Source: a virus. Taken from it: 54,667 nucleotides of DNA. The stretch covers positions 1-54,667 of IMG/VR virus record IMGVR_UViG_3300042484_001283, one strand, 5' to 3'. The notes under the pieces are model-generated. The model did no database searches. It saw only the letters and a list, made by a program, of their open reading frames with translations, and was not told where the DNA came from. Of this stretch, positions 1 to 54,667 are shown piece after piece (the stretch's first letter is position 1; every line of letters begins with the position of its first letter). The translations under genes and the position numbers were made by a program.

Positions 1-237
1 GCATCAGAACTCGCTCGTCAGTTGGCAGAGAACCTGCTGGACCTCTCAGAGAACAACTACTCCTATGTCGCGGGATACCTCGAGACAGTGCTGGCAGCAG
101 TTGCCAAGGACGGGATCGACGAACTGGTCGGTGCAGTTGATTATACTAACCAGCGAATCGAGGTTCGTGAGTACAACAAGCGTGCTGATGCTCGGCGTCA
201 GGCGCTGGTTGATGAAGAATTCGGTGTTACTGCATAG
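1..237 (+). CDS. Partial CDS of unknown function (5' end outside window)
   Basis: The reading frame is open from base 1 to the TAA-type stop near 237, so the gene starts upstream of the window. The only in-window starts are TTG/ATG codons without a Shine-Dalgarno. The visible 78 or so residues are acidic and mostly helical, with no recognisable motif. A strong hairpin terminator follows about 35 bases later, so this is the last gene of its transcript. I do not recognise the family. Confidence 0.6.
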   Translation, partial: ASELARQLAENLLDLSENNYSYVAGYLETVLAAVAKDGIDELVGAVDYTNQRIEVREYNKRADARRQALVDEEFGVTA

Positions 238-272
238 GGAGTTTTCCTTCCTTTATCTCTCTATGTAAACTA

Positions 273-310
273 GTCCCTCTGGCAGCGATGTCGGAGGGAC
301 ATTTTTATTT
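273..310 (+). terminator. Rho-independent terminator
   Basis: A 7-bp perfect stem, GTCCCTC (273-279) with GAGGGAC (294-300), encloses a 14-nt loop and is followed directly by ATTTTTATTT. It closes the transcript of the partial gene at the left edge and insulates the promoters that begin at 331. Confidence 0.85.
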
Positions 311-330
311 GGAAAAGAACGAGAAAAGGC

Positions 331-359
331 TTGACAACATGCCACAACTCGGGTATAAT
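331..359 (+). promoter_or_regulatory. Sigma70-type early promoter (orphan)
   Basis: TTGACA at 331-336, a 17-nt spacer and TATAAT at 354-359: a perfect consensus promoter. No credible ORF follows before the next promoter at 419. The leader after the -10 box is identical to the leader of the gene at 20338, so this looks like a promoter whose gene has been lost, or one that makes a short RNA or reads through into 476-908. Confidence 0.85.
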
Positions 360-379
360 GACTATGTCGTCTATGAAAA
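352..379 (+). repeat. Promoter/leader repeat, copy A
   Basis: 28 nt covering the -10 box and early leader are identical to 20299-20326. The identity stops where copy B continues into the ribosome binding site (AAAAGGAA) of its gene. Here the sequence continues as AT-rich DNA without a start codon in a good context. Confidence 0.85.
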
Positions 380-418
380 ATAATATTAAATTAATTCATG
401 AAAAGCGAATTTAGGGGC

Positions 419-447
419 TTGACTTTATGGTAGAAATAGGGTAGAAT
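419..447 (+). promoter_or_regulatory. Sigma70-type early promoter
   Basis: TTGACT at 419-424, 17-nt spacer and TAGAAT at 442-447, ahead of the gene at 476. The GGGGCTTGAC context around the -35 box recurs at 901 and, in part, at 3180 and 32016, suggesting a shared early-promoter design. Confidence 0.8.
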
Positions 448-475
448 GAAATATAATATGAAAAGGAACTTGATT

Positions 476-700
476 ATGTTTACCGTTGAAAAAATGAATG
501 GCGTCTACCTCGTGATGAAGAATGGCAGCGAATTGGTCAATGCCCATCGCCTGAAGCGTGATGCTGCTGCCGAAGCGTTCTATCTGGGTCAAACCACCAT
601 GAAGACCGTTACGTCGCTGATGTCTGGCAAGGAAATCCAGATCCCCGTCCATACGCCTCGCTCGTGTGATCCCTCCTCCGAACTCTACTGGAGCATGTAA
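476..700 (+). CDS. Small early protein, unknown function (74 aa)
   Basis: The start at 476 is chosen because AAAAGGAAC (461-469) lies at Shine-Dalgarno distance, and an upstream in-frame ATG at 446 would overlap the -10 box. The protein begins MFTVEKMNGVYLVMKNG and looks like a compact beta-beta-alpha fold followed by a basic helix. I do not recognise it. It is the first gene after the promoter at 419 and is followed one base later by the gene at 702, so the two are cotranscribed. Size, promoter strength and position are typical of early host-takeover genes, but that is inference from context only. Confidence 0.65.
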   Translation: MFTVEKMNGVYLVMKNGSELVNAHRLKRDAAAEAFYLGQTTMKTVTSLMSGKEIQIPVHTPRSCDPSSELYWSM

Positions 701-701
701 T

Positions 702-908
702 ATGAATGAACAACGAATCCTTGATGGCCTTGCCACCGCACCTGATGCCTTCGACTACATCTATGAGTGTATCTCTGGAAACCATGGTGAAGAACTCCAG
801 CAATATGCCGCTGACCTCTACCAAGACGTCTCCATTGACACTGGTCTCCACCCTGATGATGATTTCGAGGGTATAATTAATATCATCCTTGATGATTTAG
901 GGGCTTGA
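702..908 (+). CDS. Small acidic early protein, unknown function (68 aa)
   Basis: ATG at 702 follows GGAG in the tail of the preceding gene (690-694); an upstream in-frame GTG at 666 lacks such a site. The product is strongly acidic (many D/E, C-terminus DDFEGIINIILDDLGA) and mostly helical, which is common in phage inhibitors or DNA mimics, but no family is recognised and no function is claimed. The stop codon lies inside the -35 box of the next promoter. Confidence 0.65.
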   Translation: MNEQRILDGLATAPDAFDYIYECISGNHGEELQQYAADLYQDVSIDTGLHPDDDFEGIINIILDDLGA

Positions 909-933
909 CATTATACCGAAAATAGGGTATAGT
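905..933 (+). promoter_or_regulatory. Sigma70-type early promoter
   Basis: TTGACA 905-910, 17-nt spacer, TATAGT 928-933. It overlaps the end of the preceding gene and drives the gene at 964. Confidence 0.85.
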
Positions 934-963
934 GGAACTATGATGATGAAGAAGGAACTTGAT

Positions 964-1293
964 ATGGTTGATGTTCAGAGTGTGGTTGCTGAGTCGCGTG
1001 TTGTTGCTCGTGAGGCAGCGGAGAAGTTCTTTCAGGAGCGTCTCGGTGGTGTAGACCAGTATGCATGTGGGTTCGCATGGGTGACGGTGTATGAGAAGGG
1101 TTCAACCAAGTTGGGTCGGGCACTGATCGCTGCTGGGTTCAGTAAGTCCTACACTGGTGGTCTTCAGATGTGGAACCCCAGCGGCATGCGTTGTCAGAAT
1201 GTGGACACTCTTGAAGAAGGTGCCATCGCTGCTGCCCGTCTGCTCACTGAGAAGTTGGGTGTTAAGGCATATCATGGCTCGCGTTTAGATTAA
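964..1293 (+). CDS. Conserved-looking early protein, unknown function (109 aa)
   Basis: The start at 964 is preferred over 940 because the AAGGAAC ribosome binding site at 952-958 precedes it, with the same spacing and the same GGAACTTGAT wording as the gene at 476. The protein has a helical N-terminus, then FACGFAWV-like and GRALIAAGFSKSYTGGLQMWNPSG segments rich in glycine and aromatics, and an alpha-helical C-terminus. The segments resemble a small single-domain phage protein I recall from marine T4-like phages, but I cannot name its function. Confidence 0.7.
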   Translation: MVDVQSVVAESRVVAREAAEKFFQERLGGVDQYACGFAWVTVYEKGSTKLGRALIAAGFSKSYTGGLQMWNPSGMRCQNVDTLEEGAIAAARLLTEKLGVKAYHGSRLD

Positions 1294-1306
1294 AGGAAAA
1301 TATATT

Positions 1307-1549
1307 ATGAATACCGAATATTTCTCTGTTGGATGTGAACAGGACTATATCAAGGGTCGGTCGACCAACGCACTGCTCCCGTTGAATACTCCTGAGAACA
1401 CACGTGATGTCCCCTGTGAGGGTTGTGTCAACATTGACCGTTGCGCTGCTCGAGCAACCGAGTGCGTTGCATTCCGTCAGTGGACCGCGATGGGTGACTA
1501 TATGGATAAGGATGTGATGCGTCTCCTTCGCGTCCCTCGTGGTGTCTGA
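1307..1549 (+). CDS. Small Cys-cluster (metal-binding) protein, 80 aa
   Basis: ATG at 1307 follows AAAGGAAAA. Residues about 37-53 carry PCEGC-x5-C-x6-C (CxxC, then Cys, then Cys), a four-cysteine cluster suited to zinc or an iron-sulfur centre. The flanking FRQW and MGDY segments follow directly. Similar tiny Cys-cluster proteins occur in many T4-like phages without known function. It is the last gene of the leftmost early operon. Confidence 0.7.
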   Translation: MNTEYFSVGCEQDYIKGRSTNALLPLNTPENTRDVPCEGCVNIDRCAARATECVAFRQWTAMGDYMDKDVMRLLRVPRGV

Positions 1550-1557
1550 GTTGCTGT

Positions 1558-1636
1558 GAGGTGAAAGTGAGCTATGGAAAGTTGGACGAGGTACCCTATG
1601 GGGCCAAGGGGTTAAGCGTCGACTTGCTTTCACTTC
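1558..1636 (+). other. Long stem-loop between genes (candidate structured RNA)
   Basis: Bases 1558-1571 pair with 1623-1636 over 14 positions (11 Watson-Crick and 3 G-T pairs). Inside are GACG (1585-1588) with CGTC (1617-1620) and CCC with GGG (1594-1596 and 1600-1602), so a nested rod fold is possible. There is no poly-T tail, so it is not a classic terminator. It sits in the 183-base gap after the Cys-cluster gene. It could be an mRNA-end stabiliser or a small RNA. Confidence 0.45.
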
Positions 1637-1731
1637 GTCTTAACTTTCTTCACTGCACACCGCCACACGCACCTATATAATGCGTCGCTAAATTTTTTTG
1701 CGGCCAAAAATAGGAGTCAAAAAGGTTCAAC

Positions 1732-2391
1732 ATGTTTATTCGACGTAATGATAAATACGCTATCATGGCAGTAACTCGTTGTGGTCATACCAACATGTAT
1801 TATTACCATGGTCTATCACCATATGTAAATGATGAAACTGTTGGTTTACCAGACTGGAGAGAGCATCATAATCCTATCGTGGTTCTTCGGAATCCACTGG
1901 ACCGTGTGAAGTCTGCGACTTTCCTTGCTATAGGTAAATTTATCCAGGATACATCTCAATACCTTTACGAAACTGAGAATGATGGTGAACCAAGGACATT
2001 TTTCCACGTTCAAAATTTACAGCGACATTATCTAAAGGATGCACTCAGATCGCTGTGTGAACACTCTCTACCATATATGAATAATGATTTGGTGGGAGTC
2101 AATTTTCGTGTTATAGATTTCTACGATCTTGATCAGTATATTCCCAGGAGAAATGACAAACTTCAGTCTTATCGCGTAAATGCTAAAGTTGAGGAGAAAG
2201 TCACGGCAGAGGATGTGTATGTGAAGAATGATGAATATTCTTTGGAAGAGTTGCAGCATGAGGTTAAACTCTACGAGAAATATATGATTTCCCAAGAAAG
2301 AGTGACACCTGAAGAATGGAAAGAAATAACAAAAGGAAGATTTAATGACATGAGTTTGGAACCTGATTATCCTTTGGGAAAGAAAATCTAA
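1732..2391 (+). CDS. Sulfotransferase-like protein
   Basis: The 219-aa product starts MFIRRNDKYAIMAVTRCGHT. The TRCGHTNM segment (about residue 15-22) fits the 5'-phosphosulfate-binding loop of PAPS sulfotransferases (RxGxT/S type), and VVLRNPLDRVKSA (about residue 50-62) fits the 3'-phosphate-binding segment. It is shorter than typical membrane or cytosolic sulfotransferases. It is followed after 4 bases by an SGNH-like gene, so the two are probably coexpressed and may act on the same glycan or small molecule. The acceptor cannot be read from sequence. A GGAG at 1712 and a possible TATAAT at 1676 with a poor -35 are the only upstream signals. Confidence 0.6.
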   Translation: MFIRRNDKYAIMAVTRCGHTNMYYYHGLSPYVNDETVGLPDWREHHNPIVVLRNPLDRVKSATFLAIGKFIQDTSQYLYETENDGEPRTFFHVQNLQRHYLKDALRSLCEHSLPYMNNDLVGVNFRVIDFYDLDQYIPRRNDKLQSYRVNAKVEEKVTAEDVYVKNDEYSLEELQHEVKLYEKYMISQERVTPEEWKEITKGRFNDMSLEPDYPLGKKI

Positions 2392-2395
2392 AATC

Positions 2396-3163
2396 ATGAG
2401 TTATGGGCAGAGTTGGTATAGTGTAAATCATTTTTCTGGTAAGACAGTAAATTGGTGTCCCAGTGACACCGAGAAGCGTTTTAACGAGAACATGGCAGAT
2501 CCCAAGCAGCGAGCATTGTTAGAGAAGCACGGATGGACACGAGATAATATTACGTATACCTTTAACAAGGATGGGTTTCGCTCCGAGGAGTTTACTAATG
2601 GCGTAAATGACTCCGTGCTGTTCCTTGGTTGCTCCTTTACTGTCGGGATTGGGTTGGACCTTGAAAGCACGTGGGCATATCAGATAGCGAGCAGCCTTGG
2701 ACTTCGTCGATATAACCTTGGTGTAGGAGGCGGTGGACCCGATATGTGTTTCCGTTTGGCGCACCACTGGATCCCCAGACTTCGTCCAAAATATGTAATG
2801 ATGCTGACTCCCTACAGTGGGCGGATGGAGATATTGATAGACCGTGGAATTATTCAATTACTGCCGAACTCCTTGGAGCATCTTGAAGAACATAATATTA
2901 AGGAAAAAGTTGAACCGTTTTATAATGCTTGGTTGTCACACCCTGCTAATACCGACATGAACCTATTGAAGTGTTCCTTGGGTGTAAAGTCTATCTGTGA
3001 CAGTGTCGGTACCCAACTTATAGAGCAACCTCTGGATAACTTAGAGTTAACAACTCTTATGACTGATCAAGGATGGACAGGAACAGTGGGTCGAGATCTA
3101 ATGCATCCAGGTAAAGATTGGCACAAAGCAGTTACCACGAAATTCTTAGATGAAGTATTTTAA
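2396..3163 (+). CDS. SGNH/GDSL-hydrolase-like protein
   Basis: The 255-aa protein has FLGCSFTVGIGL (about residue 76-87, block I with Ser in a GCSFT context), NLGVGGGGPDM (about residue 107-117, Gly/Asn blocks) and a C-terminal HPGKDWHKAV (DxxH-like block V). This order is that of SGNH hydrolases, which act as esterases or acyltransferases on acylated sugars and lipids. Such proteins are frequent in marine T4-like phages without a proven substrate. A second, distant SGNH-like protein is encoded at 27657. Operonic with the sulfotransferase-like gene. Confidence 0.65.
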   Translation: MSYGQSWYSVNHFSGKTVNWCPSDTEKRFNENMADPKQRALLEKHGWTRDNITYTFNKDGFRSEEFTNGVNDSVLFLGCSFTVGIGLDLESTWAYQIASSLGLRRYNLGVGGGGPDMCFRLAHHWIPRLRPKYVMMLTPYSGRMEILIDRGIIQLLPNSLEHLEEHNIKEKVEPFYNAWLSHPANTDMNLLKCSLGVKSICDSVGTQLIEQPLDNLELTTLMTDQGWTGTVGRDLMHPGKDWHKAVTTKFLDEVF

Positions 3164-3181
3164 AAAAAGTGAAATGAGGGC

Positions 3182-3210
3182 TTGACTTTTGCTGCATTAT
3201 AGGGTATAGT
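3182..3210 (+). promoter_or_regulatory. Sigma70-type early promoter
   Basis: TTGACT 3182-3187, 17-nt spacer, TATAGT 3205-3210, in the same GGGCTTGACT context as the promoters at 419 and 32018. It precedes the HExxH gene. Confidence 0.85.
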
Positions 3211-3236
3211 GATCTATAATGATGAAGGATGTGAAT

Positions 3237-3704
3237 ATGAAAATTGTGATCACGGGAATGGCGGGTAAGCGGAAGCAGATGGAGGAACTCGATCGAGCAG
3301 CACGGTTCTTCGCTCGTCAGTTGATGGATCCTCGTATGGTTCGCAATCTAGAAATCGACCTTGAAGTCTGGAAGGGTCTGGATGTCGAGGGTGAGTGCGT
3401 CGATGAAGATGGCACCAAGAATCCACGATATTTCACCATCGGTCTAAAACGTCAGAGCATGGAAGAGATGATCAAGACCCTTGGTCACGAGATGGTCCAC
3501 GTCAAGCAGCACGCGAAGAACGAGTTGCAGGGTGGTGTGATGATTGCCGCTCGTGGCAAGATGAAAATGACCAGTCGCTGGATGGGTAAGGTTTGGAAAC
3601 CCAATGGCAAGGAAGACCATTACTTCGATTCCCCTTGGGAAATTGAGGCATTCGGTCGTGAGGTAGGTCTCTATCAAAAGTGGTTGGCATCAGAGGCAGC
3701 ATAA
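3237..3704 (+). CDS. HExxH zinc metalloprotein (SprT/WLM-like)
   Basis: The start at 3237 is used because GAAGGAT (3223-3229) precedes it; 3219 overlaps the leader. The product of about 155 aa contains LGHEMVHVKQH (about residue 88-98), a zincin HExxH motif with a further His two residues on, and a downstream SPWEIEAFGRE segment whose Glu could be the third ligand, as in SprT-like and related families. Similar proteins are common in T4-like phages. Substrate unknown: a small protease or a DNA-protein crosslink factor are possibilities. It has its own promoter. Confidence 0.65.
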   Translation: MKIVITGMAGKRKQMEELDRAARFFARQLMDPRMVRNLEIDLEVWKGLDVEGECVDEDGTKNPRYFTIGLKRQSMEEMIKTLGHEMVHVKQHAKNELQGGVMIAARGKMKMTSRWMGKVWKPNGKEDHYFDSPWEIEAFGREVGLYQKWLASEAA

Positions 3705-3709
3705 TACCC

Positions 3710-5065
3710 GTGATTAATCGACATATAATTAATCCTGATATAAACTACGATGGAGCGAATAGAGATGATCTATTTCGTCTCATCAACCGTTGGAAACGGT
3801 TGCTTATAAGCAAGCAAATTAGTCGTGGTGATGTAATGGCTCTTGGTATTTTTGATGTATCACTGAACCATGTGGCATGTTTATTTGCAGCCGCCGAACT
3901 GAGTCTGAAAATTTTTATCATCACCAAACCCCTCGCAAAAGAAACAATACATGCAACAAAAATGGGAATCCATGGGCCAGTTGATATAACTATATCCCAG
4001 AGAATAGAGACGGATAATTTGCATATTGAAATGTTCGAGCGATATAGCAAGCAGATTTGTTATGAGGATGAGATTGACCAGATAACAGATGACACAGATG
4101 TAAGTATATCTGTGTCATCTAATGATCCACTTATATTTGCGTCGACTAGCGGTACCACAGGTACATCTAAACCCATCTTATTCACTCATGATGAAGTATA
4201 CAAGATTTCTCAGAGAAATATATCTGTCTTTGGTTATACGAAAGAAAGCGTGGTGCAACAAACAGTAAACATGCACCATGTCTCTGCTATGTTGACTTAT
4301 CTGTTTCCAACTCTAATGACATGCGATACACACTATGTTGGTGGTATTGCTTTTACACCACAGTATATTCAAAAGAAAATTTGGTATCCAATACAATTTG
4401 TCGAAACTTGCCTGACTGATAGAAAAGTAGATAATATAATATGTGCTAATAGTTTTATGTTATCCGCGATTCAATGGGGCATGACAGAAGCAAATAGATT
4501 GCCTGAGCATAGAATTACAATCAATATGTCTGGATTTCCAGCAGGTCCTGAAATATACAATATGGCTAAAGAATATCCAATAGATTTCATATCACATTAT
4601 GGTTCTATAGATACTGGTATTCCACTGCTGGTAAATAAGATTACACACGATTCAGTATACGAACCAGGATATATAGGTAAACTAGTAGACGATTTCTATA
4701 AAATAGTAGGTAATATGGTTTATTCTGATCTTTGGTCCGAACCAAGACCAGTACCAGATACTCTATTAGTTGAAGAAGATCGTTTTTATTATAGTGGTAG
4801 AAAAGAAGAACACCCATTATATACGGGTGAATTTAAACAGACGATGCTAGAACAACTCGGTGACCATGATTTCGTTGTTGCCAACACCGGAAAACAGTTT
4901 ATAGTTATATGGAACAAACAAGATCGATACGATATAGAAAATGGTAAAACCTCTATCGATAAAGTTATCACATTTGTATACCTGAATAAAGAAGACTTTA
5001 TGGTGGATACCAAAGTCAGCATGGAACAACTACGGGCGTATTTGGAGTATCACTATGCACCTTAG
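3710..5065 (+). CDS. ANL-superfamily adenylate-forming enzyme (AMP-binding ligase)
   Basis: The signature FASTSGTTGTSKPILFTH (about residue 142-160) is the A3 phosphate-binding loop of acyl-CoA synthetases and NRPS adenylation domains. SHYGSIDTG downstream resembles the A5 Y-G-x-(T/S)-E region, and YYSGRKEE resembles the A8 hinge (GRxD). At about 450 residues it is shorter than typical 500-600 aa relatives, and the C-terminal lid is reduced. Such enzymes activate a carboxylate as acyl-AMP and transfer it to a thiol, amine or hydroxyl. No carrier protein is visible nearby. The start is uncertain: GTG at 3710 lies just after the preceding gene, and GTG at 3680 would overlap it. Neither has a good ribosome binding site. 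Confidence 0.7.
   Translation: MINRHIINPDINYDGANRDDLFRLINRWKRLLISKQISRGDVMALGIFDVSLNHVACLFAAAELSLKIFIITKPLAKETIHATKMGIHGPVDITISQRIETDNLHIEMFERYSKQICYEDEIDQITDDTDVSISVSSNDPLIFASTSGTTGTSKPILFTHDEVYKISQRNISVFGYTKESVVQQTVNMHHVSAMLTYLFPTLMTCDTHYVGGIAFTPQYIQKKIWYPIQFVETCLTDRKVDNIICANSFMLSAIQWGMTEANRLPEHRITINMSGFPAGPEIYNMAKEYPIDFISHYGSIDTGIPLLVNKITHDSVYEPGYIGKLVDDFYKIVGNMVYSDLWSEPRPVPDTLLVEEDRFYYSGRKEEHPLYTGEFKQTMLEQLGDHDFVVANTGKQFIVIWNKQDRYDIENGKTSIDKVITFVYLNKEDFMVDTKVSMEQLRAYLEYHYAP
4088..4119. repeat. 12-bp perfect inverted repeat inside a CDS
   Basis: GATGACACAGAT at 4088-4099 is exactly complementary to ATCTGTGTCATC at 4108-4119, with an 8-nt loop. It lies in the adenylating-enzyme gene, just ahead of the A3 loop, in a segment coding for a D/S/V-rich linker. 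A stable intragenic RNA hairpin or a dyad binding site are both possible. Confidence 0.7.
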
Positions 5066-5073
5066 AATAGATA

Positions 5074-5091
5074 ATCATCACAAGTGATGAG
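5074..5091. promoter_or_regulatory. Palindrome upstream of the dioxygenase promoter
   Basis: TCATCAC AA GTGATGA (5075-5090) is a 7+7 palindrome ending 14 bases before the -35 box of the promoter at 5105. The 2-base spacer makes it a poor RNA hairpin and a better candidate protein-binding dyad. No T-tract follows. Confidence 0.35.
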
Positions 5092-5104
5092 CAGCAAAAA
5101 ACAC

Positions 5105-5133
5105 TTGACAAATCATTCATATTATAGTATAAT
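5105..5133 (+). promoter_or_regulatory. Sigma70-type promoter of the hypermodification operon
   Basis: TTGACA 5105-5110, 17-nt spacer, TATAAT 5128-5133: perfect consensus. It precedes four tightly packed genes (5186-9452). Confidence 0.9.
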
Positions 5134-5185
5134 GGTAGTATATAAAGTTGTTTAAATATAAGGTAAGAAAAACTTTGGAGATATT

Positions 5186-6526
5186 ATGGTAAAGATTATT
5201 GTCGCGGAGTCAAAACTAGATTGCGAGCATCTGCTCGGTCAGTATCTAGACGAGAGTCATTTCGACGTTGTGATCAATGAAGATACAGACTGCTATAAAG
5301 AGTCTGATTCTCTGTTAGACACAGAGTTAAATGAACGTAGGATTGCGTTTAAGTTTCGTAAGAACTTCTTCTCATTGGAAGAACAAGAGTCAGCATATGT
5401 GGGGTTGCGCGAAGCAGCAACAGAATCGCAGAATCGTGGACAGGCAGCAGGTCCTCGTGGCGAGATGCTTGGTGTAGAGGGTCGCGGTGGTCGTGACTGG
5501 GTAACTGACTACGAACTTGAAATTCTAGATTTCCTGATGACGGACAGGGGTAGACTGATTGACGAACTTAGCATTGAAGTAATTCGTGCTAAGCATGCAG
5601 GTGCACCACGATCAAGTGCCGAGGAAACACGAGGTGCTGTCTGGTTACGCAGTCAGGTCTGTAAGAAATATCCCGAATACTTCGGATGGTTCGACAAGTG
5701 GGTCGATAGTCTAGACGGTAAGTCAGAGGAAGAAATCGTAGATGCAGCAAGAACTATTGCAGAGAACTGGATCTCGACTACGAACTATGCGAAGTCGGTT
5801 TTCTCAGGTGTTGCTGGATGGTATGACCGTTATCCTAGGATTCCTTTTGGTCGTGCTACTACCTATACTCGCGATAACTTTGATAAGTTTAAGTTGTCCT
5901 TTCCTTTTCTACAGTCTCTGGACCGTGGTTTCAAAGAACTACTTCCCTCGCGTTGGAAGAACCAAAAGGAGGCAGCAGAAAAAATCGACTCTAAGTTCGT
6001 GGTTCCCGACACCGTATTCACCACCATCACTGTCAACAAATCTTTCCGAACAGCAGCGCATCGCGACGCTGGTGATTTTGCTGATGGTATCAGCAATCTT
6101 TTGGTCGTTGGTAGTGGTGACTATACTGGCGGTTATCTAATATTCCCTGAGTATCGTATCGCAGTGAATGTTCGTCCAGGTGATCTGTTGCTCGTAAGCA
6201 ATCACGAGATTATCCATGGTAACACTGAGATTAAACTGACTCGTCCAGATGCTGAACGTATTTCTTTGGTTTGTTATCTTCGTGAGAACATGCTAGATCT
6301 GGGTTCATATGAATATGAAACAACTCGTGAGAAATATGTTATTGACCGCAGAATGAACAAAGAACATCATTACTATCGTCCACTCTGGAATGGTGTATCT
6401 CCAGGAATGTGGGACGAGAAAGAATGGTATGACTATCTAGAAACTAAACTCGGTCGAGAAACAGTTTCTAAATATCATCCGAAAGCATGCACAGAAAGTT
6501 CATCGCTGGAAGAATTGTTCGGATGA
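5186..6526 (+). CDS. TET/JBP-family 2-oxoglutarate/Fe(II) DNA base dioxygenase
   Basis: The C-terminal half matches the TET_JBP oxygenase fold: an ITVNKSFRTAAHRDAGDF segment carrying the iron-binding HxD (His and Asp about residue 292-294), then YTGGYLIFPEY and VNVRPGDLLL, a distal HGNT whose His completes the iron triad (about residue 344), and an R-x-SLVCY-R segment fitting the 2-oxoglutarate-binding Arg. The family (trypanosome JBP, animal TET and phage homologues) oxidises the 5-methyl group of thymine or 5-methylcytosine in DNA to hydroxymethyl. The N-terminal 270 residues are helical and charged and may bind DNA. No cytosine-C5 methylase is in the window, so whether the substrate is T or 5mC is open. 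First gene of an operon with three sugar genes; its stop overlaps the next start (ATGA). Confidence 0.85.
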   Translation: MVKIIVAESKLDCEHLLGQYLDESHFDVVINEDTDCYKESDSLLDTELNERRIAFKFRKNFFSLEEQESAYVGLREAATESQNRGQAAGPRGEMLGVEGRGGRDWVTDYELEILDFLMTDRGRLIDELSIEVIRAKHAGAPRSSAEETRGAVWLRSQVCKKYPEYFGWFDKWVDSLDGKSEEEIVDAARTIAENWISTTNYAKSVFSGVAGWYDRYPRIPFGRATTYTRDNFDKFKLSFPFLQSLDRGFKELLPSRWKNQKEAAEKIDSKFVVPDTVFTTITVNKSFRTAAHRDAGDFADGISNLLVVGSGDYTGGYLIFPEYRIAVNVRPGDLLLVSNHEIIHGNTEIKLTRPDAERISLVCYLRENMLDLGSYEYETTREKYVIDRRMNKEHHYYRPLWNGVSPGMWDEKEWYDYLETKLGRETVSKYHPKACTESSSLEELFG

Positions 6527-7419
6527 AGGTTCTAGTTACTGGAGCAACAGGATATATTGGGTCGCACGTTGTTCGTATTTTGAAAGACCGTGGATATGTC
6601 GTTCACGGTCTAGATGCACATAATGTTCATGACGAACTTAATGCAGATATTATGGATGTGTGTGACAAGTTCTTTGAAATTGATGTTTTAGATACTACAT
6701 CGCTTACTGCCCAAGTTACCGACAAGTACGAGGCAGTAGTCCATCTCGCAGGTCTGTCTACTGTTGAAAGGTCTATGAAGATTCCATATGAGTATTTCAA
6801 TGTCAATGTCACTGGGACTAAAAACATTCTTGACTTTATTGACGCTAAACATATAATCTTTGCTGGATCTAGTTCTTCTTTTGAGAATGCTTCTCCGTAT
6901 GCAGTTTCCAAGACTGCTGCCGAACAAGTCATTCGTGCGCAGGAAAAGATGGGGTGGACAATCTTCCGTTTCTTTAATGTCTCAGGATCTGATGGTATTC
7001 ATCGACAACTTGGTTCTGCTACACATTTGATTCGAGTTATTGCCGAAGTGGCAACTGCGAAGCGTAAACAACTACAAGTGTACGGTAATGACTATGATAC
7101 GAGAGACGGGACGTGTATTCGTGATTACATTCACGTCGTTGATCTTGCCGAAGCAATTGTTACTGCTGCCGAGCAAGGTCCACTAAATACTGAATACGAA
7201 GAACTTGGTTCTTGCCAAGGTTGGACAGTCCTTGAAGTAATCAAATCTTTCGAGGAAGCAACATCAACCAAGATTGAATACGATATTGCCGATCGTCGTC
7301 CAGGAGATGCGGTCGCATGTAAGGTTCAGGTTCCTTCTGAACGTCTTACTCTCAAAAGAACAATTCACGATATGTGCTTAGATCAATATACACTGGAACG
7401 TGGTAAAAACAGGTGGTAA
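6523..7419 (+). CDS. galE: NAD-dependent sugar-nucleotide epimerase, GalE-like
   Basis: Translation starts at 6523, overlapping the dioxygenase stop. Features are an N-terminal Rossmann loop, VTGATGYIGSHV (GxxGxxG), a PYAVSKTAAE segment with catalytic Tyr and Lys (about residue 126-130), then RDYIHVVDLAEA and RRPGDAV, both typical of UDP-glucose 4-epimerase. At 298 aa it is slightly shorter than cellular GalE (about 338). The expected reaction is UDP-glucose to UDP-galactose, which would feed the UDP-galactopyranose mutase two genes downstream. Other short-chain epimerase specificities cannot be excluded. Confidence 0.85.
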   Translation: MKVLVTGATGYIGSHVVRILKDRGYVVHGLDAHNVHDELNADIMDVCDKFFEIDVLDTTSLTAQVTDKYEAVVHLAGLSTVERSMKIPYEYFNVNVTGTKNILDFIDAKHIIFAGSSSSFENASPYAVSKTAAEQVIRAQEKMGWTIFRFFNVSGSDGIHRQLGSATHLIRVIAEVATAKRKQLQVYGNDYDTRDGTCIRDYIHVVDLAEAIVTAAEQGPLNTEYEELGSCQGWTVLEVIKSFEEATSTKIEYDIADRRPGDAVACKVQVPSERLTLKRTIHDMCLDQYTLERGKNRW

Positions 7420-7425
7420 TATAAT

Positions 7426-8451
7426 ATGAAGAAAATACTAGTTACAGGATTCACGCGAGCAGCGTGTACGGAAAACTTTCATCAGAAATCTCAAATTAAT
7501 CTTTGCACTGCACACTACAGTTTCGTAGAATGTCTACGGGATATGGGGTGGCAGGTTGATCAGCGTCCTGTAACAGCAGGTGAAGATTTATCTGGGTATG
7601 ATAAAGTTGTTGTGTTTATTATGCATATCTCTCCATTCAATAGTTACATGTATGGTGCGCTATGGGCAATCAGTCAAAGACCTGATGCATATCTGGCGAT
7701 TGAAGATTGGCAGTCTCCCAAGAACATTAATACGTGGGGACGAGATATTGATAAGATTGTAGATTCAGTAACCAATGATTATTACATTAACAACGTGGTA
7801 GCAGAAAAAGAACTTCGTCCTGAATGGAAGTCTGCGTTTAAGGATGCCTTCTCTATCATTGCTGCTGGTGATAGACCAATTACGTTACCTGCGCATCTTG
7901 GTGGTGACTATAAGATGCTCTTTCCAAATTGGAAGGAAGATAAGGTGCATTCTTGGTTTGCTCCCGCATATACTCTTCATCGTCACCCAAATGTTTTGTT
8001 CCCCGAACCGAAGCAGCGCATTTTCAATTTTGCTGGTCTTATCCAAAGTGAAACTGAAAATTGGTTTAACAAGGTAACTAAGGATGCTACGTGGCAGATT
8101 ATGCAGTATGGTTCTAAGAGTAAGAAACAGACTCGTCTTACTGAAGAAGAAATGGTTACTGTATTCAACGTACAATGGGGCATTCTGATGGCGGGATACT
8201 GGCATGCTGGATCTGGTTGGTGGCGAGCACGACCGCAGCAGGTCGCTGATATTGGATCTATTCTTATCTGTGAAGATAAAGAGGGAGCAGTATTCGGCGA
8301 ACCTTATGTTGGTCTGACTTGTGCAAAACTTGAAGGTATGACTGAAGAGCATCTTGAACGTCTTGCTGCCGATCAGAAGGAAGCGTATTATACCTCGCAA
8401 CCAATGGACAAGAGTATAACACGTCGCCAAATTGAGGAATACTTGGCATGA
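7426..8451 (+). CDS. Candidate glycosyltransferase (GT-B-like), possible DNA galactofuranosyltransferase
   Basis: The 341-aa protein begins KKILVTGFTRAACTENFHQK and has a mixed alpha/beta N-terminal half. Its C-terminal region GWWRARPQQVADIGSILIC followed by VFGEPYVGL looks like the nucleotide-sugar binding part of GT-B enzymes, where an Arg and a Gly-rich turn followed by an acidic loop contact the donor. I do not recognise a named family. The call rests on this weak pattern and on its place between an epimerase and a UDP-Gal mutase and next to a TET/JBP dioxygenase. Its stop overlaps the next start (ATGA at 8448). Confidence 0.55.
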   Translation: MKKILVTGFTRAACTENFHQKSQINLCTAHYSFVECLRDMGWQVDQRPVTAGEDLSGYDKVVVFIMHISPFNSYMYGALWAISQRPDAYLAIEDWQSPKNINTWGRDIDKIVDSVTNDYYINNVVAEKELRPEWKSAFKDAFSIIAAGDRPITLPAHLGGDYKMLFPNWKEDKVHSWFAPAYTLHRHPNVLFPEPKQRIFNFAGLIQSETENWFNKVTKDATWQIMQYGSKSKKQTRLTEEEMVTVFNVQWGILMAGYWHAGSGWWRARPQQVADIGSILICEDKEGAVFGEPYVGLTCAKLEGMTEEHLERLAADQKEAYYTSQPMDKSITRRQIEEYLA

Positions 8452-9452
8452 AGTTTTTAGTAGTTGGCGCAGGGTTCGCGGGTGGAGTATACGCTCGCGA
8501 ACTTGCCGAGGCAGGCCATACAGTTGATGTCATTGACTCTCGCGATCACATAGCAGGTAATGCATACGATTATGTGAATGAATATGGCATCCGAGTCCAT
8601 GAGTATGGACCACATATTTTTCATACTTCGAACATGACAGTAGTTGATTGGTTAAGTAAATTTACCGATTGGGTAGAGCATCAGCATAAAGTTCTTGCTA
8701 AACACACTGATAGTAACTTCTATATTCTTCCTCCGAACCGAGATACAGTTGCGCGTATCGGCAAAGAAAATATTATTGACGTATTCTTTCGACCATACAC
8801 AAAGAAGATGTGGGAAAAGGAAATCGAAGAACTCAATCCCAAGATTCTCGAACGTGTTCCCATTCGCGACGACGATAATGAGTTGTATTTCCCAAATGAT
8901 GATTTTCAGAAAATGCCAGTAGATGGATATACTGCATTATTCGATCGTATTTTTGACCATGAAAACATTAATGTGAAACTTGTTTGCTTATTTGATAAGT
9001 CGATGGAGAATGAATATGATCATGTCTTCAATAGTATGCCTATCGATCAGTATTATGATTATGAATTTGGTGAATTACCGTATCGCAGTATCAAGTTTGA
9101 AACCATTACACTGCCAGAGCGACAGATGTATAAAGCAGCAACTACAAACTTTACGACATATGATGGACCGACGCGAGTAACTGAGTGGAAAAACTTTCCT
9201 AACCATGGTGACAATCATCTTGCAACAACCTTGACTTATGAGTATCCTTGTGATTATAAAGATAACAACATGGAACGTTATTATCCAGTCAAGGATATCG
9301 AGGGTATCAATGCGAGTATCTATGAGAAGTATTTAACAAAGGAAAATTCTAAAGTATCATTCATTGGGCGTTGTGGTACGTATCAATATCTAGACATGCA
9401 TCAGGTTATTAATCAATCTCTCATTTCAGTGAAAAAATTTCTAGATAATTAA
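8448..9452 (+). CDS. glf: UDP-galactopyranose mutase
   Basis: Clear Glf signatures are present: an N-terminal FAD-binding VVGAGFAGGVYARELAEAG, then DSRDHIAGNAYDY and HEYGPHIFHTSN, the conserved FAD/substrate segments. The C-terminus contains GRCGTYQYLDMHQVI, matching the conserved G-R-x-x-x-Y-x-Y-x-(N/D)-M element. It is 334 aa against about 370 for bacterial enzymes, with a compact middle. The reaction is UDP-Galp to UDP-Galf, which needs reduced flavin. UDP-Galf has no housekeeping use, so a Galf transferase is expected in the same pathway; the preceding gene is the obvious candidate. Confidence 0.92.
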   Translation: MKFLVVGAGFAGGVYARELAEAGHTVDVIDSRDHIAGNAYDYVNEYGIRVHEYGPHIFHTSNMTVVDWLSKFTDWVEHQHKVLAKHTDSNFYILPPNRDTVARIGKENIIDVFFRPYTKKMWEKEIEELNPKILERVPIRDDDNELYFPNDDFQKMPVDGYTALFDRIFDHENINVKLVCLFDKSMENEYDHVFNSMPIDQYYDYEFGELPYRSIKFETITLPERQMYKAATTNFTTYDGPTRVTEWKNFPNHGDNHLATTLTYEYPCDYKDNNMERYYPVKDIEGINASIYEKYLTKENSKVSFIGRCGTYQYLDMHQVINQSLISVKKFLDN

Positions 9453-9460
9453 AAAATCTA

Positions 9461-9489
9461 TTTACTTTTCCGTCAAATTATAGTATAAG
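9461..9489 (+). promoter_or_regulatory. Sigma70-type promoter
   Basis: TTTACT 9461-9466, 17-nt spacer and TATAAG 9484-9489, weaker than the other early promoters. A long leader leads to CGGAGAAATAAC and the ATG at 9547. Confidence 0.7.
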
Positions 9490-9546
9490 AGTAATTGTAG
9501 TTGAGAACTACGACACTCTTAAATTAATCCTGAACGGAGAAATAAC

Positions 9547-10830
9547 ATGAAGAATACACAAGTAAAGATGACCCGACGCGATATCATTCAAATGATGCGG
9601 CATGGAAAACTTAATCCTAATCCAATCGGTCAACGTCCCCCTATCCCCTCAAAGAAGAAACCAGTAGAAATAATCAATTCAATGCTTGATGGTTTCTTTA
9701 CAGGTTCAATTATTCTGCGCGATATCCGAAACGATCCCCACGCACAAGCGACATATCCTGGACAAGATTATCTTGTGATCGATGGCGGCAACCGAACACG
9801 TGCGATGCGTAGGTTCGAGGAAAATACTTTGGTTTCAAAGTATGGTACTATTGCTGAAATTAATTCAGATGAATTCCTGAATCATGAAGAACATGTTGTT
9901 CTTTATGAATGCACTGCTGCTGAAGCAACACAGATTTTTCGCACGGTAAATACCGTAACCGTAGTAAATGAAATCGAAATGATTATGGCAAATGAAGATT
10001 CTCAAGTTGCCAAGTTTATTCGGTCATTGACACAGATGTATCCAGAATATAAAAACGCTGTGCACGATTTGTTCCAGTGGAGAATCAAACAAGGCACTAC
10101 GGATGTGCGAGTTCCTGTAAATTTTTCTTCACAACATGTTAATGCTCGCCGTGAGTGGGACGAACTAGTTGGTGTTGTGTTGGTCAAGTGTCTTAATGGT
10201 ATGAACAACGTAGACGCAGGTTATCCTGTAATTGGTAAACTTGTTGATGACGATCAACCTTTGAGTGAAACTGTCAAGAGCAAGGTAAAGGCAACTCTTG
10301 ATGCAGCACTGAAGTCTTTGAAGTTCGCCAAGAGCAAGAAGTTTACTAAGGTCACGTTCGGTGTATTTCAATTAGTGTATTTCGAACTGATGAGTCAGGG
10401 TGCACGAATCATTGACTTTGATGAATTCTCTCGTCGTCTTTGGGCAGCGAATGCGAAACTGGATCAGAAGTATGCTAATCGCGATGATGGCATTATGTCT
10501 TCCAAAAAAGCATTTGGTCGCGGAGATATCCAGAAAGAACTCGCGCAAGAATACCTTAAAGAAATGGGAGACCTTGCAGGGATTGTCAATTTCTCAGCAC
10601 GTTCTGCTTCACTCAATGAAAAGTATAACGATTTAGCATTGAAGGGATTCCTCAGCGCTGATGGTGGTATCCTGGAATATGATGATGCTGAATGGTCGCA
10701 CATCACACCGCATGCGGATGGTGGAACCGAAGCAACGATGGAACGTAAAGAAATTAATCATTTGAATCTGACAATGGAAGAGCAAATGTTAATTCTTCAA
10801 ATGCGCAATAAGCAGACAGTCGTCGCATAA
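9547..10830 (+). CDS. DUF262 + HNH-type protein (GmrSD-like, single chain)
   Basis: The N-terminal part (about residues 30-100) holds LVIDGGNRTRAMRRFE, corresponding to the DGQQR-type ParB/DUF262 motif of GmrS. Near the C-terminus (about residue 380-410), WSHITPHADGGT followed by NHLNLT has the His/Asn arrangement of HNH (DUF1524-like) nucleases. At 427 aa it is a compact one-chain version. GmrSD enzymes are NTP-dependent type IV nucleases that cut glycosylated or hydroxymethylated DNA, so the position next to a predicted base-glycosylation operon is suggestive. It may attack rival modified phages or have been co-opted for another purpose. The phage's own DNA must be tolerated. Good GGAG site; next gene starts 1 base after the stop. 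Confidence 0.65.
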   Translation: MKNTQVKMTRRDIIQMMRHGKLNPNPIGQRPPIPSKKKPVEIINSMLDGFFTGSIILRDIRNDPHAQATYPGQDYLVIDGGNRTRAMRRFEENTLVSKYGTIAEINSDEFLNHEEHVVLYECTAAEATQIFRTVNTVTVVNEIEMIMANEDSQVAKFIRSLTQMYPEYKNAVHDLFQWRIKQGTTDVRVPVNFSSQHVNARREWDELVGVVLVKCLNGMNNVDAGYPVIGKLVDDDQPLSETVKSKVKATLDAALKSLKFAKSKKFTKVTFGVFQLVYFELMSQGARIIDFDEFSRRLWAANAKLDQKYANRDDGIMSSKKAFGRGDIQKELAQEYLKEMGDLAGIVNFSARSASLNEKYNDLALKGFLSADGGILEYDDAEWSHITPHADGGTEATMERKEINHLNLTMEEQMLILQMRNKQTVVA

Positions 10831-10831
10831 T

Positions 10832-11950
10832 ATGATACTAGAACAATCAGACGCAGAATACATCGCAACTCGATTTGTTGATTATATGTCAAACTATAAT
10901 CGTATCGATGATCACATGCGTATGAAAAAACTAGAAAGAATTAGATCTCTACCTCTTACTCTTCCAGGTTGTGAACCAGAGAACAATCTGTTCTCTGACT
11001 TTGATATGCACCCTGAAGACATGGATTTAGAGATCTATGAACCTTCTCCGAGCGAATTCACAACAATGGTGGAGATTACTTCTTCCTTTTGTAATGAGAA
11101 TTCGTTCGGGAAGGAAATAAAGTTTATCGTAAGGGAAAAGAATACTGGTAAGCACGTTGGTTATTGCCGAGTTGCTAGTCCACTTATCAATTCACGACCT
11201 CGTAATGAATGGTTCGGGCAGGTTCCCGACCTAAAGGCATTTAATAGACATGCGGTGATGGGTTTTATTATCGTTCCTGCTCAACCATTCGGTTTTAATT
11301 ATTTGGGTGGTAAACTGCTTGCACTTCTTTGCGCTTCTCACGAATTTCGGGAGATGTTCAATAAGAAATATGATATGGACACTTGTTTGTTCGAAACCAC
11401 CTCGTTGTATGGTAATATTAAGCAAGCATCGCAGTATGATGGTCTAAAACCCTTCATTCGCTATACTGGCGACACAGTTAGCAATTTTGTTCTCTCATTT
11501 TCCGATGAATTTTGGGGTGAGACAATGGAATGGTTTGCAAGTAAAAATAATGGACAACCACTCTTCTCACGAGAAGGAATTGCGTCTTATAAATTGAAAA
11601 TGCAGAACAAAATGATGTCTGTAATCAAAAATTCGCTTAAATATCACAATTCTTCGGTCCTTGACCGCTTTTCAAGCGCAATTCAGGCGAACAAAGACGT
11701 CACAACCCAAAAACGGTTCTATATTTCGACTTACGGATACGAAAATTCGCGAGATTACATCCTCGGAAAGGATAAAACACTCGTAAAAAACGTTGAAAAT
11801 TTTGATAAACACTATTTGGATAATATTATTCGCTGGTGGAAGAAGAAAGCGACTTCTCGTTACGAAAATTTGCGGTCAGAAGGTCGTTTGCGTCGCGAAT
11901 TAGAGGTTTGGAACGAAGAATCAATCGGAAAGATTGATATAATTCGTTGA
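10832..11950 (+). CDS. DUF4338 / DruA-like protein
   Basis: The 372-aa product contains VGYCRVASPLINSRPRNEWF (near residue 105-125), then a hydrophobic strand GFIIVPAQPFGFNYLGGK and LLALLCASHEFREMF, followed by FETTSLYG and SQYDGLKPFIRYTG. This order matches a protein common in T4-like marine phages that is often assigned to DUF4338, the family of DruA in the Druantia defence system. The biochemical role is unknown. It is cotranscribed with the DUF262/HNH gene, which strengthens the idea of a two-gene anti-competitor or takeover unit. Confidence 0.55.
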   Translation: MILEQSDAEYIATRFVDYMSNYNRIDDHMRMKKLERIRSLPLTLPGCEPENNLFSDFDMHPEDMDLEIYEPSPSEFTTMVEITSSFCNENSFGKEIKFIVREKNTGKHVGYCRVASPLINSRPRNEWFGQVPDLKAFNRHAVMGFIIVPAQPFGFNYLGGKLLALLCASHEFREMFNKKYDMDTCLFETTSLYGNIKQASQYDGLKPFIRYTGDTVSNFVLSFSDEFWGETMEWFASKNNGQPLFSREGIASYKLKMQNKMMSVIKNSLKYHNSSVLDRFSSAIQANKDVTTQKRFYISTYGYENSRDYILGKDKTLVKNVENFDKHYLDNIIRWWKKKATSRYENLRSEGRLRRELEVWNEESIGKIDIIR

Positions 11951-11954
11951 TTGT

Positions 11955-11962
11955 TATAAATA
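11955..11962 (+). promoter_or_regulatory. T4-type late promoter (TATAAATA), predicts leaderless mRNA
   Basis: Exact TATAAATA. The ATG of the next gene begins 5 bases after it, so the expected late transcription start coincides with the A of the ATG. No Shine-Dalgarno is present. Confidence 0.5.
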
Positions 11963-11967
11963 ATCGT

Positions 11968-12255
11968 ATGTCATACGATATAATTTTTAATTTAATAGGA
12001 GATGTAGGATTCCCCATCGCAGCAGCGTTGCTCGCTGGGGTATTCGTGTATTTTGTCATCAACTATATCCTCGAGAGCGTCTTAAAGGCGATCAAAGGGA
12101 TGCAGGGTATCATCATGGGGTTAGATAACCGAGTGAAGACCATGAACCATGATATTATTCGCGTTGATGCCGTTGTTAGTTCCGCTTTAGGTCTTAAACC
12201 AGATCTAGATAGAATCGCACGAGCAGACGGGAAGAACGATGCTCGGAGGGACTGA
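11968..12255 (+). CDS. Small membrane protein with coiled coil (paralog 1, holin-like)
   Basis: About 95 aa from ATG 11968; an earlier in-frame TTG at 11947 would overlap the late promoter box. One strongly hydrophobic segment, VGFPIAAALLAGVFVYFV (about residue 12-30), is followed by an amphipathic helix, VKTMNHDIIRVDAVVSSAL, and a charged tail ARADGKNDARRD. The architecture (one TM, then coiled coil, short charged tail) is that of BhlA/UviB-type holins and other phage membrane proteins. The next gene is a diverged copy. Function in lysis or in envelope placement of the curli machinery is unproven. Confidence 0.6.
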   Translation: MSYDIIFNLIGDVGFPIAAALLAGVFVYFVINYILESVLKAIKGMQGIIMGLDNRVKTMNHDIIRVDAVVSSALGLKPDLDRIARADGKNDARRD

Positions 12256-12521
12256 TGGATCCACAATTAATCGCTGGATTAGTTAAACAGTACGGATTTC
12301 CTATAGTTGCCGCAGTTGGTATGGGATATTTCGTTTGGTTTATTTACAAATTTGTTACTGATAGATTGATGCCGTTGATCGGCGAGACGAATGTAATTTT
12401 GATTGCGTTGATTGATCGTGTTCGTATGCTTGATAATGATCTAATCAGATTAAACCAGAAGGTGAGCGTAGTTTTACAAATAAAAGAGGATCACAGTGAT
12501 GACACTAAATCTAAAAATTGA
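12255..12521 (+). CDS. Small membrane protein with coiled coil (paralog 2, holin-like)
   Basis: 88 aa; the ATG shares one base with the preceding TGA and is preceded by GGAGGG. TM segment YGFPIVAAVGMGYFVWFIY (about residue 13-31), then IDRVRMLDNDLIRLNQKVSVVL, which parallels DNRVKTMNHDIIRVDAVVSSAL in the first gene. GFPI, the D-RV-x-M pattern and the overall layout show these are tandem paralogs. They may form a hetero-oligomer such as a holin/antiholin pair. Confidence 0.6.
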   Translation: MDPQLIAGLVKQYGFPIVAAVGMGYFVWFIYKFVTDRLMPLIGETNVILIALIDRVRMLDNDLIRLNQKVSVVLQIKEDHSDDTKSKN

Positions 12522-12589
12522 GATCCTCAAAGTATTTACCTTTGATTTAAATTTTTCTTCTGACAATAAAACTATAAAGGAAGAGAAAA

Positions 12590-13039
12590 ATGCTAAAACG
12601 AGCGATGGTGCTCCTGACGCTATTAAGTCTAAGTAGTCCAGCATACGCCGATCCAATTGTTCAACAGTTTAAATCACCTTCCTTTACTGGTTATGGGTGG
12701 TCTTCGCATGTGCAGTCAATCGACGCACAAGAACGTTCGCGTGAACAGGCAATCAAAGATGCAGAGGCAGCGAAGGCAGCATTGATAAGAGCAGAGGCAG
12801 CAAATACTCCTCTTGCTAAATTCATGGCGTTGTTTACCTCTCAGGTTTATGCCCAACTTGCTACACAACTTTCAAACAATCTGTTCGCAGAAGGCGGAAC
12901 AGCAACCACGGGAACATTTAATCTCGATGGTAATTCTGTGAGTTATGTTAAGACTGGAACTGAAGTTACTCTAACAGTAGTCGATAAGAATGGCAATACT
13001 ACGGTTGTTGTCGTTCCTATTGCTACATTCGCATTCTAA
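12590..13039 (+). CDS. csgF: Curli accessory protein CsgF-like
   Basis: A Sec signal peptide, MLKRAMVLLTLLSLSSPAYA, precedes the mature start DPIVQQFKSPSFTG. CsgF has a comparable F-x-NP-x-F-GG mature N-terminus that inserts in the CsgG channel. The C-terminal YVKTGTEVTLTVVDKNG then VVVVPI parallels the CsgF beta domain. The middle is Ala/Glu rich and longer than in E. coli CsgF (149 versus 138 aa in total). In curli, CsgF couples subunit secretion through CsgG to nucleation at the surface. It lies directly upstream of csgG. Ribosome binding site AAAGGAAGAG. Confidence 0.75.
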   Translation: MLKRAMVLLTLLSLSSPAYADPIVQQFKSPSFTGYGWSSHVQSIDAQERSREQAIKDAEAAKAALIRAEAANTPLAKFMALFTSQVYAQLATQLSNNLFAEGGTATTGTFNLDGNSVSYVKTGTEVTLTVVDKNGNTTVVVVPIATFAF

Positions 13040-13048
13040 GGAGACGTT

Positions 13049-13873
13049 ATGAAAAAAATAGTTCTCCTTCCACTTTTACTCGTTCTTTCTGGTTGTGTTG
13101 GCGCACTTCATCCTACTGCCAACCAATCATATCTGTTTAGAGATGATGCAGAAGTCAAAAGGTTTGCCAACCCGAAACTGTTTAAGAATCTTCCTGAGTT
13201 AGATGGTCAACCGATTCCTATCGCACTGTATTCATTTACCGATAGAACTGGCCAACGTAAACCATCTTCGACTCTCGCAAGTTTCTCAACTGCGGTAACT
13301 CAAGGTGCAGATGCATACTTGATTAAGACTTTACAAGATACAGGAGGTGGCAAGTGGTTCATTCCTGTGGAGCGTGTCGGTATTGACTCGCTGATCAAAG
13401 AACGTCAACTTGTTCGTCAGATGCGCGAACAGATTTCAGGAGAAGCGGCTGAACCTCTTCCTCCATTGAAAGTTGCGGGTATCATTATAGAAGGTGGTAT
13501 CATTGATTATAATTCGAATATCAAAACGGGTGGTACTGGCGCTCGTTTTCTTGGAGTTGGTCCGTACCAACAATATACACAAGACCAAGTTACAGTTAGT
13601 CTTCGCCTCGTTTCTGTCCAAACTGGCGAAGTTCTTAATTCGGTTACTGTAGAGAAAACGGTTCTTTCTACTTCTGAGGGGATAACTGCTTTTACATTCT
13701 TCGACATGGCGACTAAAGCGTTTGAATTTGATGGACAACAAACAAGTAATGAAGCAGGTAGTTATGCGATCCGTTCTGCCATAGAAACGGCTGTTGTTGA
13801 GTTAATCAAGGATGGTGAAACAAAGAATCTATGGAGATTTAAACAAAAGGAAACGACAAATGAAACTAAGTAA
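13049..13873 (+). CDS. csgG: Curli secretion channel lipoprotein CsgG
   Basis: The signal peptide ends in a lipobox (LLLVLSGC, Cys about residue 16). YSFTDRTGQRKPS, then FSTAVTQGA, then WFIPVERVGIDSLIKERQLVRQ matches the CsgG signature. The constriction-loop region (F before STAV) keeps the aromatic residue, while the neighbouring Asn of E. coli is Ser. 274 aa agrees with the family (about 277). CsgG forms a nonameric outer-membrane pore for secreting amyloid subunits. The gene has a strong AAGGAGACG site and overlaps the following curlin-like gene by 14 bases. Confidence 0.92.
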   Translation: MKKIVLLPLLLVLSGCVGALHPTANQSYLFRDDAEVKRFANPKLFKNLPELDGQPIPIALYSFTDRTGQRKPSSTLASFSTAVTQGADAYLIKTLQDTGGGKWFIPVERVGIDSLIKERQLVRQMREQISGEAAEPLPPLKVAGIIIEGGIIDYNSNIKTGGTGARFLGVGPYQQYTQDQVTVSLRLVSVQTGEVLNSVTVEKTVLSTSEGITAFTFFDMATKAFEFDGQQTSNEAGSYAIRSAIETAVVELIKDGETKNLWRFKQKETTNETK

Positions 13874-14633
13874 GTTTTTATTAGTTGGCGCTGCTCTTTG
13901 TTATGGAACATCTGCGATTGCACAAACTGTGCTACCAACAGCACCAACTCCTCCAGCAATTGTAACAACTTCGCCGAATGAAACAGAAGCGAATACTGTT
14001 GCAACAACAAACAAGGTATATATCGATCAAGAAGGAGGTAACGTAGATGTTAACATCGTTCAAACTGGTACTGCTAACGTTATCGGTTCTACTCTTGATC
14101 CTATTTACCTACGTGGTGATAACCAGAGCGTTATCGCAATACAGACAGGCAATGGAAACCAACTTTATATGGGTGTCGTATCCGATACAGGTGCCCAAGG
14201 AATCGCCGATGTAACAATCCGTCAAATCGGCAATCTGAATACCGCAGACATTCGTTGCGGAACAGAACTTAATGACTCCTCATGTAATCAACTTGACATG
14301 AATGCCAAGTTTACTGGTAACAGCAACTCGTTTGTTTTCCGTGGGTCGGGTGCTAATATCCGTAACTCGATGGATTTCAACGGTAACAATAACACAGTAA
14401 ACATGGATGCACTATCACCAAATGCGACACAAACAATTCTGGTGACGGGCAACTACAATGACTTTGATGTTACACAAACCGATCTCGGTGGAACATTCGG
14501 TCACTCACTATATGTAAACCTGACAGGTTCGCTAAACACTGTAACAACACAACAGTATGGCGCATCTGAAACTGTGATCAATATTAATAGTGTGGGATCA
14601 AATGGCACGTTTAATATCAAAACTGGCCACTAA
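13860..14633 (+). CDS. Curlin-repeat secreted protein (CsgA/CsgB-like)
   Basis: Starts at ATG 13860 with a signal peptide, MKLSKFLLVGAALCYGTSAIAQ (start further upstream would lose it). The mature protein carries imperfect curlin-type repeats with spaced Gln, Gly and Asn: VNIVQTGTANVIG, VIAIQTGNGNQLY, VTIRQIGNLNTAD, and more divergent FTGNSNSF and MDFNGNNNTVN units. Such beta-strand-turn repeats make amyloid curli fibres. There is one Cys pair (about RCG and SCN) unlike E. coli CsgA. It is the predicted substrate of the adjacent CsgG/CsgF. About 257 aa. Confidence 0.8.
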   Translation: MKLSKFLLVGAALCYGTSAIAQTVLPTAPTPPAIVTTSPNETEANTVATTNKVYIDQEGGNVDVNIVQTGTANVIGSTLDPIYLRGDNQSVIAIQTGNGNQLYMGVVSDTGAQGIADVTIRQIGNLNTADIRCGTELNDSSCNQLDMNAKFTGNSNSFVFRGSGANIRNSMDFNGNNNTVNMDALSPNATQTILVTGNYNDFDVTQTDLGGTFGHSLYVNLTGSLNTVTTQQYGASETVININSVGSNGTFNIKTGH

Positions 14634-15747
14634 TCTTCTACTGATTTTTCTGTTATCGACTCCTGCCTTTGCTGGTATTGGGTCGATAACAGATTTCAGA
14701 GGAGGTGGTGCTATTAAGCGTGGCGCCAAGACTACAGTAGCATCTAAAGGTGCTGGCGTAGAAAAGATGGACACAATTTCCACCAACTCCCAAGGCAGAT
14801 TTAGGATTACATTCAATGACTCGACTACAGTTAATATCACAGAAAACTCGCGACTTCTTGTGGATGACTTTGTGTATGATGGTGGAGGGTCATCAAAAGG
14901 CAAACTCGGGTTACGAGTTGCTCTTGGAACAGTTAGATATGCGTCAGGCAAAGTCGCGAAAACAAACCCACGAGGCGTAAACATTCGCACACCAACTGCT
15001 ACTATCGCAGTTCGTGGCACAGACTTCGTTATGTCGGTTGATGAAGCAGGTCGTTCTACGGTCGTGCTGGTTCCCGAATGCTATAACGAATTAGACATCA
15101 CAAAACAAACTGCTGAATGTCCAACAGGCATGATTGAAGTTATCACCGCATCTGGTGTAGTTACGTTAAACCAACCATTCCAAGCAACAGTTGTAGAAAA
15201 CAACTTTGCTCCTCCTGCTCCACCAGTAGTCGTTAATCCTTTGATGAAGGCGCTGGATAATAACGTTCAACTTGTTTCGCTGGAAACAGATGATGGACAA
15301 AGTTTACTTCAACTTGCTAGAGATAGTTTAAAGAAGTTTACCAATCCTTCTAGGGCGGCATCGGACGACAACAAAGATCCAGATGGGGGCACAAATGATA
15401 ACGTTGAACAAGTCGCTGCGGTAATGCGTCGACCAGCAACACCACAAGAACTACTAGACGTTTTTGCTGAGTTCAACGAAGGTAACATTCCAGCAGAAAC
15501 TTTCTATACTAATGTTTCCCCGATATTCAAAAAGAATGTTCAGGTCGGATGGGTGTATACCAGACTTTCTGAAGATAGGCAACAAGCAGTTACTATCTGG
15601 TTAGAGAAGGGCAACGAAGCACAAGTTGTATCTGTTCAAAATGGTTTGATAGATGTTTACAACTTTGTGGACGATAAGTGGACAACATCGGGGACTGGTA
15701 GACCACAGGGTAACATCACTGTGATGCAAGAATCAGGTGCGAGATGA
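14602..15747 (+). CDS. FecR-domain periplasmic/secreted protein
   Basis: ATG 14602 gives a clean signal peptide MARLISKLATNLLLIFLLSTPAFA. Then a FecR domain follows: GRFRITFNDSTTVNITENS, then GTVRYASGK and NIRTPTATIAVRGTDFVMSV (about residue 120-145), the classic T-P-x-A-x-x-x-V-R-G-T-(D/E)-F core. The C-terminal 200 residues are not recognised and include an acidic linker and KNVQVGWVYTRLSE. No sigma factor or anti-sigma N-terminus is present, so it is not a FecR-type regulator of FecI. FecR-domain and CHASE2-cyclase proteins occur together in bacteria, as they do here. ATGA overlap with the next gene. Confidence 0.8.
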   Translation: MARLISKLATNLLLIFLLSTPAFAGIGSITDFRGGGAIKRGAKTTVASKGAGVEKMDTISTNSQGRFRITFNDSTTVNITENSRLLVDDFVYDGGGSSKGKLGLRVALGTVRYASGKVAKTNPRGVNIRTPTATIAVRGTDFVMSVDEAGRSTVVLVPECYNELDITKQTAECPTGMIEVITASGVVTLNQPFQATVVENNFAPPAPPVVVNPLMKALDNNVQLVSLETDDGQSLLQLARDSLKKFTNPSRAASDDNKDPDGGTNDNVEQVAAVMRRPATPQELLDVFAEFNEGNIPAETFYTNVSPIFKKNVQVGWVYTRLSEDRQQAVTIWLEKGNEAQVVSVQNGLIDVYNFVDDKWTTSGTGRPQGNITVMQESGAR

Positions 15748-17198
15748 AAAAACTAATCGCTCTGTTCCTACTATTCTTTGCGATGCCAGCATTCGCACAA
15801 GTTACGAACTACGGTTTTGAGAGTGGTAACTACACAGGTTGGACAGTGAGTAACGGTTCAACTGCCGCAAGAACTTCGTGGAGTGATAGTGGTTCTGGTG
15901 CACAAGTTACAACTGGTATGACTAACTACTGTCCAGGTAACGGTAAGTGCTGGACTGTTACTCCATATGGTTCATATATGATTTCACTTCAAGCAGGTGG
16001 TGGTTCTCCTGGATTTGACGGTGCTATGACTACTTTGGGATTGACAGGTTCAACAATTACTTCGATTAGAAATACCATCTATGCAAATGGTAATATGAAT
16101 CCTACGAATGCCACATCTATTAGTAGAACAATATTTCTACAAGCAGGTACAACATATAGTTATGCTTGGCAGTATGTTTCGACTGATTATGTTCCATACA
16201 ATGATGGATCGATGATCACATTAACTGGTGGTCCAGGAACCCCAACGATTAATGGGCAAACTCAAAACTTTGCGCTGCTTGGATTTACAAATGAGGGCAC
16301 GGGTAACTATTCGGTTGGATCTTATGGTGCTACTGGTTGGCAAGTCGCAGTATTCACAGTTCCTACTGACGGAAACTATCTGCTAGGTTTTGCCTCGTTC
16401 AACCTCGGTGATACTGCATTGTCACCAATTCTGTTTATCGATCAGATGCAAGGAACAACCTCGCTGAATGGAGCAACGTTTACTCCCGTCGAACCAAACG
16501 CTGGTTCTTCTGCTCCTCCGCCTCCCCCTCCTGCGCCACCAGAACCAACATTTCCTCTTGCATCTATCAGTGCTAATCAATCATTGAAGATCAATCAAAC
16601 AAATGCGATTACGCAAAACTCTATCTACATCAATGCATCTGGATCTAACAACTCAGTTTATATTGAACAGTTTTCTAAGCAGAACCAAATCCGTGGTGTT
16701 AACGGCGCACAGGCAATGACCATCAATGGTAGCGGCAACAGCATTACTATCAATCAGGGCACGGCAGCGACACCAATCGGTAAAAACTTGGCAGAAGTTT
16801 CTGTTACTGGTAACAACAACCTTGTATCATTGACACAACAATATGCAGGCAAATACGCTGAGATTGTCACCAACGGTCTTGGCAATCAAATCTCAGCACA
16901 ACAAAAAGATGCTGGAGGAAAATCGTTGTTTATCAATGCTTTAGGAAACTCTAATAATATCAGCACCTTACAACAGGGAACAGGTAATCACTTTTTAGAT
17001 ATTAGCGCACCATTTGGTGGAGTCACTGCATCGGTTACTCAATTGGGTTCTTCTATAAAGCAATTTCAACTTTTACTAAATAGTCCTGGAATTGGTGTAA
17101 CTGTCACACAAAATAATTTGGCTGCCACTGACTCTGCGAAAATGGAAATAACATGCACGACTGGACCATGTAATGGATACTCTTATACAAAAAACTAA
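15744..17198 (+). CDS. Secreted lectin-like/curlin-repeat fusion protein
   Basis: Signal peptide MKKLIALFLLFFAMPAFAQ. Residues about 20-245 form a beta-rich jelly-roll-like domain (NYGFESGNYTGWTVSNG at the start, as in PEP-CTERM or CBM-like carbohydrate/adhesion domains). A poly-proline hinge APPPPPPAPPEP (about residue 253-265) follows. The C-terminal 220 residues have curlin-type repeats (INQTNAITQNSIYI, VYIEQFSKQNQIRG, ITINQGTAATP, VSLTQQYAGKYAE, ISTLQQGTGNHF). It is a plausible surface-displayed adhesin that co-assembles with the smaller curlin. 484 aa. It overlaps the cyclase start by 26 bases. Confidence 0.75.
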   Translation: MKKLIALFLLFFAMPAFAQVTNYGFESGNYTGWTVSNGSTAARTSWSDSGSGAQVTTGMTNYCPGNGKCWTVTPYGSYMISLQAGGGSPGFDGAMTTLGLTGSTITSIRNTIYANGNMNPTNATSISRTIFLQAGTTYSYAWQYVSTDYVPYNDGSMITLTGGPGTPTINGQTQNFALLGFTNEGTGNYSVGSYGATGWQVAVFTVPTDGNYLLGFASFNLGDTALSPILFIDQMQGTTSLNGATFTPVEPNAGSSAPPPPPPAPPEPTFPLASISANQSLKINQTNAITQNSIYINASGSNNSVYIEQFSKQNQIRGVNGAQAMTINGSGNSITINQGTAATPIGKNLAEVSVTGNNNLVSLTQQYAGKYAEIVTNGLGNQISAQQKDAGGKSLFINALGNSNNISTLQQGTGNHFLDISAPFGGVTASVTQLGSSIKQFQLLLNSPGIGVTVTQNNLAATDSAKMEITCTTGPCNGYSYTKN

Positions 17199-19224
17199 GA
17201 AAGCTCTTCTTTCGCCTTGGTTGGCATTGATTACTTTTGCGGTGTTGTTAGTAGTAAAATTATCAAACCCATACATGGTCGAATCCGCGAGATTGAAGTT
17301 TTATGATTATTTGATGCTCGGTTCGCCGACGCAATCTGAACAAATTGTAACCGTCAATATTGGGGAGAAAGCAATTGAGAAATACGGACAGTATCCGTTC
17401 CCAAGGGAAACATATAGTAAAATTATTAGCGATCTTTATGGGGCAAACGCTGGTCTCGTTGGCAGTACTATACTTATGTCTGAGTTTGATCGGATGGGGA
17501 CTGACAGAGTACTGGCGGATACCCTAAGTCAGTATCCAGTAGTTCTGAGTCAGACGGTAAGCGACTCTTGTTCACGGGCAAGTGCGACAATTCGGAGAAC
17601 AGGCGTTGCCGTAGTCGGCGATGGAGAAGCAACTGAATTTCTTCCTCAATACCCGTGCGTTCTAAGTAATATCTCAATTCTTCAAGAAGCCGCAGTCGGT
17701 GTTGGGATAACATCGACTTTACCCGAAACAGATGGGGTCGTAAGGCGAGTTCCTCTTCTAGCACAATCATCTGACGAATACTACCCCGCATTTGCTCTAG
17801 AGATGCTGCGTGTTGCTGCTGGAGATCCATCATATCAAGCGAAGATAAATCAGACGGGAGTTGAGGCATTACGAATTCCTTCTTTTGAAACCATTAAGAC
17901 AGATGAATATGGTAGAGTTTTTGTTAATCCGAACTACCGATTTCAGTCAGTCGAAATTGGCGAACCAATTCCTGATCTGACAGGTAAGATAGTGATTCTC
18001 GGCGTAACTGCCGCAGGAATTGCGAATCCCGTAGCGACTCCCGCAGGTGCCCAACATCCCCATCAGTTACAGGCCAGTCTACTAGAAACTCTCCTGAATG
18101 GTGACTCTGTGTCGATTCCGAATTGGTCAGCAATTGCGGATCTTGCTGCTTTTCTGGTTCTTGCTCTGGCATTGATCATTCTCTCGCGTTTTAAATTCTC
18201 TATAATTTATATTGCTGTCATTCTCGGTGGATATTTCTATCTACCTATTTATCTTTTCGCAAGCAAGGGTATTCTGCTCGATGTTACATTTAACGTGTTT
18301 GCTATTGCTCTCATCTATATTCACATCTTCACCGCAAAGTATATTTCTGAGTATCTACAGAAGCAGCAAATCAAGAAGCAGTTTGGAACCTATCTGTCAC
18401 CAGATCTCGTTGCTCAATTACAAAGACAACCAGAACTATTGCAACTTGGTGGTGATTCTAGAGAACTATCAATTATGTTCACAGACGTTCGTGGGTTTAC
18501 TACGATTTCTGAGCATTACGGTGAAGACGTTCAAGGTCTTACTAAGATTATGAATCGTTACATGACAGTGATGACACGAGCAATTCTAGAAAACAACGGT
18601 ACGCTAGATAAGTATATCGGTGATGCTCAGATGGCATTCTGGAATGCACCGTTGGACAATAACAAGCATGCATTGGATGCAGTTCGAACTTCCTTTCAGA
18701 TGCTAAAAGATTTGGAGACTTTCAATGAAGACATTAAAGAAGAAGGTGTACCCGCTTTTGGGATGGGTCTTGGTATTAACACTGCCACTGTGGTTGTTGG
18801 CAATATGGGCAGCACTCAGCGTTTTGACTATACTTGCTTGGGTGATGGCGTTAATCTGGCTGCTCGTCTGGAAGGTCAGACCAAGTCTTATGGTGTCAAA
18901 CTCATCGTCGGACCAAAAACTGCCGAATTGGTTAGGGATGTATACCAAGTAGTAGAACTTGATCTCATTGCTGTCAAAGGTAAGACGGAACCTGCTAGAA
19001 TCTACACTGCGTTAGAAACCTTCGACCATCCAGGTGAGAAACAACATGAGAAGTTCCTCGCACTATATCGTGAAGGTAACTGGGAAGTTGCCAAAAAATT
19101 TGCCAGCGACTTAAAGAAGTGCTGGCAAAGTGAGTTAAACAATTACTATGATATGATGCTCGAGCGTATGGAGGGAGAACCTCCCGCTAACTTCGACGGG
19201 GTATATCGTGCAACGACCAAGTAA
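17173..19224 (+). CDS. CHASE2-domain class III adenylate cyclase
   Basis: A TM helix (about residue 14-28) is followed by an extracytoplasmic CHASE2 sensor (to about residue 310), then two to three TM helices and a cytoplasmic cyclase domain (about residue 425-620). Catalytic residues all look intact: metal-binding Asp in IMFTDVRGFT, a Lys and the second Asp in LDKYIGDAQMAFWNAP, and LGDGVNLAARLE with the Asn and Arg of the transition state. The Lys/Asp pair indicates ATP rather than GTP. The expected product is cAMP. It ends the curli/FecR run. In bacteria cAMP controls curli, motility and catabolism, so a phage might use it to alter host surface state. Confidence 0.92.
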   Translation: MDTLIQKTKKALLSPWLALITFAVLLVVKLSNPYMVESARLKFYDYLMLGSPTQSEQIVTVNIGEKAIEKYGQYPFPRETYSKIISDLYGANAGLVGSTILMSEFDRMGTDRVLADTLSQYPVVLSQTVSDSCSRASATIRRTGVAVVGDGEATEFLPQYPCVLSNISILQEAAVGVGITSTLPETDGVVRRVPLLAQSSDEYYPAFALEMLRVAAGDPSYQAKINQTGVEALRIPSFETIKTDEYGRVFVNPNYRFQSVEIGEPIPDLTGKIVILGVTAAGIANPVATPAGAQHPHQLQASLLETLLNGDSVSIPNWSAIADLAAFLVLALALIILSRFKFSIIYIAVILGGYFYLPIYLFASKGILLDVTFNVFAIALIYIHIFTAKYISEYLQKQQIKKQFGTYLSPDLVAQLQRQPELLQLGGDSRELSIMFTDVRGFTTISEHYGEDVQGLTKIMNRYMTVMTRAILENNGTLDKYIGDAQMAFWNAPLDNNKHALDAVRTSFQMLKDLETFNEDIKEEGVPAFGMGLGINTATVVVGNMGSTQRFDYTCLGDGVNLAARLEGQTKSYGVKLIVGPKTAELVRDVYQVVELDLIAVKGKTEPARIYTALETFDHPGEKQHEKFLALYREGNWEVAKKFASDLKKCWQSELNNYYDMMLERMEGEPPANFDGVYRATTK

Positions 19225-19378
19225 GTAGGAATGTGTTAGGATTTTTGAAATCATAATACACGGGGTCTGCCTTTGGGTCTTCTAACGTGTAGAGTTCCTG
19301 TTCCACTTGGAAAAAATGAGATCGAGGCACACACTCGTTTTCGTCTTGTTCCTGGTCATGAATAGATGTACTCATCAT
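19187..19378 (-). CDS. Small protein, unknown function (63 aa)
   Basis: Last gene of the minus-strand group. Its ATG (19378 or 19375) overlaps the stop of the gene read before it. The 3' end overlaps the end of the adenylate cyclase gene by 38 bases on the opposite strand, with no terminator visible between the convergent units. The product is acidic and aromatic (FLLTWSLHDIP near the C-terminus), without a recognised domain. Confidence 0.5.
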   Translation of the reverse strand: MMSTSIHDQEQDENECVPRSHFFQVEQELYTLEDPKADPVYYDFKNPNTFLLTWSLHDIPRRS

Positions 19379-19608
19379 GCTACTACCTTTTCATCAATCA
19401 TGTCGCTCTTCAGCGACTGTTTCCAATCCAACTTACGACGAAGAAACTCTTCGAACGATTTATAACAGGGGATACCATTCGCCTCCAACTCAAGATTGGT
19501 TTCGAGAAAATCCTCGGCGATATATCCCCAACCATTCCACTCATAACCAAGAGTGTCCAATAGAGTTTCTGCTTCATCAGAAATTTGGAATTCGCTTATA
19601 TCAATCAT
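19375..19608 (-). CDS. Small acidic protein, unknown function (77 aa)
   Basis: Starts MIDISEFQISDEAETLLDTLG after a strong GGAGAAG site, and has its own promoter at 19634-19662. The product is acidic and helical with a GYEWNGWGYIAEDFLE aromatic patch. No family recognised. It probably acts early because of the sigma70-type promoter. Confidence 0.65.
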   Translation of the reverse strand: MIDISEFQISDEAETLLDTLGYEWNGWGYIAEDFLETNLELEANGIPCYKSFEEFLRRKLDWKQSLKSDMIDEKVVA

Positions 19609-19633
19609 TTTTCTTCTCCATCATAATATTACC

Positions 19634-19662
19634 ACTATACCCTGTTTCTAAGAAAAAGTCAA
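19634..19662 (-). promoter_or_regulatory. Sigma70-type early promoter (minus strand)
   Basis: On the minus strand TTGACT (19662-19657), 17-nt spacer and TATAGT (19639-19634). It lies between two minus-strand genes and drives those at 19608 and 19378. Confidence 0.8.
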
Positions 19663-19679
19663 GCTCTTATTTTTCTTTT

Positions 19680-19967
19680 TTAAATATATTTCAAAAGTGG
19701 GTCGGTCGTTTTGACTTTTCCTGCCTGAATTTCGTACTCTAGTCGGTTTTGAATGGTTTCTGTACCGTCTAACTCTTCTATCGTGATCGTGGTCTCGTTG
19801 GCTCTTCTAAGCCAAGAAACTCGGTCTCTATCTTTTTCGAATTTGCGTTGCCGCTGTTCGAATTTTCCTAATTTTTCTATCTGCGCTCTAAGGTTTTTAT
19901 ATTCCTCGTGATGCTCGAACATTTCGGCGATTTCTAGGTCTTGAAAAAGGTTATAAAGATCGGTCAT
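19680..19967 (-). CDS. Small coiled-coil protein, unknown function (95 aa)
   Basis: AAGGAG precedes the ATG. Residues about 20-60 form a highly charged helix (KNLRAQIEKLGKFEQRQRK) with heptad-like spacing, followed by TITIEELDGTE. No family recognised. Second gene of a minus-strand early unit starting at the promoter 20244-20216. Confidence 0.6.
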   Translation of the reverse strand: MTDLYNLFQDLEIAEMFEHHEEYKNLRAQIEKLGKFEQRQRKFEKDRDRVSWLRRANETTITIEELDGTETIQNRLEYEIQAGKVKTTDPLLKYI

Positions 19968-19977
19968 TTTTTTCTCC

Positions 19978-20196
19978 TTACTTTCCCGCTTTTAAAAATT
20001 GGTTGAGTTCTTCTTCTGTTAAATGAGGAATACCTAGTTCTTCTTCTTTTAAATATATAAAAAGGTCGGTTTCAAAATAACTAATTTCTGCGTCGGTTGC
20101 TTCGTTAATATCTTGGGTCGGAAAATCGTACCCTTTGCTGATCGCTTCCTTTTTATAGTCTAAAATAAATTTAATGCTTTTTTCGCGTTCGGTCAT
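19978..20196 (-). CDS. Small acidic protein, unknown function (72 aa)
   Basis: AGGAGAACG precedes the ATG. The sequence (MTEREKSIKFILDYKKEAI and then LKEEELGIPHLTEEELNQFL) predicts three or four helices. No family recognised. First gene after the minus promoter at 20216-20244. Confidence 0.6.
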   Translation of the reverse strand: MTEREKSIKFILDYKKEAISKGYDFPTQDINEATDAEISYFETDLFIYLKEEELGIPHLTEEELNQFLKAGK

Positions 20197-20215
20197 TTCG
20201 TTCTCCTATTATTCT

Positions 20216-20244
20216 ATTATGCCTGAAAACGCCTCAAAAGTCAA
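20216..20244 (-). promoter_or_regulatory. Sigma70-type early promoter (minus strand, divergent)
   Basis: Minus-strand TTGACT (20244-20239), 17-nt spacer, CATAAT (20221-20216). The -35 boxes of this promoter and of the plus-strand promoter at 20278 are 33 bases apart, an arrangement that allows shared control. Confidence 0.75.
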
Positions 20245-20277
20245 GCCCCTATTTTTAAAAATAGTATCTTTTTTCTA

Positions 20278-20306
20278 TTGACTTTTTTCTCGATAGCAGG
20301 TATAAT
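20278..20306 (+). promoter_or_regulatory. Sigma70-type early promoter
   Basis: TTGACT 20278-20283, 17-nt spacer, TATAAT 20301-20306. It starts the long plus-strand run from 20338 to about 29986. Confidence 0.88.
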
Positions 20307-20326
20307 GACTATGTCGTCTATGAAAA
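20299..20326 (+). repeat. Promoter/leader repeat, copy B
   Basis: Identical to 352-379 over 28 nt, including the -10 box and the leader up to the ribosome binding site. Here it leads into AAAAGGAA and an ATG at 20338. Confidence 0.85.
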
Positions 20327-20337
20327 GGAATTTTATT

Positions 20338-20742
20338 ATGTCTATGCATCTTATGTCACCAGCGTTCACCACCACTAGCACTCGCAAGCGCAAAGGTGCA
20401 AATAAGGGTGTAACTGGTAGGTATGCGCAGGATTGGGTCGAGCACAACAAGCAGATGAAGCGGATCGGGGTCAAAACCAAAACGTTCGACGAATATGTTC
20501 TGTATCGTCAGGGCAAATATAAACCTGTTCTCCGTGGCACTCCTATGCCTGAACCGTATGTCTCAAAGCACCGCGAACTTTATAAATCAGGTGGTACTGG
20601 TGTTGGTGTTGGTTTCAAGAAAGAAGAAAATACGTATACTGGCACTCTGATCAAGGGTATCGCCACTATGCATAAGTCCAATGCTGTTCCTGTCATTGAC
20701 CAAAAACAAATGGAAGAAATTTCGAGGATGCGTCGTGGTTGA
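20338..20742 (+). CDS. Conserved phage protein, unknown function (134 aa)
   Basis: The start at 20338 follows AAAAGGAATTTT and gives MSMHLMSPAFTTTSTRKRKG. Basic N-terminus, then WVEHNKQMKRIGVKTKTFDEY and LRGTPMPEPYVSKHRELY. I recall the block around EHNK, KTFDEYV and LRGTPMP in many T4-like marine phages, always without function. It sits first in the transcript that carries the radical SAM cluster. Its 3' end overlaps the methyltransferase start by 8 bases. Confidence 0.7.
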   Translation: MSMHLMSPAFTTTSTRKRKGANKGVTGRYAQDWVEHNKQMKRIGVKTKTFDEYVLYRQGKYKPVLRGTPMPEPYVSKHRELYKSGGTGVGVGFKKEENTYTGTLIKGIATMHKSNAVPVIDQKQMEEISRMRRG

Positions 20743-21328
20743 ATTTGATATTGTAATGAAGTGGATGGAATACATCCGCAACAATCCAGATAATGCGCAT
20801 AGATTCTCAGAGAACTTCTGGTCCAGTCAGATCGAGAGTAAGAAGTGGTTGCTCGAATGTATTCCCGAGAATACAAAATCTATCGTTATATTCGGCGGTT
20901 GGTATGGTATTCTGGCACAGTTTATTGCTGAGCGGTATCCTGATACTCTTATCTTAACAACAGATCTCGATTCTAATTGTGAACCTGTATTTGACCAAAT
21001 CAATCTCAGTAGAAATATTAAATACCAACAACATGATATGAGAAATGGTATGCCTCGTCTGCCCCTGAGCATGTCATCAATAGTGGACCTTGTGATTAAC
21101 ACCAGTAGTGAACATGTAACACAAGATGTTTATGATGCATGGTGGGACTCTCTTATTCCTGGGACTAAATACATAGTCCAAGGAAATAATCTAGTTAATC
21201 CTGAGCATGTTCGTCTTGCCGATAATCTAGAAGAATTCCTAACGATCAACAGAATCAAAGATCCAGAATACGCTGGTATGTTGAAGTGTGGGCATTTTTA
21301 TAGGTTCATGGCGACAGGTATCAAATAA
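20735..21328 (+). CDS. SAM-dependent methyltransferase-like protein
   Basis: GTG at 20735 is chosen because GAGGA lies 6 bases upstream. About 198 aa. VIFGGWYGILAQFIAERYP is the motif-I-like SAM loop (about residue 48-60), TTDLDSN holds the acidic residue at the end of strand 2, and VDLVINTSSEHV is the motif IV region. The rest fits a short class I Rossmann methyltransferase. Related genes accompany twitch-type radical SAM genes in marine phages as far as I recall. The substrate is unknown. Stop and next start overlap (TAATG). Confidence 0.6.
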   Translation: MVEFDIVMKWMEYIRNNPDNAHRFSENFWSSQIESKKWLLECIPENTKSIVIFGGWYGILAQFIAERYPDTLILTTDLDSNCEPVFDQINLSRNIKYQQHDMRNGMPRLPLSMSSIVDLVINTSSEHVTQDVYDAWWDSLIPGTKYIVQGNNLVNPEHVRLADNLEEFLTINRIKDPEYAGMLKCGHFYRFMATGIK

Positions 21329-22752
21329 TGAGTGATGGTGCACACGAAGAGCATAATCTAGATGTTCATTCAGTAGATTCATATTGGAATTTTCTTAAAG
21401 AGAAACGTGAAGAAATTAACAAAGTAAGTCCTACATTCTGCGCCGCAAAATGGAAACAATCCACAATTCTTTTGTATAATGGTGAGACTCATAGTTGTCA
21501 CCATCCCTCCAGACACAAAATAACTTTAGAAGATATTAAGGATAATCCAAGAGGTATCCACAATACTGCAGTAAAAAGGGCAGCACGTATTGACATGCTC
21601 AATGGTATACAAACCAAAGAATGTGACTATTGTTGGAAGATCGAAAATCTAAACAAAGATTGGATGAGTGATCGGATATACAAATCTACATATTCGTGGG
21701 CGCTCCCGCACATTGAAGACATTGTAAAATCTGGCGATGGAGCGAATATTGATCCTTCGTATCTAGAAGTTGCGTTTGAATCCACGTGCAATTTTAAATG
21801 TGTATATTGTAGTCCAGAAAGTTCTTCTAGATGGCAAGAAGAAATCGAAACTCATGGACCAATAGAACTAGAAGATTTTAAATTACACGATCTTGGCTGG
21901 TTGAAGGAAGTTGGAAAACTTCCAATTCATTATAAAGAACAAAATCCATATATTGATGCTTTTTGGAAGTGGTGGCCTGAATTATATCCAAATTTACATA
22001 CATTTAGAATTACTGGTGGCGAACCTTTACTCAGTAAACACACATGGAAAGTTCTTGATTATATTGCGGAGAACCCAAATCCTAATTTGACGCTCGCGAT
22101 CAATACTAATCTCAATGTTCCTGATAAGTTGGTTGAGAAAATGGTGGAATACATCAATAGAATCTCTTGCAATATTAAATTGTTTGATGTATATACATCA
22201 CTAGAGAGCACTGGTAAACATGCCGAGTATTCTAGATTTGGTATGCAATTTGATGAGTTTAAGAAGAACTGTAAGTATGTTCTAGATAATACACCGAATA
22301 CAACACGGTTGCATTATATGACAACCATAAACTTAACAAGCGCACCAACTCTCCTGGAATACTTGGAATATATCAGAGAAATGCGATTGAAATACTACGG
22401 CAAGATACATGAATTTAGAGTAAGAACTCACTTATCGTATCTTCGCTGGCCTCGAATGTTGTGTTTGACATTATTGTCAGATGAAGATAAACAGAAGTAT
22501 GGTGATTTGTGGATAGACTATGTTGAAGAACATAAATTAACTTCAAAGAAATCCATTCAAGAAACCTTCTATTTGGAAGAAGTCGATCAAGTAAGAAGAT
22601 TGGTTGATTACATGAGATCTACAAAAGAACCACAATCACTATATAAAGACTTCAGAAATTATACTCGAACTTTGGATAAACGAAGGAAGACATCATTCGT
22701 CGATACTTTTCCAGAACTTGCATATTTAATGGATGATAACTATTATGGATGA
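21328..22752 (+). CDS. Radical SAM enzyme 1 (twitch/SPASM-like)
   Basis: CNFKCVYC (CxxxCxxC, about residue 154-161) binds the catalytic 4Fe-4S cluster, and ITGGEPLL (about residue 228-235) is the SAM-binding GGEP. An N-terminal extension (1-140) has extra cysteines: FCAAKWKQ, SCHHPS, then ECDYCWKIE. These probably bind an auxiliary cluster, as in twitch or SPASM proteins, but placed before the core. 474 aa. The closest relative in the window is the next gene, with the same F-C-x-A-K-W and CDYCWKIE blocks, so they arose by duplication. Confidence 0.88.
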   Translation: MSDGAHEEHNLDVHSVDSYWNFLKEKREEINKVSPTFCAAKWKQSTILLYNGETHSCHHPSRHKITLEDIKDNPRGIHNTAVKRAARIDMLNGIQTKECDYCWKIENLNKDWMSDRIYKSTYSWALPHIEDIVKSGDGANIDPSYLEVAFESTCNFKCVYCSPESSSRWQEEIETHGPIELEDFKLHDLGWLKEVGKLPIHYKEQNPYIDAFWKWWPELYPNLHTFRITGGEPLLSKHTWKVLDYIAENPNPNLTLAINTNLNVPDKLVEKMVEYINRISCNIKLFDVYTSLESTGKHAEYSRFGMQFDEFKKNCKYVLDNTPNTTRLHYMTTINLTSAPTLLEYLEYIREMRLKYYGKIHEFRVRTHLSYLRWPRMLCLTLLSDEDKQKYGDLWIDYVEEHKLTSKKSIQETFYLEEVDQVRRLVDYMRSTKEPQSLYKDFRNYTRTLDKRRKTSFVDTFPELAYLMDDNYYG

Positions 22753-24070
22753 TAGATTACTTCAATTCAGAAATAGTATACTAAATTCTAAATCTTCATC
22801 GTTTTGTGGCGCGAAATGGGGAAATAGTACTCTGTGGTTGGGCAGCGGAGAAACCAGCAGTTGTCATCTTCCTCCTGTCCATAAAATAGACCCAGAGCAA
22901 ATTTTATTAGATCCAGCAAAACTGCATAATACCGATCACAAAATAAAAATGCGACAGCTTATGAAGGATGGACATAAACCTTCTGAGTGTGATTACTGCT
23001 GGAAAATTGAAAGTATGGGAACTGATTATATTTCAGATCGTGTCTTTAAATCTCTACAGTTTACACCAGAAGAAATGCAAGAATGGTTCGATAAACCAGT
23101 AGATGCTCGTATTATTCCACCTACATTAGAAGTTATGTTCGATCGAACCTGTAATTTTGCATGCAGTTATTGTAATGCAAATTTCAGCACAACGTGGGAA
23201 CGAGACATAAAGAAACACGGTAACTATGATCTTGAGACTTCTGGTGGAGGAGCATTTAAACATGACGGTACCCAAAATAATTGCTATGAGAAAACAGAAA
23301 ATCCATACATCAAAGCATTTTGGGAATGGTGGCCAGAACTTAGTAAAGAACTTCGCACACTAAGAGTTACTGGTGGTGAACCATTAATGAGCACAGATGT
23401 CTGGAAATTGATTGACTTGTTTGCAGAAGAGAAATATCCTTTCGAATTAGGAATCAATACAAATCTCGGGGCAAAAAAATCTATCATAGATAAACTGATA
23501 CAGAGATCGCACGACATTAACAAACTTACTCTCTTTACGAGCATGGAAACTACAGGTGCGCAAGCAGAGTATATTCGCGATGGGTTGCATTATGAATCCT
23601 GGTGTGATAATGTTGAGCGGATTCTTGCAGAATCTAATGTCAAACGTATTGTTGTTATGATGACGATTAATGCATTGTGCTTGTTCAATATTACTGATTT
23701 TATGGATCAAGTTATGGTTTGGAAACGGAAATATCGAAATCGTATTAGTATGAGTATTAATTTCCTGCGGTTTCCTGCGTTTCAAAGTTTGACAGTTTTA
23801 CCTGATGGACTGAGAGAAAAATCGTATCAACAACTTTCTGGCTGGTACGAAGTTAATCGTGATGATCCAAATCTCATGTTCACAGAGAAAAGTGATATTG
23901 AAAGATTAATTTCTTATGTCGATGTTATTGAAACACCACATTCCTATGACACTGATCTTGAGAAAAATCGCAAAGATTTTAAAAAGTTTTATACACAATA
24001 TAGTTCTCGCAGAAATAAACCACTTGATGTATTTCCACAGGAGTTTTTACAATGGTTCAACACTCTTTAA
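22745..24070 (+). CDS. Radical SAM enzyme 2 (twitch/SPASM-like, paralog of enzyme 1)
   Basis: CNFACSYC (about residue 136-143) and VTGGEPLM (about residue 206-213). N-terminal FCGAKWGN, SSCHLPPVHK and ECDYCWKIES parallel enzyme 1. The start is 22745 or 22733; a GGAT precedes 22745. The two enzymes share the FWxWWPEL motif just before the GGEP strand, probably a substrate-binding feature. About 441 aa. Overlaps both neighbours. Confidence 0.87.
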   Translation: MDDRLLQFRNSILNSKSSSFCGAKWGNSTLWLGSGETSSCHLPPVHKIDPEQILLDPAKLHNTDHKIKMRQLMKDGHKPSECDYCWKIESMGTDYISDRVFKSLQFTPEEMQEWFDKPVDARIIPPTLEVMFDRTCNFACSYCNANFSTTWERDIKKHGNYDLETSGGGAFKHDGTQNNCYEKTENPYIKAFWEWWPELSKELRTLRVTGGEPLMSTDVWKLIDLFAEEKYPFELGINTNLGAKKSIIDKLIQRSHDINKLTLFTSMETTGAQAEYIRDGLHYESWCDNVERILAESNVKRIVVMMTINALCLFNITDFMDQVMVWKRKYRNRISMSINFLRFPAFQSLTVLPDGLREKSYQQLSGWYEVNRDDPNLMFTEKSDIERLISYVDVIETPHSYDTDLEKNRKDFKKFYTQYSSRRNKPLDVFPQEFLQWFNTL

Positions 24071-25245
24071 GGAATGATGGGTATTGCGCCCTGCCATTCA
24101 ATCACATGAATCTTCATCCTAATGGAAATGTTTCTATCTGTTGTGTCTCTAAGATGAGTGGACCAGATAGTGGTTTCGCTAAAGATAAATACGGAAAAAT
24201 ACTAAATCTAAAAACGAATACACTCGAAGAAATTTTCAATAGTCATTCTACAAACAAAGTTCGAGATCAAATGTTGACACAACAGTATCCTTCTGCGTGT
24301 GAGGGTTGTTATAAGATTGAACAACATGGAGGAAAGTCTCGTCGAATAACGGAGAATAACCGATGGGAAAATGTTGAGAAACCTCAATTAGAGTTTCTAG
24401 ATATTCGTTTGAGTAATCTTTGTAACTTAAAGTGTTTGATGTGTTATCCAGATTCTAGTTCTTCTCTTGTATCTGATTATAAAGAATGGTCTGATCAACT
24501 TCCGTTCGTGCCGAAAAACAATGCTGATTACGATTTATTCCAGTGGTTTGATGAAAGTATAATCGACCAACTCTATGCATACAAAGATTCATTAAAATAT
24601 CTTTATATTAATGGCGGCGAACCTTTTATTATGCCAATGCAATGGAAATTGCTTGAAAAATTGATAGAATGGGATGTCGCTAAAAACATACACATCAGTT
24701 ATAATACTAATTGCACAACGTATTCGGATTCATTCAGTGATTACTGGAAACACTTTAAGGTGGTAACTCTTGGTTGTAGCATGGACGCAGTCGGAGACAA
24801 GAACAAGTTTATTCGGTATCCAAATGATTGGGATCGGTCTAACGAAAATATTAGAAAATTATTAGAAAATCCATATATTGCAGCATTAAATATTACATGC
24901 AGTATCCAATGGTTAAATGCACCATTTCTTCCAGAGTTTTATGAATGGGCAGTTCCTTTGACCAAATTGAAACCACACACAACAATCAACCAAAATTTTA
25001 TTGTTTTTCCCGATTATCTTTCATTAAATTGTGCCTCTAAAGAATTCAAAAAAGAATTAATGCAACTCTATGAAGAGTCACCATACTCAAATTGGATTTT
25101 GACAGAAACGATGAAGTCGTACCTTCGTGTTGAATCGCAAAACGATTTACATTGGCAACAAGGCAATAAATATTTAGACGTTGTCCAACTCAGTAGAAAA
25201 ATGGGACCATGGAAAGATATATTCAATTATGACTATCAATACTGA
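24052..25245 (+). CDS. Radical SAM enzyme 3 (twitch/SPASM-like)
   Basis: CNLKCLMC (about residue 124-131) and INGGEPFI (about residue 184-191). The N-terminal region begins YCALPFNHMNLHPNGNVSICCVSK and later ACEGCYKIE, so auxiliary-cluster cysteines precede the core. The N-terminal C-x-x-P-x-x-H-x-x-x-x-P-x-G-x-x-x-x-C-C layout is common to twitch-type radical SAM proteins. 397 aa. The gene overlaps the previous one by 19 bases and the next by 17. Confidence 0.87.
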   Translation: MVQHSLRNDGYCALPFNHMNLHPNGNVSICCVSKMSGPDSGFAKDKYGKILNLKTNTLEEIFNSHSTNKVRDQMLTQQYPSACEGCYKIEQHGGKSRRITENNRWENVEKPQLEFLDIRLSNLCNLKCLMCYPDSSSSLVSDYKEWSDQLPFVPKNNADYDLFQWFDESIIDQLYAYKDSLKYLYINGGEPFIMPMQWKLLEKLIEWDVAKNIHISYNTNCTTYSDSFSDYWKHFKVVTLGCSMDAVGDKNKFIRYPNDWDRSNENIRKLLENPYIAALNITCSIQWLNAPFLPEFYEWAVPLTKLKPHTTINQNFIVFPDYLSLNCASKEFKKELMQLYEESPYSNWILTETMKSYLRVESQNDLHWQQGNKYLDVVQLSRKMGPWKDIFNYDYQY

Positions 25246-26518
25246 AAATAATAAAAGTATTTGTAAATATCCATGGGATCATAGTTACATCGGCTCGCAA
25301 TACGAGCGAAAACTTTGCTGTATATCAGATGACATTGTTTCGGAAGAAAAGACGGAAACCAAGGACTTCTGGAATTCTTCTGTAATGAAAGATGTTCGAA
25401 AAAAGATGATAGCAGGAGAAAAGATTGATGCCTGTTCAGTCTGTTATAAAAATGAAGAACAGAACATTGAATCTTTACGCCAACAGAGTTGGAGGGGTCA
25501 GCAGAGTGAAGAAGAAACAATTGCCGAAACCATAAGCAAAACGAATGATGATGGTTCTGCTTCAGTGCTTCCTACATATTTTGACTATCGAACAATACAT
25601 TGTAATCTGCAGTGTTTGAGTTGTGGACCAATATACAGTTCTAAGCATGCTTCACTATTTGCTGATATGTGGGATCGACGTCCTACAATGTGGCCTTCTG
25701 GTGAAGAATTTGTCATAGATTATACATTTGAAGATTCTATGGCAAAAGAAATTATTGATTGCTTAGACCAGCGAAGATTGACGAAGATTTATTGGGCTGG
25801 CGGCGAACCAATGATGTCGCATGTGCATTGGAAAGTGGTTGAAAAATTATTAGAAATTCAATCCGAAGATCCTGCATTTTTATATAATATCTTTATTCAT
25901 TATAACAGCAATCTGACTCGCCTTCACTGGAAGGGGAAACTAATACCCGAACTTCTAAAATTTTACCAACCAAGTATACAGGCAAGCCTAGATGGCACGC
26001 ATGAAACTTTTGAATTTTGTAGAGATGGCGCATCATGGGATACTGTTTCTGCCAACTGGAAAGAATACCATTCTAGACTAAACGAAAGAAACCAATTCGG
26101 TCTTTCTAGTGTTATGTCTGCTCCAGTTCTTATGGATATCGATAGGTGGTTTGAATTTTATGAACCGTATGATCCAGAACTTCACTCACATAAATTATTC
26201 AATCATATTAACAAACAGACTCAACAAGGATTCCTAGATATTCGGTTATACCCACAACATATTTTTGACCGAATACTTGATCATGCCATTAAACGGTTTG
26301 AAGAGTGTTCCTTGAGAGGAAAAGAAAGAACGATTGCAATATTAAAATCGTATAAATTGGACAAAAGCAATAACCCGATTTATTCGGATCCGGAAATGTT
26401 AAAACTGATGAAGAAAAACTGGCAACACAGAGAAAAGTTTCTTCTTGGAAAACACACCTTTGAGAGTCTAACTGCAATTATTGACCCAGAGGTAAGAGAT
26501 TGGTATCTATCAATATGA
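25229..26518 (+). CDS. Radical SAM enzyme 4 (twitch/SPASM-like)
   Basis: The start at 25229 (MTINTENNKSICKYPWDH) aligns with the N-termini of the other four; an in-frame ATG at 25181 would add residues read over the preceding gene. CNLQCLSC (about residue 125-132) and WAGGEPMM (about residue 192-199). The auxiliary N-terminal cysteines ICKYPWDH, LCCISDD and ACSVCYKNEEQN are all present. About 429 aa. ATGA overlap with the next gene. Confidence 0.87.
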   Translation: MTINTENNKSICKYPWDHSYIGSQYERKLCCISDDIVSEEKTETKDFWNSSVMKDVRKKMIAGEKIDACSVCYKNEEQNIESLRQQSWRGQQSEEETIAETISKTNDDGSASVLPTYFDYRTIHCNLQCLSCGPIYSSKHASLFADMWDRRPTMWPSGEEFVIDYTFEDSMAKEIIDCLDQRRLTKIYWAGGEPMMSHVHWKVVEKLLEIQSEDPAFLYNIFIHYNSNLTRLHWKGKLIPELLKFYQPSIQASLDGTHETFEFCRDGASWDTVSANWKEYHSRLNERNQFGLSSVMSAPVLMDIDRWFEFYEPYDPELHSHKLFNHINKQTQQGFLDIRLYPQHIFDRILDHAIKRFEECSLRGKERTIAILKSYKLDKSNNPIYSDPEMLKLMKKNWQHREKFLLGKHTFESLTAIIDPEVRDWYLSI

Positions 26519-27660
26519 GCGAACCTAAAATTTATTGTCCGTCCATGTGGAAATCCGTGCACGTTGACACTGATGGTTACTTAACTCCATGCTGTCTTTT
26601 TATTCACAAAAAAGACAAAAAAAGCAAACTTGTGGATATAGAAAATGCAGAGACTATTCTGCAAGAAGAATTCCAGGAATATCGTGACCAACTATCACAA
26701 GGTATTTGGCCGAGCGGTTGTAACCAATGCAAATTCGCAGAGGAAGAAGGACGAGACAGTAAACGAACACAAGATATGTGGATGTTACATAATGGAACAA
26801 TGCTAACACCACCTGAAGAAGTTTCTCTTGAATATTTACAGTTAAAAACTGGAAGATTATGTAATCTCCGTTGCACAATATGCACTCCTGCATGTTCAAC
26901 TGCAATTGCAACCGAACTCTTGCGCGAAGGAAAATTGGACAGGTATACATACGATCGTTTAAACGAAGAGATTGCTTGGTCTTATGATGTAGAACAGTAT
27001 AAAAAATTGAATCCTGGTGAAACTGGATATTTCAGAATTGATATTGCAGGTGGCGAACCACTAATGAACAAGACACACTTTGAGTGGTTGGATCAATTAC
27101 CGAATCCAGAAAAAACAATATTGCTATACAATACGAATGGAACACAAAGACCCAGTAGAAAAGAAATTGATATTTGGAAAAAATTCAGGGGAATTATTCT
27201 ATCCTTCAGTATAGATTCTTATGGTGATAAGTTCGAGAAACTAAGAGTAGGTGCTAAGTGGGATCAAGTTTTAGATAATTTAAAATATTGTCAAGAAGAA
27301 ATTATATCAAAAGAATTTGATTTACACACATCAAACGTTTCTATCGTTATGACAGTAAGTAAGATGAACGTTAGAGACACAATTACTCTTTACAAGATAT
27401 TGAATCAATATGTGCGGTTTACTAATTCAAATCCGTTAAATTTCAACTACTTGTATTATCCTGATCATATGGCATGCCACAACATGTCACGAGAGGAACT
27501 GCAGGATGTAATTGCATTGTATGATGCTGAGATACCTTCTTTACCCGAAGAGGGTAAAATGCGAAAGCAGTGCGTGGATTTACGAAACAGTCTATTTTCA
27601 TTTTTGGATGGAAAAGAAGTGGACAATCCAAGACCAATGACAAGAGATCATAGAAAATGA
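26515..27660 (+). CDS. Radical SAM enzyme 5 (twitch/SPASM-like)
   Basis: CNLRCTIC (about residue 116-123) and IAGGEPLM (about residue 178-185). N-terminal IYCPSMWKSVHVDTDGYLTPCC and GCNQCKFAEEEG repeat the auxiliary-cluster layout of enzymes 3 and 4. 381 aa. The start uses the ATGA overlap. All five enzymes keep the SAM cluster cysteines and GGEP, so none looks inactivated. Confidence 0.87.
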   Translation: MSEPKIYCPSMWKSVHVDTDGYLTPCCLFIHKKDKKSKLVDIENAETILQEEFQEYRDQLSQGIWPSGCNQCKFAEEEGRDSKRTQDMWMLHNGTMLTPPEEVSLEYLQLKTGRLCNLRCTICTPACSTAIATELLREGKLDRYTYDRLNEEIAWSYDVEQYKKLNPGETGYFRIDIAGGEPLMNKTHFEWLDQLPNPEKTILLYNTNGTQRPSRKEIDIWKKFRGIILSFSIDSYGDKFEKLRVGAKWDQVLDNLKYCQEEIISKEFDLHTSNVSIVMTVSKMNVRDTITLYKILNQYVRFTNSNPLNFNYLYYPDHMACHNMSREELQDVIALYDAEIPSLPEEGKMRKQCVDLRNSLFSFLDGKEVDNPRPMTRDHRK

Positions 27661-28493
27661 AACTTGATGGAAAAACAAGATTAATTTCCTTTGGGTGTTC
27701 GTTTACTTCCGGAGCAGAATTGATAGACCATGAATTACTTGGGGTCAGTTTTGATGAGTGTAATAAAATGAAACATCAGTGGATTGCTGATAGAAAACCA
27801 ATGCATAAATTTGTAGACTATGTTTCACAGGTAGGTAAGATGACACCTGAAGAATATGTTAATGTTTCTTCTAAAAGAAGTTATGCTTCTAAATTGTCAG
27901 ATAAACTTGGGTTGGAACACGTCAATTATGCTGTTCCTGGTTCTGCAGTAGATCATATGGTTTTAGATTTATTTCGGGAGCACTATACTGGAAAGTTGAA
28001 TCCGAAAACAGACCTGATCTTTTTGGGGGTGACAACACCACATAGATACTTGTGTTTTTCACCAGAAAAAATGGGCATCCCTGTTTCTAGAGTTATGAGT
28101 GAGCGTGATTTTATATCGAGCGATTCGCATTATAATGACTATAAAACTATGCAAACTTATCTGTTTGCGCTGCAAAATTTTAAGAACTTTTGCATAGTAA
28201 ATAACTATCATTTTTATATGCAACCAATTTTACCAAAAGAACTTCTTTTTTACAATTACCCAAAATCAAAGCGTGGTAATATTTTTCCAGACATGCATGT
28301 TAACTGGCAATATTTACTGACATTCAATAAATTATTCCAAGAGTTACTAGATTTTAGTATTGATGCAAACTTATCTTTGTTTGATAGGTCTAACGAATGC
28401 GGGGTGGTGTGCGGGTTTAAACACCCACCTGAAAAAGCCCATGTGTTTTTTGCGGAGGCATTATATGATAAAATTATTAATACAAAAAATTAA
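27657..28493 (+). CDS. SGNH-like protein 2
   Basis: ISFGCSFTSGAEL (about residue 10-22, block I), NYAVPGSAVDHM (about residue 92-103) and HPPEKAHVFFAEALY (C-terminal His-containing block V). The order matches SGNH esterases/acyltransferases, with divergent flanks and little overall likeness to the SGNH gene at 2396. 278 aa. Translationally coupled to the fifth radical SAM gene (ATGA), so it probably acts on the same pathway or product. Substrate unknown. Confidence 0.6.
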   Translation: MKLDGKTRLISFGCSFTSGAELIDHELLGVSFDECNKMKHQWIADRKPMHKFVDYVSQVGKMTPEEYVNVSSKRSYASKLSDKLGLEHVNYAVPGSAVDHMVLDLFREHYTGKLNPKTDLIFLGVTTPHRYLCFSPEKMGIPVSRVMSERDFISSDSHYNDYKTMQTYLFALQNFKNFCIVNNYHFYMQPILPKELLFYNYPKSKRGNIFPDMHVNWQYLLTFNKLFQELLDFSIDANLSLFDRSNECGVVCGFKHPPEKAHVFFAEALYDKIINTKN

Positions 28494-28561
28494 AACTTTT
28501 TTTTTAAAAAGATCGCACATTCGCCGAATGAAGAAAATAAGAAAGTTAGATCCCTTTATTT

Positions 28562-29986
28562 ATGATTGAATGGGGAATCTCTGCTAACGCACATGATGCT
28601 GCTCTGACTGTTGTCGGTGGCAGAGAAATCTTGTTCGCGTCCAGTTCAGAACGGTACAGCGGAATAAAAAATGATAAACATATCAATCAAGAAATAATCG
28701 ACACTGCATTGAAGTTTGGTAAACCAGAGATAATTCACTGGTATGAGAAACCTAAACTTCGAGCAATGCGCAGACTACTTACTGGACAAGGATTTACTCG
28801 TTTCAGTGTTCAGCAGTATCTAAAAGACTTTGGGGTAGATGTTCCTGTCCAGTCTAGCAATCACCATGAATCGCATACTGCTGCAGGATTCTACACTTCA
28901 ACATTCAAATCGGCAACTGCTCTAGTAATTGATGCTATTGGTGAATTTGATACTGCATCTATTTGGACTTGTCACGACAATAACCTGAAGAAAAAGTGGT
29001 CTATGGATTATCCCAAGTCGTTGGGATTATTCTATTCAGCAATGACAGATCGCGCTGGATTGAAACCAAACGAAGACGAATACATTCTAATGGGTATGGC
29101 AGCATATGGTGTCAAACAACGCTACTACGAAGAGATTCTTGGATTGTGGGAAAAAGAAAATCTACATCGCGGTTGTAAGTGGTGGAGACTAGACGATGAT
29201 CCACATCCATACGACATCGCTGCTGCTACTCAACAGATATATGAAGAAGAATTTGAAAAACTACTTCTTCGTGCCAAAAAGATAGACCCAACGCAAAATA
29301 ATCTAGTGTTATCAGGGGGTTGCGCACTTAACTGCTCTGCGAATCATATCGCACTAAAGTATTTCAAGAACGTCTGGATTATGCCAAATCCTGGAGACGC
29401 AGGAAGTAGTCTGGGTGCTATCGCAGCAAACAATCGTAAGAAGTTAAACTGGACTGGACCATATCTCGGTGAAAATATCGAGGGTGAATATCCTGTAGAA
29501 AATCTATTGACTTATCTTAAAAAAGACGGTATAGTGGGTGTTGCAAATGGACGAGCAGAGTTTGGTCCACGTGCGTTAGGCAATCGTAGTTTGTTAGCAG
29601 ATCCAACGAGACATGATATCAAGGATAAAGTCAATGAGATTAAGCGAAGACAAAAGTTTCGACCATTTTCCCCCGTCATTATGGCAGAATATGCAGCAGA
29701 CTATTTTGACATGCCATCTTCGGCATCCCCTTATATGCAATTTACTTCAAGATGTAAATATCCTGATCAATTTCCTGCTATTGTCCACGCTGATGGCACA
29801 AGTCGTGTCCAGACCGTAACTAAAGAGCAGCATCCTGGATTGTATCGACTATTAGAACGATGGTTAGAAGAAACAGGTTGTCCAATGTTACTTAATACAA
29901 GTTTGAACATCAAAGGGTTTCCAATGGTAAATAATCGCAAGGACGCTGATATGTTCTATGGATTATACCGAGTAAAGGTCTTTTAA
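28562..29986 (+). CDS. Carbamoyltransferase (NodU/CmcH/TobZ family)
   Basis: GISANAHDAALTVVGG at the N-terminus is the Kae1/HSP70-like nucleotide-binding start of the family. NHHESHTAAGFYTS contains the metal-binding H-x-x-x-H, and LSGGCALNCSAN, then MPNPGDAGSSLGA and EFGPRALGNRSLLADP are the diagnostic blocks of NodU/TobZ enzymes, including the C-terminal YrdC-like fold. 474 aa against about 570 for cellular enzymes. It transfers a carbamoyl group from carbamoyl phosphate via carbamoyl-AMP to a hydroxyl. In phages this has been linked to base hypermodification or glycan decoration. The acceptor here is not known. Confidence 0.88.
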   Translation: MIEWGISANAHDAALTVVGGREILFASSSERYSGIKNDKHINQEIIDTALKFGKPEIIHWYEKPKLRAMRRLLTGQGFTRFSVQQYLKDFGVDVPVQSSNHHESHTAAGFYTSTFKSATALVIDAIGEFDTASIWTCHDNNLKKKWSMDYPKSLGLFYSAMTDRAGLKPNEDEYILMGMAAYGVKQRYYEEILGLWEKENLHRGCKWWRLDDDPHPYDIAAATQQIYEEEFEKLLLRAKKIDPTQNNLVLSGGCALNCSANHIALKYFKNVWIMPNPGDAGSSLGAIAANNRKKLNWTGPYLGENIEGEYPVENLLTYLKKDGIVGVANGRAEFGPRALGNRSLLADPTRHDIKDKVNEIKRRQKFRPFSPVIMAEYAADYFDMPSSASPYMQFTSRCKYPDQFPAIVHADGTSRVQTVTKEQHPGLYRLLERWLEETGCPMLLNTSLNIKGFPMVNNRKDADMFYGLYRVKVF

Positions 29987-29987
29987 T

Positions 29988-29995
29988 AATAAATA
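29988..29995 (+). promoter_or_regulatory. Late-promoter-like box AATAAATA
   Basis: One mismatch to TATAAATA, with ATG 30001 beginning 5 bases after it. Same geometry as 11955, 30824, 40715 and 49040. It overlaps TAA stop triplets, so part of the pattern could be coincidental. Confidence 0.4.
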
Positions 29996-30000
29996 ATGTT

Positions 30001-30279
30001 ATGGGCGAAGTAGTATCATTTCCAGATAGATTTCTATCATATAGAAGATATCGTATATGTTTATATACGGATCTTGAGATAGAACTTGTTGTCACTGCAT
30101 TGAATACTTATCCAGATAGCGATAAGAGGTATACTGCAGATATGTTAACTGCATTAGATCCAATTTTTGTTAGAAAAGCACTTGACTTTTCGGTAGGAAA
30201 CACTATAATTAGTGATGTTGCTAAGATTGCGATAAAAGAAATAATTAACAACATGGAAGAGATTCCTTTTGACGAGTAA
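30001..30279 (+). CDS. Small conserved phage protein, unknown function (92 aa)
   Basis: Starts MGEVVSFPDRFLSYRRYR, a beginning I recall in small proteins of marine T4-like phages. No domain recognised: a short basic N-terminus followed by three helices (LEIELVVTALNTY, ALDFSVGNTIIS, IAIKEIINNMEE). No Shine-Dalgarno precedes the start, in line with the leaderless late promoter proposal. Confidence 0.6.
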   Translation: MGEVVSFPDRFLSYRRYRICLYTDLEIELVVTALNTYPDSDKRYTADMLTALDPIFVRKALDFSVGNTIISDVAKIAIKEIINNMEEIPFDE

Positions 30280-30285
30280 TACACT

Positions 30286-30825
30286 ATGAATATTTTTTAC
30301 CTTGACAATAACGTCAAAACTTGTGCCGAATATCACAACGACAAACATGTCGTCAAGATGATTCTAGAGTATGCACAACTACTTTCAACTGCTCATCGTG
30401 TCCTTGATGGTAATGAATACATTGATGCCTCTTCGGGGCGACGCATAAAACGTTGGCGTCTTGGCAATGAGAGTATGGAGAATATGCTTTACAAGGCATC
30501 GCACATTAACCATCCCAGTGCTATTTGGGTTCGGCAGTCTAATAATAATTACAATTGGTTGATGTGTTTGTTTCAAGATCTTTTACAGGAATATACGCAT
30601 CGCTATGGTAAGATCCATGCGACTGATCGCCTAGTATACTGGTTGCGCCAACCTCCTGCCAATATTCCTGTTGGTTATTTCACACAACCAACTCCTGCTA
30701 TGCCTGATGAATACAAAGTTCCTGACTCTATTCAGTCGTATCGGAACTATTATATCGGTGCAAAAAAAACTATGGCAAAATGGAAAAATCGCCCGATTCC
30801 GGAGTGGTGGAGCGTCGCAAGTTAA
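30286..30825 (+). CDS. Conserved phage protein (NDKHVVKMILE family), unknown function
   Basis: The N-terminus NIFYLDNNVKTCAEYHNDKHVVKMILEYAQLLSTAHRVLDG is a strongly conserved block in T4-like marine phages. Some annotations call it a pyrimidine-dimer glycosylase-like protein, which I cannot confirm from the motifs. 179 aa. The region around HPSAIWVRQSNNNYNWL and PEWW is also typical. Located between a carbamoyltransferase gene and phoH. Confidence 0.65.
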   Translation: MNIFYLDNNVKTCAEYHNDKHVVKMILEYAQLLSTAHRVLDGNEYIDASSGRRIKRWRLGNESMENMLYKASHINHPSAIWVRQSNNNYNWLMCLFQDLLQEYTHRYGKIHATDRLVYWLRQPPANIPVGYFTQPTPAMPDEYKVPDSIQSYRNYYIGAKKTMAKWKNRPIPEWWSVAS

Positions 30826-30831
30826 TAAATA
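30824..30831 (+). promoter_or_regulatory. Late-promoter-like box AATAAATA
   Basis: AATAAATA lies 5 bases before the ATG of an 18-codon ORF at 30837, the same geometry as the other leaderless late boxes. The transcript would run only about 90 bases to the terminator at 30894. Confidence 0.35.
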
Positions 30832-30836
30832 CTTGT

Positions 30837-30893
30837 ATGGAACAAACAAGAACTCCCATCCCGATTTTAGATTCCGATGTCCTCGGAAATTAG
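30837..30893 (+). CDS. Possible 18-aa peptide ORF
   Basis: ATG to TAG encodes MEQTRTPIPILDSDVLGN. It lies exactly between a late-promoter-like box and a terminator, with a TTCCGA/TCGGAA hairpin inside (30871-30887). The peptide is too short to assess by composition. The unit could instead be a small RNA. Confidence 0.25.
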   Translation: MEQTRTPIPILDSDVLGN

Positions 30894-30927
30894 AGGCGAC
30901 TCCACCTTATTGTGGCGTCGCCTTTTT
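30894..30927 (+). terminator. Rho-independent terminator
   Basis: AGGCGAC-T-CCAC (30894-30905) pairs with GTGG-C-GTCGCCT (30912-30923) with one mismatch, 6-nt loop, and TTTTT follows. It separates the upstream run (30001-30825) from phoH. Confidence 0.85.
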
Positions 30928-30959
30928 CGTATCAACCCTAGAAAAATAAGGACTGCGAA

Positions 30960-31718
30960 ATGGCGCGAAGAAAACAAAATAACCTACAACTCGTCACCCC
31001 ACCACCTGCCACATTTATTCAGGAGAGAAGTTCAAAATGCAAAGTTACACAAAATGATCTTAAAACAATCAATCCTCTAACTGAAAATCAAAGAAAGTTT
31101 TTTGAATTATTTGACAAGCAAGCATCCGCAGTCCTACTACATGGTGTCGCTGGCACTGGTAAAACCTTTATCGCATTATATAAAGCACTTGAAGAAGTAT
31201 TAGAAGATAACAATAAATTTGAGAGAGTGATCATTGTTCGTTCCGCTGTTCCTTCGCGTGAAATTGGTCATCTTCCAGGAGATGAGAAAGAAAAGACAGA
31301 AGTTTACACGTTACCATATGTTGAAATTTGTGAAGATCTGTTTAATCATATTCAACCCTTTGTTCGTCTACAAGAACAAAAAGTTATTCACTTTTTAATC
31401 ACATCATTCGTTCGTGGTATCACTCTAGACAATTCAATTGTAATCGTCGATGAATGTCAGAATATGACAGACATGGAACTCAATTCTGTTATGACTCGTA
31501 TTGGCAAGAACTCAAAAGTTATTTTCTGCGGAGACTTCCGTCAAACTGACCTATATAAGAAGAACGATATGTCTGGATTGCAAAAATTCCTTGCGATTAC
31601 TGACATTATGCCATCGTTCAATACCATCGAATTTAATGTAGACGATATTGTTAGATCTAAACTGGTGAAAGAATATATAGTTGCACGGTTAGAATATGAG
31701 AGTCGTCACGCAGCATAG
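30960..31718 (+). CDS. phoH: PhoH-like ATPase
   Basis: Walker A GVAGTGKT (about residue 61-68), IIVRSAVPSREIGHLPGD, and Walker B-like IVIVDECQNM (about residue 160-169) with VIFCGDFRQTD. 252 aa, the PhoH core. PhoH is a phosphate-starvation-associated P-loop NTPase with RNA/DNA-related roles and is a marker of marine phages. It is preceded by a terminator and a 32-base leader with AAGGAC; no early promoter consensus was found, so readthrough or a late promoter must supply it. Confidence 0.92.
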   Translation: MARRKQNNLQLVTPPPATFIQERSSKCKVTQNDLKTINPLTENQRKFFELFDKQASAVLLHGVAGTGKTFIALYKALEEVLEDNNKFERVIIVRSAVPSREIGHLPGDEKEKTEVYTLPYVEICEDLFNHIQPFVRLQEQKVIHFLITSFVRGITLDNSIVIVDECQNMTDMELNSVMTRIGKNSKVIFCGDFRQTDLYKKNDMSGLQKFLAITDIMPSFNTIEFNVDDIVRSKLVKEYIVARLEYESRHAA

Positions 31719-31730
31719 AAAGGACAAAAT

Positions 31731-32021
31731 ATGTCACAATTTTTAGAAGATTTCCACGCATCGCTTGGGGATGCATTTACTGGTCTACCAACCCAACCAA
31801 AACAACTAGCACTAGATCGTCCGTCTCAGTTACAATCTCAACTGGATGGGTTAGACGCAGAAGATCCCAACAACGCAGAGTTGATTGCAAAATTGAATAG
31901 AGAAATTGCAGAAGCAAATATCGTGGTTGAAGATGAAAATTATTCCGTACTAGAGAATGATGTTAATTACTTCTTCTTTTATCAATCTAAATTAAAAGAG
32001 TTTATTGACGAAAGGGCTTGA
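31731..32021 (+). CDS. Small acidic protein, unknown function (96 aa)
   Basis: GAAAGGAC precedes the ATG. The acidic sequence contains SQLQSQLDGLDAEDPNNAELIAKLN, a heptad-rich helix that looks like a coiled coil. No family recognised. Its stop lies in the -35 box of the next promoter. Confidence 0.6.
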   Translation: MSQFLEDFHASLGDAFTGLPTQPKQLALDRPSQLQSQLDGLDAEDPNNAELIAKLNREIAEANIVVEDENYSVLENDVNYFFFYQSKLKEFIDERA

Positions 32022-32046
32022 CTTTTCTCCAAAATTATAGTATAAT
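32018..32046 (+). promoter_or_regulatory. Sigma70-type early promoter
   Basis: TTGACT 32018-32023, 17-nt spacer, TATAAT 32041-32046, for the nuclease gene whose ATG is at 32052, giving a very short leader if transcription starts 6-8 bases after the -10 box. Confidence 0.85.
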
Positions 32047-32051
32047 GAATT

Positions 32052-32729
32052 ATGTTTAAAACGATATATGATTATAAAGATTTCGCTCAGTCAACTACGA
32101 ACGAAGATGGTAGCAGAGTTTACGTTAATGCCTCTGGTGTAGCGTATCCTTCTGCTACCACCGTTCTTTCTGTATTAAGTCGAGACGGAATTGCCAAATG
32201 GCGTGCTCGTGTTGGTGCTGAAGAAGCAGATAAAATCTCTAACAAGGCATCCACCCGTGGAACCAAGATTCACTCTTTAACAGAGACATATCTCAAAAAC
32301 GAAGATCTAAAAGAAGCGTATACGAGTACAAACGCATCTTTGCTTGACCTTGAGATGTTCAAGAAATTTCTACCCATTCTTGATCCCATCAGTAATATAC
32401 ATTGTCAAGAACTTGCTTTGTATAGCGACCATCTGCGCATGGCAGGTCGAGTTGACTGTATCGCCGAGTATAACGGTCAACGAGCAGTCATTGACTTTAA
32501 AACCTCAGGTAGACTGAAGAAGAAGGAACATATCAGTTCCTACTTTATGCAGACTGCTGCTTATGCAATTATGTATGAAGAACGCACAAGTATTCCTGTT
32601 CCTAACCTTGTAATTCTGATCGCAGTTGAAGATGAAGAACCACAGGTGTTCATTGAGAAACGTGATAACTGGGCAAAGGAATTGCTTAGAACTCGTGATT
32701 ATTATGAAAATGGTTACTATTTAACTTGA
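32052..32729 (+). CDS. PD-(D/E)XK exonuclease (RecB/MGME1-like)
   Basis: RGTKIHSLTETYL (about residue 72-84), then HLRMAGRVDCIAEYNGQRAVIDFKTS (about residue 135-160) with the catalytic D-x(n)-(D)xK motif (RVD, then IDFKTS), and SYFMQTAAYAIMYEE with the Q-x-x-x-Y signature of RecB-like nucleases. 225 aa agrees with the phage exonuclease family. Likely roles are degradation or processing of DNA ends during replication or recombination. No Shine-Dalgarno is visible close to the ATG. Confidence 0.85.
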   Translation: MFKTIYDYKDFAQSTTNEDGSRVYVNASGVAYPSATTVLSVLSRDGIAKWRARVGAEEADKISNKASTRGTKIHSLTETYLKNEDLKEAYTSTNASLLDLEMFKKFLPILDPISNIHCQELALYSDHLRMAGRVDCIAEYNGQRAVIDFKTSGRLKKKEHISSYFMQTAAYAIMYEERTSIPVPNLVILIAVEDEEPQVFIEKRDNWAKELLRTRDYYENGYYLT

Positions 32730-32756
32730 CTTCTGAAGAAAACTATAGTATAAATA
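32726..32756 (+). promoter_or_regulatory. tmRNA promoter: early box overlapping late box
   Basis: TTGACT 32726-32731, 17-nt spacer, TATAAA 32749-32754. The -10 box is also the first six bases of an exact TATAAATA late box (32749-32756). Both predict a start near 32762, at the 5' end of the tmRNA precursor. Confidence 0.7.
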
Positions 32757-32761
32757 TAATA

Positions 32762-33234
32762 TCAGTTGTTGACAAAGACTGAAAAGTTCTAAGGACTCGG
32801 GGGCAGTACCCGACGCCTCCACCATAGACACACAGATCAAGTCCTTAGCGGGATAAGATCAAAGTTTAATGATGTAAGTTTGGAAAACAGAAGTACAATG
32901 TTTTCTATAGACAGATCGGGCATTAAACACAATAAAGTCAACGACCGATACGGGCGTGTGTCTATGATGGGGGCGAACTAGGATCGACTGGAACACAATA
33001 GGAAATTCGAGACTGATTGACTGGCAAAGTGCCATAAAAAGTAAATGCAAACGATAACGTTGCCTTTGCGCTTGCTGCGTAAGCAGTAAGTCATTGGGTT
33101 TTCGGCGGTTTCCCTCGAAACAGAATAAACCGCCAACCGTTCTAATTTAGAGTTGAAACGAGACTATCAACGGTCTCAAAACCCTAAATATAATGCACCT
33201 CCAAGGAAAAGTGCCCAGTGTAGGGAGTCACTGG
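32762..33234 (+). ncRNA. ssrA: Circularly permuted (two-piece) tmRNA
   Basis: The acceptor piece lies upstream: T-arm TCGGG (32797-32801), 7-nt loop GGCAGTA, CCCGA (32809-32813), then CGCCTCC and ACCA ending at 32824. The coding piece begins GGGGGCG (32969-32975), which pairs with CGCCTCC to rebuild the acceptor stem. The tag frame 33047-33082 reads ANDNVAFALAA-stop. Downstream are pseudoknot-type stems GGCGGTTT/AAACCGCC (33104-33111, 33127-33134), GAGAC/GTCTC (33160-33164, 33173-33177) and CCAGTG/CACTGG (33215-33234). The 144-base intervening segment is closed by TAGACACAC/GTGTGTCTA. Permuted tmRNAs are known from alphaproteobacteria, some betaproteobacteria and cyanobacteria; the ANDN tag start favours alphaproteobacteria. 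The 5' end and the final 3' end of the coding piece are approximate. Confidence 0.93.
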
Positions 33235-33273
33235 TTAATCCTCTCTCCAGTTTAACAATCCGAGGAATAGTAA

Positions 33274-33873
33274 ATGCCTTCCTTTAATAAGAAGACATTG
33301 AAAATTCTTTCTTCAATTTTACTGATATTTGTAATATATTGTGTAGTTTTAAGTTATGCAAAAGAAAGAATCGAAGACACCGCAATGGCACACACTGTCG
33401 GTGGATATGAAAAAGTCCAAAGCGTAAAAAAACAACAAGAAGAAATAATCCAAAAAAACATTAAAAAAGAAAAAAGGAAGTACCTGTCAAGCAACGCAAA
33501 AGCAATAACATGCCTTGCTGATAATATTTACTACGAGGCAGGTAATGAACCAAGGAATGGTAAAATCGCGGTTGCTGGTGTAACAATGAATCGTGCACGC
33601 AATCCCAAATTCCCATCAAACGTTTGCTCTGTCGTTTATCAGAGAACAAGTAGGGTCTGTCAGTTTAGTTGGACATGTATGCGCCGACCTGCTAAAGACC
33701 CAGTATTATATGCTGAAGCAAAAGATATTGCGAAAAAAGTATTGACTTCCGAGATCAATACGCGTATAGTTGTTAATAAGGACGTTCTATTCTACCACGC
33801 AGACTATGTTAGTCCAGGGTGGAAGTTACAGAGGGTTACTAAAATCGGTAGACATATTTTTTACGCAGGATAG
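33274..33873 (+). CDS. SleB-like cell-wall hydrolase with N-terminal membrane anchor
   Basis: An N-terminal TM or signal-anchor segment, LSSILLIFVIYCVVLSYA (about residue 12-30), precedes a Lys/Glu-rich linker and a Hydrolase_2 (SleB) domain: LADNIYYEAGNEPRNGKIAVAG with the catalytic Glu (YYEA, about residue 88), NRARNPKFPSNVCSVVY and CQFSWTC. SleB-family enzymes are lytic transglycosylases. The uncleaved signal-anchor layout resembles SAR endolysins, so this is the best candidate for the phage's lysis enzyme in the window. It follows the tmRNA. Confidence 0.8.
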   Translation: MPSFNKKTLKILSSILLIFVIYCVVLSYAKERIEDTAMAHTVGGYEKVQSVKKQQEEIIQKNIKKEKRKYLSSNAKAITCLADNIYYEAGNEPRNGKIAVAGVTMNRARNPKFPSNVCSVVYQRTSRVCQFSWTCMRRPAKDPVLYAEAKDIAKKVLTSEINTRIVVNKDVLFYHADYVSPGWKLQRVTKIGRHIFYAG

Positions 33874-33876
33874 ATT

Positions 33877-34143
33877 ATGGTAACGGAAGTAATTCCAATA
33901 ACTGATGAGTTTTTAATAACTAAGCAATTTAAGACGGCAGCAGAGTTCTCCATCTTTATTGAGAAACTTGCAAGAGACTCTAGAACACCCTGTATGGATA
34001 TTCTAATAGACTATTGTGAGAAACGAAATATTGAGGTAGGCTCTGTTGCTAGTCTTATCAGCACTTCTCTCAAAGAAAAGATTAGAGTTGAAGCGCAGCA
34101 ACTCAACATGTTAAAAAACGACGATGGAGTTTTGCCTCTCTGA
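33877..34143 (+). CDS. 33: gp33-like late-transcription coactivator
   Basis: 88 aa. The block ITDEFLITKQFKTAAEFSIFIEKLA and MDILIDYCEKRNIEVGS fits what I recall of gp33 in T4-like marine phages. gp33 links the late sigma factor gp55 and the sliding clamp to RNA polymerase to fire TATAAATA-type promoters. The gene order 33-59-32 follows T4 exactly, which is the best support. The sequence match alone is moderate. Confidence 0.7.
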   Translation: MVTEVIPITDEFLITKQFKTAAEFSIFIEKLARDSRTPCMDILIDYCEKRNIEVGSVASLISTSLKEKIRVEAQQLNMLKNDDGVLPL

Positions 34144-34727
34144 TGGACTCACTTCAAGTGTATCAATTGTATCTCTCATTGAGATTACATTTCACCAGAC
34201 CTGATTTTGATATCACCAAATCCCGTAAAGGGGTAAAGGTTTCCAGAGAAGCATTCCTAAAACGTAAAGACTTGTTTGCTCTGCGTAAATTAGGAGAGAC
34301 AAAACAAAAAACTGAGATAATTGATTTTCTAGTTGCCAATTTTGTTTCTGGTAATCAGTGGGGTGGTGTGTTTGATGCAGAGGCAAATGAAGTCTATGCA
34401 GAGTGGCAGATACGAATGCAGAAATTAGGATATACTTTTAAGCAAGATATTCAAACTCTATACGCAGACGGTAATCCATTCGAAGTAATTGATGGGCAAC
34501 ACCCCAAGGTATTAAAACTTTATCTTGGTAAAAAAATATCTCTAGAATCTATTGCTATTTTAGCAAAAATAGGTATAATAGAGAATATAGATTATAGTTC
34601 TTTATCGAATGATTTTATTTGGAATGACTTCGTGCATTTGGTAAAGAAGTATAAACCCTTTGTCAAAATAGACAAAGAGTACTACACCCGCCAACTAAAA
34701 CAGGAGATTGAGATGGTGGTAAATTAA
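34143..34727 (+). CDS. 59: gp59-like helicase loader
   Basis: LYLSLRLHF at the N-terminus, VSREAFLKRKDLFALRKL, then FLVANFVSGNQWGG and EWQIRMQKLGYTFKQDI, and a C-terminal WNDFVHLVKKYKPFVKID all line up with gp59, which loads the replicative helicase gp41 and contacts gp32 at forks. 194 aa against 217 in T4. It overlaps gene 33 by one base. No Shine-Dalgarno is needed given the coupling. Confidence 0.85.
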   Translation: MDSLQVYQLYLSLRLHFTRPDFDITKSRKGVKVSREAFLKRKDLFALRKLGETKQKTEIIDFLVANFVSGNQWGGVFDAEANEVYAEWQIRMQKLGYTFKQDIQTLYADGNPFEVIDGQHPKVLKLYLGKKISLESIAILAKIGIIENIDYSSLSNDFIWNDFVHLVKKYKPFVKIDKEYYTRQLKQEIEMVVN

Positions 34728-34729
34728 CT

Positions 34730-34903
34730 ATGGGTAAGTCTCGTAGAAACGATTATGAAGACCGTGGTTCCGACCGCATTCGACATAATGAAAAAGACGT
34801 AAATAAAATACGTAAAAGCAAAAACAACTTGTATAAATATCTTGGTAGTCGGGAAGATGATTCCGACGACGACCCTTTTTATTATGATACAACGTCAAAA
34901 TAA
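34730..34903 (+). CDS. Small charged protein between genes 59 and 32 (57 aa)
   Basis: ATG at 34730 to TAA at 34903, starting MGKSRRNDYEDRGSDRIRHN and continuing to a DDSDDDPFYYDTTSK tail. Very charged: basic first half, acidic tail. It is only 57 codons. The tightly packed position between two replication genes and intact frame support it. A role as a small gp32/gp59 partner is speculation. Confidence 0.6.
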   Translation: MGKSRRNDYEDRGSDRIRHNEKDVNKIRKSKNNLYKYLGSREDDSDDDPFYYDTTSK

Positions 34904-34933
34904 ACATATAACGCAAACATAAGGACAATACAT

Positions 34934-35857
34934 ATGTCAAATAATTCTTTTTCAGCACTCCGCAAGAATAGCGGAAATTTCGACTCGCTCATGAAGGCAG
35001 TCGAATCAATCGCAAACCCCACTACAGAAAAGCGTGGCGATGATGATCGTCTCTGGAAACCGACTGTCGATAAGGCAGGTAACGGTCAAGCAGTGCTTCG
35101 TTTCCTCCCTGCTCCTGCAGGTGAAGAACTTCCGTGGGTTCGCGTATGGGACCATGGTTTCCAAGGTCCAAGTGGTAAGTGGTATATCGAAAACTCTCTT
35201 ACTACGCTAAACAAGCCTGATCCTGTTGGCGAACTGAATTCCGAACTGTGGAACTCAGGTATCGAATCGAACAAGGAAATTGCTCGTAAGCAAAAGCGTC
35301 GCCTTTCTTACATCTCGAACGTTCTTGTTGTTCGCGATCCTGCGAATCCAGAGAACGAAGGTAAGGTCTTCCTCTACAAGTTTGGCAAGAAGATTTTCGA
35401 CAAGATTAAGGACGTGATGCAACCCACGTTTGAAGACGAGAAGCCTGTCAATCCGTTCGATCTTTGGGAAGGTGCTAACTTTAAGTTGCGCATTCGTCAA
35501 GTAGATGGTTATCGTAACTACGATAAGTCGGAATTCGACGGAGCAACTCCTCTTGACGAAAATGAAGATAAGTTGGAAGAGATTTGGGGTAAGACCCATT
35601 CACTTGCTGCGTTCCTGGATCCTTCTAACTTCAAGTCATATGACGAACTGAAGCAGAAGTTGAACACAGTTCTATCTGGTGTTTCCCGTGTTGCTACGGC
35701 AGAAAAGTCTAATCCACTTGATGCTGAAGACGAACTGTTCGTTGAAACTAAGATGAAGTCTGCACCAGCAGCATCCAAGGCGAGCGATGCTGTGCCATGG
35801 AAAGAAGACTCTGACGATGACACGATGAGTTACTTCTCGAGTCTCGCGGACGAATAA
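34934..35857 (+). CDS. 32: gp32-like single-stranded DNA-binding protein
   Basis: MSNNSFSALRKNSGNFDSLMKAV (LAST-like self-association N-terminus), then an OB-fold core with VLRFLPAPAGEELPWVRVWDHGF and LSYISNVLVVRDP, and an acidic tail DSDDDTMSYFSSLADE that contacts other replication proteins. 307 aa, similar to T4 gp32 (301). There are no Cys residues anywhere, so the zinc-binding site of T4 gp32 is absent, as I recall also in some marine relatives. AAGGACAAT precedes the start. Confidence 0.93.
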   Translation: MSNNSFSALRKNSGNFDSLMKAVESIANPTTEKRGDDDRLWKPTVDKAGNGQAVLRFLPAPAGEELPWVRVWDHGFQGPSGKWYIENSLTTLNKPDPVGELNSELWNSGIESNKEIARKQKRRLSYISNVLVVRDPANPENEGKVFLYKFGKKIFDKIKDVMQPTFEDEKPVNPFDLWEGANFKLRIRQVDGYRNYDKSEFDGATPLDENEDKLEEIWGKTHSLAAFLDPSNFKSYDELKQKLNTVLSGVSRVATAEKSNPLDAEDELFVETKMKSAPAASKASDAVPWKEDSDDDTMSYFSSLADE

Positions 35858-35862
35858 AACTG

Positions 35863-35894
35863 AAAGGGGGACTTTTTCAAGTCCCCCTTTTTTT
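35863..35894 (+). terminator. Strong rho-independent terminator between convergent operons
   Basis: Arms AAAGGGGGACTT (35863-35874) and AAGTCCCCCTTT (35879-35890), loop TTTC, then T7 on the plus strand. It ends the gene 32 transcript. On the minus strand the hairpin is followed by a weaker T-rich run, so it may also stop the tape-measure transcript. Confidence 0.95.
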
Positions 35895-38535
35895 ATCCGA
35901 AAGATCTTCTATTCTGGAATCGTTGCCAACTACTGTCTTCAGTTCTGACTGTATCCATTGGTAGAGAACCACCACCATTATTCTGTTGTGGTGCAGCAGG
36001 TTGCTGAATTACGGTTGGTGGCGGGACATTAATAACTGGTGCAGTATCTTCCTTTGCACTTTCAGTCATTTCTTTTAGATTTGCTGCAGCATTATTGGAT
36101 CCTGTTTCCAAATTACTCTTAGTAACTGGATTGGTCTTAATCACACCAGCACTATTCGGTGAGAATAACTCAGGACCATTTTCTCCAACCAGATAAGAAC
36201 CATTAGCAGACACTGGTCCACCTTCTGCTCTTGCTCCATCAATAGGTTCGATTGTTCCCTCGGTTGAATCTTCGTTGCCTGCTCTGGAAATATCTCTTGC
36301 TGCAAGTCCAGCATCAATAGCAACCGATGCAGCAGTTCCCAATCCAGGAAGTGTAGAAGCGACACCAGACGCAACTTCACCAGCAGCACCAGCAAAGTCT
36401 CCTTGTAGTGCTCGCATCGCACCAAATCCGAGACCAGCAACTGCACCAATGATTGGAATTTTCTTCAGCAAGGATTTACCAACTGCTTTAGCACCAATTT
36501 TAGCTACTGCTTTGCCGCCAATTTTACTTGTTGCTTTGGCAATTCCTTTACCAGCAGAAGATGCCATTGCTTTCTCAGCAACTTTTCCGATGGCACCCTT
36601 TGCCGAACCGAGCATACCCATACCACTTTGGGCAACTTTACCGAGGGTGCTTCCCTTGGCGACTTCTTTTCCGACAAATCCTGATGCTTTACCAAGCATC
36701 CCTTTGCCTTTTTCGACAACTCCCGCAGCACGATCTCTAAACACTTTACCGATTCGAGACTGTTTTGCAGCACCAGCAAGAGGGTTACCATTTTTGTCAA
36801 GCAGTTGTTGTGCGCCAAGACCTCTGTTCTTAATAAGGTCAGTCGCCTTTCCACGTAATGTATTTGCACGATCAGAGATAAAGTCAGTTGCCTTACTCTT
36901 AATTGCGTTTACACGACTGGTAACTTTCTCTGCAGCACCTTCAACAAAGTTGGTTCCTTTGCTGAATACACCCTCTGCCTTTTCAGCAAAGTTGGAAAGC
37001 CCAGGAGAATATCTTTGATTCTTCAGACCCTTCAATATTCCTTCGCCGCCAGATTTAAATCCAGCATACCCAGCAGCGATTCCGCCAAGTAGAGAAGATC
37101 CTCCTTCACCCTGTGCATCTGCATCACCTTGGGTACCTGCTGGTCCCTGCCCACCATTTCCAGTTGCAGGAGTCTCTGGTGTTACTCTAGAATTTGAGGA
37201 TTCTGTTCCTCCGATAACCACCTTTGGTATAGATTTTTCTTTTGCCTCTACCTTCGCAGATGCCTTTTCAGCATTTTGTTTATCAATATTTTCCGCACGT
37301 TTTTGGGCATCAGCAGATGCTTGCTCTGCTTCTACTTCTGCTACTTTGTTACGATTCATAACTTCTTTTACGTTGGAACTTGGATCCAACTGCTTTTTAC
37401 CTGAAGGTGCAACTCCAGCACGTTTTTTATCGAACAACTTGTCTTTGATTTCTATGATGATGTCTTTGATTTCATTTAAGATAGATGCAACATCATTCTT
37501 ATCATCGGATGCAATTCCACCCCTAGCAGACTGAATCTTTACCTTTGGTTGTTGAGATTCTTTATACTTTGTTTCAAGAGTTTTATTAATCTCTACCATC
37601 GAAACAGGTTTACCTTCTTTTCTATACGAGATATCTTTCTCGGAAGATGGTTTGATATCCTGCTGCTCTAGAATTTTTTTCTGTTCTTCGGTAAGATTAG
37701 ACATCTTATCGACAGATTTGAATTCTGCTATAGACTGTTTTGTAGATTGAGAAGTAGACTGGTTTGTTTTCGTCTTACTATTAATTGCGTCAGAGAACAT
37801 TTTCTTCAACTGTTCTACTTCTGAGACCTTTTCGTTAGATTGGTTTACCTCGTTGCGAATTTCTTCTCGGCGAGATTCTTGAGAGTTGAATATGCTACCA
37901 AGAACTCCGCTTTGAGGTGTCAATCCTCTTTTGAATCCACCCATGAATTCACTACCAGCGTTTTTAAATCCTTCTTTGAACCCTTTGGTTGGCGTGCCTT
38001 CTCTTCCAGGTTCTTTTGAGTTTCCAAAAAATTGTTGCTTCAATCTATTGCCGAATGTATCATCTTCTCCTTTTAGAGTCAATCCTTCCGACTTAAATCG
38101 TTCATCCAGTGTTTGATTTTGAAGATTCTTTCCAATATCACCGAATTCTTTTGGTCCATCACTCTCGCTTCTAGCAATCATTTTTGCTGCGAGATCGTTA
38201 ATATCTTTTAGAGAGTTTTTAAATTCTTCGACAGTCTTGAATTGCAATTTTGTGATTGCATCCAAGGTATCTTCTAAAAGTTTCTTATCTTGTTTCTCTA
38301 AAGATCTTAGTGTGTCGTCAGTATTCTTTTCAATAGATTCAACAAAACTATTGACTAATCTTGCGGATGCTTGTATATCTGCAGGTCTGTTTTTGTTGAG
38401 ATCAAGAAGTTTGCGAATTTCAGAAAACTGTTTGTCCCTGTCGCCAGATTGCATTGGTTTTGCCCCAGAACTTGAATTGTTCTTGGCGGTTTCTATTACC
38501 TTGGCAAATCTTTCCGAAGTGGACTTAGGTTCCAT
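35893..38535 (-). CDS. 29: Tail tape measure protein
   Basis: 880 aa on the minus strand. The first 330 residues are helical and coiled-coil-like with charged repeats. Then come Gln/Ala-rich linkers and a Gly/Ala/Lys repeat region (about 500-740: KAIGKVAEKAMA, KAVGKSLLKK) ending in hydrophobic helices IPIIGAVAGLGFG and SVAIDAGLAARD. The C-terminus holds GGPVSANGSYLVGENGPELFSPN, the GP-ELF tape-measure signature. Length, coiled coil and hydrophobic tail suit a tape measure occupying the T4 gene 29 role. It is coupled to a 41-aa gene upstream (38535-38660). Confidence 0.85.
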   Translation of the reverse strand: MEPKSTSERFAKVIETAKNNSSSGAKPMQSGDRDKQFSEIRKLLDLNKNRPADIQASARLVNSFVESIEKNTDDTLRSLEKQDKKLLEDTLDAITKLQFKTVEEFKNSLKDINDLAAKMIARSESDGPKEFGDIGKNLQNQTLDERFKSEGLTLKGEDDTFGNRLKQQFFGNSKEPGREGTPTKGFKEGFKNAGSEFMGGFKRGLTPQSGVLGSIFNSQESRREEIRNEVNQSNEKVSEVEQLKKMFSDAINSKTKTNQSTSQSTKQSIAEFKSVDKMSNLTEEQKKILEQQDIKPSSEKDISYRKEGKPVSMVEINKTLETKYKESQQPKVKIQSARGGIASDDKNDVASILNEIKDIIIEIKDKLFDKKRAGVAPSGKKQLDPSSNVKEVMNRNKVAEVEAEQASADAQKRAENIDKQNAEKASAKVEAKEKSIPKVVIGGTESSNSRVTPETPATGNGGQGPAGTQGDADAQGEGGSSLLGGIAAGYAGFKSGGEGILKGLKNQRYSPGLSNFAEKAEGVFSKGTNFVEGAAEKVTSRVNAIKSKATDFISDRANTLRGKATDLIKNRGLGAQQLLDKNGNPLAGAAKQSRIGKVFRDRAAGVVEKGKGMLGKASGFVGKEVAKGSTLGKVAQSGMGMLGSAKGAIGKVAEKAMASSAGKGIAKATSKIGGKAVAKIGAKAVGKSLLKKIPIIGAVAGLGFGAMRALQGDFAGAAGEVASGVASTLPGLGTAASVAIDAGLAARDISRAGNEDSTEGTIEPIDGARAEGGPVSANGSYLVGENGPELFSPNSAGVIKTNPVTKSNLETGSNNAAANLKEMTESAKEDTAPVINVPPPTVIQQPAAPQQNNGGGSLPMDTVRTEDSSWQRFQNRRSFG

Positions 38536-38660
38536 TAATTCTGCTGCCTTTGCTTATCTGCTTTTTCTTTTAAATGTATTGATAATAAACCAACATAAAC
38601 TTCCCTTTCCCAAGGCATCATATTTTCAAGTTCACTTAATGAGTATTTATGCTCATGCAT
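38535..38660 (-). CDS. Small gene coupled to tape measure (41 aa), possible chaperone
   Basis: Minus-strand frame starting MHEHKYSLSELENMMPWERE, ending ADKQRQQN. The stop shares a base with the tape-measure ATG (TAATG), giving coupled translation. SLSELENMMPWEREVYVGLL is a pattern I recall in small T4-like tail genes next to gp26. The upstream frame is open through a TTG, so a start a few codons earlier is possible. The equivalent genes in siphophages and coliphages make chaperones for the tape measure, so that role is plausible. Confidence 0.6.
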   Translation of the reverse strand: MHEHKYSLSELENMMPWEREVYVGLLSIHLKEKADKQRQQN

Positions 38661-38710
38661 TAAAATAAAGTTGGTCTTATAATGATTCCTCAAATTATCA
38701 TGAGAAAGGG

Positions 38711-39391
38711 TTATTCGAAAAAACTTTCTACTCCATCAAGGAAAACAACGTTGTGTGTTGAACAACTTGGGCAATCATATTCAATCTTGTGCTCGATTCT
38801 GGGCATAGAGAGGAAGAATTCTGTAATCTTCTTAAACTGATCGGAAGTTAGATTGTCAACGAATTGCTCTACATCTTTTCTTTGGAGATCTTTGGTAGTG
38901 AAAACTTCGTCGGCAGTATATACACTGTCGATACAAGAAACAACCAGATCGTATGTTGTAGAGTCACCCTTCATATCGATTGAGGTTGGATACCTCATAA
39001 TAACTCCAAGACCGTTGCCAACATCAATCTTATTTGTATGACCCTCGGTAAGCGTCGGTTTGATTGTTGTTAGATCAAGTTCCGCTGCAGTCTTGTGACC
39101 ACATTCACCACAAACCAAATTAAACTCAGTTACCTGACCAATAGATTCGGATCGAAGTTTAATAAAGATATTCTGAAGTTCAAAGAATGGTAGTTCGCTG
39201 CCAGTCAGTTTACCGAAACTACAAACATCTGTAATTTCTTGCATCGCATTTAGCATCTCGCTTTGGTCTTCAGATTCCGATGCCAGAATCAGTAACTTTT
39301 CTTCTTTGACCAAAAATGGTCTGAATTTAACTTTTTCTTTAGTCCCAATCATTTCAATGTAAAACGTTGGTGTTTCCATAACAGGTAACAT
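38711..39391 (-). CDS. 26: gp26-like baseplate hub protein
   Basis: 226 aa. The N-terminus MLPVMETPTFYIEMIGTKEKVKFRPFLVKEEKLLILASES matches the T4 gp26/T4_baseplate family start. Two CxxC pairs (CGECG about residue 98 and CPSCS about residue 213) form a zinc-ribbon-like pair. LRSESIGQVTEFNLVC is a typical block before the first pair. AGGAG precedes the ATG. The family forms the hub of the baseplate with gp27 and the tape measure. Confidence 0.82.
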   Translation of the reverse strand: MLPVMETPTFYIEMIGTKEKVKFRPFLVKEEKLLILASESEDQSEMLNAMQEITDVCSFGKLTGSELPFFELQNIFIKLRSESIGQVTEFNLVCGECGHKTAAELDLTTIKPTLTEGHTNKIDVGNGLGVIMRYPTSIDMKGDSTTYDLVVSCIDSVYTADEVFTTKDLQRKDVEQFVDNLTSDQFKKITEFFLSMPRIEHKIEYDCPSCSTHNVVFLDGVESFFE

Positions 39392-39422
39392 AATATTCTC
39401 CTAATAAATATAAAAAACTAAA

Positions 39423-40136
39423 TTAACTAGAACCACCCTCTAGAGCGTTCTGTTGCCCAAGTAATCCGCCAACAACATTTGCACCCTTTTGCACAACATT
39501 TTGATCCTGATACCAATTCCTAAATGTAAAGGTTACTGGTATTCTAACAAATTGTGTGTTGGACCATGCCAATGAAGCAGGTGCCATTGATCTTGGCCAT
39601 GCTTCTTCGATAATCCACTTATTCGTTACTTCGTCTTGTTGGTTCAATGAGTATAATTCTATTTGACATATATAATCTTCATATGGAAGAACATATCTTT
39701 TTTCTGGATCTACTATTTTGCGCATCCATGTGTCAAAATATTTCTTTACTGCCCAGTTGCTGTCACACAAAAAGGTAAACGTTGCAGATTCGCCATTGTA
39801 GTCTAGAAAGGTAGCACGATTTTCAACACGGTTGTTATACTTGTATGGTTTAGATCCCATCATTAATCCAGGAAAGATTGCTTCTTCACACATAAGTGAA
39901 ATATTTTGCGTATTAGCGTTCTCTGGAGAGTTTTTCGACCCAGCAAGAAACTTCGTCGCATCGTTTATGCTAAAATTCAATACTGGGATTTTGGCATCCA
40001 AAATTTTATTGACGATGGTATTTGCTACACCATTCATGCATTTCGGTGTTCCGATAATTACTTCGAATCTGTGCGATCTTGCCAAGTCCTTCGTGCCAAC
40101 TTCTGCTAGGAACTCTTTGAGTCCTTGTCCTGCCAT
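39423..40136 (-). CDS. 54: gp54-like baseplate/tail-tube junction protein
   Basis: 237 aa. LARSHRFEVIIGTPKCMNG, NISLMCEEAIFPGLMMGSKPY and ATFTFLCDSNWAVKKYFDTWMRKIVDPEKR are conserved blocks of the tail-tube-like fold shared by gp19, gp48 and gp54. EEAWPRSMAPASLAWSNTQFVRIPVTFTFRNW near the C-terminus is also characteristic. I place it as gp54 because gp48 is separate (41198) and the tail tube itself usually carries fewer Cys. Tail tube remains an alternative. Confidence 0.7.
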   Translation of the reverse strand: MAGQGLKEFLAEVGTKDLARSHRFEVIIGTPKCMNGVANTIVNKILDAKIPVLNFSINDATKFLAGSKNSPENANTQNISLMCEEAIFPGLMMGSKPYKYNNRVENRATFLDYNGESATFTFLCDSNWAVKKYFDTWMRKIVDPEKRYVLPYEDYICQIELYSLNQQDEVTNKWIIEEAWPRSMAPASLAWSNTQFVRIPVTFTFRNWYQDQNVVQKGANVVGGLLGQQNALEGGSS

Positions 40137-40708
40137 TAGTATTTACTCCTCGAGTCTCTGAATACTTCTTCTTTTGTTTTTTTCTGGAATGCTTCAAGAG
40201 GTAAAAATATGGCACTTTTCCAGTCGGCAGGATTTATCTTCATAAATCTTGATTGAACATGTGTAGTTAAATAATGCTTGATGCAAGGTTTAACTTCGCT
40301 TGCACTGCTTATGCCTTGTAACATTTGATACGACATTCTAATTTTAGTTGTAGGACTAAAGGTTTTGGAGTCTGCAAATTTTAGCAACTCACCAAGAATC
40401 TTTCCTCTAACTAAATACGGTGCATAGTGTAGATTGATACCGTAAAACCCTCCTGGTGCTGGACCAAATGGCAGCACTAACGGGAAGGCATCATAGAATG
40501 GCAACTCATTTTTCCATTTCGGATCGTAATAGTACATATACATCGAACCAATTTCGATGTTTGACTTTAGTTCTCCGATGTCAGATTGCATGACTGAGTT
40601 CGACGTTAAACTCGCGCCGACTAATTTTTGAGCATTGCGCATATACCACCAGATAGACTTTTGTCCATCTCCAGCTTTAGCACGAAGGTTTTCGAACGGA
40701 TTTGCCAT
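40136..40708 (-). CDS. Conserved T4-like virion-associated protein, unassigned (190 aa)
   Basis: Has the segment GSMYMYYYDPKWKNELPFYD followed by AFPLVLPFGPAPGGFYGINLHYAP, which I recognise as a strong conserved block in T4-like phages, but I cannot tie it confidently to a T4 gene number (gene 2 and gene 3 neighbours are possibilities). Its ATG has AATAAATA six bases before it on the minus strand, and it shares a base with the following gp54-like gene. Late, structural by context. Confidence 0.6.
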   Translation of the reverse strand: MANPFENLRAKAGDGQKSIWWYMRNAQKLVGASLTSNSVMQSDIGELKSNIEIGSMYMYYYDPKWKNELPFYDAFPLVLPFGPAPGGFYGINLHYAPYLVRGKILGELLKFADSKTFSPTTKIRMSYQMLQGISSASEVKPCIKHYLTTHVQSRFMKINPADWKSAIFLPLEAFQKKTKEEVFRDSRSKY

Positions 40709-40713
40709 AATAA

Positions 40714-41157
40714 CTATTTATTCGTTATTCCCAATTCTTTTTCAGTTAATATAAGAAATTTCCATGTTCTATCAAGACAGAACTCGGTTGCTGCTTTCCA
40801 CTTTGCTTGATTCACACCCCAAGTCATTACTTCTTGAAGAAACTGTTTTGTTTTTCTTTTTGGGATTTTTGGTTCTCGTGTAAATTTAGCAGGTTTAATT
40901 TCAATTAAATAACGTTGATTATTGACTTTGATATAGAAGTCGACGAAGTATCTATGGACTCTTCCATCAACAGGGGATCTATATGGTATCGCAAGTTCTT
41001 CTGATCCCCACTCGGAAACACTATCATTTGCATCACACCACTTCATAAACTTCAATTCATAACTTGAACGGAAAATGATGTTGGTCGGATCCCCAATATA
41101 CTTATTGGGTTTTTGAATATTGTATCTACCTTTTAAGGAATCTCTTGAATAAACCAT
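40714..41157 (-). CDS. 4: gp4-like head completion protein (endonuclease fold)
   Basis: The start at 41157 gives a 147-aa protein (T4 gp4 is about 150); the longer frame would run through the promoters. YIGDPTNIIFRSSYELKFMKWCD, WGSEELAIPYRSPVDGRVHRYFVDFYIK and LIEIKPAKFTREPKIP with NQAKWKAATEFC match the gp4 (gp50/65) head-completion nuclease. The E-x-K in IEIKP and D in FVDF are consistent with an endonuclease-like active site. Confidence 0.85.
   Translation of the reverse strand: MVYSRDSLKGRYNIQKPNKYIGDPTNIIFRSSYELKFMKWCDANDSVSEWGSEELAIPYRSPVDGRVHRYFVDFYIKVNNQRYLIEIKPAKFTREPKIPKRKTKQFLQEVMTWGVNQAKWKAATEFCLDRTWKFLILTEKELGITNK
40715..40722 (-). promoter_or_regulatory. Late-promoter-like box AATAAATA (minus strand)
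   Basis: On the minus strand AATAAATA precedes the ATG at 40708 by 6 bases. It overlaps the stop codon of the upstream gp4-like gene. Confidence 0.35.
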
Positions 41158-41164
41158 ATAAATA
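41157..41164 (+). promoter_or_regulatory. T4-type late promoter TATAAATA
   Basis: Exact TATAAATA, 33 bases before the GTG of the gp48-like gene. Expected to be activated by gp55/gp33 and the clamp. Confidence 0.7.
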
Positions 41165-41188
41165 TAAGAAAATAACCAATCTAAGGGA

Positions 41189-41196
41189 TATTTATA
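41189..41196 (-). promoter_or_regulatory. T4-type late promoter TATAAATA (minus strand)
   Basis: Exact TATAAATA on the minus strand, 31 bases before the ATG of the gp4-like gene. It faces the plus-strand late promoter at 41157, so the two overlap head to head. Confidence 0.7.
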
Positions 41197-41197
41197 A

Positions 41198-42310
41198 GTG
41201 GCAGATAAAGAAGAATTTACTGACAAAGATCCAAGAGCGGGATTTGTTAATGGCACTGCTGGAGTTCAAGGTGCGATACGGTATCCACTTGATTTGGAAG
41301 ATCAGTCCCCACATTATATTATCTTCTATCCACTAGTAAGAGAAGATTCGCGTCTCGGTAAATCCTTTAAAAATGCAGGTGCTGCCGTTTTTGATAAGAG
41401 TGCAGAAAATGTTACTGATCCAAAACTCGCTACAAAAGTGGCGGCTGCTCAGGGTGCAGGTATTGGCGCTGGTCTTGGTATCGCTGAACAGTTGGCTAAG
41501 GGTGGAGGTAAAAATGCAGGTGGGGTATCTTTACTTTCTAGACTTGGTAGTGTAGCTGCCAAAACCTTTGGGGGAGGGGTTGCGGGTGTCGTAGCTAACG
41601 CAGTGGCAGGCGGAAGTCAGGAACTATATCGAGGTGCTGGTGCGATTGCTCTTCAGATGCCTGAAAATAAAATGTCTTCTGGATATAAAGCAACGTGGGA
41701 AGCAGAAAGTATGGGTACGCTGCTCGGTGCGATCGGATCTGGTAATAGATCTTTATTGGGTGCGGCGAATCCATTAAGTCCAGATAATATGAAACTGGCA
41801 CTACGTTCTGGTGGTAAACTTGCAAAAGTTTTAGGCGGTAATGTGACTGATGTCAATAGAGTATTAGAAAATAATACTAAGAGTGTGCCGAATCCATATA
41901 AAGAACAATTTTTCAGATCAATGTCGAATAGAACATTCATGTTTGAATACAATTTCGCTCCGAGAAGTTTAAAAGAAGCAGAGGCAGTTTTTAGTCGTAA
42001 AACTGGGGCGGCGGGAGATGGTATGGGAATCATTCAAAAGTTCGCATATCATATGCACCCAGAACTCAAAGACTCGGGATACTTCTTTAACTATCCATCT
42101 GAATTTTCTATCGTTTATTATAATGCAGGAAAAGAAAATACATATGTTCGTAAAATTTCGACGTGTGTTCTTACTAATATGACAGTAGACTATGGTAGCG
42201 ACACTGGATTTACATCGTTCGAAGAAGGTATGCCGACACATGCTACTATGCGATTAGAATTTTTAGAACTAGAACTTATGACCGCACAAAGAGTTTATCA
42301 AGGATTTTAA
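41198..42310 (+). CDS. 48: gp48-like baseplate tube cap
   Basis: GTG start after AAGGGAT. 370 aa. The C-terminal half has FFRSMSNRTFMFEYNFAPRS, AYHMHPELKDSGYFFNYPSEF and KISTCVLTNMTVDYGSDTG, conserved in gp48 of T4-like phages, which caps the baseplate hub and starts tail-tube assembly. The N-terminal half has a Gly/Ala-rich region (about 65-145) that could be flexible or hydrophobic. Follows a late promoter. Confidence 0.8.
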   Translation: MADKEEFTDKDPRAGFVNGTAGVQGAIRYPLDLEDQSPHYIIFYPLVREDSRLGKSFKNAGAAVFDKSAENVTDPKLATKVAAAQGAGIGAGLGIAEQLAKGGGKNAGGVSLLSRLGSVAAKTFGGGVAGVVANAVAGGSQELYRGAGAIALQMPENKMSSGYKATWEAESMGTLLGAIGSGNRSLLGAANPLSPDNMKLALRSGGKLAKVLGGNVTDVNRVLENNTKSVPNPYKEQFFRSMSNRTFMFEYNFAPRSLKEAEAVFSRKTGAAGDGMGIIQKFAYHMHPELKDSGYFFNYPSEFSIVYYNAGKENTYVRKISTCVLTNMTVDYGSDTGFTSFEEGMPTHATMRLEFLELELMTAQRVYQGF

Positions 42311-42311
42311 A

Positions 42312-42842
42312 ATGTATTTTAGACAATTTCCAGTATTACGAGGAAAGTTCGATGGTACCTATAAGGGTGTCACGGATATTTTCTTGCGAGTCGCACCACA
42401 AAATCCTATTAAAAAAATAGAATTTTTAGAAACAACTTATGTTCGAGATGGAGAAACTCCAGAATTACTAGCATATAAAATGTATGATAGAGAAGATTAT
42501 CATTGGATTTTAATATTGATCAATAATATCGTCGATGTTCGCGAAGAATGGCCGAGAAAAGAAAGAGATCTTTATTCTTATTGCCTAGAAAAGTATGGTG
42601 AGAATAATATCTATCAGGCAGTGCATCACTACAGAACGACAGATAAACTAGTATTGCAGGGTGTACCAAAGGGAATTATTGTTGATTACGATGGAGCAAA
42701 GATTTCATCTGGTGAACATGAACCAGTTTCAAACTGGGATTATGAATTCGAATTAAACGAAGACAAACGAGAAATTAAGTATATCCCTAAGAATTTACTT
42801 GGCAAATTTGTTTCGGAATTCCAACGAATAATTAGAGCATAA
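42312..42842 (+). CDS. 53: gp53-like baseplate wedge protein
   Basis: 176 aa. MYFRQFPVLRGKFDGTYKGV and VRDGETPELLAYKMYDREDYHWILILINNIVD are the diagnostic gp53 blocks (xY-V-x-DGExPE-x-LA and YxDxxxHWxIL). It has a single base gap to the previous gene and to the next, so the three are coupled. Confidence 0.85.
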   Translation: MYFRQFPVLRGKFDGTYKGVTDIFLRVAPQNPIKKIEFLETTYVRDGETPELLAYKMYDREDYHWILILINNIVDVREEWPRKERDLYSYCLEKYGENNIYQAVHHYRTTDKLVLQGVPKGIIVDYDGAKISSGEHEPVSNWDYEFELNEDKREIKYIPKNLLGKFVSEFQRIIRA

Positions 42843-42843
42843 T

Positions 42844-44859
42844 ATGGCAGTAGATTCTAATTCAAAATCATTATCAAATCCTGGTGACGTAACATTTAAG
42901 ACTGTTGAAATTCAAAGTGTCAACGGTGACATTCTTGACATCAAAAATTTTGTCGTCGAACTAAACATCTATGAGGATATATTCTCAAACGCACTACAAG
43001 GTGTGTTGATGGTTGTAGATTCGAAAGAACTTATATCTGGGTTGCCTCTAGTCGGCGACGAACTGTTGAATATTTGGATACAAACTCCAACCTTTGGTGA
43101 TGGATACGGCGACAGTATCAAAAAAACTTTCTCAATTTATTCTATTAAGAATAGAATGCTTAATGCTGACCGTGAGCAAATGTACTCATTATATTTTTGT
43201 TCTATGGAAGCAGTCAGCGATAATATCACACAAGTCAGTAAAAAGTATGAGGGTACTACAGACGAAATTGCAGACAAACTGTATACGGAGTTTTTAAAAC
43301 AAAAACGCTGTTTCGGCGGTATCGATAATAAAGACGAAACCCCAATGATTATCGCAGATACTCCACATGAAGGTAAGATTGCTTTCGTAGCAAATATGTG
43401 GTCTCCATTTCGCTGTCTCAATTATGTTGCGCAGAGATCTATCGGAGCAAAACAAAAAGCGCCAAGTTTCTTATTCTATGAAACCAAAACAGGATTTTAC
43501 TTCACTTCTATTGACAATTTAATCAAGAATCAGTTAGATGACAGTTCTGTATATGCAGAATATGTGTATTTACCGAAACCTGTTGATCCTACAATCGAGT
43601 TGGAAGATAAAGAAACAATACATACGGTGAAACCTGGATTAGACAAAGCATTTAGTACTGTATCAGATATTCGTTTCAGTGAACAGGTTGATATTCTGAA
43701 GTCACAAGACAATGGAAGATTTGCCAGCACTACCACAGTTTTTGATATTATGATCAAACAAGCAACGAATGCCCCGCACGATTATTCATATTCATATCCT
43801 GATATTGTTCATATGGAAAATTACAGAATTGAAAATGGTAAGGCAACATTTGATGAAGGAGCAAAGGATAATATGACATATCCTGCGAACGTAACTCGTT
43901 CAGCATTGTCTAAGCGTTTCTTCCGTCCCGTGCACAGAAAAGTTCTTACTACGAGCGACGACGATTTACTAGACTATTCACCAGATCTATGGTTGGGCAT
44001 GCGCCAAAGCGTTCTTGAAGATATTTCTGGATTGCGAATGCACATCACGGTTCCTGGAAGAACGGATGCTGAGGTTGGTAAGATTATCAATTTCAAATAT
44101 CCTAAAGTTGGAGATGGCGCAGATAAATCAGATCCAAAGAACCAATGGGATCCGTTCCTTTCTGGTGTTTGGATGATCACTGCTATTCACCATAAAATTA
44201 CTCCAGTCGCGCACAATATGATTTTGGAAATTGCCAAGGATTCGTTCCATACAGCGTTCCAAGAAATTGATCGTGCACCACCACCGAATCCTCCTCCTCC
44301 TGCTGCTGCGGATGATCCCGAAAATTCTGGTGAACAATCTGGTGAACAAGCACAACAACAAAACGGTGCAACCCCAGCGTCTTCTGGACCAGTAAATAAA
44401 CAAGGGTGGGTTCACCCAACTGGTGGCATAGGACGAATTACCAGTGCTTATGGTGACACTAGTCGACCGAAAGGAGGTTCGAACCCGCATTTGGGTATGG
44501 ATATTGGAAGGCAACTTTCTCCTGCAAAGGAGATTAATGGACAAGTTGTTTATTCTGTCTTAGACGGTGTAGTTCTCTTGGCAGGATGGCAATCATCAGA
44601 TCACAAGTCGGGTGGCGGGGTTCGTGTGCTCATCCAGCATAAAGACAGAAATCTGACATCCTTTTATGGACATTTAAAGGAAGGTTCTTTGATGGTTAAG
44701 GTCGGAGATAAGGTAAAGGCTGGACAACCAATTGGGCGTGTCAATAACTCTGGATCCTCTACAGCTGCCCACTTACACTTTCAGTTGCATAAAGGACTTA
44801 ATGGTGCTGGTCAAAAAATTGACCCGCTTCCTTATCTGGCTCCATGGAAGGGGCGGTAA
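42844..44859 (+). CDS. gp27-like baseplate hub fused to M23 peptidase
   Basis: 671 aa. The N-terminal 470 residues are gp27-like (VELNIYEDIFSNALQGVLMVVDS, IYSIKNRM and LDYSPDLWLGMRQSVLEDISGLRMHITVPGR), the trimeric hub to which the spike binds. A Pro/Gln-rich linker (PPPNPPPPAAA) leads to an M23 domain: SNPHLGMDIG (HxxxD zinc ligands, about residue 550), FYGHLKEGSL and STAAHLHFQLH (HxH, about residue 642). The hub therefore carries a lysostaphin-type peptidoglycan endopeptidase, which T4 gp27 lacks. ATG follows a stop directly. Confidence 0.82.
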   Translation: MAVDSNSKSLSNPGDVTFKTVEIQSVNGDILDIKNFVVELNIYEDIFSNALQGVLMVVDSKELISGLPLVGDELLNIWIQTPTFGDGYGDSIKKTFSIYSIKNRMLNADREQMYSLYFCSMEAVSDNITQVSKKYEGTTDEIADKLYTEFLKQKRCFGGIDNKDETPMIIADTPHEGKIAFVANMWSPFRCLNYVAQRSIGAKQKAPSFLFYETKTGFYFTSIDNLIKNQLDDSSVYAEYVYLPKPVDPTIELEDKETIHTVKPGLDKAFSTVSDIRFSEQVDILKSQDNGRFASTTTVFDIMIKQATNAPHDYSYSYPDIVHMENYRIENGKATFDEGAKDNMTYPANVTRSALSKRFFRPVHRKVLTTSDDDLLDYSPDLWLGMRQSVLEDISGLRMHITVPGRTDAEVGKIINFKYPKVGDGADKSDPKNQWDPFLSGVWMITAIHHKITPVAHNMILEIAKDSFHTAFQEIDRAPPPNPPPPAAADDPENSGEQSGEQAQQQNGATPASSGPVNKQGWVHPTGGIGRITSAYGDTSRPKGGSNPHLGMDIGRQLSPAKEINGQVVYSVLDGVVLLAGWQSSDHKSGGGVRVLIQHKDRNLTSFYGHLKEGSLMVKVGDKVKAGQPIGRVNNSGSSTAAHLHFQLHKGLNGAGQKIDPLPYLAPWKGR

Positions 44860-44916
44860 TGACAGATAATTTCTTTTCAAAATGGTGGCAGTAATGACAG
44901 ATAATTTCTTTTCAAA
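44856..44916 (+). repeat. Tandem duplication of 35 bp at a gene start
   Basis: Twenty-six bases at 44856-44881 recur at 44891-44916 (offset 35). The first copy has ATG at 44859 overlapping the hub stop (TAATG) and encodes an 11-residue ORF, MTDNFFSKWWQ, ending in TAATG that overlaps the real start at 44894. Coupled translation therefore survives the duplication. Confidence 0.9.
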
Positions 44917-46024
44917 TAATGATTCAAACTTCTATTGGTTCTTCGGATGTGTCGAGGATCGTGATGATCCGATGCGTATTGGTCGAGTAAAACTGCGAAT
45001 TCTCGGTTATCATACTGATGATAAAGAGCAGTTACCAACTGATGATCTTCCATGGGCGATGCCAATTATGCCAGCAAACAGTGCCAGTACTTCTGGTATT
45101 GGTTGGTCGCCGACTGGTCCAGTAGAAGGTACGTGGGTGTGGGGATTCTTTATGGATGGTGCAGAAGGGCAACAACCTGCATTCGTTGGAACAATTAACG
45201 CTGTTCCTGAGAGTAACGGTAGTGGCGGTGGTAGTGGAGATGGATCTGGGAACTCACCTACCTCTGGTGGTAGTGGAGGCGCAGGTGATGGTGGTAAAGT
45301 GGATCCTGCTGAATTGGCAAAACTCAGCAATTGTGATTGTACCACGTTAGCAAAATCCCAGATGGCGAGGGGTAATAAAGCAAATATGCAAGTAATCATC
45401 AAGGCAGGGCAAAGCGCAGGGTATCCACCTAAAGCGATTGCAGGATTGCTTGCTATAGCAGGAGTTGAATGCGGATTTGTTCCTGTAAACGAGGATACTC
45501 GATATACAAATGTATCTGTTTTGAAAAAAGAATTTAGTAATGTATATAACCATCCAAATCCAGATGCATTTGCACGTGCTATAGTTGCTGGTGGAAGTGT
45601 CGCTTGTGCAAATGCTATTTACGGTGGACGTGGAGGTAATGCAAAAACCATTCCTAATACGGGCAGTTTGGTTTCTACCGACAAAAACCAAGATGGATAC
45701 AAATATCGCGGAAGAGGATTTAACCAATTAACATTCAAGAGTAATTATGCCGCCTTGGGTAAAGCAATTGGTATGGGTAATCAATTGGTAGCAAATCCTG
45801 ATCTGGTAAATACTATTGAAGTTGCAGCAAAGGTTCTAACTCAATTTTACTTCACGGCAGGACTGAAGAAATCACAATTAAATGACGATAACATTGGTGG
45901 TAGATTGATTAAATTGACAGGTAATGATATGAAAGGTGGTAAAGGTCCAACGAGTCATGAACAGAAAGCTGCATTATATAAGTGCTTTATGGAAAACTAT
46001 ACTAAGAACGGGAATTTTATCTAA
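44894..46024 (+). CDS. gp5-like OB-fold hub protein with GH19 lysozyme domain
   Basis: Starts MTDNFFSNNDSNFYWFFGCVEDRDDPMRIGRVKLRI, the gp5 OB-fold beginning (V-E-D-R-x-D-P-x-x-x-GRV). VWGFFMDGAEGQQPAFVGTI ends the OB domain. A Gly/Ser linker (about 112-140) separates it from a GH19 (chitinase/lysozyme) domain: a Glu in AGVECGF (about residue 195), YKYRGRGFNQLTFKSNY and ANPDLVNTIEVAAKVLTQFYF. About 376 aa. T4 gp5 has a GH24 lysozyme instead. The beta-helix needle is encoded separately next. Confidence 0.82.
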   Translation: MTDNFFSNNDSNFYWFFGCVEDRDDPMRIGRVKLRILGYHTDDKEQLPTDDLPWAMPIMPANSASTSGIGWSPTGPVEGTWVWGFFMDGAEGQQPAFVGTINAVPESNGSGGGSGDGSGNSPTSGGSGGAGDGGKVDPAELAKLSNCDCTTLAKSQMARGNKANMQVIIKAGQSAGYPPKAIAGLLAIAGVECGFVPVNEDTRYTNVSVLKKEFSNVYNHPNPDAFARAIVAGGSVACANAIYGGRGGNAKTIPNTGSLVSTDKNQDGYKYRGRGFNQLTFKSNYAALGKAIGMGNQLVANPDLVNTIEVAAKVLTQFYFTAGLKKSQLNDDNIGGRLIKLTGNDMKGGKGPTSHEQKAALYKCFMENYTKNGNFI

Positions 46025-49000
46025 TGTTGGATGTTCTGCGCGATCAAGACTTATCTAAAATTCTAGATAATACCAAAATAAGTAAGGTTCTCTCTGAGAT
46101 AGAAGTCAAGCAATTGATGGGATCCATCGCACAAGATGTGGGTGGTGGTGCACATTCTACGATTTCAGACAGCGGTAAGGTTGGAGCATACGGGTTTAAT
46201 CTTGAAGCACTACAAACAGTTGGTGCAGTGGCACCTAATGCTGTCGAAAAAACATTAGAGAATATCAAAAAGAATATTCCTGGTATTTCAATACTGACAA
46301 AGAAAACTTGGGTTAGAGCACAGGCATCTGATCCTCTAGCGAAGTTTGGTCTTGGTGGATTGATTGGTAAAAATCTCGGTAAAAACTTTGCGCTTGATGC
46401 TCTTAATAAATTGGGACTTCCGATTCCAACGAATATTGGTAACGTTGGTAATAATCTAAACTTTGCTGCTCTCGCTGATCCAAAAATTTGGACTGCAAAA
46501 CTAGGCACCGCTGCAGAAACTGCAAATAAGGTTGTTAATGCGGCAAATGGTTCTGTTGGGTCCGCAGTTTCTTCAGTTAAAAATACTCTTTCTAAAGAAG
46601 TGTCTGGTCTTACAACTAAACTTGCAGTAGTAGGAACACCAACAAAATCGAATGAAGTATTAAGCACTACAAATAAAATGGTTAAGACCATAACAAAAAC
46701 ACTTACTTCGTCTGCAGTAAAATCTGCGACCGAATTAATTACCAATTCAGTTAAACTTCCATCCGCGACTAAGGGTGCATTTGAATTGGTTTCCAAACAG
46801 ATTGATACAAAAACATCTGCGGTTAATGAGGCAATTGATGTTTCTTTTGATCCATTCAGAATAGTACCTTCTATTGAAAACCTAACAACTGCAGTGTCTG
46901 CAGTTACCTCGTTGGTTAATACACACGAAACAGAAATCACAGAAATTATTGATGATGCTCACATCGGACAGATTACTAATCTTGGTGGTGGTGGAAGTGG
47001 ATTTCTAAACGATCCATTCGCGCAAAACAACGCAATGGTTTCTCTGCTCGATAGAAATATTAAATCTCTTCTATCTTCAAAGGCGATTTCATTAGACTCT
47101 CCCAAAGATGTTATCTTAGGAATGTTGTCAGTTGCTAATGGTCAGGGAATTGACACCGCGATTAAGTTTGCTAATGGATTGATTAAGACAAGTTCTAATG
47201 GGAAAACCTCCAACGACTTCTTTGGTGTTGGGTTTTCTGCAAATAAATTATTTGACGAACTCTTGGCAATAAGACCTGGATCCCCAACAATCTCTGCACC
47301 AAATCCTGCAACACTTGCTCAGGCAAAACCAACTGTTGCCAACCAACCGACAAACGAAGGACTGCGAGATAGCAATCCTCGTATTGGATATAAAGATCCA
47401 AATAACGTTTATCCCAAGAAGGAATATCTCGAAGCAGGTAATGGTGACGTTAATGCGCTTGCTGTTGGAAAAAATCCAGGAGAAACTAAAGCACTACCAC
47501 AGGATCAAACGATTCATGGTCAACATGATGCGCAGAGAACCACGTCGAAACCTATTGCGGGTAGAACAGGAGAATCTGTTTCTCAACCGAAGTCTGCCTT
47601 TGCTGCTGAGTATCCATACAACCATACATACCAGAGTGAATCTGGACACACTATGGAATTCGATGATACTCCAAATGCAGAACGTGTTTCGTTAAACCAC
47701 AAATCAGGGTCATTCCTAGAAATGCGCCCAGATGGTTCACAGGTAAATAAAATTATCGGTGACGGTTATACAGTTATCGATCGCAATGGTGTTATTACCA
47801 TCGAGGGTAAGGCAAATGTTCACGTTGGTGGTAGTTGTAATATTTACGTAGCAAACAACTGTAATCTTACAGTTGGGGGTAATACAAATATTGACACACA
47901 CGGAAACGTCGACTGGAAAGTCGGTGGCAACATGAACCTTGCGGTCAAAGGAACTTTCGCCACTCGCGTCGATGGCGATTATTCTATGGATGTGAGCGGT
48001 GATATTGATTCAGCAACTTCTAAATCATATAGACTTGGTTCTGCAACAAGCGTTGACATCCTCTCAAATGGTAAAATCAATATCGATGCGTCCTCTGATA
48101 TTAACATTAAGTCTGACGCGAAGGCGAACGTCTTTGGCGCAGAGACAAACATCAAGGCATCTGGTAAGACAAATATCCAAGCAGGTTCTACTATGAACGT
48201 CAAGGGTGGTGGTGCTACCAATGTTGATGGTGCAATCATCACAGTAAATCCTGGAAGCGCAGGTTCAGCAGTAACAGCATCAGATGGGACTCCTCCTGAT
48301 ATTACTATTGTCGCAGATCCAGTGTCACCGATGAATCCGAGCGAACCAGAATTTGTTGGTGGTAATGGTGGTGTTTCTCCAGAAGAAGCAAAGGGTATGG
48401 ATTATGATGGCGAAGATGGCATTGCAGATAGAAACGCTGCTGGTATTGAAGATAGTGCGACTCCAGGAGAAGAAGGATCTAGTAATTTAGTAAGTGGAAG
48501 GGTTGCACCTACTGCATGTAATGTAACCAAGTCTGGAGTAAAACTTCCAGATATTAACATCTCAAATGGTATTAACTATGGAATGAAAATCTCTGATAAG
48601 TTTACTCTGAAAGACGTTATGGTAAAGGGTAAACTACGAAATTATGGTGGATTCAGTAAAGCAGACATGATTGCAAACATGCGCTGCTTGGCAGTAAACT
48701 GCTTGGATCCAATCAAAACTAAGTTCCCTGGAATGTATTTCACGTCAGGATTTAGAGATTATATTCCATCTGGTGGTTCTACGACCTCGCAGCACATGCT
48801 CGGGCAGGCAGTGGATATGAAATTCAATGGAATGACAAAGGGTCAATACCACGATGTAATCGTCCCGTGGATTGTCAAGAACGTTCCATATGACCAACTT
48901 CTTCTTGAGTATCTACCATCTGGCGGACATTGGATTCATATCTCGTTTAAAGAAAAAGGCAACAGATATCTGCACTTTACCATGTATAATCATAAACGTG

Positions 49001-49032
49001 TTTCGGCACCTGGAACTTTCAAAAAATACTAA
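46024..49032 (+). CDS. gp5-like beta-helix spike with C-terminal M15 peptidase
   Basis: 1002 aa. The N-terminal 550 residues are Ala/Thr/Val-rich (not recognised). About 570-740 is a gp5 C-type beta-helix: GSFLEMRPDGSQVNKIIGDG, then repeated VGG-x-x-N-x-x and GKINIDASSDINIKSDAKANV strands. The C-terminal 150 residues are an M15 (VanY/DacB-type) peptidase: TSGFRDYIPSGG, SQHMLGQAVDMKF (Hxx(G)xAxD zinc motif) and GGHWIHISF. The needle would thus carry a D-Ala-D-Ala type carboxypeptidase or endopeptidase at its far end. It starts as the GH19 gene ends (TAATG). Confidence 0.82.
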   Translation: MLDVLRDQDLSKILDNTKISKVLSEIEVKQLMGSIAQDVGGGAHSTISDSGKVGAYGFNLEALQTVGAVAPNAVEKTLENIKKNIPGISILTKKTWVRAQASDPLAKFGLGGLIGKNLGKNFALDALNKLGLPIPTNIGNVGNNLNFAALADPKIWTAKLGTAAETANKVVNAANGSVGSAVSSVKNTLSKEVSGLTTKLAVVGTPTKSNEVLSTTNKMVKTITKTLTSSAVKSATELITNSVKLPSATKGAFELVSKQIDTKTSAVNEAIDVSFDPFRIVPSIENLTTAVSAVTSLVNTHETEITEIIDDAHIGQITNLGGGGSGFLNDPFAQNNAMVSLLDRNIKSLLSSKAISLDSPKDVILGMLSVANGQGIDTAIKFANGLIKTSSNGKTSNDFFGVGFSANKLFDELLAIRPGSPTISAPNPATLAQAKPTVANQPTNEGLRDSNPRIGYKDPNNVYPKKEYLEAGNGDVNALAVGKNPGETKALPQDQTIHGQHDAQRTTSKPIAGRTGESVSQPKSAFAAEYPYNHTYQSESGHTMEFDDTPNAERVSLNHKSGSFLEMRPDGSQVNKIIGDGYTVIDRNGVITIEGKANVHVGGSCNIYVANNCNLTVGGNTNIDTHGNVDWKVGGNMNLAVKGTFATRVDGDYSMDVSGDIDSATSKSYRLGSATSVDILSNGKINIDASSDINIKSDAKANVFGAETNIKASGKTNIQAGSTMNVKGGGATNVDGAIITVNPGSAGSAVTASDGTPPDITIVADPVSPMNPSEPEFVGGNGGVSPEEAKGMDYDGEDGIADRNAAGIEDSATPGEEGSSNLVSGRVAPTACNVTKSGVKLPDINISNGINYGMKISDKFTLKDVMVKGKLRNYGGFSKADMIANMRCLAVNCLDPIKTKFPGMYFTSGFRDYIPSGGSTTSQHMLGQAVDMKFNGMTKGQYHDVIVPWIVKNVPYDQLLLEYLPSGGHWIHISFKEKGNRYLHFTMYNHKRVSAPGTFKKY

Positions 49033-49039
49033 AAAGGCA

Positions 49040-49047
49040 TATAAATA
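49040..49047 (+). promoter_or_regulatory. T4-type late promoter TATAAATA
   Basis: Exact TATAAATA 6 bases before the ATG of the gp25-like gene at 49054. Predicts a leader of about one base. Confidence 0.55.
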
Positions 49048-49053
49048 AGTATT

Positions 49054-49443
49054 ATGAAGACAGTCAGAATATACAAAGATTTAGATCTTTCCTTTACTCC
49101 GCATCCTGGAACGGGTGATGTGGGGATGAAGTTTGACATCAATTCAGTAAAGCAATCGCTTAGAATATTGTTGTTAACTTCCAACGGAGAAAGACCGTTT
49201 AACTATATTCTTGGTTCTCCGATTTATAAGATGTTGTTTGAACCTATGGATCTTATCACTGCGAATATGTTAGAATCGCAAATAACACTTCTAATCAAAC
49301 AGTTTGAACCTAGATGCAATCTTCAAATGGTTGAAGTGTCACCAAATTTCGACCTTAATCAGTATGATATAAACATCAGATTCTATGTAGTTGGTACTCC
49401 TGGTCCAATTACCTATTCAACATTCTTAAAGAGAGCTCGCTAA
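49054..49443 (+). CDS. 25: gp25-like baseplate wedge protein
   Basis: 129 aa. YKDLDLSFTPHPGTGDVGMKFDINSVKQSLRILLLTSNGERPF is the gp25 start (the R-x-L-L-T-x-x-GERxF block), followed by GSPIYKMLFEPMD and NQYDINIRFYVV. gp25 is the sheath-initiator-like wedge protein shared with type VI secretion TssE. The next gene starts immediately (TAAATGG). Confidence 0.92.
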   Translation: MKTVRIYKDLDLSFTPHPGTGDVGMKFDINSVKQSLRILLLTSNGERPFNYILGSPIYKMLFEPMDLITANMLESQITLLIKQFEPRCNLQMVEVSPNFDLNQYDINIRFYVVGTPGPITYSTFLKRAR

Positions 49444-51360
49444 ATGGCAGAACTTAGAGTAACAGAACTTGATTTTATGGGAATCAAGCAAAACCTGAAA
49501 GAATATCTTGCTTCTCAGGATCAATTTTCAGACTATAATTTCGAGGGATCTGCTATGTCAGTTCTTCTCGATGTTCTTGCGTATAATACGCATTACAATG
49601 CTACACTTGCGCACCTTCTTGCGAATGAAATGTTTCTTGATAGTGCACTGAAGAGATCTTCTGTTGTGTCGATTGCAAAGTCAATGGGGTATTTGCCGAA
49701 TTCTCAGCATAGTGCAAGAGCAGTAGTTGATCTTGAAATAACTGCTGTTGCAAATTATGGTCCAGAATCTCTTACTTTATCTAAGAATACTTCCTTTACG
49801 GCGACAGGAATTCCTACAGATTTATCTCCATCTGGTATATACTCATTTAGACCAGACGATGATTATACTGTTAATGTATATGATCAAATAGGAACAAGCA
49901 AAACATTTCTATTTAGTGATGTCAAACTAATTGAGGGCAACAGAGTTTCAAACCAATTTCTTGTAGATACAACCAATCTCTCTGGTCCATTTACCATTCC
50001 AAATAAGAATGTTGATATTACGACAGTCAAGGTTTCTGTTCAAAATGATGAAACTACTACCGCATTTAATTATTCAGACACGTACCTTAACATCGAAAAC
50101 AACAGTAGTGTTTTTTGGATCGAACTAGACTATGATGGTTTATACCAAGTTGTATTTGGTGATAATATTCTTGGTAAACAATTAGAATATGGTAACATCG
50201 TTACTGTAGAATATTTTGTTGGTTCTGCTGATGGTGCAAATAATCTCTCGAATTTTTCAATGCCTACTACTCTTACTGGATCAACAGAAACTAAAACAAT
50301 AACAACGATTGCACGTGCTTCTGGTGGAGCACAAGCAGAGAGCATCGATAGTATTAAATTTCATGCTCCTAAATTCAATACAACGAGAGATCGAGCAGTA
50401 ACTGCTGATGACTATGCAACCCTAATCAAAAGAAGTTTTCCTGGGATTAATTCTATTTCTGTGTGGGGAGGAGAGTTAAATGACCCTCCCATTTATGGTA
50501 GAGTATTTATCTGCCTAGATCCAGTTGCAGGAACTGTTATTACAGACAATGATAAAGACATAATTTTAAGAGATATTATTGAACCAAAAAGTGTAGTTTC
50601 GATTCAAGCGATCTTTATTGATCCGGAATATACATTTATCAGTGTTGATTCGACAATTAAATATGATCAGAAGCAATCTTTAGAAACTTCAACCGAACTT
50701 GCTGGGCGAATAAGAACAAAAATCGAAGACCACTTTGACCTTAATTTGAATAAACTCGGTAAAGATTTTTACTTTTCAAAATTGAGCGCAGATATTATGG
50801 ATACTTCTAATTCGATTATTACGAATAAGATTGATCTAACTTTACATAAACGGTTTACAGGTGTTGTAACAGATCAAAATTCATTTAAACTGAATCCTAC
50901 CTTTGGACACCCTGTACTACCAAACAGTTTACGTTCAACATATTTTAACACATTCTTAAATGGTGCATATTATGATGCATATATGGTAGACGTTCCTGAT
51001 CAATCTCCACCCGATCCAACAGGATCTGGAACAATTTACCTAAAAGAAATTGGGACTGATACAGTTCTGTCTTCTAGTTTTGGGACAATAGATTATATTA
51101 ATGGCAAAATACTTGTGCCAAAAGTGTTTTTTATCTCTCTATTAGGTGGTGCAGATGCATTCAGAATATACGTCAAACCACAAAATGTTACATCTGATAT
51201 TACTACAAAGATTATAACAAGCAGCATTCCAGTTGATAATTATAATGGAGCAGTTATCCCCCTTCCTTCCAGAAACTCTTTGTTAAAATTGGATGTAGAT
51301 AGTGCTGCGAATGTCGCCGCGAATATTACTCCAGGTCTCCAGGTAACGGTTACAACATAA
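49444..51360 (+). CDS. 6: gp6-like baseplate wedge protein
   Basis: 638 aa (T4 gp6 660). MAELRVTELDFMGIKQNLKEYL, FSDYNFEGSAMSVLLDVLAYNTHYNATLAHLLANEMFLDSA and FPGINSISVWGGELNDPPIYGRV are typical gp6/baseplate J-like blocks. It dimerises to form the inner baseplate iris. The stop overlaps the next start (ATAATG). Confidence 0.92.
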   Translation: MAELRVTELDFMGIKQNLKEYLASQDQFSDYNFEGSAMSVLLDVLAYNTHYNATLAHLLANEMFLDSALKRSSVVSIAKSMGYLPNSQHSARAVVDLEITAVANYGPESLTLSKNTSFTATGIPTDLSPSGIYSFRPDDDYTVNVYDQIGTSKTFLFSDVKLIEGNRVSNQFLVDTTNLSGPFTIPNKNVDITTVKVSVQNDETTTAFNYSDTYLNIENNSSVFWIELDYDGLYQVVFGDNILGKQLEYGNIVTVEYFVGSADGANNLSNFSMPTTLTGSTETKTITTIARASGGAQAESIDSIKFHAPKFNTTRDRAVTADDYATLIKRSFPGINSISVWGGELNDPPIYGRVFICLDPVAGTVITDNDKDIILRDIIEPKSVVSIQAIFIDPEYTFISVDSTIKYDQKQSLETSTELAGRIRTKIEDHFDLNLNKLGKDFYFSKLSADIMDTSNSIITNKIDLTLHKRFTGVVTDQNSFKLNPTFGHPVLPNSLRSTYFNTFLNGAYYDAYMVDVPDQSPPDPTGSGTIYLKEIGTDTVLSSSFGTIDYINGKILVPKVFFISLLGGADAFRIYVKPQNVTSDITTKIITSSIPVDNYNGAVIPLPSRNSLLKLDVDSAANVAANITPGLQVTVTT

Positions 51361-54308
51361 TGAGTTTAATACCATCATACGAGAAAGTTGTTACTGGGTT
51401 TACTATAAACTCGGGTGGGAGCAACTATGCCTCACCAACTATTGATATTGATGGTGGCGGTGGTATTGGCGCAACTGCAGAAGCAACTGTTGTTGGTGGT
51501 AAAATTACTGCGATAACTATTACCAATCAGGGATCTGGTTACTCCACTCCACCTGTAGTTACTGTTGTGGGTGGAGGTGGAACGGGCGCAGACATTGATG
51601 CGATTATTGGCGATCTTCCATATAAGAATAAATTAGAATTTCTTATTCAGGAACAACTTCCTGAATTTGTTCAGAATGAATATGCAGGATTTGTAACTTT
51701 TCTAGAAGGTTATTATCGTTTCCTTGATCAATCTGGAGAAGTAAATAATTTTCTATTAAATGCCAGAGATTATTCTGACATTGATACAACACTAGAAGTA
51801 TTCATTGATCAGTTTAGAAAACAATACGCAGTAGACATTCCGAAGAATGTCCTTGTTAATCAGCGCAGACTTGTAAAATTAATTAGTGATTTTTATGAAT
51901 CTAAGGGTGCAGAAAATTCTATCGAACTTCTGTTCAAGATTCTTTATGATGAGACGGTGGAATTCTTTTATCCTTCGACGCACATCTTAAAAGCATCTGA
52001 TGGTGTTTGGATCGAAGACGTTGTAATTAGAATTCTTGGTGCAGATGGAGTTGATCCATTCACACTTTATGGTAAGATTTGTAATTTAGTTTATTACGAA
52101 AATACTGGTGTTCAGATTTTCCCGAAAACAATCAAAACAACGGTAACGAACGTAAAGAAACTGGCGTATACTTCACCAGCAATTTACGAATTGAACGTAT
52201 CACTACCTAAAAATTCTCCACTTAAAGTTCCAGGTGCTGGTGCAGTTGCCACTTTGAACATAACTGATGGATCTGTCACAAGCGTAACTGTTGATACTGG
52301 TGGTTCAGGATATTATGCAGCACCATCAATTACTCTAGAGAATACAGAAGGACTTGGTGCAGTTCTTCGTGCGAATATTGTTGATGGTTCTGTTGATACA
52401 ATAACAGTTGTTCAGGGTGGATCTGGATATGTAGAGAACGAAGAAGATATTCAAGTAGTTTTTTCTACGGATTCCGTTAGAACTAAAATTTTTCTCTCGA
52501 CAAATTCTACAACAGTCTACGGTTATGTTATCCGTCAATTATCTACAGTAACCGTTGTTTCCTGTGAAGGCGAAGGTGTTGACGGAGACTGTGGTTTTAG
52601 AGTCGGACAAATCTATCAGATCGACGAACAAAGTACGGTCGGATCATATGTAATCGATCCGCCGATGTCTTCGGTTTCAGGAGGATTGATTAGTACTATT
52701 GCTACTAATCCTACTGATTATGGAACATACGATGCTGGTAGATTTAACGATGGAGTGAACGAAACATTTTTCGATCCATCATATACACTCGTCGGACGAG
52801 ATAACAGAGCTTCTATTAGAATTTCCGGAATTGATGCGGGTGGTTGTGTTGATTCTGTTACCATATTCAATACTGGTTTCGATTTCGAACAAGAAGAATT
52901 CGAGGCAACTATTACATCTCCGAATGGATGTGAAGCAGTTCTTGCCTTTACTACTGGTGCCATTCTTATAAAGACAGGAAGATTTAAAGATTCTCGTGGT
53001 ATGTTGTCTAACATCAACAAACTACAGGACAACTATTATTATCAGAACTACTCATATGTAATTAAATCTGGCGTAACCTCGGGTACATGGTTGCCTATTA
53101 TTAATAAAACGGTGCACCCTGCTGGTATGGCAGTGTTTGGTGAATTGAATATCACCCAGACAATCGATATGGTTGATTACATTGGTGTTCTCGAAATTCT
53201 GGTTCTTAATGAATTGTTTATTGATGTAGTAGTGCTTAACGATACGACTAGATCTGTTCACTTCTATAAAGTTCTCACCGATGCTGTTACCAAATCTGAT
53301 GTTACAACCTCTCACGTATATAAGGTTCTAAGTGATACTGTAACTCTGTCTGATGCGACAGAACTATTATTTGATGTTGGTATCTATAATCCCGCAGATG
53401 ATACTACCTCTACAGTCGATTCGTTCGATCGTGTTGTGCAATATGTCAGAGTGTTTAATGATGCGTTCTATACCTCAGAAACCACAGCGGTTGACTTCGG
53501 CAAAACTCTTGTAGAAGATCCAGTTTGGGTTACCAGAGATTTTTGGGCGGAAATAGACTATAGTGGAACGGAATTTGCATGGAACCCAGAAGAAACGATT
53601 GAAGTTGATTTCGCAAAGGTTCTTGCTGATGCAGCAACGGCGTCTGAAGCAAATGTATTTGCAGTTTCGAAAGTAATAACACCTTCTTATGTTACTCCGT
53701 TTGATAACGCCAGCGCACTTTATGGCACCACCTTTGATATAACTAGCGGTGGTGGTGCTTATACTATGACTATTAGTATCAATAGTGAAGGTGTTATTAC
53801 TATTGTTTCTGGGTTTGGAATGCCATTTGGTTATTATGTTTCCGTCGGAGGAACTACATTTGAACATATAGCAGGTGAAGATGCTGTTATTGCAACCGAC
53901 TCGTTTGGTAGAACTGTAGAGTATTATAGAACGTTTACAGAATCCGTGATAACTAATGAATATGCTAATGCTGGGATCGAAAAACCCCAAGCAGAAGTGG
54001 TGACATCGGCGGAAACTTCGACCAATCATCTATATAAATATTTAAATGATTCTGTAACATCAACTGATCTAGTCGGTGTAATTCCATATCTGGTTAAAAC
54101 TGATAACGCAGGTGCTACTGAATTATTAATCGTCGCAAATGATGCCGAAACAATAGAATCTATTGCTGCTACTGAACAATCGCTTATAAATATACTCAAA
54201 GGACTATTCGAAACAGTAACTGTTACCGAAAGTGGTATTGTAAACATACAAGATTATGTTGAAGGTGCATTCGGTTCGGACTTTGTGGGTCAAGCAACTT
54301 ATTTTTAA
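51360..54308 (+). CDS. 7: gp7-like baseplate wedge protein
   Basis: 982 aa. IPSYEKVVTGFTINSGGSNY begins a beta-rich domain with repeats of GGSNYASPTIDIDGG/GSGYSTPPVVTV type (about residues 10-75) and again later (GGSGYYAAPSITLE, GGSGYVENEED). KLEFLIQEQLPEFVQNEYAGFVTFLEGYYRFLDQSG and YSDIDTTLEVFIDQFRKQYAVDIPKN is the conserved wedge-initiator block. The C-terminal third has repeated short units (KVLTDAVTKSD, KVLSDTVTLSD, KTLVEDPVW, KVLADAATAS). Position after gp6 supports gp7. Distinguishing it from gp8/gp10 relatives is not certain. Confidence 0.7.
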   Translation: MSLIPSYEKVVTGFTINSGGSNYASPTIDIDGGGGIGATAEATVVGGKITAITITNQGSGYSTPPVVTVVGGGGTGADIDAIIGDLPYKNKLEFLIQEQLPEFVQNEYAGFVTFLEGYYRFLDQSGEVNNFLLNARDYSDIDTTLEVFIDQFRKQYAVDIPKNVLVNQRRLVKLISDFYESKGAENSIELLFKILYDETVEFFYPSTHILKASDGVWIEDVVIRILGADGVDPFTLYGKICNLVYYENTGVQIFPKTIKTTVTNVKKLAYTSPAIYELNVSLPKNSPLKVPGAGAVATLNITDGSVTSVTVDTGGSGYYAAPSITLENTEGLGAVLRANIVDGSVDTITVVQGGSGYVENEEDIQVVFSTDSVRTKIFLSTNSTTVYGYVIRQLSTVTVVSCEGEGVDGDCGFRVGQIYQIDEQSTVGSYVIDPPMSSVSGGLISTIATNPTDYGTYDAGRFNDGVNETFFDPSYTLVGRDNRASIRISGIDAGGCVDSVTIFNTGFDFEQEEFEATITSPNGCEAVLAFTTGAILIKTGRFKDSRGMLSNINKLQDNYYYQNYSYVIKSGVTSGTWLPIINKTVHPAGMAVFGELNITQTIDMVDYIGVLEILVLNELFIDVVVLNDTTRSVHFYKVLTDAVTKSDVTTSHVYKVLSDTVTLSDATELLFDVGIYNPADDTTSTVDSFDRVVQYVRVFNDAFYTSETTAVDFGKTLVEDPVWVTRDFWAEIDYSGTEFAWNPEETIEVDFAKVLADAATASEANVFAVSKVITPSYVTPFDNASALYGTTFDITSGGGAYTMTISINSEGVITIVSGFGMPFGYYVSVGGTTFEHIAGEDAVIATDSFGRTVEYYRTFTESVITNEYANAGIEKPQAEVVTSAETSTNHLYKYLNDSVTSTDLVGVIPYLVKTDNAGATELLIVANDAETIESIAATEQSLINILKGLFETVTVTESGIVNIQDYVEGAFGSDFVGQATYF

Positions 54309-54329
54309 CTAAGAAGAAGGTAAACTCAA

Positions 54330-54667
54330 ATGAATCTTAAAGAAAACGTAAAAGGTACTAAGGGCGAACTAAACATCGTTCTTCGCGATGCAACAGGGAA
54401 TGTTACACAAGAAGTAACTGTTCCCAACCTTGTTGTTGACACTGGTCTTGCATATATTGCTTCACGCATGAAAGATACCACTCTTTCTGCAATGTCGCAC
54501 ATGGGCGTTGGTGCTGGTACAACAGACCCAGCAGCAGGTAATACTGCTCTGGAAAGTGCGCTTGGTGCACGTGAAGCTCTGACTTCAACAACTGTTACTG
54601 CTAACGCAATTGAATATGTTGCAACTTTTGGTGCAGGTTCAGGCACTGGCGCTGTTACTGAAGCAGG
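54330..54667 (+). CDS. Structural protein, 5' part only (cut by window end)
   Basis: ATG 54330 after AAGAAGG, open to the last base (112 codons). MNLKENVKGTKGELNIVLRD, then VPNLVVDTGLAYIASRMKD and MSHMGVGAGTTDPAAGNTALE. This is a repeated beta-strand style found in short tail-fibre or neck proteins of T4-like phages. Family not confirmed. Its position after gp7 fits a baseplate/fibre gene. Confidence 0.6.
   Translation, partial: MNLKENVKGTKGELNIVLRDATGNVTQEVTVPNLVVDTGLAYIASRMKDTTLSAMSHMGVGAGTTDPAAGNTALESALGAREALTSTTVTANAIEYVATFGAGSGTGAVTEA

Follow-up and report, generated by a model that had tools for sequence, protein, structure and literature searches.

To our knowledge, the sugars known on phage DNA are few (glucose, gentiobiose, arabinose and a pentose), and we know of no earlier hexofuranose on DNA. 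Base J, the glucosyl-hydroxymethyluracil of kinetoplastids, is made by JBP and a glucosyltransferase. The TET-associated glycosyltransferase (TAGT) and the amino-acid:DNA transferase (ADDT) are both DNA-base tailoring enzymes. In the known ADDT-type phages (e.g. PhiW-14), 5-hydroxymethyluracil (hmU) does not arise through TET but is formed at the nucleotide stage. TAGT is GT-A like, and the T4 alpha-glucosyltransferase binds gp45 (PMC13216743). The clamp peptide of T4 gp43 is SLDFLF (PMC12746103). The Aeromonas phages 44RR, 31 and 25 have gp42 and no known glucosyltransferase (PMC2993671), and Morganellaceae T4-like phages are said to be without any known arabinosyltransferase (PMC8056088).

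The window analysed here is the whole stretch of 54,667 nucleotides, a 54.7-kb fragment and not a complete phage genome. All features given below lie on the + strand. Four co-directional genes at 5186-9452, in the order TET, GalE, glycosyltransferase (GT) and UDP-galactopyranose mutase (UGM), are located downstream of a sigma-70-type consensus promoter, TTGACA-17-TATAAT (5105..5133). The -35 element TTGACA (5105-5110) and the -10 element TATAAT (5128-5133) are separated by a 17 nt spacer, and 12/12 consensus positions are matched. This site ranks first of the 16 promoter-like sites in 4900-10000. As 14.2 such sites were expected from shuffles, the class is not enriched, and only the perfect site is regarded as meaningful. 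A weaker second promoter-like stretch was read by eye 5' of the gene at 9547. TET and GalE overlap by 4 nt (ATGA), GT and UGM overlap by 4 nt (ATGA), and GalE and GT are separated by 6 nt. We consider it likely that this cassette of a T4-like phage serves post-replicative DNA hypermodification, in which TET oxidation is followed by transfer of galactofuranose to the hydroxymethyl base; the chemistry is inferred.

The TET gene (5186..6526) encodes a TET/JBP 2-oxoglutarate/Fe dioxygenase of 446 aa. PF12851 is matched with an E of 8.2e-24, and the score of 84.1 bits passes the cut-off of 34.9. A conserved N-terminal region of ~200 residues is followed by the C-terminal oxygenase domain. The active site is intact (H292-R-D294, H344 and the 2OG-binding R358), and H292, D294, H344 and R358 are invariant across 14 aligned sequences. 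The TET profile reaches human TET2 with an E of 6e-5. The AF2 model matches CcTet, NgTET1, TET2 and CMD1, and 26/26 best matches are TET-family DNA-base dioxygenases. The protein is a TET/JBP-family dioxygenase, and the oxidation of 5mC or T in DNA is inferred.

The C-terminal tail of TET, ACTESSSLEELFG (6485..6523), is a candidate sliding-clamp-interacting peptide according to its likeness to the tail of gp43, the DNA polymerase, in related phages and in T4. TET ends with SLEELFG, and gp43 of G001 and of phage C48C1 end with SLEDLFT and TLEDFFG, respectively. The tail meets the sequence test for a T4-type clamp ligand, a C-terminal SL(D/E)xLF-like peptide as in gp43. ORFs with clamp-like tails number 4 in C48C1 (0.15 expected) and 3 in G001 (0.24 expected). 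The strict match was detected in 74/99 complete TETs and 14/16 TAGTs. A clear clamp tail was not found on the Cr30 TET, and the tail is absent from the GT and UGM of the window. In the AF2 model, residues 441-445 form a short helix with low confidence. Judging from the peptide sequences, TET is probably held at the replication fork via this tail; the binding itself is inferred.

The GalE gene (6523..7419) encodes a GalE-type NAD-dependent UDP-glucose/UDP-galactose 4-epimerase of 298 aa (PF01370, 2.5e-41). The likely start is 6523, in the ATGA overlap with the TET stop, and not 6487 as given by the longest-ORF rule. The Rossmann GxxGxxG, S116-119 and Y126xxxK130 motifs are present. Among extended SDRs the protein is nearest to GalE; GalE enzymes head its matches in the PDB (E 3e-40), whereas a dehydratase is matched with only 3e-15. 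The UGM gene (8448..9452) encodes a UDP-galactopyranose mutase (Glf/UGM) of 334 aa (PF03275, 2.5e-52, 178 bits). Thirteen PDB UGM sequences were matched, with a best E of 1.2e-65, and the motifs GAGFAG (FAD), GPHIFHT, PIR (R140), TRVTE (R243), YYP and GTYQYLDM are conserved. The 8448 protein is a UGM, and the conversion of UDP-Galp to UDP-Galf is inferred. An earlier sequence-only reading had described a consensus promoter ahead of four overlapping or abutting genes, a TET/JBP enzyme with HxD and distal His, a GalE-like epimerase and a clear UGM, and all of these assignments hold.

The GT gene (7426..8451) encodes a protein of 341 aa, a candidate DNA galactofuranosyltransferase, which matches phrog_14998 (2.8e-43), a phage family without assigned function. 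According to the family alignment, D59, D94, G229, W266, R267, R269 and E286 are invariant. No Pfam match was obtained at E<=0.1, including PF11440, PF09198 and PF20691, and the alignment profile gave only a chance match against PDB sequences. In the AF2 model (pLDDT 79.3, pTM 0.80), the protein is predicted to be a GT-B glycosyltransferase with two Rossmann-like domains, as would be expected of the candidate glycosyltransferase proposed earlier for this gene. A Foldseek search of the model against the PDB gave six matches at E<=1e-3, apparently all glycosyltransferases. The top matches are SpnP, SenB, SnogD and T4 AGT, with TM-scores of only 0.3-0.5, and the DNA-bound T4 DNA alpha-glucosyltransferase is located at rank 8. 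The RB69 arabinosyltransferase ORF003c was rejected as a relative, with no significant similarity. A pattern search of 84,980 bacterial/archaeal genomes gave no GT relative; thus, no cellular source or prophage was found. Distant homologues are present in the arabinose locus of Providencia/Morganella phages, beside an arabinose-5-phosphate isomerase, and the Providencia GT as a query found no relatives in viral contigs. In the GT tree, the clade linked to TET (100/99) is separate from the clade linked to a dCMP-hydroxymethylase-like (HMase) gene (100/98). At the level of gene neighbourhood, the GT homologue of a T7-like contig (L031) stands alone, and the Gordonia homologues have no UGM nearby; both observations count against the proposed function.

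Other viral contigs, from several distinct lineages, also have TET-(GalE)-GT-UGM in the same order, and phage C48C1 carries TET-GT-UGM, in the same order, without GalE. The recurrence of the order in distinct lineages indicates that the cassette is not due to chance. Among the loci with GT and UGM, 17 have TET, 8 have an HMase-like gene and 5 have neither; in the last case, the contigs start at or shortly upstream of GT. All UGM-linked GT loci with enough upstream sequence have TET or the HMase-like gene. The latter replaces TET beside GalE-GT-UGM in L190-L193 and L197-L199, where the cassette sits between gp46/47 and gp45/44. In relatives, the cassette is surrounded by replication genes, and its locus is the same for the TET and HMase types. 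The pair of GT and UGM is also found in cultured phages, namely Aeromonas phages (phage 25 and Aes012 among them) and Erwinia FBB1, with two TS-family genes in each genome checked, and in DSL-LC01 it lies near a TS-family gene. The test for a DNA-hypermodification operon, a hydroxymethyl-base source and a transferase that are linked and conserved, is met.

Sister phages allowed the boundaries of a module swap to be defined. On the left, TET is 74-90% identical; on the right, the DruA-like gene (10832..11950; PF14236, 1.1e-11) and the curli genes are 81-97% identical. The DruA-like gene is 81-84% identical in sister phages in which a different module separates this gene from TET. This slot holds GalE-GT-UGM and a 427-aa protein in the window, and TAGT (PF20691, 1.2e-12) in L034, L098 and L035. 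In L041, it holds GATase_6-like, amidoligase-like and other genes, and then ADDT (PF18724, 1.3e-19) and a P-loop kinase (PF18751, 7.5e-15). According to this sequence comparison, GalE-GT-UGM is exchanged with known DNA-base tailoring modules at one orthologous locus. The 427-aa protein (9547..10830) has no reliable Pfam match, and its function is unknown. Several further TET-GT-UGM loci have a homologue of it downstream of the cassette, and 7/8 members of its cluster (C19) sit four genes after TET. It is uncertain whether this gene, with its own promoter-like stretch, belongs to the cassette.

The step from gene content to DNA had been left as inference by the sequence-only reading, with Galf on virions or host glycans as the alternative. 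The swap with TAGT and ADDT, the HMase-like gene in place of TET, the clamp-like tail and the GT model, with T4 DNA alpha-glucosyltransferase in the first ten of its GT-B matches, support this step, and DNA is strongly inferred to be the acceptor. It is very unlikely that galactofuranose decorates virion proteins or glycans of the host surface, with TET a mere neighbour. UGM normally acts in cell-surface glycan synthesis. The papers on Atu_ph04 and DSL-LC01 assign the phage UGM to the cell wall; this published guess for other phages is rejected for the present cassette on the grounds of its locus and partners. UGM-linked GT adjoins TET or a hydroxymethylase in all loci with sufficient upstream sequence, it takes the place of TAGT/ADDT at the TET locus, replication genes flank the locus in relatives, and the pattern search of bacterial/archaeal genomes gave no GT relative. 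Even less credit is given to TET acting on RNA, with the cassette modifying tRNA or mRNA. Some 2OG oxygenases have RNA substrates, but the clamp-binding-like tail is common to TET and DNA polymerase, the first matches of the TET model are DNA-base TETs, and the module swaps with TAGT and ADDT. In the case of the sugar, galactofuranose is inferred with good confidence. Transfer of another furanose (e.g. arabinofuranose or a deoxy-hexofuranose), or addition onto another sugar, is unlikely without being negligible. UGM relatives can use UDP-arabinopyranose, the arabinose locus mentioned above contains distant homologues of the GT, and some sister cassettes carry an extra cytidylyltransferase and a second GT-B. 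The GalE of the window shows only 31-35% identity to the epimerase-like gene of most other TET cassettes; thus, those cassettes may make another sugar. The only sugar genes in the window cassette, however, are the GalE-type epimerase (E ~1e-40 against PDB GalE) and the UGM with its motifs, and no dehydratase, decarboxylase or isomerase is located beside them.

The choice of base is less certain. The same cassette might act on cytosine, with TET oxidizing 5mC that comes from a methyltransferase of the host, or from an unseen one of the phage, to give galactofuranosyl-5-hydroxymethylcytosine. This possibility is kept as a minority reading. Other phage TETs are reportedly active on 5mC (Burke et al. 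2021), and the GT homologues of cultured phages are found in genomes with gp42-type hydroxymethylases; as the same GT family occurs in hmC-type phages, hmC cannot be excluded. As a 5mC source, however, a C5-methyltransferase gave no match in the TET phages C48C1, DLP6 and Cr30 or in the tested contigs that carry TET, whereas 4/4 HMase-type contigs tested have one. A hydroxymethylase was not detected in the TET-type relatives, and ThyX is present in 5/5 TET contigs tested. Thus, the oxidized base is probably thymine. The sister modules with ADDT and P-loop kinase, gene kinds known from hmU phages, and the separate TET-linked GT clade also speak against cytosine. Since the window is only a fragment, a C5-methyltransferase elsewhere in its genome is not excluded, and since hmU of the PhiW-14 type is made at the nucleotide level, the hmU inference is one step removed. 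Uracil is inferred over cytosine with moderate confidence. The best reading of the product is 5-(galactofuranosyloxymethyl)uracil, a base-J-like nucleobase, with the hmC version as the main alternative; sugar, base and linkage are inferred.

In the proposed mechanism, TET/JBP at the replication fork would hydroxylate the pyrimidine 5-methyl group in new phage DNA, probably converting thymine to 5-hydroxymethyluracil. GalE would convert host UDP-glucose to UDP-galactopyranose, and UGM would contract the ring to give UDP-galactofuranose. The GT-B enzyme would then move galactofuranose onto the hydroxymethyl group. By analogy, the bulky sugar may have a defence role, shielding phage DNA against host nucleases. 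A wider proposal, to which we give even odds, is that a viral base-J analogue is made by a fork-bound TET and a new DNA galactofuranosyltransferase family, that GalE-GT-UGM is portable and acts on hmU where the phage has TET and on hmC where it has a hydroxymethylase, and that the one slot is a socket for glucose-, amino-acid- and galactofuranose-type decorations.

A galactofuranosyl-oxymethyl pyrimidine had been proposed as unreported, and in agreement no published report of galactofuranose on DNA was found in the open-access literature (subscription papers not covered). If true, galactofuranose would be the first known hexofuranose on DNA, placed by phrog_14998, a glycosyltransferase family to which no function has been assigned. 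GT and UGM are a candidate answer to the gap of gp42 without glucosyltransferase in Aeromonas T4-like phages (PMC2993671), and the GT family is a candidate transferase for the Morganellaceae T4-like phages. The clamp-like tail would explain how a post-replicative oxidase modifies a whole genome. The choice of decoration at the swappable slot can be tested by comparison of natural modules, the enzymes placing or recognizing Galf-DNA are possible DNA labelling tools, and host defences reading Galf-type DNA marks can be sought.

Among the known systems, the cassette resembles TET and TAGT (PF20691), in which TET makes the hydroxymethyl base and the adjoining glycosyltransferase decorates it, and TAGT occupies the same post-TET slot in the closest relatives. 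The window GT differs in its lack of a Pfam match and its GT-B model, and it brings its own GalE and UGM. With T4 gp42 and alpha/beta-glucosyltransferase, the cassette shares the sugar, here inferred, on a 5-hydroxymethyl pyrimidine and the GT-B fold, T4 alpha-GT being among the best structural matches. In the window, however, TET replaces gp42, the GT has no PF11440/PF09198 match, and galactofuranose would be used in place of host UDP-glucose. The arabinosylation of 5-hydroxycytosine in RB69/Mosigvirus is similar in that a phage-made unusual sugar is placed on a pyrimidine, as inferred for the window, and distant GT homologues occur in the Providencia/Morganella arabinose cluster. Neither an arabinose-5-phosphate isomerase nor an NTP-transferase is present in the window cassette, and its GT is not detectably similar to ORF003c. 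An RB69-type locus, with the isomerase and an ORF53_52c-like enzyme adjoining the GT, is not supported: tblastn did not find the isomerase at TET-linked GT loci, and the neighbours of the window GT are TET, GalE and UGM. The ADDT/amidoligase thymine hypermodification of hmU phages such as PhiW-14 is an alternative tailoring module that relatives carry at this TET locus, but it adds amino compounds, not a sugar. If TET acts on thymine, base J is alike in that T is oxidized in DNA and then glycosylated; the window differs by the inferred furanose galactose, a phage-encoded UDP-Galf supply, a different GT and a virus in place of a nuclear genome.

The 54,667-base IMG/VR virus record is a piece of a T4-like phage genome. 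A perfect promoter (TTGACA, 17-nt spacer, TATAAT; 5105–5133, plus strand) precedes four genes on the same strand: a TET/JBP dioxygenase (5186–6526; Pfam PF12851, E 8e-24), a GalE-type epimerase (6523–7419; PF01370, E 2.5e-41), a glycosyltransferase (GT; 7426–8451) and a UDP-galactopyranose mutase (UGM; 8448–9452; PF03275, E 2.5e-52). The GT belongs to phrog_14998, a family of unknown function, and gave no match in the Pfam search. Neighbouring genes overlap by four nucleotides (ATGA) at two junctions and are 6 nt apart at the third; the start of the epimerase is better placed at 6523 than at 6487. The four identities proposed in the sequence-only reading are supported by Pfam matches, motifs and structure matches. 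Just 5′ of the promoter lies an AMP-binding (acyl-CoA-ligase-like) gene (3680–5065; PF00501, 2.6e-8), for which the PHROG search gave no match.

According to sequence and model features, the cassette enzymes look active. In the TET, residues H292-R-D294, H344 and R358 are present and invariant across 14 aligned sequences. The TET profile finds human TET2 (E 6e-5), and the 26 best PDB structures for the AF2 model (pLDDT 76, pTM 0.67) are all TET-family enzymes (CcTet, NgTET1, TET2, CMD1). The epimerase has the S and YxxxK residues, and its top PDB matches are GalE enzymes (E about 1e-40). The UGM matches solved UGMs with E down to 1e-65, and the motifs with its catalytic arginines and tyrosines are kept. 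The 7426 protein had been only a candidate glycosyltransferase, and the proposed comparison of its predicted structure with GT-B folds supports the assignment. The model, built from a nine-sequence alignment (pLDDT 79, pTM 0.80), has two Rossmann-like halves. Its PDB matches at E<=1e-3 (SpnP, SenB, elaiophylin GT, tll1591, SnogD) are all GT-B as far as could be told, and T4 DNA alpha-glucosyltransferase with DNA ranks eighth (E 1.2e-3, probability 0.99). The TM-scores of 0.3–0.5 are as one would expect if the modeled protein is a distant GT-B enzyme with variable domain closure. Residues invariant among 19 diverse aligned relatives include D94, W266-R267, R269 and E286; the C-terminal region around E286 is inferred to be where the GT-B nucleotide-binding glutamate sits.

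The closest relatives of the window TET (loci L033–L112, 59–90% identical) are not accompanied by the GT or UGM. The genes after TET are alternative sets, including a TET-associated glycosyltransferase (TAGT, PF20691), an amino-acid:DNA transferase (ADDT, PF18724), GATase_6, Amidoligase_2, GT-B enzymes and a P-loop kinase (PF18751). In the nearest relatives the flanks are orthologous, with identities of 74–90% for TET, 81–84% for the DruA-like protein and 85–97% for the curli genes. Between these flanks, the window has GalE–GT–UGM and a 427-residue protein of unknown function (9547–10830), L034 and L098 have a TAGT, L035 has a TAGT and one further gene, and L041 has an amidoligase/ADDT set. 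By this comparison of gene order, GalE–GT–UGM takes the place, at one locus, of gene families named for acting on DNA bases.

The conserved right flank carries a DruA (Druantia defence) domain match (10832–11950; PF14236, 1.1e-11). The curli-type genes (12590–17198), 85–97% identical in sister phages, encode CsgF (PF10614, 4e-17), CsgG (PF03783, 5e-52), a weak curlin-repeat match and a FecR-domain protein; such a functional-amyloid secretion set is unusual in a virus. Directly after them, a gene with CHASE2 and class III adenylate/guanylate cyclase domains (17173–19224; PF05226, 3e-36; PF00211, 3e-17) is predicted to encode a phage-borne sensor cyclase. Five radical-SAM genes in a row, two with a SPASM domain match, and then an SGNH-like ORF occupy 21328–27660; their function is unknown.

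Across viral contigs, GT relatives at 64–82% identity are preceded by TET and followed by UGM in every case where the contig reaches far enough, and an epimerase-like gene usually separates TET from GT. TET–GT–UGM is also present in phage C48C1 (156 kb). The window GalE is 59% identical to its counterpart in L022 and only 31–35% identical to those of most other cassettes, which suggests that the exact sugar may vary from cassette to cassette. Sister TET cassettes (L015–L018, TET to UGM) have an extra cytidylyltransferase-like gene and a second GT-B gene (PF00534), possibly for a different or longer sugar product.

In another clade of GTs (L029 type, 41 loci), the neighbouring gene is of the TS superfamily and shares 57% identity with the gp42-like gene of Aeromonas phage Aes012 and Erwinia phage FBB1. 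This gene has Asp where thymidylate synthase has Asn. In seven of these loci (L190–L193, L197–L199), GalE–GT–UGM is found in the window's order, with the dCMP-hydroxymethylase-like (HMase) gene replacing TET. In L029-type loci and in most TET loci, gp46/gp47 stand on one side of the genes and gp45/gp44 on the other; the nearest relatives of the window instead have this locus beside curli genes. Among 30 loci with both GT and UGM, TET is present in 17 and HMase in 8, and the other five include under 1.7 kb of sequence before the GT, or none. Several are near-duplicates, and we count about 14 distinct lineages. In the tree, TET-linked GTs form one clade (14 rows, 100/99) and HMase-linked GTs a separate one (17 rows, 100/98), solitary L031 included. 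Tuning of each GT to its acceptor base would produce this split, and so would plain vertical descent.

Adjacent UGM and GT genes are found in Aeromonas phages (25, Aes012, phiAS4 and others), Stenotrophomonas phage IME13, Erwinia phage FBB1 and actinophage DSL-LC01; Aes012 and FBB1 have two TS-family genes each. Aeromonas phages 44RR, 31 and 25 have gp42 and lack glucosyltransferase homologues (Petrov et al., PMC2993671), and the phrog_14998-type GT is a good candidate for the missing glycosyltransferase of phage 25. In Providencia/Morganella phages, a distant GT homologue (23%; L010, 6372–8068; L011, 6315–8011) lies in an arabinose cluster, between the arabinose-5-phosphate isomerase and a nucleotide-sugar gene and near a gp42-like gene. 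Morganellaceae phages have arabinose genes and no known transferase (PMC8056088); this homologue is a candidate for the missing arabinosyltransferase. GT homologues without UGM occur in Gordonia phages, a Manatee Spring siphophage and a T7-like contig (L008, L009, L012, L031).

The C-terminus of the window TET is CTESSSLEELFG, a clamp-like tail. Only four ORFs in C48C1 and three in G001, a related phage, have such a motif at their end, against shuffling expectations of 0.15 and 0.24; TET and gp43 DNA polymerase (TLEDFFG, SLEDLFT) are among them. The strict pattern is found in 74 of the 99 complete TETs, most others keeping LxxFF-like tails, and in 14/16 TAGTs and 3/3 members of one GT-B cluster; the TET loci counted are not independent. 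T4 gp43 holds the clamp via SLDFLF (PMC12746103), the tails of gp43, gp55 and gp33 are interchangeable (PMC2988020), and gp45 is bound by T4 alpha-GT (PMC13216743). Given these precedents and the motif common to TET and gp43, the tail probably tethers the TET to replicating DNA. The strict search gave one weak candidate each in Cr30 and DLP6, neither of them TET, and the Cr30 TET has no clear tail. Neither the window GT nor the UGM has a clamp-like tail. HMase-type cassettes almost always have a C5-cytosine methyltransferase after GT or UGM (L029 11088–12302 and 39 similar loci), often with a clamp-like tail; the need for it in a 5-hydroxymethylcytosine (hmC) phage is unexplained.

TET enzymes require a 5-methyl pyrimidine as substrate. 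The search for C5-methyltransferase (PF00145) gave no hit in C48C1, DLP6 and Cr30 or in the TET-bearing contigs that it covered, and hits in 4/4 HMase-type contigs tested. TS-family genes were not found in TET contigs, C48C1 or DLP6, and Cr30 has one TS; ThyX was detected in 5/5 TET contigs tested, and DLP6 gave a weak ThyX match. ADDT and a P-loop kinase occur in the sister modules, and in phages such as PhiW-14, 5-hydroxymethyluracil (hmU) in DNA is phosphorylated and an amine is then attached (PMC6449724). Taken together, these findings favour hydroxylation of thymine to hmU over an hmC product, by a preference that leaves hmC a serious contender. Many TET contigs are fragmentary, and gene absence is not proof. 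The window also has a NodU/TobZ-type carbamoyltransferase (28562–29986; PF16861, PF02543), with counterparts at 77% identity in G001 and 38% in C48C1. One enzyme of this family, associated with a phage, adds a carbamoyl group to hmC in DNA (PMC8670742), and by analogy a second base decoration is possible in the window phage.

Among the open-access papers searched, none was found that links galactofuranose or UGM to DNA modification, and two papers assign a phage UGM to the bacterial cell wall (PMC6630229; PMC10611076). The hexofuranose-DNA mark would rest on gene content and comparison; the main gap is chemistry, as there are no modified-nucleoside data. There are precedents for sugar-decorated hydroxymethyl pyrimidines, for phage TETs and for TAGTs. 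A GalE–GT–UGM module making a hexofuranose-DNA mark would be new if true, and so would the exchange of this module between TET- and hydroxymethylase-based systems.
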